From Gracilariopsis chorda (lineage: Eukaryota > Rhodophyta > Florideophyceae > Gracilariales > Gracilariaceae), in NCBI GenBank assembly GCA_003194525.1, contig NBIV01000745.1:1-30560 (forward strand): a stretch of DNA of 30,560 nt, read 5' to 3'. The notes under the pieces were generated by a model, which saw only the letters and a list, made by a program, of their open reading frames with translations, was not told the DNA's origin and searched no databases. Each line of letters opens with the position of its first letter. Within the stretch, counting starts at the first letter, position 1. Shown one piece after another: positions 1 to 30,560 of the stretch. Made by a program: the position numbers and the translations under genes.

Positions 1-3000
1 AGTTTGTGTATATCACGTATGCAGACAAAGGGCTGGAGGCGTGAGGTGAGTTCATACGTTTTCTGAGAAGCGAAAGCGCTGCAAACGTTAAACCCCGTAC
101 AAAAACCATGGAAGGGGGCGGAGTGCAAGCTTCCTCATTGTACCAATTTGGCAACAGAGAAATGGTTTATCCAGTAGTACCGGAGCTTGTATGATGTGGT
201 GTAGGCAGAACCGAGTGAACATCACACAAAACGCAGGTAGTTGTGGTGGTAGTTTGAGTGCTAGAGGCTCCCAATGTAAAGAGGAAGCTGTGCACAAAAA
301 CCCTAAAATGAAACACCACAAAGTAAATCTTTTTAATGCTTTGCCACATGTTCTGAACCATATTTTCGTTTGGGGTTTGCAGTGGATGGGCAGAATGTCA
401 TTAGTCGTGTCGTATATACCTTTGTAAGACAGTAGATGCATTGTGATAAGAGTCAAGGCGGTAGTTTGTGTATATCACGTATGCAGACAAAGGGCTGGAG
501 GCGTGAGGTGAGTTCATACGTTTTCTGAGAAGCGAAAGCGCTGCAAACGTTAAACCCCGTAAAAAACCATGGAAGGGGGCGGAGTGCAAGCTTCCTCATT
601 GTACCAATTTGGCAACAGAGAAATGGTTATCCAGTAGTACGGAGCTTGTATGATGTGGTGTAGGCAGAACCGAGTGAACATCACACAAAAACGCAGGTAG
701 TTGTGGTGGTAGTTTGAGTGCTAGAGGCTCCCAATGTAAAGAGGAGCTGTGCACAAAAACCCTAAAATGAAACACCACAAAGTAAATCTTTTTAATGCTT
801 TGCCACATGTTCTGAACCATATTTTCGTTTGGGGTTTGCAGTGGATGGCAGAATGAATGTCATTAGTCGTGTCGTATATACCTTTGTAAGACAGTAGATG
901 CATTGTGATAAGAGTCAAGGTGGTAGTTTGTGTATATCACGTATGCAGACAAAGGGCTGGAGGCGTGAGGTGAGTTCATACGTTTTCTGAGAAGCGAAAG
1001 CGCTGCAAACGTTAAACCCCGTACAAAAACCATGGAAGGGGGCGGAGTGCAAGCTTCCTCATTGTACCAATTTGGCAAACAGAGAAATGGTTTATCCAGT
1101 AGTACTGGAGCTTGTATGATGTGGTGTAGGCAGAAACCGAGTGAACATCACACAAAACGCAGGTAGTTGTGGTGGTAGTTTGAGTGCTCGAGGCTCCCAA
1201 TGTAAAGAGGAGCTGTGCACAAAAACCCCTAAAATGAAACACCACAAAGTAAATCTTTTTAATGCTTTGCCACATGTTCTGAACCATAATTTTCGTTTGG
1301 GGGTTTGCAGTGGATGGCAGAATGAATGTCATTAGTCGTGTCGTATATACCTTTGTCAGACAGTAGATGCATTGTGATAAGAGTCAAGGCGGTAGTTTGT
1401 GTATATCACGTATGCAGACAAAAGGGCTGGAGGCGTGAGGTGAGTTCATACGTTTTCTGAGAAGCGAAAGCGCTGCAAACGTTAAACCCCGTACAAAAAC
1501 CATGGAAGGGGGCGGAGTGCAAGCTTCCTCATTGTACCAATTTGGCAACAGAGAAATGGTTTATCCAGTAGTACTGGAGCTTGTATGATGTGGTGTAGGC
1601 AGAACCGAGTGAACATCACACAAAACGCAGGTAGTTGTGGTGGTAGTTTGAGTGGCTCGAGGCTCCCAATGTAAAGAGGAGCTGTGCACAAAAACCCCTA
1701 AAATGAAACACCACAAAGTAAAATCTTTTTAATGCTTTGCCACATGTTCTGAACCATATTTTCGTTTGGGGGGTTTGCAGTGGATGGCAGAATGAATGTC
1801 ATTAGTCGTGTCGTATATACCTTTGTCAGACAGTAGATGCATTGTGATAAGAGTCAAGGCGGTAGTTTGTGTATATCACGTATGCAGACAAAGGGCTGGA
1901 GGCGTGAGGTGAGTTCATACGTTTTCTGAGAAGCGAAAGCGCTGCAAACGTTAAACCCCGTACAAAAACCATGGAAGGGGGCGGAGTGCAAGCTTCCTCA
2001 TTGTACCAATTTGGCAACAGAGAAATGGTTTATCCAGTAGTACTGGAGCTTGTATGATGTGGTGTAGGCAGAACCGAGTGAACATCACACAAAACGCAGG
2101 TAGTTGTGGTGGTAGTTTGAGTGCTCGAGGCTCCCAATGTAAAGAGGAGCTGTGCACAAAAACCCCTAAAATGAAAACACCACAAAGTAAATCTTTTTAA
2201 TGCTTTGCCACATGTTCTGAACCATATTTTCGTTTGGGGGTTTGCAGTGGATGGCAGAATGAATGTCATTAGTCGTGTCGTATATACCTTTGTCAGACAG
2301 TAGATGCATTGTGATAAGAGTCAAGGCGGTAGTTTGTGTATATCACGTATGCAGACAAAGGGCTGGAGGCGTGAGGTGAGTTCATACGTTTTTCTGAGAA
2401 GCGAAAAGCGCTGCAAACGTTAAACCCCGTACAAAAACCATGGAAGGGGGCGGAGTGCAAGCTTCCTCATTGTACCAATTTGGCAACAGAGAAATGGTTT
2501 TATCCAGTAGTACTGGAGCTTGTATGATGTGGTGTAGGCAGAACCGAGTGAACATCACACAAAACGCAGGTAGTTTGTGGTGGTAGTTTGAGTGCTCGAG
2601 GCTCCCAATGTAAAGAGGAGCTGTGCACAAAAACCCCTAAAATGAAACACCACAAAGTAAATCTTTTTAATGCTTTGCCACATGTTCTGAACCATATTTT
2701 CGTTTGGGGGTTTGCAGTGGATGGCAGAATGAATGTCATTAGTCGTGTCGTATATACCTTTGTCAGACAGTAGATGCATTGTGATAAGAGTCAAGGCGGT
2801 AGTTTTGTGTATATCACGTATGCAGACAAAGGGCTGGAGGCGTGAGGTGAGTTCATACGTTTTCTGAGAAGCGAAAGCGCTGCAAACGTTAAACCCCGTA
2901 CAAAAACCATGGAAGGGGGCGGAGTGCAAGCTTCCTCATTGTACCAATTTGGCAACAGAGAAATGGTTTATCCAGTAGTACCGGAGCTTGTATGATGTGG

Positions 3001-6000
3001 TGTAGGCAGAACCGAGTGAACATCACACAAAACGCAGGTAGTTGTGGTGGTAGTTTGAGTGCTCGAGGCTCCCAATGTAAAGAGGAGCTGTGCACAAAAA
3101 CCCCTAAAATGAAACACCACAAAGTAAATCTTTTTAATGCTTTGCCACATGTTCTGAACCATATTTTCGTTTGGGGGTTTGCAGTGGATGGCAGAATGAA
3201 TGTCATTAGTCGTGTCGTATATACCTTTGTCAGACAGTAGATGCATTGTGATAAGAGTCAAGGCGGTAGTTTGTGTATATCACGTATGCAGACAAAGGGC
3301 TGGAGGCGTGAGGTGAGTTCATACGTTTTCTGAGAAGCGAAAGCGCTGCAAACGTTAAACCCCGTACAAAAACCATGGAAGGGGGCGGAGTGCAAGCTTC
3401 CTCATTGTACCAATTTGGCAACAGAGAAATGGTTTATCCAGTAGTACTGGAGCTTGTATGATGTGGTGTAGGCAGAACCGAGTGAACATCACACAAAACG
3501 CAGGTAGTTGTGGTGGTAGTTTGAGTGCTCGAGGCTCCCAATGTAAAGAGGAGCTGTGCACAAAAACCCCTAAAATGAAACACCACAAAGTAAATCTTTT
3601 TAATGCTTTGCCACATGTTCTGAACCATATTTTCGTTTGGGGTTTGCAGTGGATGGCAGAATGAATGTCATTAGTCGTGTCGTATATACCTTTGTCAGAC
3701 AGTAGATGCATTGTGATAAGAGTCAAGGCGGTAGTTTGTGTATATCACGTATGCAGACAAAGGGCTGGAGGCGTGAGGTGAGTTCATACGTTTTCTGAGA
3801 AGCGAAAGCGCTGCAAACGTTAAACCCCGTACAAAAACCATGGAAGGGGGCGGAGTGCAAGCTTCCTCATTGTACCAATTTGGCAACAGAGAAATGGTTT
3901 ATCCAGTAGTACTGGAGCTTGTATGATGTGGTGTAGGCAGAACCGAGTGAACATCACACAAAACGCAGGTAGTTGTGGTGGTAGTTTGAGTGCTCGAGGC
4001 TCCCAATGTAAAGAGGAGCTGTGCACAAAAACCCCTAAAATGAAACACCACAAAGTAAATCTTTTTAATGCTTTGCCACATGTTCTGAACCATATTTTCG
4101 TTTGGGGGTTTGCAGTGGATGGCAGAATGAATGTCATTAGTCGTGTCGTATATACCTTTGTCAGACAGTAGATGCATTGTGATAAGAGTCAAGGCGGTAG
4201 TTTGTGTATATCACGTATGCAGACAAAGGGCTGGAGGCGTGAGGTGAGTTCATACGTTTTCTGAGAAGCGAAAGCGCTGCAAACGTTAAACCCCGTACAA
4301 AAACCATGGAAGGGGGCGGAGTGCAAGCTTCCTCATTGTACCAATTTGGCAACAGAGAAATGGTTTATCCAGTAGTACTGGAGCTTGTATGATGTGGTGT
4401 AGGCAGAACCGAGTGAACATCACACAAAACGCAGGTAGTTGTGGTGGTAGTTTGAGTGCTCGAGGCTCCCAATGTAAAGAGGAGCTGTGCACAAAAACCC
4501 CTAAAATGAAACACCACAAAGTAAATCTTTTTAATGCTTTGCCACATGTTCTGAACCATATTTTCGTTTGGGGGTTTGCAGTGGATGGCAGAATGAATGT
4601 CATTAGTCGTGTCGTATATACCTTTGTCAGACAGTAGATGCATTGTGATAAGAGTCAAGGCGGTAGTTTGTGTATATCACGTATGCAGACAAAGGGCTGG
4701 AGGCGTGAGGTGAGTTCATACGTTTTCTGAGAAGCGAAAGCGCTGCAAACGTTAAACCCCGTACAAAAACCATGGAAGGGGGCGGAGTGCAAGCTTCCTC
4801 ATTGTACCAATTTGGCAACAGAGAAATGGTTTATCCAGTAGTACTGGAGCTTGTATGATGTGGTGTAGGCAGAACCGAGTGAACATCACACAAAACGCAG
4901 GTAGTTGTGGTGGTAGTTTGAGTGCTCGAGGCTCCCAATGTAAAGAGGAGCTGTGCACAAAAACCCCTAAAATGAAACACCACAAAGTAAATCTTTTTAA
5001 TGCTTTGCCACATGTTCTGAACCATATTTTCGTTTGGGGGTTTGCAGTGGATGGCAGAATGAATGTCATTAGTCGTGTCGTATATACCTTTGTCAGACAG
5101 TAGATGCATTGTGATAAGAGTCAAGGCGGTAGTTTGTGTATATCACGTATGCAGACAAAGGGCTGGAGGCGTGAGGTGAGTTCATACGTTTTCTGAGAAG
5201 CGAAAGCGCTGCAAACGTTAAACCCCGTACAAAAACCATGGAAGGGGGCGGAGTGCAAGCTTCCTCATTGTACCAATTTGGCAACAGAGAAATGGTTTAT
5301 CCAGTAGTACTGGAGCTTGTATGATGTGGTGTAGGCAGAACCGAGTGAACATCACACAAAACGCAGGTAGTTGTGGTGGTAGTTTGAGTGCTCGAGGCTC
5401 CCAATGTAAAGAGGAGCTGTGCACAAAAACCCCTAAAATGAAACACCACAAAGTAAATCTTTTTAATGCTTTGCCACATGTTCTGAACCATATTTTCGTT
5501 TGGGGGTTTGCAGTGGATGGCAGAATGAATGTCATTAGTCGTGTCGTATATACCTTTGTCAGACAGTAGATGCATTGTGATAAGAGTCAAGGCGGTAGTT
5601 TGTGTATATCACGTATGCAGACAAAGGGCTGGAGGCGTGAGGTGAGTTCATACGTTTTCTGAGAAGCGAAAGCGCTGCAAACGTTAAACCCCGTACAAAA
5701 ACCATGGAAGGGGGCGGAGTGCAAGCTTCCTCATTGTACCAATTTGGCAACAGAGAAATGGTTTATCCAGTAGTACTGGAGCTTGTATGATGTGGTGTAG
5801 GCAGAACCGAGTGAACATCACACAAAACGCAGGTAGTTGTGGTGGTAGTTTGAGTGCTCGAGGCTCCCAATGTAAAGAGGAGCTGTGCACAAAAACCCCT
5901 AAAATGAAACACCACAAAGTAAATCTTTTTAATGCTTTGCCACATGTTCTGAACCATATTTTCGTTTGGGGGTTTGCAGTGGATGGCAGAATGAATGTCA

Positions 6001-9000
6001 TTAGTCGTGTCGTATATACCTTTGTCAGACAGTAGATGCATTGTGGTAAGAGTCAAGGCGGTAGTTTGTGTATATCACGTATGCAGACAAAGGGCTGGAG
6101 GCGTGAGGTGAGTTCATACGTTTTCTGAGAAGCGAAAGCGCTGCAAACGTTAAACCCCGTACAAAAACCATGGAAGGGGGCGGAGTGCAAGCTTCCTCAT
6201 TGTACCAATTTGGCAACAGAGAAATGGTTTATCCAGTAGTACTGGAGCTTGTATGATGTGGTGTAGGCAGAACCGAGTGAACATCACACAAAACGCAGGT
6301 AGTTGTGGTGGTAGTTTGAGTGCTCGAGGCTCCCAATGTAAAGAGGAGCTGTGCACAAAAACCCCTAAAATGAAACACCACAAAGTAAATCTTTTTAATG
6401 CTTTGCCACATTTTCTGAACCATATTTTCGTTTGGGGTTTGCAGTGGATGGCAGAATGAATGTCATTAGTCGTGTCGTATATACCTTTGTCAGACAGTAG
6501 ATGCATTGTGATAAGAGTCAAGGCGGTAGTTTGTGTATATCACGTATGCAGACAAAGGGCTGGAGGCGTGAGGTGAGTTCATACGTTTTCTGAGAAGCGA
6601 AAGCGCTGCAAACGTTAAACCCCGTACAAAAACCATGGAAGGGGGCGGAGTGCAAGCTTCCTCATTGTACCAATTTGGCAACAGAGAAATGGTTTATCCA
6701 GTAGTACTGGAGCTTGTATGATGTGGTGTAGGCAGAACCGAGTGAACATCACACAAAACGCAGGTAGTTGTGGTGGTAGTTTGAGTGCTCGAGGCTCCCA
6801 ATGTAAAGAGGAGCTGTGCACAAAAACCCCTAAAATGAAACACCACAAAGTAAATCTTTTTAATGCTTTGCCACATGTTCTGAACCATATTTTCGTTTGG
6901 GGGTTTGCAGTGGATGGCAGAATGAATGTCATTAGTCGTGTCGTATATACCTTTGTCAGACAGTAGATGCATTGTGGTAAGAGTCAAGGCGGTAGTTTGT
7001 GTATATCACGTATGCAGACAAAGGGCTGGAGGCGTGAGGTGAGTTCATACGTTTTCTGAGAAGCGAAAGCGCTGCAAACGTTAAACCCCGTACAAAAACC
7101 ATGGAAGGGGGCGGAGTGCAAGCTTCCTCATTGTACCAATTTGGCAACAGAGAAATGGTTTATCCAGTAGTACTGGAGCTTGTATGATGTGGTGTAGGCA
7201 GAACCGAGTGAACATCACACAAAACGCAGGTAGTTGTGGTGGTAGTTTGAGTGCTCGAGGCTCCCAATGTAAAGAGGAGCTGTGCACAAAAACCCCTAAA
7301 ATGAAACACCACAAAGTAAATCTTTTTAATGCTTTGCCACATGTTCTGAACCATATTTTCGTTTGGAGGTTTGCAGTGGATGGCAGAATGAATGTCATTA
7401 GTCGTGTCGTATATACCTTTGTCAGACAGTAGATGCATTGTGATAAGAGTCAAGGCGGTAGTTTGTGTATATCACGTATGCAGACAAAGGGCTGGAGGCG
7501 TGAGGTGAGTTCATACGTTTTCTGAGAAGCGAAAGCGCTGCAAACGTTAAACCCCGTACAAAAACCATGGAAGGGGGCGGAGTGCAAGCTTCCTCATTGT
7601 ACCAATTTGGCAACAGAGAAATGGTTTATCCAGTAGTACTGGAGCTTGTATGATGTGGTGTAGGCAGAACCGAGTGAACATCACACAAAACGCAGGTAGT
7701 TGTGGTGGTAGTTTGAGTGCTCGAGGCTCCCAATGTAAAGAGGAGCTGTGCACAAAAACCCCTAAAATGAAACACCACAAAGTAAATCTTTTTAATGCTT
7801 TGCCACATGTTCTGAACCATATTTTCGTTTGGGGGTTTGCAGTGGATGGCAGAATGAATGTCATTAGTCGTGTCGTATATACCTTTGTCAGACAGTAGAT
7901 GCATTGTGTAAGAGTCAAGGCGGTAGTTTGTGTATATCACGTATGCAGACAAAGGGCTGGAGGCGTGAGGTGAGTTCATACGTTTTCTGAGAAGCGAAAG
8001 CGCTGCAAACGTTAAACCCCGTACAAAAACCATGGAAGGGGGCGGAGTGCAAGCTTCCTCATTGTACCAATTTGGCAACAGAGAAATGGTTTATCCAGTA
8101 GTACTGGAGCTTGTATGATGTGGTGTAGGCAGAACCGAGTGAACATCACACAAAACGCAGGTAGTTGTGGTGGTAGTTTGAGTGCTCGAGGCTCCCAATG
8201 TAAAGAGGAGCTGTGCACAAAAACCCCTAAAATGAAACACCACAAAGTAAATCTTTTTAATGCTTTGCCACATTTTCTGAACCATATTTTCGTTTGGAGG
8301 TTTGCAGTGGATGGCAGAATGAATGTCATTAGTCGTGTCGTATATACCTTTGTCAGACAGTAGATGCATTGTGATAAGAGTCAAGGCGGTAGTTTGTGTA
8401 TATCACGTATGCAGACAAAGGGCTGGAGGCGTGAGGTGAGTTCATACGTTTTCTGAGAAGCGAAAGCGCTGCAAACGTTAAACCCCGTACAAAAACCATG
8501 GAAGGGGCGGAGTGCAAGCTTCCTCATTGTACCAATTTGGCAACAGAGAAATGGTTTATCCAGTAGTACTGGAGCTTGTATGATGTGGTGTAGGCAGAAC
8601 CGAGTGAACATCACACAAAACGCAGGTAGTTGTGGTGGTAGTTTGAGTGCTCGAGGCTCCCAATGTAAAGAGGAGCTGTGCACAAAAACCCCTAAAATGA
8701 AACACCACAAAGTAAATCTTTTTAATGCTTTGCCACATGTTCTGAACCATATTTTCGTTTGGGGGTTTGCAGTGGATGGCAGAATGAATGTCATTAGTCG
8801 TGTCGTATATACCTTTGTCAGACAGTAGATGCATTGTGATAAGAGTCAAGGCGGTAGTTTGTGTATATCACGTATGCAGACAAAGGGCTGGAGGCGTGAG
8901 GTGAGTTCATACGTTTTCTGAGAAGCGAAAGCGCTGCAAACGTTAAACCCCGTACAAAAACCATGGAAGGGGGCGGAGTGCAAGCTTCCTCATTGTACCA

Positions 9001-10110
9001 ATTTGGCAACAGAGAAATGGTTTATCCAGTAGTACTGGAGCTTGTATGATGTGGTGTAGGCAGAACCGAGTGAACATCACACAAAACGCAGGTAGTTGTG
9101 GTGGTAGTTTGAGTGCTCGAGGCTCCCAATGTAAAGAGGAGCTGTGCACAAAAACCCCTAAAATGAAACACCACAAAGTAAATCTTTTTAATGCTTTGCC
9201 ACATTTTCTGAACCATATTTTCGTTTGGAGGTTTGCAGTGGATGGCAGAATGAATGTCATTAGTCGTGTCGTATATACCTTTGTCAGACAGTAGATGCAT
9301 TGTGATAAGAGTCAAGGCGGTAGTTTGTGTATATCACGTATGCAGACAAAGGGCTGGAGGCGTGAGGTGAGTTCATACGTTTTCTGAGAAGCGAAAGCGC
9401 TGCAAACGTTAAACCCCGTACAAAAACCATGGAAGGGGGCGGAGTGCAAGCTTCCTCATTGTACCAATTTGGCAACAGAGAAATGGTTTATCCAGTAGTA
9501 CTGGAGCTTGTATGATGTGGTGTAGGCAGAACCGAGTGAACATCACACAAAACGCAGGTAGTTGTGGTGGTAGTTTGAGTGCTCGAGGCTCCCAATGTAA
9601 AGAGGAGCTGTGCACAAAAACCCCTAAAATGAAACACCACAAAGTAAATCTTTTTAATGCTTTGCCACATGTTCTGAACCATATTTTCGTTTGGGGTTTG
9701 CAGTGGATGGCAGAATGAATGTCATTAGTCGTGTCGTATATACCTTTGTCAGACAGTAGATGCATTGTGATAAGAGTCAAGGCGGTAGTTTGTGTATATC
9801 ACGTATGCAGACAAAGGGCTGGAGACGTGAGGTGAGTTCATACGTTTTCTGAGAAGCGAAAGCGCTGCAAACGTTAAACCCCGTACAAAAACCATGGAAG
9901 GGGGCGGAGTGCAAGCTTCCTCATTGTACCAATTTGGCAACAGAGAAATGGTTTATCCAGTAGTACTGGAGCTTGTATGATGTGGTGTAGGCAGAACCGA
10001 GTGAACATCACACAAAACGCAGGTAGTTGTGGTGGTAGTTTGAGTGCTAGAGGCTCCCAATGTAAAGAGGAGCTGTGCACAAAAACCCCTAAAATGAAAC
10101 ACCACAAAGT
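1..10110. repeat. 466-bp subtelomeric satellite array, about 21 full units plus a partial one
   Basis: Near-identical units follow head to tail. Unit starts (the word AGTTTGTGTATATCACG) fall at 1, 463, 925, 1394, 1864, 2331, 2801, 3268 and then every 465-466 bases to about 9787. The last unit stops in mid-unit at 10110, after ACCACAAAGT. Units from about 2.9 to 9.8 kb differ by only a few substitutions. Each unit carries the telomere-like word AAAAACCCCTAAAATG. Several overlapping 60-120 codon open frames recur on both strands of each unit, but 466 is not a multiple of 3, the frames overlap each other and none resembles a known protein, so they are taken as non-coding. A satellite of this unit length beside telomere-like repeats and a telomere-type RecQ gene fits a subtelomere. 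Confidence 0.97.
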
Positions 10111-10194
10111 GAAAAGTCCCCTAAATCCCCTAAAAACCCCTAAAACCCCTAAAATCCCCTAAAATCCCCTAAAAACCCCTAAAACCCTAAAATC
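10111..10194 (+). repeat. Degenerate telomere-like CCCCTAAAA tract
   Basis: About eight tandem copies of a 9-10 base unit, CCCCTAAA followed by A, AA, AT or T, directly abut the truncated end of the satellite. The C-rich strand reads left to right, as expected for a telomere at the left end of a chromosome. The unit is irregular and resembles TTTTAGGG-type telomere repeats with an extra G, but I cannot assign it to a known taxon. It is either an interstitial remnant of an older telomere or a subtelomeric spacer. Confidence 0.75.
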
Positions 10195-11432
10195 TCTATT
10201 TCTACAAGCCTAAACCCCGTCAAGTTCGTTTCCCACAAAACAAACTTATTCATTCATTTCTACGTGACCCTTTTGCTTAGGATGAAACACAACACGAACT
10301 TGTGTTCAACACGGCGCAAATTCATGTACAGACAGACCCAAACACATTATGTTGTTGCCCGCAGTTCGTAAAGTAGAGTACGAGTCGTCGCATGCCATTT
10401 ACCCGCCCAATACTGGCTTTAAAACCCCTACATACTCACATCAGCAGTGATTTGGCCAAGCCACACATATTCCCTGGGTGCTTGTTATGCTTATTACACG
10501 TCAGTAAAAGAAGAGTATCTTTAATACTTTTTCAGTTCGTTCATTTCACAATTGAAATGAACGCTCATGACTGAAACCCATTTCGTTGTGTTTACCTCGT
10601 GCTACCTTACCGCCGTATACTCGCTAAAGGGAATCCATGCTGCACAACGCCCCTAGAACTGGATTACTTTTGTTTCGAAGCGGGTTGCCACTTCAACTTT
10701 GTATAAAAGCCCTTAGAACTCATTGGCTCCGTACCTGTTCCCTCTCTCTTACAGCTTTGATTGTTTAGAGTAACTACTCGCTATTCTCCAAACGTTTTTA
10801 TTACTACAACAGAACCTTTTGTAGAGCCAAACAACGTTGCGTCGTGGTCTTTTTGACATATGAAGCACTTTCCTAAAAGCCCTGAAAACCCCTTATACTA
10901 TCCCTAACATGGCCATACATGTTTTTAAACGTATTACATAACATAACTCTTCATCTTTGAATACACATGTAGCGATTTGCGGCTTTCATACCTTCATTTC
11001 TTACATAACCACACTGCCTTTTTACACATGACTACATAACTTTGGTTGCTATGAATTTGTGTTCACATGTGCCTTTTGTTACAAACGGTGAAAGTATTGG
11101 GGGGAAACCCCGATGTGTAACTATGAGGTTTTAAAAAACCTCTCATGAAACCCCTAGAAAAATCATTAAAGCATGCAGCCCCGTAAACCTGAGAGATGGG
11201 ATTTACAACCCCCCTCCCAAAACCCCTAACATTCTAATCGCGGTTTAGGCTCGAATCCATATCCTACATATAATATAAAATGTTAGTACAGCAATATCTG
11301 TCGTCAAACTTCTAAACAAACTTTAAGTAAGTAGAAACATACACCGACTATTTTGTTAAAACCTTCACTTGTAATGCAAGATTCGTACTACCTACACTCC
11401 AAAAACTACAACAGCTATAACAACAAAACCAA
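10195..11432. other. Non-coding spacer with scattered CCCCTAAA-like words
   Basis: No convincing gene was found in this AT-leaning stretch. Short open frames (for example 10392-10574) have no recognisable domains. Words such as CCTAAAAGCCCTGAAAACCCC near 10871, AAACCCCTAGAAAAA near 11149 and CAAAACCCCTAACATT near 11217 look like eroded telomere-type sequence. The last 150 bases probably hold the promoter of the gene at 11433. Confidence 0.6.
11266..11283 (+). promoter_or_regulatory. Possible TATA-like element upstream of the oxidoreductase gene
   Basis: The run ACATATAATATAAAATG lies about 150 bases before the ATG at 11433. It is the most TATA-like sequence in the spacer. The distance allows a 5' leader of roughly 100 bases. 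There is no other support, such as a known transcript start. Confidence 0.25.
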
Positions 11433-12350
11433 ATGGTTGGTCTTCTCAGATTCATCAAAATCGTTTTCCGAAGTTTTACACAGCGAAAGCGCATAAAACC
11501 AGCGGTAATTATTGGAAGGGGCAGAATTGGCTCTCTTTTCAATATCAAGACTGCGTTTACGGGCTGGCGTTGGATTCTCAATTTCTTTTTTAAGCGAGAT
11601 GTAGTGCTTGGCCGACACGACTTTATCCCAGAGTCGTACACCGGTCCAATTTTTTGCTGTGTACGAGCAGATGTTATCGCCACCAGAATTAACGCGTGCC
11701 TGCAATCCAAACGTGAAGATCTCATCTTCATGCAAAACGGCCATATCGCACCTATTCTGGAAAGGACTGGTGTGCTCTCTTCTTGCACCAGGGCTGTGTT
11801 TTATTTTAGGGTTCCAGCCGTATACGAGCTTCCTACCGACGGTGTTACCGATAAAGACCCTCAGGGACTCACGGTGGTCTACGGAAAATGGGCTAAACAA
11901 GTTAAAAACCGCCTGTTGTATCACAATCTGTCCTGTAACATTGTGGACAGTGAACAATTTGAAAAGTCGTACTACGAGAAGATCACCTGGCTCTCTACTT
12001 TCAACCTAATCGGAATGTACTACGGCGGTCTACTCATGAGTGTGGTTGCAAATGACAAAGCAGACGAAGCCAAGAAAATGATGCACGAGCTTTTTGGGGT
12101 CGTCCAGCAGCGCACTTCCATTTCTTTCGACGTAAAAGACTCCGTAGAAAGACTTCTCTCGTACAGTCGGACGCTAACCACCTTCCCAACCTCTTTTTTG
12201 GAGTACGAATCAAGGAACGCTTTCTTCTACGAGCATTCCAAACGGGTAATGGCCCGAGGCGAGACAGATCCCTCACCAACGCACTCTTTTTACCTGCAAG
12301 CGTTATTCCAACAACAGTTCAAGAAGCCGATCCCACCGGCAAACCTCTGA
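11433..12350 (+). CDS. Ketopantoate-reductase-like (PanE/ApbA family) NAD(P)-dependent oxidoreductase
   Basis: This 305-residue protein runs uninterrupted from ATG to TGA. After a short basic N-terminus it has a Rossmann nucleotide-binding start, VIIGRGRIGSLF, with GxGxxG at residues 28-33. The word LIFMQNG (residues 97-103) matches the conserved QNG of ketopantoate reductases. K183 and N191 in YEKITWLSTFN sit where the catalytic Lys and Asn of the helical C-terminal domain are expected. The C-terminal block with YESRNAFFYEHS and DPSPTH resembles, from memory, algal and plant-type members of this superfamily rather than bacterial PanE, so true ketopantoate reduction in pantothenate synthesis is not assured. 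The substrate is unknown. No targeting peptide is clear. It is the only protein-coding gene in the window without a frameshift, and it faces the 3' end of the minus-strand gene that ends at 12461. The start was chosen because it is the first ATG of the frame. Confidence 0.85.
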   Translation: MVGLLRFIKIVFRSFTQRKRIKPAVIIGRGRIGSLFNIKTAFTGWRWILNFFFKRDVVLGRHDFIPESYTGPIFCCVRADVIATRINACLQSKREDLIFMQNGHIAPILERTGVLSSCTRAVFYFRVPAVYELPTDGVTDKDPQGLTVVYGKWAKQVKNRLLYHNLSCNIVDSEQFEKSYYEKITWLSTFNLIGMYYGGLLMSVVANDKADEAKKMMHELFGVVQQRTSISFDVKDSVERLLSYSRTLTTFPTSFLEYESRNAFFYEHSKRVMARGETDPSPTHSFYLQALFQQQFKKPIPPANL

Positions 12351-12460
12351 ATCTGTTACAGAGTTTCCCACGCTCCTAAACTCATCACATTAACTGTTCT
12401 CGTTTTTAAAAACGCAGTTCAACACAAAACAGCGGAATGCACAACTAAAACTTAAAACTA
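12351..12460. other. Short convergent intergenic spacer
   Basis: About 110 bases separate the 3' ends of the two convergent genes. No strong terminator hairpin or other gene is visible. Confidence 0.5.
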
Positions 12461-13430
12461 TCATCTTTCGCCAGTGTCTATGTTCTCCCCTAAGGCCTCA
12501 CTTAACTCCCTTTCAACCGCACTAACCGCGTCGTTCTCAAGCAAAACAACCTCTTCGTTTAAATCTCCTAAAACCAGGTCTTCTTCTTCTCCATCTCCAA
12601 CAACACCAGTGTCATCGCCCGCACCATACAACCGGGTATCCTCCTCTACAAACTGGGGCTTGAATCCCTTCTCACGATGTACGGCATCTGGAAGGTCGTA
12701 CCCTTCAGGGACCATGTACATGTGATAGCGGAAATTCACGCCGTCCATACTGCTGTCTGCTCCCCCGGCCCCTGCGTAGAAAACATCACCACGCCCGACG
12801 AATATGGAGAAAGGTGGAACTAACACCTTCGTAACCACCATCTCTTTCGACACATTTCGCAAACTTTTCCAGTCGGTCACTACGATTTTGTGACTTCCTT
12901 CACATACCCAGATTGGAAACGAGTAATCCCCGGCGATCATCATGAAATATCCGGGATTTGCTCCTTCCCCCTTCTCTTCTACAGACAAGCCCCAAAAGTC
13001 TGTGTGCAGAGTCTGTCGCATGCACTGTCGAGTAGTAGCTAACACCCGTCCACCAGTTTTGGGGGCTTACATCTTCCTGGTTTCCGCTCTTCGATTGTTG
13101 CCCACGCGCAACACTGTCATAACTTGACCCAGACGGGCGTCCATCATTGCCCTCCGCTTCACTACCCAGTGTGTACTGCGGTTTTCTTCCAAAGCGTCCA
13201 CAATACCAGCGCGGGTGGTAGTGAATCGACGTTCCCCCTTCGCTCCTTGTTCTATATCACGCTCTACAGGTCCGCTGTTGATTATCCAGGTCCACCTCTT
13301 TCGATTCTCCTCACGGCGGAGATCCGGTTGCTCCGTTTAGTTTTGGCGGAAGAAAGCCAATACAGATTCCGCACTATCCACATCCTCACTGGGGTTCGGG
13401 AGCACTTCAAACTTCCTGTCAATAGCGGAC
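12461..13430 (-). other. 2OG-Fe(II) dioxygenase-like (cupin) domain within the minus-strand gene
   Basis: LHTDFW supplies the HxD metal ligands near 12995. CEGSHK and VPPFSIFVGRGDVF are typical of the strands preceding the distal His, and FRYHMYMV supplies the Arg that would bind 2-oxoglutarate. At the expected distal His (usually H-A-G-A-G) the sequence reads FYAGAGG, so one metal ligand is missing unless the His of RYHMY replaces it. An acidic tail closes the protein with a TGA at 12461. Confidence 0.6.
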
Positions 13431-15059
13431 CCGGGAGAATACAGAACCCCTTTTCCTTCAGTTCTGCACGCTTCTCCCCAAAGTATTCCAAAGCCAGATA
13501 GTCCACCTTCTTCGCTGCCAAGTACAAGCGATCGTAAGAACTCAAATTTTCCGTAGCAAGTCCAGCCGCTATAGCCATTTCACTAATGAAATCACCTCCA
13601 AGTATATTCCCCTTCATCACCCCTGACTGTTCGTGGCCAAGCATCGCAGCGTGGTAAAACACCGTGTGATGAATGTACTTGAGGTCACCTGGACTCAGAG
13701 TTTCGGCCCAATGTCCAGGTGGAAGGTGAATACATTGCAACCAAGCTCCAACATTCTGAATAGGGTTCTCTTCTTGTGGCCAAACACTGGGCAACATAAT
13801 GCTGTAGACGCACCAATCTGGAAATGGGTGCTCAGTATTGAACGGCTCACTTCGACTTAAAGTAGACGGCCATGCTGTCGGCAGTTCGTCATCGAATCCT
13901 TGCGCCGACTGTTCATTTGTTCCTGTCTCGTCCTCGAATTCAACCGATTCGTCTTCCGAATCCAAGTCCATATCGATTTCTTCAAACCCTTTCCGGAGCA
14001 GCTGGAGCAAGTTGTTGTCCTTGAAGAAGTTGAAAACAACGTCAGGCTCATAGGTTTGCAGACGTTGAACTGTTGCAGCAGTCAATATCGCTCCACCTTT
14101 CTTCCTCCGTATGTTTCTTCTCTCCGTCCTGCGTCCCGACTCTGAAATAGCTGCACCCGCCGACGAAGAACGACTGGATTTCCGCCTAGTGCTCCGACGT
14201 ACAGCACTCGATTGATCAGAACCAACTGCAGGTGTTCCACTCTCAGCACTGAAGGCAACACTAGCGGGCGGTGTAGGTGGTTTTAACCCCCACTGGCTTT
14301 CAGGCACACTGCCGGTTGTACCCAACCTAGAAGTCCCGGTATTAACAACCGACGTCACTCGCTCCCCGATAGCATCTGGCTGCGAAACGGAAGCCTTTTG
14401 CACGTCCGGCTCCACACGAAGCTCTGGAATCCAGTTCTCCAACTTCCCCTTGAACAACGCCACAGCTCTTATTATGACGGAGCACTGATTGCGAGGATTG
14501 GGAACTTTCCTGAAATGGTTCACCTGTTCTACAGCAAAGCCCCGAACTGTTGTCTCACCAGTCACAGAGGCAGACATCCGGAATGACTGAGCTAAGAACG
14601 ACTCCATTTCCACCTCAACCCCAAGTGCCATTCGCTTCATCTCTTCCAGGAATTGTAAAACCCTGCTGTAGAAGTAAGATCGTACCATTTCGAACCCACC
14701 TCGGATAGAGGGGCCCTTGGGACCGACGTAGAACATCAAGCAGTTCATTGCAAAAGTAAACTCCAGCGCTTCCATCCTTAACAGCTTGTCCGAGGACATG
14801 TGCGTGATACCCACATTCGAATATTGTGCACAAACCCGCTTGAAAACATCCACCAACATAGGATTGTTAGCAAGCTTGAGCGCAATTTCTGATATGCGAC
14901 GCAGCTGTCTTTCTTCAATCTTCTTGGTTACTGCAGAGTTTTGAAGGGCTCCAATTACCATCCCAACGGTCAGCTCACCAACAACCACGCCCAAGTCCAC
15001 ATGAAGAGAGTTAATGATACTCACTACTGAGTGAATGAAGTCCCAAAACCACATTCTCA

Positions 15060-15455
15060 GTACAGACGATGCAGTATCATTCAGAAGAACTCCAATTTCC
15101 ACAATCTCATGCGACGTCAGGTCCCTCCCGTCCGGTCTCGACCAGCTGAGAACTCGAACCGATTTCAGCACCGCATACCACCTTGTTTCCTTGATCCTCC
15201 TCCTGAACATGGCAAGTCGACGATGTCGTCCATCGACGAGGTCTGGAGATACAATTATGCGCCCATTCTGAAAAACACCCTTCCAAAGGTCGCCCGTTCA
15301 TCCGAATGGTTACACTCATCAACCCCGCCGACTCCAACAAACCCTTTCGCTCGAGCTCATTGTCCAGGCTCTGGACATGCTCCTCTTCGATTCCACGAGG
15401 ACTGTGTTCTGGTAGTCGTATTAAATCCAGATCCACAACGAGTATCTCGGCTTTG
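15060..15455 (-). other. ParB/sulfiredoxin-like domain within the minus-strand gene
   Basis: On the minus strand, ILVVDLDLIRLPEHSPR followed by EEHVQSLDNELERKGLLE matches the start of ParB N-terminal domains: a hydrophobic strand, Pro-Arg, and a helix ending in a Gly. A one-base shift near 15290 leads to GRIIVSPDLVDGRHRRLAMF, which matches the ParB 'DG-x-R-R-x-x-A' box. A conserved-looking tail with LTSHEIVEIGVLLNDTASS follows. ParB domains bind DNA or nucleotides, or act as nucleases. In eukaryotes they are rare. Confidence 0.65.
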
Positions 15456-16133
15456 TAGTCCTGCAGACGAATGGTGTCCTTTGAAAACTGTGTGTCCACT
15501 TGAACAGGTTCAACCACGTCGTCCTCACTATACAGCGTCCTATCATTCGACTGACCCAGAACTTCAGACACAATCTGAACTTCATCCGAGTCACTACCCA
15601 AATCGCGGGCTACCTTCACACTCCCTCTACCTTCCTCCGCAACAGACTCGGCAACAGTAATGGGTGTATGATCTTCAGATACGGCACCTGCATCTTCCGT
15701 AGACTTCCCACCCTCACCAGTACCCACGCCCGATAAAGAGCCGGACACCTGGCTCTTGTGAGGCACCACCTTCTTAGCGGATACAACCGCGTCCCCTGAT
15801 TGTGTTCGAACGCTTGATGTGTTCTTGACACCAGCCCTCGTGGCGGTGGGTAAAGGGGAGAACCGTAGCCAACCATCCTCCGTTCGCTTGGAGTTGTGGC
15901 TTCTGAGCCGGGCAGCGGAACGGTTTTCGACAGACGTGTGTTGCGCGATACGGTAGGTAACCGTCGGATTCGGGGGGACTGTGTCGTCGAGCGAGTTCCT
16001 CGGGCAATCGCTGTAGAGCGCTCCTGACTTCAGCTGCTTGTACCGGACGCCCCTATTCAACGAGGAGAAGGTCCCGGGAGTTTTCGGGGCGCATTAGCTT
16101 CAGATCCCAAGCATACATTCCATAAAACGTCAT

Positions 16134-16710
16134 CCCGGATAAATGCTTCGGAGGGGGCTCGGTTCCTTTAAACGGGTATGGATTGGCCTACATTTTCTTC
16201 TCTATAATGGTGATTTTGCTCACCACAACCAGATCCTCCCCGGGTTTCGCACACGCAGACAATGGATGTCCGTGGAGAGTGCGGCGAGACTCCCCTTCGG
16301 CCTCAAACACTGTAGCGACCCCAACGACATCCGCGTTCGCCAGGAGCAGAGACACTGACGCCCCTGGCACGATTGCTGATGACGACATGCTCGTGTGTGG
16401 ACTTATTTCAGAACGGAAACGCTTGAGGATAGGCGCAGACGTATGGCGGAATGTTTCGAGCGATGAAACGATAACGCGTAGCGTGCTTAGAACACGCTTT
16501 ACTAACCCTTAAGCGGTGGCGGATGGACTCACGCAAACCCCTGAGTCAACAGCCCACGACGGCACAGTACAACAGTCGCAACCATTCCCTCCCTTACTTT
16601 ACGAGACCCTTCTCGGAAGGGGCGCCAACTGCACTATTTTATCATTTCGAATACGGGCTATTTTCAATACCCCCATTTTCCGAGTTTTTGGGACACTTTC
16701 ACATAATGGT
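16134..16710. other. 5' flank of the minus-strand gene, no gene supported
   Basis: This is the proximal half of the divergent intergenic region. An open frame at 16183-16512 (+) has a signal-peptide-like start, but it begins at TTG and lacks any recognised domain, so it is not called. The region probably contains the promoter of the minus-strand gene. Confidence 0.45.
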
Positions 16711-16786
16711 GTGTCGAGCGACAGGCCTGGTTGTGCACGACAGGAATGAGTTCCTGTCATGCATGGCCAAGCCTGTCGCTCGACAC
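16711..16786. repeat. Hairpin repeat copy 1
   Basis: The outer arms are GTGTCGAGCGACAGGC and its complement. The centre is CGACAGGAA, then TGAG, then TTCCTGTC. The arms pair with about five mismatches. A run of seven C follows. Confidence 0.9.
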
Positions 16787-16940
16787 AATACCCCCCCAAA
16801 ATAAACTCCAAACAAGGGGCCGACGGCGCTAAGCGCAGGCACACACGTGTCGGGGAACGTGCAACTCCTACACGTATGTGCATGAGCCACGCCCCATGCG
16901 CATCAACATAAATAATTTTTCAAATATTTCCGCCAGCCGG

Positions 16941-17020
16941 GTGTGTCGAGCGACAGGCTTGGCTGTGCACGACAGGAACTCATTCCTGTCGTGCACAACC
17001 GGGCCTGTCGCTCGACACAC
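16941..17020. repeat. Hairpin repeat copy 2 (best paired)
   Basis: Arms of 38 bases pair with only three mismatches around a 4-base loop. The outer part is GTGTGTCGAGCGACAGG and the central part is GTGCACGACAGGAA. A C-run follows directly. Confidence 0.92.
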
Positions 17021-17176
17021 CCCCCACATTAATTAAAGCAAAAATAAAGGCGCGGGCAACGGCGCTTGACACAAACCCACACGTGTCAGTTTGCGTACAA
17101 CTCTGACACGTATCTATATGCCCCATGATGCATGCGCTGTCCATGAAAAAATTATTCCAATTTTTTGGGCCGCCAA

Positions 17177-17254
17177 GTGTGTCGAGCGACACGCACGGTC
17201 ATGCACGACAGGAATGAGTTCCTGTCGTACACGGCTGGGCCTGTCGCTCGACAG
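17177..17254. repeat. Hairpin repeat copy 3
   Basis: It has the same plan as copy 2, but the left arm reads CGACACGC while the right arm still pairs as CGACAGGC. A run of seven C follows after AGAA. Confidence 0.88.
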
Positions 17255-17390
17255 AACCCCCCCATAAGTAATGCAAAAATTAAGGCGGGCGACGGCGCTT
17301 CACCCAAACCCACACCTGCTACTCTACGTACACCACACACACGTATATTCGCATTACCTCAAATACTATTTTTTTTTTTAGGCCGCCAGC

Positions 17391-17468
17391 TGTGTCGAGC
17401 GACACACCAAGTTGTGCACGACAGGAATGAATTCTTGTCGTGCAGGACTGGGCGTGTCGCTCGACACA
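17391..17468. repeat. Hairpin repeat copy 4
   Basis: Outer arms are TGTGTCGAGCGACAC on both sides. Both arms carry C where copy 2 has G after CGACA, so pairing is kept. The centre is CGACAGGAATGAATTCTTGTCG. It is followed by T and a 44-base C-run. Confidence 0.88.

Positions 17469-17469
<1 letters not shown>

Positions 17470-17513
<44 letters not shown>
17470..17513 (+). repeat. Poly-C tract of 44 bases
   Basis: An uninterrupted run of C directly follows hairpin copy 4. The equivalent place in the other copies holds 3-7 C. Its true length may differ because long homopolymers are poorly sequenced. Confidence 0.9.
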
Positions 17514-17514
<1 letters not shown>

Positions 17515-17660
17515 AAATGAATGCAAATATGAAGGTGCGGGCAAGAGCACTTGCACAGTCCCACGCGTATCACTTTACGTACAACTATGATACGTATGTA
17601 CATGCGCCACGCCTTTTGCGCACTGCTCTTATTTCGTTGATATGTTTTGGGATCCGATTT

Positions 17661-17737
17661 GTGTTCAGCGACACAGCCTCTCGTGCACGACAGGAAGTTG
17701 TTCCTGCCAAGCACGCACGGGGCTGTCGCTCGACACA
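17661..17737. repeat. Hairpin repeat copy 5 (diverged left arm)
   Basis: The left arm starts GTGTTCAGCGACAC, with a substitution in the outer box. The centre CGACAGGAAGTTGTTCCTG and the right arm CTGTCGCTCGACAC are kept. Only three C follow. Confidence 0.82.
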
Positions 17738-17826
17738 ACCCGTGCTATCCATGTTCTAAAATATAGTATAAAATTGGGAGAGTTTTTGAGGTTTTAAAAC
17801 GTACATGGCGTATAGTATTTGTATTA

Positions 17827-17888
17827 CAGCGGTCGTGCACGGCAGGAACTGGTTCCTGTCCGCCGAGTACCGAGCTGTCGCTTGACAC
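17827..17888. repeat. Hairpin repeat copy 6, left outer arm missing
   Basis: The sequence GTCGTGCACGGCAGGAACTGG followed by TTCCTGTC keeps the central palindrome. The right arm CTGTCGCTTGACAC remains. No matching left outer arm is seen. It lies about 100 bases before the next gene's ATG. Confidence 0.75.
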
Positions 17889-19489
17889 TACAAAGCAACC
17901 CCTTACGCCAACACCCGTTCGTTTTTGAATCACCTGCATTTCAAGGTTACCCTTTTATACCAGCTTTAGTCTCATCTCCGACAAGAATGACGCATTCTCT
18001 ACTACCTCCTCCGTCGGTTCGATCTAAAAACCCGTCAAACATGCCACAATATGCAAGCACAGTGTCCGCATTTTTGGAATTACGTTGACAACTATGCCGC
18101 TGAACGTACACCGGAAGACCACCCAAGGGACGTGAAATACAAGACCATTGCCGAGTTGGCTATAGCAACACGCGGTTCGTCACCGTCTGCCATGGAGTTA
18201 TGCAAACAGGCAATTGGTTCCTCCGATATGACAACTTTTGGAGACGTGGAGGTACTAAATGCCTTAACTAACACGCACTCGCCCAATCACAACGCTTTGC
18301 AACAGGGTTTTCAAATCGCACGGTCCCTAGATCAGATGGATAATGAAGAGGATCGTCGTGTCAAGGACTACTACCGCTTATGCCAGGCGCGAAGGTTTCC
18401 CTTCACTATACGGTATTTACTTGCCGATATCGTTAGGTCTTGTGTGGATGGAATGAGCCTCAGAAGAAAAGGGAGGACGAAGTCACTAACCGAAAGAGCG
18501 ACACGCTTTCAGGTTGTTCTATATCTGAGCATGTTCGTTCTGTTAACTCAACGAATGAAGGCTCTCTCAAAGAAGCGAAAACGCTCTGGTTCCACCGACG
18601 ACCTAACACAACCTCAGGCAGTCCCTTTAAAGAATTTCGGGGATCAGAACTGGAATCGAATTGCATATGGCGTGCAACAGGTTGTTTCGTTCTTGGGAAA
18701 ACTTCGCCACATATCTTGGTTTTCACAACACCGAATCGATGCTAAGCGCGTATCTATCCTTTGACGGTTCATCTTTACTCTTCAAACCTCTAAGACTCGC
18801 ATTGAAGGGTTCGTACCGCTCAGACAGTCCTTCTCTCTTATCGGAGATATAACCCCAGAACGACATCATCGGGGGTTGATAGCCACGCCTACGCACTTCC
18901 GCAACATTGGTGACGAGGGACTTAGAATTCTGGCAGAAGAATTCCTCAATGACATTTTCACGGTCATATCTCACCCACGCCTGTACGAAAAGGGAGTTGA
19001 ACAATGGTTACTACTATTGGAGTTCCTCCCAGACGTGAAGCGGGCCCAACTGGACCCACAGCATACCCGACATGGTTCGTATCCACAACGATTCGACCGG
19101 CTAAGTAAGAATCTTTGGGCTCCAATCCGAACAGCTAACGCCAAGGTACCTCCTACTCTAGTGGTGAAGGACAAACCTCAACTGTTCGCACGTTGGAAGT
19201 CATTGACTTGGTCACCAGTCCCAACGATGAACTGGAGCCAGACACGCCTCCTGAGCAACCTCTAAGACCACAAGACGCAGACAGCGAGGCTGCTCCAAAC
19301 GTTCAGCCAACGACTTACCTCCCTTACGACGTGGAAGGTACTGGTGTATTTCTGCCAGACGAAGACGTCAGCGGTACGGTTTGGAAGGCAATGGAGATAG
19401 TGGAGCGGGAGATGATGAAACACTATGCCATGTACTCTACTCCCTACGACGAACTCCCTCCAGTCCACAATACTCTCCGCTCCACAGAT

Positions 19490-20335
19490 TCCGTCCCATA
19501 TGAAGATGCCCAGTTCGCTTTGCTGGATGCTCCAACGCTCGTTCGCGCTGCGGCAGACAGAAGGAACAGTGAGTACGACGCCTTAACCGTGGCTGAAATG
19601 AAGGGCGTTGTGAGTAATGTCGACTAACGTTTCTCCGTGAAGGAGGCCATTTTCGTTCTATTCTGTTCCGTTGAACTTGTTCCTCAGTTGGCGGAAAATG
19701 TTCCGAAACGCAACTTTGAAGGATGAGGACGGTAACGATGAACCGGTTTTTAAGGTGGATGCTTGCCCACTTCACTTCATCACAGGGTCGGGTAACATCA
19801 CAGCCGCACCTGGAAGAGCATCTGGAGAACTAATGACAATTGTGGAATACACCGTTCACGGGGTAAAAGTTGGTGCTTCCCGGGAACAGGAACAATCTCA
19901 GGTGAACTACATGAACTTCAACCACGTATCCTCCACGGTTGCTGGTTATAAAAATGTTATAGATAACGTACCGACCTTGGATGTCAATGAGACTCTCATG
20001 TGGTCTAAATTGAACCCGAATGGCCAATTGATGCGTGAGAGGGTTCGCGCTGTACAGAAACCAATTCGTCTTGCGAGGGACTTATAGCGCGGTTTTCCAA
20101 CCCAGGGTGACATGGTTGTAGACCTCTTTGCTGGTACTTTCTCTACCGCCCTCGCCTGTATGTCTTTCAAGCGTGGTGAGGGTCGTAAATTTGTTGGGTG
20201 CGAAAAAGATCCGGCATGTTTCTACCACGCAAAGCATGCTGCCATCAAATTCTTCTCACGGCTCATTGCTGAAGACATCGCAAACGTCACGGTAACTCAA
20301 GGGGTTTTGGACGCTGCTCGATTAGTAAGCAATTA
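19490..20335 (+). other. Beta-class DNA methyltransferase domain
   Basis: The motif order IV then X then I is that of beta-class adenine-N6/cytosine-N4 methyltransferases. The S-adenosylmethionine site DLFAGTFSTALAC (from 20121) followed by FVGCEKDPACF is intact and resembles eukaryotic algal-type members. The catalytic motif is LDAPT (19523-19537) rather than DPPY/DPPW, so activity is doubtful. VQKPIRLARDL and RGFPTQGDMVVD share one frame but are split by a TAG at 20085-20087. Confidence 0.72.
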
Positions 20336-20559
20336 ACTTCAGACCTACATTCGCCCTTCAAAAGTTTGGACCCCACCCAAACACTTTCCACCTTACCAGA
20401 GATTCCCACAACATATTATGTTTCATTGCGCATCCAAAATGGAACGACAACCTGTTTGCTTGCAAACATATCAACACGGGAATTGTCTCAATGGCCGGCA
20501 CACTATCAGGGCGCTTTAAACCTCATGGATGCAATGGACTTGCGTGCTGTGGAAGGTAC

Positions 20560-21164
20560 ATCCTCTCGTCTGGTCATCGCAAAGTATACTATAAACCATC
20601 CTAATGCAGGCATTGGGGTGTTCGCCGGAACAACTTTCACGCGAGGGGAGATAGTTTGTTATTTCTACGGTACACTTGTCTACCACGATCTTTTCTCAAC
20701 GCCAGGAGATCCACAAGACATATGGAGAGGGGCCCCTGGGTGTAACCCCTTCCAGTTTTCGCTCGTATGCCATGGAGGTTGATGTCTCTGGCCCGGATTT
20801 TGCCGCCTTGGTTGGTCTCAACCGGGACACGAAGCGAACTTCAATCTTTATTTCGCCGCCCCTTTCTGTATTGGTGGCTACATCAATGACCCAAGGTACA
20901 TTGAGGGCGATATGGACATCCAAGCTGTCCGCGACAAGTATAAAAAAGAAAAGAACGGAGAATGTAACCTTGGATAAGCACAAATTGCCTCCATTCGAAA
21001 CAGGAAGCAGCTCGAAGATTACACCATAATAACGATTCGTGCAACTCGCCGGATTGAGCGTGGGGGAAGAGTTCTTTTTATCGTATGGTGTAGAGTACTG
21101 TTGGAAATCAAACCTCCTCGACAGCAGGAACCAGCAACACCTCCAATGCTTCGTAGTCCAGTAA
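20560..21164 (+). other. SET-domain-like histone methyltransferase region
   Basis: TINHPNAGIGVFAGTTFTRG and IVCYFYGTLVYHDL match the SET N-terminal strands (Gly-x-Gly-x-Phe-Ala, then acid or polar residue and Tyr-Gly). In the next frame APFCIGGYINDPRYIEGD matches the 'G-Y-x-N-D' region. ATRRIERG followed by EEFFLSYGVEYCW matches the C-terminal 'G-E-E-x-x-x-x-Y-G' box. Two frameshifts interrupt it. No pre-SET or post-SET zinc cluster is seen. Confidence 0.7.
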
Positions 21165-21518
21165 ACACCAAACTCCAGTTACCCCTCATACTCCTCTGCT
21201 CCACTGTAATGGGTACCGGCGCGCCTGCTAACACCTGGTCACAATATGCATTACGTAATTAACTTTCCCTAAGGTCTTAGCCACGTCTTCAGTCCGTTCA
21301 TTACAGATGTTAAAGCACCCTCATACACTTGCGCAATTGCACAATAATAAGCAAACACGTTACCGTAGTTAACCTGCTGCAGATCCCCAACACGATCCTG
21401 CCCAGTATAATCTTGATCGTTCACACTCCCCTCCTCTTACTCATCCGTATACCTCAGTGAGAGCATTGTGAAACCCACTTCGACTATACCCTATAAACTC
21501 CTCCCCACCCTCATCGTA

Positions 21519-24500
21519 ATGGCAAACGCAACGCTTAATATGGCTATCCTCTCGTCTCCTGCAACTCCGCAGAGTCTGCCTGTCAACTTTAACACCGTAA
21601 CACTAGGCGTACATGACGTTCTGCACGTTATGGTTTGCGTGGACTGCCAACTGGCGTTCCGTTCAAAGCGCTCGATGCAATTCCATCTCAGACATGAACC
21701 GCATTACATGGAACTCCTTGAAGCCCAAAAGGCAACAAATGAGCTGCATATGGTGTGTGAAAACACGCGTTTATTGGGACCCCACCCCCTTTTTAACCGT
21801 TACGATGTTCAAAACCGAAATGCTCTACAGGACGTACTACCCCCTCTGTTTGGCCTTCGAACCGAACTAGGTCTCCGATGCCCTGAATGTGGATTTGCCT
21901 GGGTGGATACAGCCACCCTCCAAAAACATATATCAGAATCCCACAATACGGATATAAGCTTTGCGCGTAATGCTGTCCAGAAAGAACTCGACCGGGGAAG
22001 ATTGCGCGTTCAGAGCGTTTTCCGTGGAACTCATAAACGGTCTTTTGCGGTTACAAATGACAACCCAGTGGGCTCTGTTTTACATCGACGGATTCTTATG
22101 CTGAAAAGCACACGGAAGCCTACCTCCCTCAACACCTTCGCAGACCGACCACACAAGTATCGCCCGTGATACCCTCCCACAAATCGCAAATGACACGCAG
22201 CCAGTGTTTGTTGAGAACCGCAAATCTCTTCCGGATCGTCCTCTTGTGACGTCGAGGACCCTCCCGGTACCAAGCTTGATACAGTTAACTTAGTATCGAA
22301 AACACAAAAACCACCGTATACGGGTGCGTACACGGAGCATGTGGAGACGTTTCTTAGGGATTTGCGCCCAAGCCGTTCGAAGACTCTAATTGGAAGCAAT
22401 ATCGCCGATGAGAAATGTCGTAATTACTTCATCCAGAGCACGAAGTTGGACTTGGCCCTTGAAAGCCTTCGCATATCAATGGAAGACGCAGTATTTCTTT
22501 CGGGCGCGAAGTTGGTTGAAGCCCGCGGCAATAACCCATTTCTCAAAGCTTTCCGCAAACATCGTTCAGTACATGCAACGAACACCGTCCATAATGTCCA
22601 CCTTACCCCCTTTTTTCTGCATAGTTTGAACCAACGAACAAACTTTGCTTTCAAAACCGTGCGCCTCGATACGTTACAGAGGTACGCTCTAGACGTTGCA
22701 AGGTTGCTGTTCTTTGTCGCAAACGCTAATACCCGCTCCCATGACTTGGTGCCAAAATCGGTCGCCAAAATGACTGTGGAAGTCATCACAATTCCCAATA
22801 TGATGAAGAATCTGCATGCGTCCCTAAAAGCATGTTTGCTACAGACTCTTCAACCGTACACGCCAACGAGCAGGTTGTTAGTCCCGTAATTTTGTTGCTT
22901 GTGCCTCGGTTCTCAAATTTACGGATTGCGAACTGGACAAGCCTATTTACAAATACGCCCGCCGCTGAAGACATCACTCACTTGCTTGCGGCTTTGCAAT
23001 ACGCTGTCGCAGCATCTGCCATCCATGAACTACACACACTCGGACAGTCTGGTGTACAAAGTACGGAAACGAACGTTTCTGAGATGGCGAGCCTGACAAG
23101 TTCTCTAGATATGCAGGCAAACCGCATTTTCTTTCATAAGAAACACTCTGAATGTTGCTATGAGCATTGCGACAAAAGAAAGCCTAAATGTGTCATTTTT
23201 ACCATGTACAATCCACACCAACTGCGGAATTGTTAAGGATGTGCATCTAAGCTTGTCGCAGGTGGGTAATCTCGCAGGAGTTTAAACACGGAAATGGAAT
23301 CTGTTATTTCGAATGATCTGCTCGATGGGTTTCCCTTCCCCCCTTGTTCAGCACACACTTGACATCGTTGAAAGATTCACCTTCAAACAGAGCCCCGGGA
23401 TTTTCTTTCCTTATACACCCGCAAAACACAAGCTTCATCCAACAAAACATGGAATATGTACTACAATGTCTTAGGAAGGGCTCTGCCTCCGGCTCCCACG
23501 TTCCATGCTTCCTCCTAGGTGACCCAACTGAAACGGCCTTGGATACGATTCGGCTTGGCCAGGACTTCCTGCTTAGAAATGGTATATTACGTTGGTGACG
23601 TACGCCCAAAAGATTCAAGAACGACTGCTGGTGGCGCTGCATCTGGCTTCTGGCTCTCCAGCGAGAGGAACAGAAATTGAATCCTACCGCTTGCATAACG
23701 ACGACACCCATCTCCGTTCTCTTATTCTCCTGGACTCTAAACCGGTTCTAATCACTCGATACATGAAAACACAGAACACAACTGGCGGCGCGCGCCCAGT
23801 ACCCAGATTCCCGGACCCTAAAACGGCGCAGGTGCTTTTAACCTACTTCACACTCATCCGCCCCGTTGAAACTCTGTTTGTATCCTTGTTGTTCGGCGAA
23901 GAGAAGAAGGACATCCAGTGGAAGATGCTTTTTGCCGTTCAGGGAGCAGCGCTTACTGCAAAAGCAATTCGACCTATAGTCGCAGCTCGTTTCTCAGCTG
24001 CTGGATACAATATCACATTTGCTGACTACCGCAACTTCTCCGCGGGTATCACCTGCGCACTTTCTTCTACACTTGCTAAGGGCATTGAAAACTCCTTTTC
24101 AAAGTCTATCATGGAAGAGTTTTTCAAACAGCCCACAATCAAGCTGGACACTCCGCTCACACAGCTGAAATGCTCTATGCTCGCACCCCTACAGATATAA
24201 CCGGCTTACGAAGAAGTGACCTTTCGAAATATAGGGAATGGTCTACGCAATGGCACACCCTTCTCGGAATCGCAAATGTTTTCCCAGCCCAGACCGCAAA
24301 GAAGCGACCAAGCCCGAATCCCTTAGATGAGGTTATCGTCTCAGAAGGTGGTTCCGAAACGCGAGCAGATCCCGCTGCGAAGCCCCTTTCCATCCAGGAC
24401 GGCAACCACTCTACTCCAACCAAATCCAGTAAGAAGACATTCCCGTACATGTCCGGGTCGGGGTCTGTAGAGCGACGAGAGCTGCCGAGAGGAGGTGCCG

Positions 24501-26773
24501 TGTTGTATACTCCAGCTCCGACAGTATACGAATTTAATACCAAGGTTTCTGGAAGCCCTTAGGGAAGGGTTACGCAACGATACGGCTCTATTCAAATCGC
24601 ATGCACAGTTTTTTATAACCGCTGCGGTATGGGAGAAGAGAGACACAATGCTAGTTTTGATGCCCGTCTTCTGGAAAAACGTTGTCAGTCCTACTACCGA
24701 TGTACATGGAAAAAGGCGTTATGACATCTATCATCGTTTGTTCCTCTAAAAGCCTTGGCAGCAGAATACGTGCAGAGGGTTACAAGATTCGATCTAGAGT
24801 GCTCAACGACCCCACGTCATGACGACGAGAAATTTGCAGATGTATACATACTATCGGTGGAAGTGGTGGCTTCGGAAGCCTTTCATTCTTTAGTTCAACA
24901 CTTAACACACCACTGGCGCCTTGCACGCATTGTACTTGACGAGGTGCACTGCTATCTGATGTGGCAACACTTCCACCCGGCTCTGGCGCATATGCATGTG
25001 GGTCTAAATGTACCCGTTCAAGTTCTCGAGTGATGCTGAGTGCAACCCTTCCTCCTGCGGATAGACCATTACTACTATCCCAACTCCAAATATCAGCTGC
25101 CTCCCTTTATCACACCTGCACCGCCCGAGACAATATATCTTTTATCGTAACAGACCTCTCAACCACCGCAATCCCCATTAGTTTGAAGCGTTACCGGACA
25201 GATACCGGCCTCTATCGATCTACATTTTCTCAATTTATCGAGCAGGCACTACACGTCTTCGCAAACGATGTTTCCAACTTCTTACTCACAACGGACAACC
25301 GGGTGGTTCGAATTATGCTCTTTTCCCTGACGAGATCAGACGCAGAATATTGCCACACTTACCTTACCCAACAGGACACAATGCCGTGGTCAGATACAAA
25401 CCCCGATATATCCCTCACCCTCTTACTATACCATGCGGGACTCGCAGACAACGACAAGACCAACACACACCACAATTGGATGTCCCTCAACCCCACAAAC
25501 CGCAAATTGTTACCCCAGGCAAGTCCTAATAATGATTTGCACAGCGGCGTTTGGAACCGGACTTGACGCACTGATGTGCGTATCGTGTACAACTTGGGAG
25601 GTGTAGCAAGCTTAGTGGACCTCGCGCAGCAAGCCGCAGAGCGGGTCGAGACAACAAACCTGCCAAGTGTGTCACAATATACTGCAAGTCTTATTTCCAG
25701 AAGATAAGGGACTTGTTATGTACGACCAATAATCAAAACAAGCACGATATCAGCAGAATCTACTTAGACGCAATGGCTCAGAACCGATGAATAGCGCCAA
25801 GGCGTGGATGGAATCGGACACAGTTTGTCGGAAACGCATTGTACGGGTACGTTGATGGCCTCAACCGGTATTTGCTTATTCAGCCCAGGTTCTCAACTGT
25901 GATGTGTGTAACAAACGCAATGGTTCCAGATCCTCCACCCCACACACCGACCCTACAAAGCCAGTTGAACAAGGCAGTATAAAAAACCACTCTGAAAACC
26001 ACGTCAGAGCCATTGTAACACCCCCACCGAGACATCATGCTGAAGACGATGAAGAACTTGACTTTGAACTGCAACCGTTACTGATGCTGCCTGACTTATC
26101 CAGAGATGTGCATGAAGCAAGGATGGACACCGGTGAGCCCCAACGGAATCCAACTCAGAAAATACTTGAAGAGGCCGGGAAAACTGTACGCCACCACAGT
26201 CATCGGCAAATGCCTTTCACGAGCTCGAAAGTATGCCCCACAGGTTCTCGTACACCACATCCAAGAGCTGGCACGGCGTTCACCTCCGTCTGCATACCAT
26301 GCTTGATGACCGAACATCGTGTGGTTTCCAAAGAACACCATTCCTGTGCATATGGAAAAGGAAGATGCTTCCATTGCTTCTCGTCTCTTCATCAAACTTC
26401 GCTCTGCGACGTGAAAAAAGGAGCACCTAGTACATGTTACCAATGTCACATGGGGTACTACAAAGGGTTTAAAACGCATGCTTCTCCAGCAACGTTTGGT
26501 ACCAGGCACTGTGAATTCATCGCACTTCGACAAGCCGCATGGGTGTTGTGGCGCAAATCTTCGGATATGCAGGATAGCATCGCCGCTGCACTGTTTGACC
26601 CAAGCAGCCAAACGCGTTACAACAACTTGAAGACGGAGATCATGAACACGGCAAACAAAGATAAGCACAGGGACTACCTATTCCATGCGTGGGTAACAGC
26701 CTCGGATTCTCGTTCGGTGCCCAACCTCGCCCGCCTCATCACTTGGTGCCGAGCAACGCATTCTATCATGTAA
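21519..26773 (+). pseudogene. Subtelomeric RecQ-type helicase with OrsD-like zinc fingers (fungal TLH-like), frameshifted
   Basis: The ATG at 21519 starts about 1,750 codons spread over many frames. Order of parts: two C2H2-type fingers, CVDCQLAFRSKRSMQFHLRH and CPECGFAWVDTATLQKH, as in OrsD-type proteins; a long helical region; LKDSPSNRAPGFSFL; ALHLASGSPARGTEIESYR, which precedes the helicase in large fungal RecQ proteins; Walker A PSSGKTLSVLLP (24664); DEVH (24938); motif III MLSATLPP (25033); RIMLFSLTRSDAEYC; TAAFGTGLDA (about 25540); a weak motif VI, DLAQQAAERVE; and C-terminal CxxC knuckles (CIPC, CFHCF, CYQCH). At least a dozen shifts occur, near 22140, 22255, 22880, 23285, 23335, 23595, 24545, 24665, 24815, 25025 and 25525, many at C- or G-runs. 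Helicases of this type lie beside telomeres in several fungi. The TAA at 26771 is the likely end. Confidence 0.78.
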
Positions 26774-27483
26774 TATATAGGCGTTATAAATTCAGCCGTT
26801 ATGGCCCTATGGGCATCCACCCACATGCGTTTAACGCAAGCGAGGCCAGAACGCCTATCCCGCCCTACAAGGGCAATGCGCATCGTTCCACGAGAGCAGC
26901 GGCTTAACGTCGTCGCAAGGCTAATGTTTCGCTTGGTGCAACCTGCGTGGTCCTTGCGAGTGTGATTGCAAAACACGAACGGGTCCCTGTCAAGAAAACA
27001 CACTCCTGTCGCTGGACACAGGTCGCGCTGTGCCCGGCTGCCGCTGTGCTCGCACGACAGGAACCGGTTCCTGTCGTCGTGTCACACAACACTCGTGTGT
27101 CGCTCGACACATCACGTTTTCTGCAGAGCCAAATTATTGCTCTCAAAGTGGATCAAGATGTTGTAACGAAAACCCCATACATCTGAATCTCTACAAATTT
27201 CTTGTCACCACGGGGCGCCTGTGCCAAACACCCACACGTAACTTTGTCACTTCACTCGTAGAAGGTCACAACCGCTTCTGCACAATCGTAACGCTTGGTT
27301 ATTGATGCACTACACTACGCACATACTTTCAGTCACACGGCATATAACCTCCTAAGCTTCGTGTTATAGCGAGAGACCCTATCTGTTCTTCCGGCTGTCC
27401 GAACCCCTCCCTCAACGCTCTGCGATCCGCTGCCCACCTTATACACCCCCTTTTCTCATAAGCATCCATCTTTTAAACCAATA
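26774..27483. other. Intergenic region between the two helicase genes
   Basis: Apart from the hairpin at 26987-27110, no feature is supported. Open frames here are short and lack recognisable domains. The pyrimidine-rich tract before GTTTCCAATTGCAG (about 27495-27507) could be mistaken for a 3' splice site, but the coding frame of the helicase runs through it. Confidence 0.5.
26987..27110. repeat. Hairpin repeat copy 7, with a perfect 22-bp central palindrome
   Basis: The centre at 27055-27076 is CGACAGGAACC followed by its exact complement. The right outer arm is GTGTCGCTCGACAC (ends 27110). On the left, CCTGTCGCTGGACACAGG (about 27005) makes its own small stem. A related CCCTGTC lies near 26994, so this copy may be two overlapping elements. 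Confidence 0.75.
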
Positions 27484-29958
27484 TTGCCATTGTTTCCAAT
27501 TGCAGGCGTTCCCGTTTCATTCCCCCATCAACCTTACGGCACTCAGTTCGCACTGATGCACTCGGTCTTAAGCTCGGGTAAAAACGCCAACACGCAATCA
27601 TCGAATCTCCGACAGGTACAGGAAAAACGCTCGCCCTATTATGTTCGACACTCGCTTTCCGCCAATACATTGTCGATTATGAAAACCCCTTTGATGCAAG
27701 CTCGACTACTATCCACAACGCGTGTCCATCATCTGCGTGTAGTGCTCTTAACTCAGAGGGTAATATCTATGACGATATTCATCTCCAAGACGACGACTTC
27801 GAGCCACCTAAGCACTTTGCGGATACCACATGGCAAAGGCTTGTGCATTTCCGTCCAACTTCCCACAATGCAGTCACTACAAGTAGGAATTTGTTTTCAG
27901 ACCTCGTTCCAGCCCCACCCCACATCTTCGTCTCATCAAGAGCCACATTGCGTTGAAGAATTGTCCGTCAATGCCTCTAATACTTGGGAGCCTCGGGTGT
28001 TCTACGTGACAAGAACCCACGCCCAGATATATCACAAGTGGCCTTGGAACTACAGAAAACCGATTACGCACCTCGGGTAGCGATTTTAGGGTCGCGAAAT
28101 GAGTACTGTATCAATCCTCTTGTTCAGAACTCACCAATTGACAAAAAGGGCGACTTATGCAAGGCCCTCATTTACGGCGCCCGTGGTTGTCATTTTACGT
28201 CCGGAACAGATATGCTTTGCACCTACAAGACCAAAAACCCGAACCTTGGGATATCGAGGATTTAGTTCAACTCGGACGGAGCTTCCAAGGCTGCCCGTAT
28301 TATGCGAGCCATAATCTTTTCCATAATGCTCAGTTAGTGTTCTGCCCATACAACTATGTTTTGGACAAAGTGTGCAGAAATGCACGTGGGCTCGACGTTT
28401 CTAACCACATCGTCATCTTCGACGAAGCTCATAATATAGAGGATCTTGCTCGCGAGTTTTCCAGCTTCGTGGTTGATATCCAAACTTTGTTTAACGCTGC
28501 TCAGCTAGCAACGGACATTCTTAGTTGCAAAAACACTAACGAACCGTTCCACACCAGTTTGCACATCATTTCTCAAATGCTATTCAGAATGGTACATCTC
28601 AGTGAACTAGTACTGGCAGAGGCTCCGGCTTTCAACACCAACCACTTCGATGAACCAATCGTCCAAGGCTCTCGATTACTAAAATATTTGTCTGATGCAG
28701 ACATAACCGCCGCCCAACTCCCTCGTGGCAATCTGCAGATACATACTTTGGAAGGTTCAACCACAGTCTTTACCACAGCTGTTTCGCGATTTTCTTAAAA
28801 CACAGAAACATCAGCGGGTCAATTCTATTCCAACCCTAAACATCGCGCAACGCCCTGGCATCACCGCTGAACAACACCTTAAGAATTCTAATATGAAACG
28901 TAATGTCCGCGCTTTGAACGAAATTCTCCAGAACGGCTTCCAATGGACGGCTCGCGTTCTCAACTCCCTCGAATACTTCTTCCGTGAGCCCGACGCATTT
29001 ACCATGGCTGTCACCCGCACTTATGAAGAACACACAGGAACGAAGGTACAACTCAGTTTTCTGTGCATGACCGCTTCCGTGTGTTTTAGAGATGTTGCGG
29101 AAGTCGCTCGAACGGTTATTCTAACCTCCGGTACCCTCAAACCCATGGACGCTTTGTGCTACGAAATAGGAACCCATTTCCACATACAGAGCACCCTCCC
29201 TCATGTGGCGGATGTGCAGAACCAATTATTTCTTGCTTTCGCAACCCGAGGTCCTTCCAATTACCCTTCTCAGCCACATCTCGTGGTGCGACAAACCCCA
29301 ACTTTCAACAAGAACTGGGAAACGCTCTCCTACATTATTTTCACGTTATTCCACACGGAATACTCGTCTTTCTGCCAAGCTACACATTGTTACGAACTTT
29401 ACAGAACAGCTGGCAGAATTCCGGGATTTGGGCTTCAATGATTGCTGCAAAGCAATCTGTTCTAACAGAACCTAAAAACAGAGGACCACACTTTGACTCT
29501 GTCCTCGCATCTTACTCCCACGCAGCAAAACATAAGGTGGAGCTGTGTTATTTGCGGTGTACAGGGGTAAACTTTCTGAGGGAGTTGACTTCAAAAAAAT
29601 GAGGCTTCTCGAGCTGTCATACTCATCGGCATCCCACTCCCATACCTCATGCACCTCCCCGTTCGCTGCAAGCGAATGTGGCTTGATCGCCGAGCAACAG
29701 ATGTGCAGCACAGACTATCCGTTCTCACTGGCGATGAATGGTACTAAACCAAGCCTTCAGTGCTTTAAACCAAGCGTTGGGGAGAGTGATTAGACACAAA
29801 CATGACTATGGCGCCGTCATTTGCATCGATTCCCGTTTCAAGGACGCCCAGTTACACCAAAGGCTACCTTCCTGGACGCTTGCTGGTTTGAAATCAACAA
29901 CGAGCCGCACCATGCTCTAGTGAGTCAATTGAAAACTTTCTTTAGTACTACGTCGTAA
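27484..29958 (+). pseudogene. FANCJ/BRIP1-type DNA helicase, frameshifted
   Basis: The order of motifs matches the iron-sulfur XPD/FANCJ helicase family, and the spacing suggests FANCJ. They are: the Q-motif region IAGVPVSFPHQPYGTQFALM; Walker A IIESPTGTGKTLALLC (27600-27641); FYVTRTHAQI; four Fe-S cluster cysteines (EYC, DLC, RGC, GCPYY); WDIEDLVQLG; FCPYNYVLD; DEAHNIED (28421); VILTSGTLKPMDAL; GILVFLPSYTLL; FAVYRGKLSEGVDF; and [15 protein letters not shown] (29768). Shifts lie near 27593, 27960, 28015 (an extra TA in ATATAT), 28193 (T-run), 28770, 29370, 29535, 29600 (A-run), 29745 and 29885. No in-frame ATG precedes the Q-motif, so the true start is uncertain. In an alternative last frame LVSQLKTFF ends at TAA 29956-29958. 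Intact relatives act in interstrand-crosslink repair and unwind G-quadruplexes. No introns are evident. Confidence 0.8.
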
Positions 29959-30468
29959 TGGACACTAAAAACCGTTTTTATATATGTTGCAATCGCCACT
30001 CGTCTAATACACCTAGAGCTAATTCCCACAGGGAGTTCCAAACACATGGCCACTTAATCCCTTTAAAACCCCTCTCACACTAACCTATTCGCTCGATACC
30101 TACATTACTTATAGTGGAACTGCAACCAGTCCCCTCCTTCAGTTTCTTCCCTGTTTGGGTACAAAGGATGGAAGGAAACCCTAAACCGCCTAAACCCCCC
30201 ACGTAACACGCCTAGCGACCCTAGAAACCCCCAAGTAGTACGTACACTAAGATGTACGCAAGTTCTACTATGGTTCACGTGCAGTACAAGAACCTGGTAT
30301 CTAAACACAGAACGTCATAATACCGCGCGTAGTACTAAGCAAGTAAACAAACTGCACTTGCTTAAACCTCTAGTACTTCACCGAAAACCCACCATGTGCC
30401 ACATGCTTGCTAGTACTGCTCGAAAACCATGCATCGTTAGTACCCTACATGTAACAGAGGCTTGGGCA
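29959..30468. other. Non-coding spacer with telomere-like words and repeated TAGTAC
   Basis: There is no gene. Words such as TTTAAAACCCCTCTC (30061), AACCCTAAACCGCCTAAACC (about 30178) and CTAGAAACCCCC resemble the spacer at 10.2-11.2 kb. TAGTAC occurs at 30236, 30330, 30371, 30411 and 30438, partly in a degenerate ~40-base repeat with CGAAAACC. Confidence 0.5.
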
Positions 30469-30522
30469 GTGTCGAGCGACACCACTGCCGTTGCGCGACA
30501 GGAACGTGTTCCTGTCGTGCGA
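30469..30522. repeat. Hairpin repeat copy 8, right outer arm missing
   Basis: The left arm GTGTCGAGCGACAC and the central GCGACAGGAAC, GT, GTTCCTGTCG are present. The expected right outer arm CTGTCGCTCGACAC is absent before the window ends. Confidence 0.8.
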
Positions 30523-30560
30523 CGCATGTGTAAAGTTCCTCTGCACTGTATGCTTATGAA

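What the first reader, a model, noticed from the sequence alone, without database searches (positions are those of the whole stretch)
12461..29958. Hairpin-bounded subtelomeric cassette of DNA-modification and helicase genes
Four neighbouring large genes all look DNA- or chromatin-directed: ParB-like plus 2OG oxygenase, DNA methyltransferase plus SET, OrsD-like RecQ, and FANCJ-like. Copies of one hairpin family sit in the divergent promoter region, between the helicases and after the last gene. Known fungal subtelomeres carry RecQ genes, and TET/JBP-type oxygenases travel with some fungal transposons. I know of no described element combining these four genes. The idea that they form one mobile or telomere-maintenance unit is inference.
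Basis: partly seen in the sequence, partly recalled or inferred. Interest (0 to 1): 0.78.

Follow-up and report, generated by a model that had tools for sequence, protein, structure and literature searches.

The report
Seaweed subtelomeric repeat with DNA-marking genes
Near some chromosome ends of a red seaweed sits a repeated block of genes that look able to mark, bind and unwind DNA, together with palindromic DNA sites, and it appears to be a self-spreading subtelomeric element rather than a set of ordinary neighbouring genes.

Summary
The window is a whole 30,560-bp contig of a 91.3-Mb genome, most likely the red alga Gracilariopsis chorda, not a fungus. The four genes and the palindromes are real and form one copy of a repeated unit: 9 of 94 gene clusters hold all four genes in the same order and 11 more hold three (truncated search lists). 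Copies of this subfamily are 84-99.8% identical in DNA; more distant relatives (about 35-60% protein identity) keep the order. Of 9 contig ends with clear telomere tracts, 5 carry a cassette gene within 25 kb, though only one (C9, cut off 183 bp from its telomeric start) is of the window's own subfamily. 46 of 50 listed palindrome cores lie within 3 kb of cassette genes. Gene A holds a ParB-type fold; bacterial ParB proteins bind palindromes, which suggests a self-marking system. No target-site duplication, terminal repeat or shared border was found, so transposition is not shown. Most broken frames right of 17.8 kb fit 1-bp sequence errors. Closest known: telomere-linked RecQ elements of fungi and algal giant transposons with ParB/methyltransferase genes. 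New variant of a known kind.

The parts
1..10110 (.). 466-bp satellite array, about 21.7 copies, on the telomere side of the cassette
   Evidence: only diverged fragments elsewhere in the genome were scored (that search skips very common words)
10113..10194 (+). interstitial telomere-like tract (CCCCTAAAA-type); homology with copy C685 stops here (10189)
   Evidence: same motif type at contig ends
11424..12350 (+). 308-aa ORF inside the repeated unit, function unknown
   Evidence: no Pfam family above its cut-off
12464..16513 (-). gene A: ParB-type domain followed by a putative 2OG-Fe(II) oxygenase domain (1349-aa open frame in copy C172, from which the limits are mapped; frameshifted near 15.3 kb here)
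16708..17892 (.). array of five hairpins and one weak one in the divergent A/B promoter region
18041..21165 (+). gene B: N4/N6-type DNA methyltransferase plus SET domain (784-aa open frame in copy C9, which has an internal deletion); limits approximate
21519..26773 (+). gene C: OrsD zinc fingers, recombinase-like central region, RecQ-like helicase, Cys/His-rich C-terminus; limits approximate
23660..24172 (+). within gene C: tyrosine-recombinase-like motif R-x-x-E ... R ... GH-x8-Y (approximate, mapped from copy C9)
   Evidence: not supported by any HMM, profile or structure test
27045..27112 (.). palindrome between genes C and D (core ACGACAGGAACCGGTTCCTGTCGT)
27485..29957 (+). gene D: XPD/FANCJ-superfamily helicase (733-aa open frame in copy C9); limits approximate
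30464..30525 (.). palindrome after gene D; in other copies a second one follows about 132 bp on

Best explanation
This is one copy of a multi-copy, telomere-leaning element of the red alga Gracilariopsis chorda. Shown: the unit (ParB-2OG gene A, palindrome array, methyltransferase-SET gene B, OrsD-RecQ gene C, XPD-like helicase D) recurs in fixed order, at capped contig ends mostly with gene A facing the end, and old subfamilies keep A-B-C together. Inferred: it spreads between chromosome ends chiefly by recombination (break-induced replication or ectopic exchange), helped by its own telomere-linked OrsD-RecQ helicase and the second helicase, as selfish DNA rather than as host genes. Inferred: A and B are a self-marking pair; the ParB part of A binds the element's palindromes and its oxygenase acts on DNA or chromatin marks to which B contributes.
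For: Own-genome searches with pieces of A, B, C and D gave 94 clusters; 9 hold A-D (C58, C117, C138, C172, C176, C236, C263, C338 and the window C723), 6 hold A-C (C96, C378, C379, C409, C522, C637), 3 B-D and 2 A, C, D, with the same divergent layout. Relatives at about 35-60% protein identity keep A-B-C (C378, C409, C522, part of C96). Telomeres: C9 begins with telomere repeats, and 183 bp from its start enters a copy cut inside the hairpin array. Of 9 contig ends with clear terminal tracts among the listed places (C9, C45, C95, C159, C182, C232, C282, C355, C140), 5 (C9, C95, C182, C355, C140) have a cassette gene within 25 kb, 4 of these 5 in the expected orientation. Palindrome core: 64 sites per strand, 0 for the reversed control; 46 of the 50 listed lie within 3 kb of cassette clusters; loops are mostly position-specific (TGAG/CTCA in the array, CCGG between C and D, CGTG/CACG after D). 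Related palindromes stand beside gene A in 2 of 6 diverged copies examined (C378, C627). ParB fold. A gene-C relative in this genome is annotated 'ATP-dependent DNA helicase tlh2'. Recent copies show only a slight excess of third-position changes, as expected of decaying repeats; copies 11-13% diverged show a clearer one.
Against: No target-site duplication, terminal repeat or shared outer border: C236 leaves the common sequence 220 bp past the window end while C9 and C58 stay alike for 1.3 kb and C172 to the end of its held sequence, 0.68 kb. Several copies are about 47 kb or more from contig ends (C117, C96, C140, C151, C173, C263). At the five capped ends only C9 is of the window's subfamily; the others are 32-45% relatives, of which one (C95) or two (C140) gene-C copies and one gene A (C355) stand alone in the scored hits. 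Four of nine capped ends show no cassette gene nearby, and C355 has gene A the other way round. In the two diverged copies the palindromes lie on the 3' side of gene A, not in its promoter. The methyltransferase has DAP where a DPPY-type motif IV is expected (3 of 3 copies read; motif recalled), so it may be inactive. 2OG activity and substrate are untested. Genes A and B occur by the dozen elsewhere without C in the scored hits.
Confidence: 0.6

Rival explanations
1. Ordinary subtelomeric segmental duplication: host genes carried along as chromosome ends exchange DNA, with no mobility or self-marking of their own.
For: Homology of C9 and C58 runs 1.3 kb past the window end; consistent orientation at 4 of 5 capped ends; no terminal repeats found; near-neutral codon-position pattern in recent copies.
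Against: Gene order conserved across relatives only about 35-60% identical, and A/B families in contig interiors; palindromes concentrated at the cassettes.
Confidence: 0.22
2. A self-sufficient giant transposon that inserts with a tyrosine-recombinase domain in gene C (Crypton- or Starship-like) and prefers chromosome ends.
For: R-x-x-E ... R ... GH-x8-Y is conserved in at least 8 of the 9 rows used, two of them foreign proteins: 2 of 200,000 column shuffles reach the strict pattern, 42 of 200,000 a looser one. The pattern was chosen after seeing the alignment and one row was dropped. The palindromes could be recombinase sites.
Against: 13 Pfam Phage_integrase matches lie elsewhere in the genome, none in gene C; no sensible Pfam or PDB profile hit; hhalign probability 0.2 percent against five known or Pfam-matched recombinases; structure model useless (pLDDT 33); no ends or target duplications.
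Confidence: 0.13
3. An endogenous virus or viral fragment.
For: A large gene set with DNA-modifying enzymes and helicases.
Against: No relative of the 2OG or gene C domains in IMG/VR (0 confirmed of 24 and of 29 pattern hits); no capsid or polymerase family in the ORFs scanned with Pfam.
Confidence: 0.02

Closest known systems
Telomere-linked RecQ helicase (TLH) elements: UTASa/UTASb of Ustilago maydis; tlh genes of fission yeast (recalled)
   Same: Repeated telomere-proximal sequences encoding RecQ-type helicases; in U. [quoted passage not shown] A gene-C relative is annotated tlh2.
   Different: The passages seen describe only helicase/OrsD sequences; here a ParB-2OG gene, a methyltransferase-SET gene, a second helicase and palindromes travel along, in a red alga.
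Algal giant DNA transposons with ParB/methyltransferase accessory genes (Sola1-1_Ec32 of Ectocarpus; giant EnSpm elements of red algae)
   Same: ParB-like and N4mC/N6mA-methyltransferase domains, which the authors think may bind and mark the transposon's own DNA; [quoted passage not shown]
   Different: In Ectocarpus ParB and methyltransferase are one protein beside a transposase; here ParB is fused to a putative 2OG domain, the methyltransferase to SET, and no transposase was recognised. The red-algal paper cited there (Petroll et al. 2025) is not held and was not read.
S. cerevisiae Y' elements
   Same: Subtelomeric repeats that serve as a backup in cells without telomerase (abstract of PMC11042809 in a listing); that they encode a helicase is recalled.
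   Different: No DNA-modification genes (recalled).
Cryptons and Starships
   Same: Eukaryotic tyrosine-recombinase elements; Cryptons have no terminal inverted repeats or long direct repeats (passages of PMC3212892; Starships recalled).
   Different: Recombinase identity is not established here and no short terminal direct repeats were found.

Membership tests
Telomere-linked RecQ (TLH) subtelomeric element | Encodes a RecQ-type helicase related to TLH proteins | tested here: inconclusive
   OrsD and DEAD/Helicase_C domains and a relative annotated tlh2 by its source; no direct comparison with fungal TLH proteins was made
Telomere-linked RecQ (TLH) subtelomeric element | Multiple copies next to telomere repeats | tested here: met
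   C9 copy 183 bp from a telomeric contig start; cassette genes within 25 kb of 5 of 9 clearly capped contig ends, four of them distant relatives
Telomere-linked RecQ (TLH) subtelomeric element | Induced when telomeres are lost | not testable with these tools
   needs telomerase-deficient lines and RNA data
Algal giant transposon with ParB/methyltransferase accessory genes | ParB-like domain plus N4/N6 methyltransferase | tested here: met
   (on two neighbouring proteins)
Algal giant transposon with ParB/methyltransferase accessory genes | DDE transposase of the Sola, EnSpm or KDZ type | tested here: inconclusive
   none among the ORFs of the window and of copies C9 and C172 scanned with Pfam; the outer borders were not reached
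Algal giant transposon with ParB/methyltransferase accessory genes | Terminal inverted repeats and target-site duplication | tested here: inconclusive
   right-hand homology of C9 and C58 nearly fills the held sequence; left end compared in one copy only
Crypton/Starship-type element | Tyrosine recombinase domain | tested here: inconclusive
   motif present; HMM, profile and structure tests negative or uninformative
2OG-Fe(II) oxygenase | HxD...H...R active-site signature | tested here: met
   invariant in 7 of 7 aligned sequences; lost in the window copy (His to Tyr)
2OG-Fe(II) oxygenase | double-stranded beta-helix fold | tested here: inconclusive
   this part of the model has pLDDT under 50; no Pfam or PDB sequence hit
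ParB/Noc/KorB family | ParB N-terminal fold with following DNA-binding helices | tested here: met
ParB/Noc/KorB family | Binds palindromic sites and CTP | not testable with these tools
   palindromes present beside the gene; binding unknown

The most novel reading that the evidence does not exclude
The palindromes are parS-like loading sites for the ParB part of gene A: the protein would load there, slide along the element and bring its oxygenase to bases or chromatin marked by the methyltransferase-SET partner. The element would thus mark its own DNA with a bacterial-type clamp inside a eukaryotic nucleus, while an OrsD-recombinase-RecQ protein moves it between chromosome ends.
Probability: 0.18. 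Interest if true: 0.88.

Novelty: new variant of a known kind. Interest (0 to 1): 0.6.

Why it matters
Telomere-linked RecQ genes are known from fungi; here the kind appears in a red alga, coupled to genes that look able to write, erase and bind DNA marks, and to conserved palindromes beside the ParB-type gene. If the ParB-palindrome link holds, it gives a testable way by which a eukaryotic element could recognise and mark itself, and a reason why telomere-proximal elements carry chromatin enzymes.

Tried and rejected
Fungal host: rejected, near-identical proteins on contigs of the same lengths (81,014 and 49,525) are named Gracilariopsis chorda. Viral origin: no IMG/VR relatives. Introns as the cause of the split frames: rejected for gene A, a single 1349-aa frame in C172; in B, C and D the window's frames are split mostly by 1-bp indels, though C172 and C9 also have a few breaks. 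A homologue search with gene C of C9 found only this genome's own proteins; a natural 1232-aa open frame from C140 then found two foreign relatives. Recombinase tests by HMM, profile and structure gave no support. SSU rRNA search failed twice and was dropped. Satellite search and paper searches for the telomere motif, for ParB with 2OG and red algae, and for telomere-linked helicase with tyrosine recombinase led nowhere; a passage search on red algal telomeres (PMC9498494) gave no motif for this genus.

Limits of the counts: the genome search scored 66 of 217 candidates for A, 57 of 394 for B, 59 of 123 for C and 53 of 53 for D, so copy numbers are lower bounds. The cluster tables were typed from those outputs; short extra fragments of clusters already represented were left out, most were merged into spans; both give 94 clusters. 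Some clusters merge neighbouring copies (C96, C138, C236, C263). C637 shows 0 mismatches and 8 single-base indels to the window over 4.3 kb and is probably the same locus assembled twice. In one search the C172 row was dropped because its conserved His is Asn (9 of 10 rows used, one exception per column allowed). Listings stop at 100 places (100 of 174; 50 of 64 palindromes); contig lengths were known only for contigs, so other capped ends may exist. In one search two of the five reference recombinases were this genome's own Pfam-matched sequences. The first span estimate (0.4% of the genome) counted only the contigs concerned; the whole set gives 1.2%.
Full report
What it is. The window is contig C723 of a 91.3-Mb assembly of 1,081 contigs. 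Two near-identical proteins sit on contigs whose lengths equal C220 and C379 and are named Gracilariopsis chorda, and a gene-C relative from a contig of the length of C140 is named 'ATP-dependent DNA helicase tlh2' of the same species. The host is therefore a red alga.

Copies. Four protein searches of the own genome were merged: 94 clusters, of which 9 have A, B, C and D, 6 have A, B and C, 3 have B, C and D and 2 have A, C and D, in the same divergent order. Other clusters are partial; 21 hold only A and 23 only B, mostly 26-42% identical, several hundreds of kb inside contigs, and two (C332, C35) show divergent A/B pairs. So A/B is a widespread module and the telomere-leaning unit adds C, and in the window's subfamily D. 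Copies of that subfamily are 84-99.8% identical in DNA to the window over the parts held; the 99.8% case, C637, is probably the same locus.

Chromosome ends. C9 starts with irregular CCCCTAAAA-type repeats and at base 183 enters a copy broken inside the hairpin array. Among the 100 listed places of a telomere-repeat pattern (of 174), nine contig ends carry clear terminal tracts; five of these have cassette genes within 25 kb, four in the orientation with A outward. Only C9 belongs to the window's subfamily; C95, C140, C182 and C355 hold relatives at 32-45% identity. C276 is a likely further case, but its contig length was not obtained. In the window the unit is cut at 10189 by a telomere-like tract, where copy C685 goes on with other sequence, and a 466-bp satellite follows. 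Some copies lie about 47 kb or more from contig ends (C117, C96, C140, C151, C173, C263), so 'subtelomeric' is a tendency and not a rule. To the right, C9 and C58 stay alike for 1.3 kb past the window end, C172 to the end of its held 0.68 kb, and C236 breaks off after 220 bp.

Palindromes. Five array hairpins fold far better than shuffles (z -4.0 to -14.6); the ones at 17840, 27050 and 30464 are weaker (z -1.0, -1.5, -3.9). The core CGACAGGAANNNNTTCCTGTCG occurs 64 times per strand in the genome and its reversed control 0 times. Of 50 listed sites 46 lie within 3 kb of cassette clusters, which with these margins make 1.2% of the genome; the other four are two on C151 (11-12 kb away) and two on C299. 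Loop sequences are mostly position-specific across copies. In two of six diverged gene-A loci examined (C378, C627) related palindromes (ACGACAGGA...TCCTGTCGT and GTCGAGCGAC) stand in a row on the 3' side of gene A; the held flanks of the other four do not show them; the same detector found 3 palindromes in 10.2 kb of gene bodies. A palindrome family next to a ParB-type gene is what leads to the self-marking idea (that bacterial ParB binds palindromic sites is recalled); binding itself is untested.

Recombinase question. The centre of gene C keeps R-x-x-E, an Arg, and GH followed by Tyr nine residues on, as in tyrosine recombinases (the reference motif is recalled). Column shuffles reach the strict pattern 2 times in 200,000 and a looser one 42 times, but the pattern was chosen after inspection. 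Pfam, PDB and hhalign tests are negative and the model failed. I keep this as a lead only.

State of the copies. The window has many mostly 1-bp indels right of 17.8 kb in coding and non-coding DNA alike, and 8 single-base indels with no mismatch against C637: sequence error explains most of its broken frames. Recent copies show only a slight third-position excess, older ones (11-13% diverged) a clearer one, as for a repeat kept functional by few source copies.

Known relatives. Passages of PMC10532341 describe U. maydis telomere-linked RecQ and OrsD sequences. [quoted passage not shown] the cited red-algal paper was not available. My searches listed no paper that I recognised as describing the four-gene unit, but I saw only listings and a few passages, and most subscription papers are not held.

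Verdict. A real multi-copy, telomere-leaning element, best filed as a new variant of subtelomeric RecQ elements that carries the DNA-marking module of algal giant transposons. Mobility mechanism and biochemical activities remain open.

Noticed in passing
window 17830-30560: 99 mostly 1-bp indels relative to copy C172, in coding and non-coding DNA alike; the contig is poorly error-corrected here.
   Followed up: yes
window 12513-16784 and C637: No mismatch over 4.3 kb, only 8 single-base indels: C637 is probably the same locus assembled twice.
   Followed up: partly
window 1-10110: 466-bp satellite array ending in a telomere-like tract; only diverged fragments scored elsewhere (C105, C487, C458).
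   Followed up: partly
window 11424-12350: 308-aa ORF within the repeated unit with a GRGRIG stretch, Rossmann-like by eye; no Pfam family above its cut-off.
   Followed up: no
window 17470-17513: A run of 44 C inside the hairpin array.
   Followed up: no
G000 contigs C332, C35, C14, C48, C53, C31 and others: A second, dispersed family of A-type and B-type genes in contig interiors, at least two as divergent A/B pairs; possibly accessory genes of giant transposons.
   Followed up: partly
G000 C111:13886, C235:19901, C1:536086: Phage_integrase-domain proteins over the Pfam cut-off elsewhere in this genome.
   Followed up: no
G000 C117:242456, C151:185679, C263:125661, C58:225504: Interstitial telomere-like tracts on contigs that carry cassette copies.
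   Followed up: no
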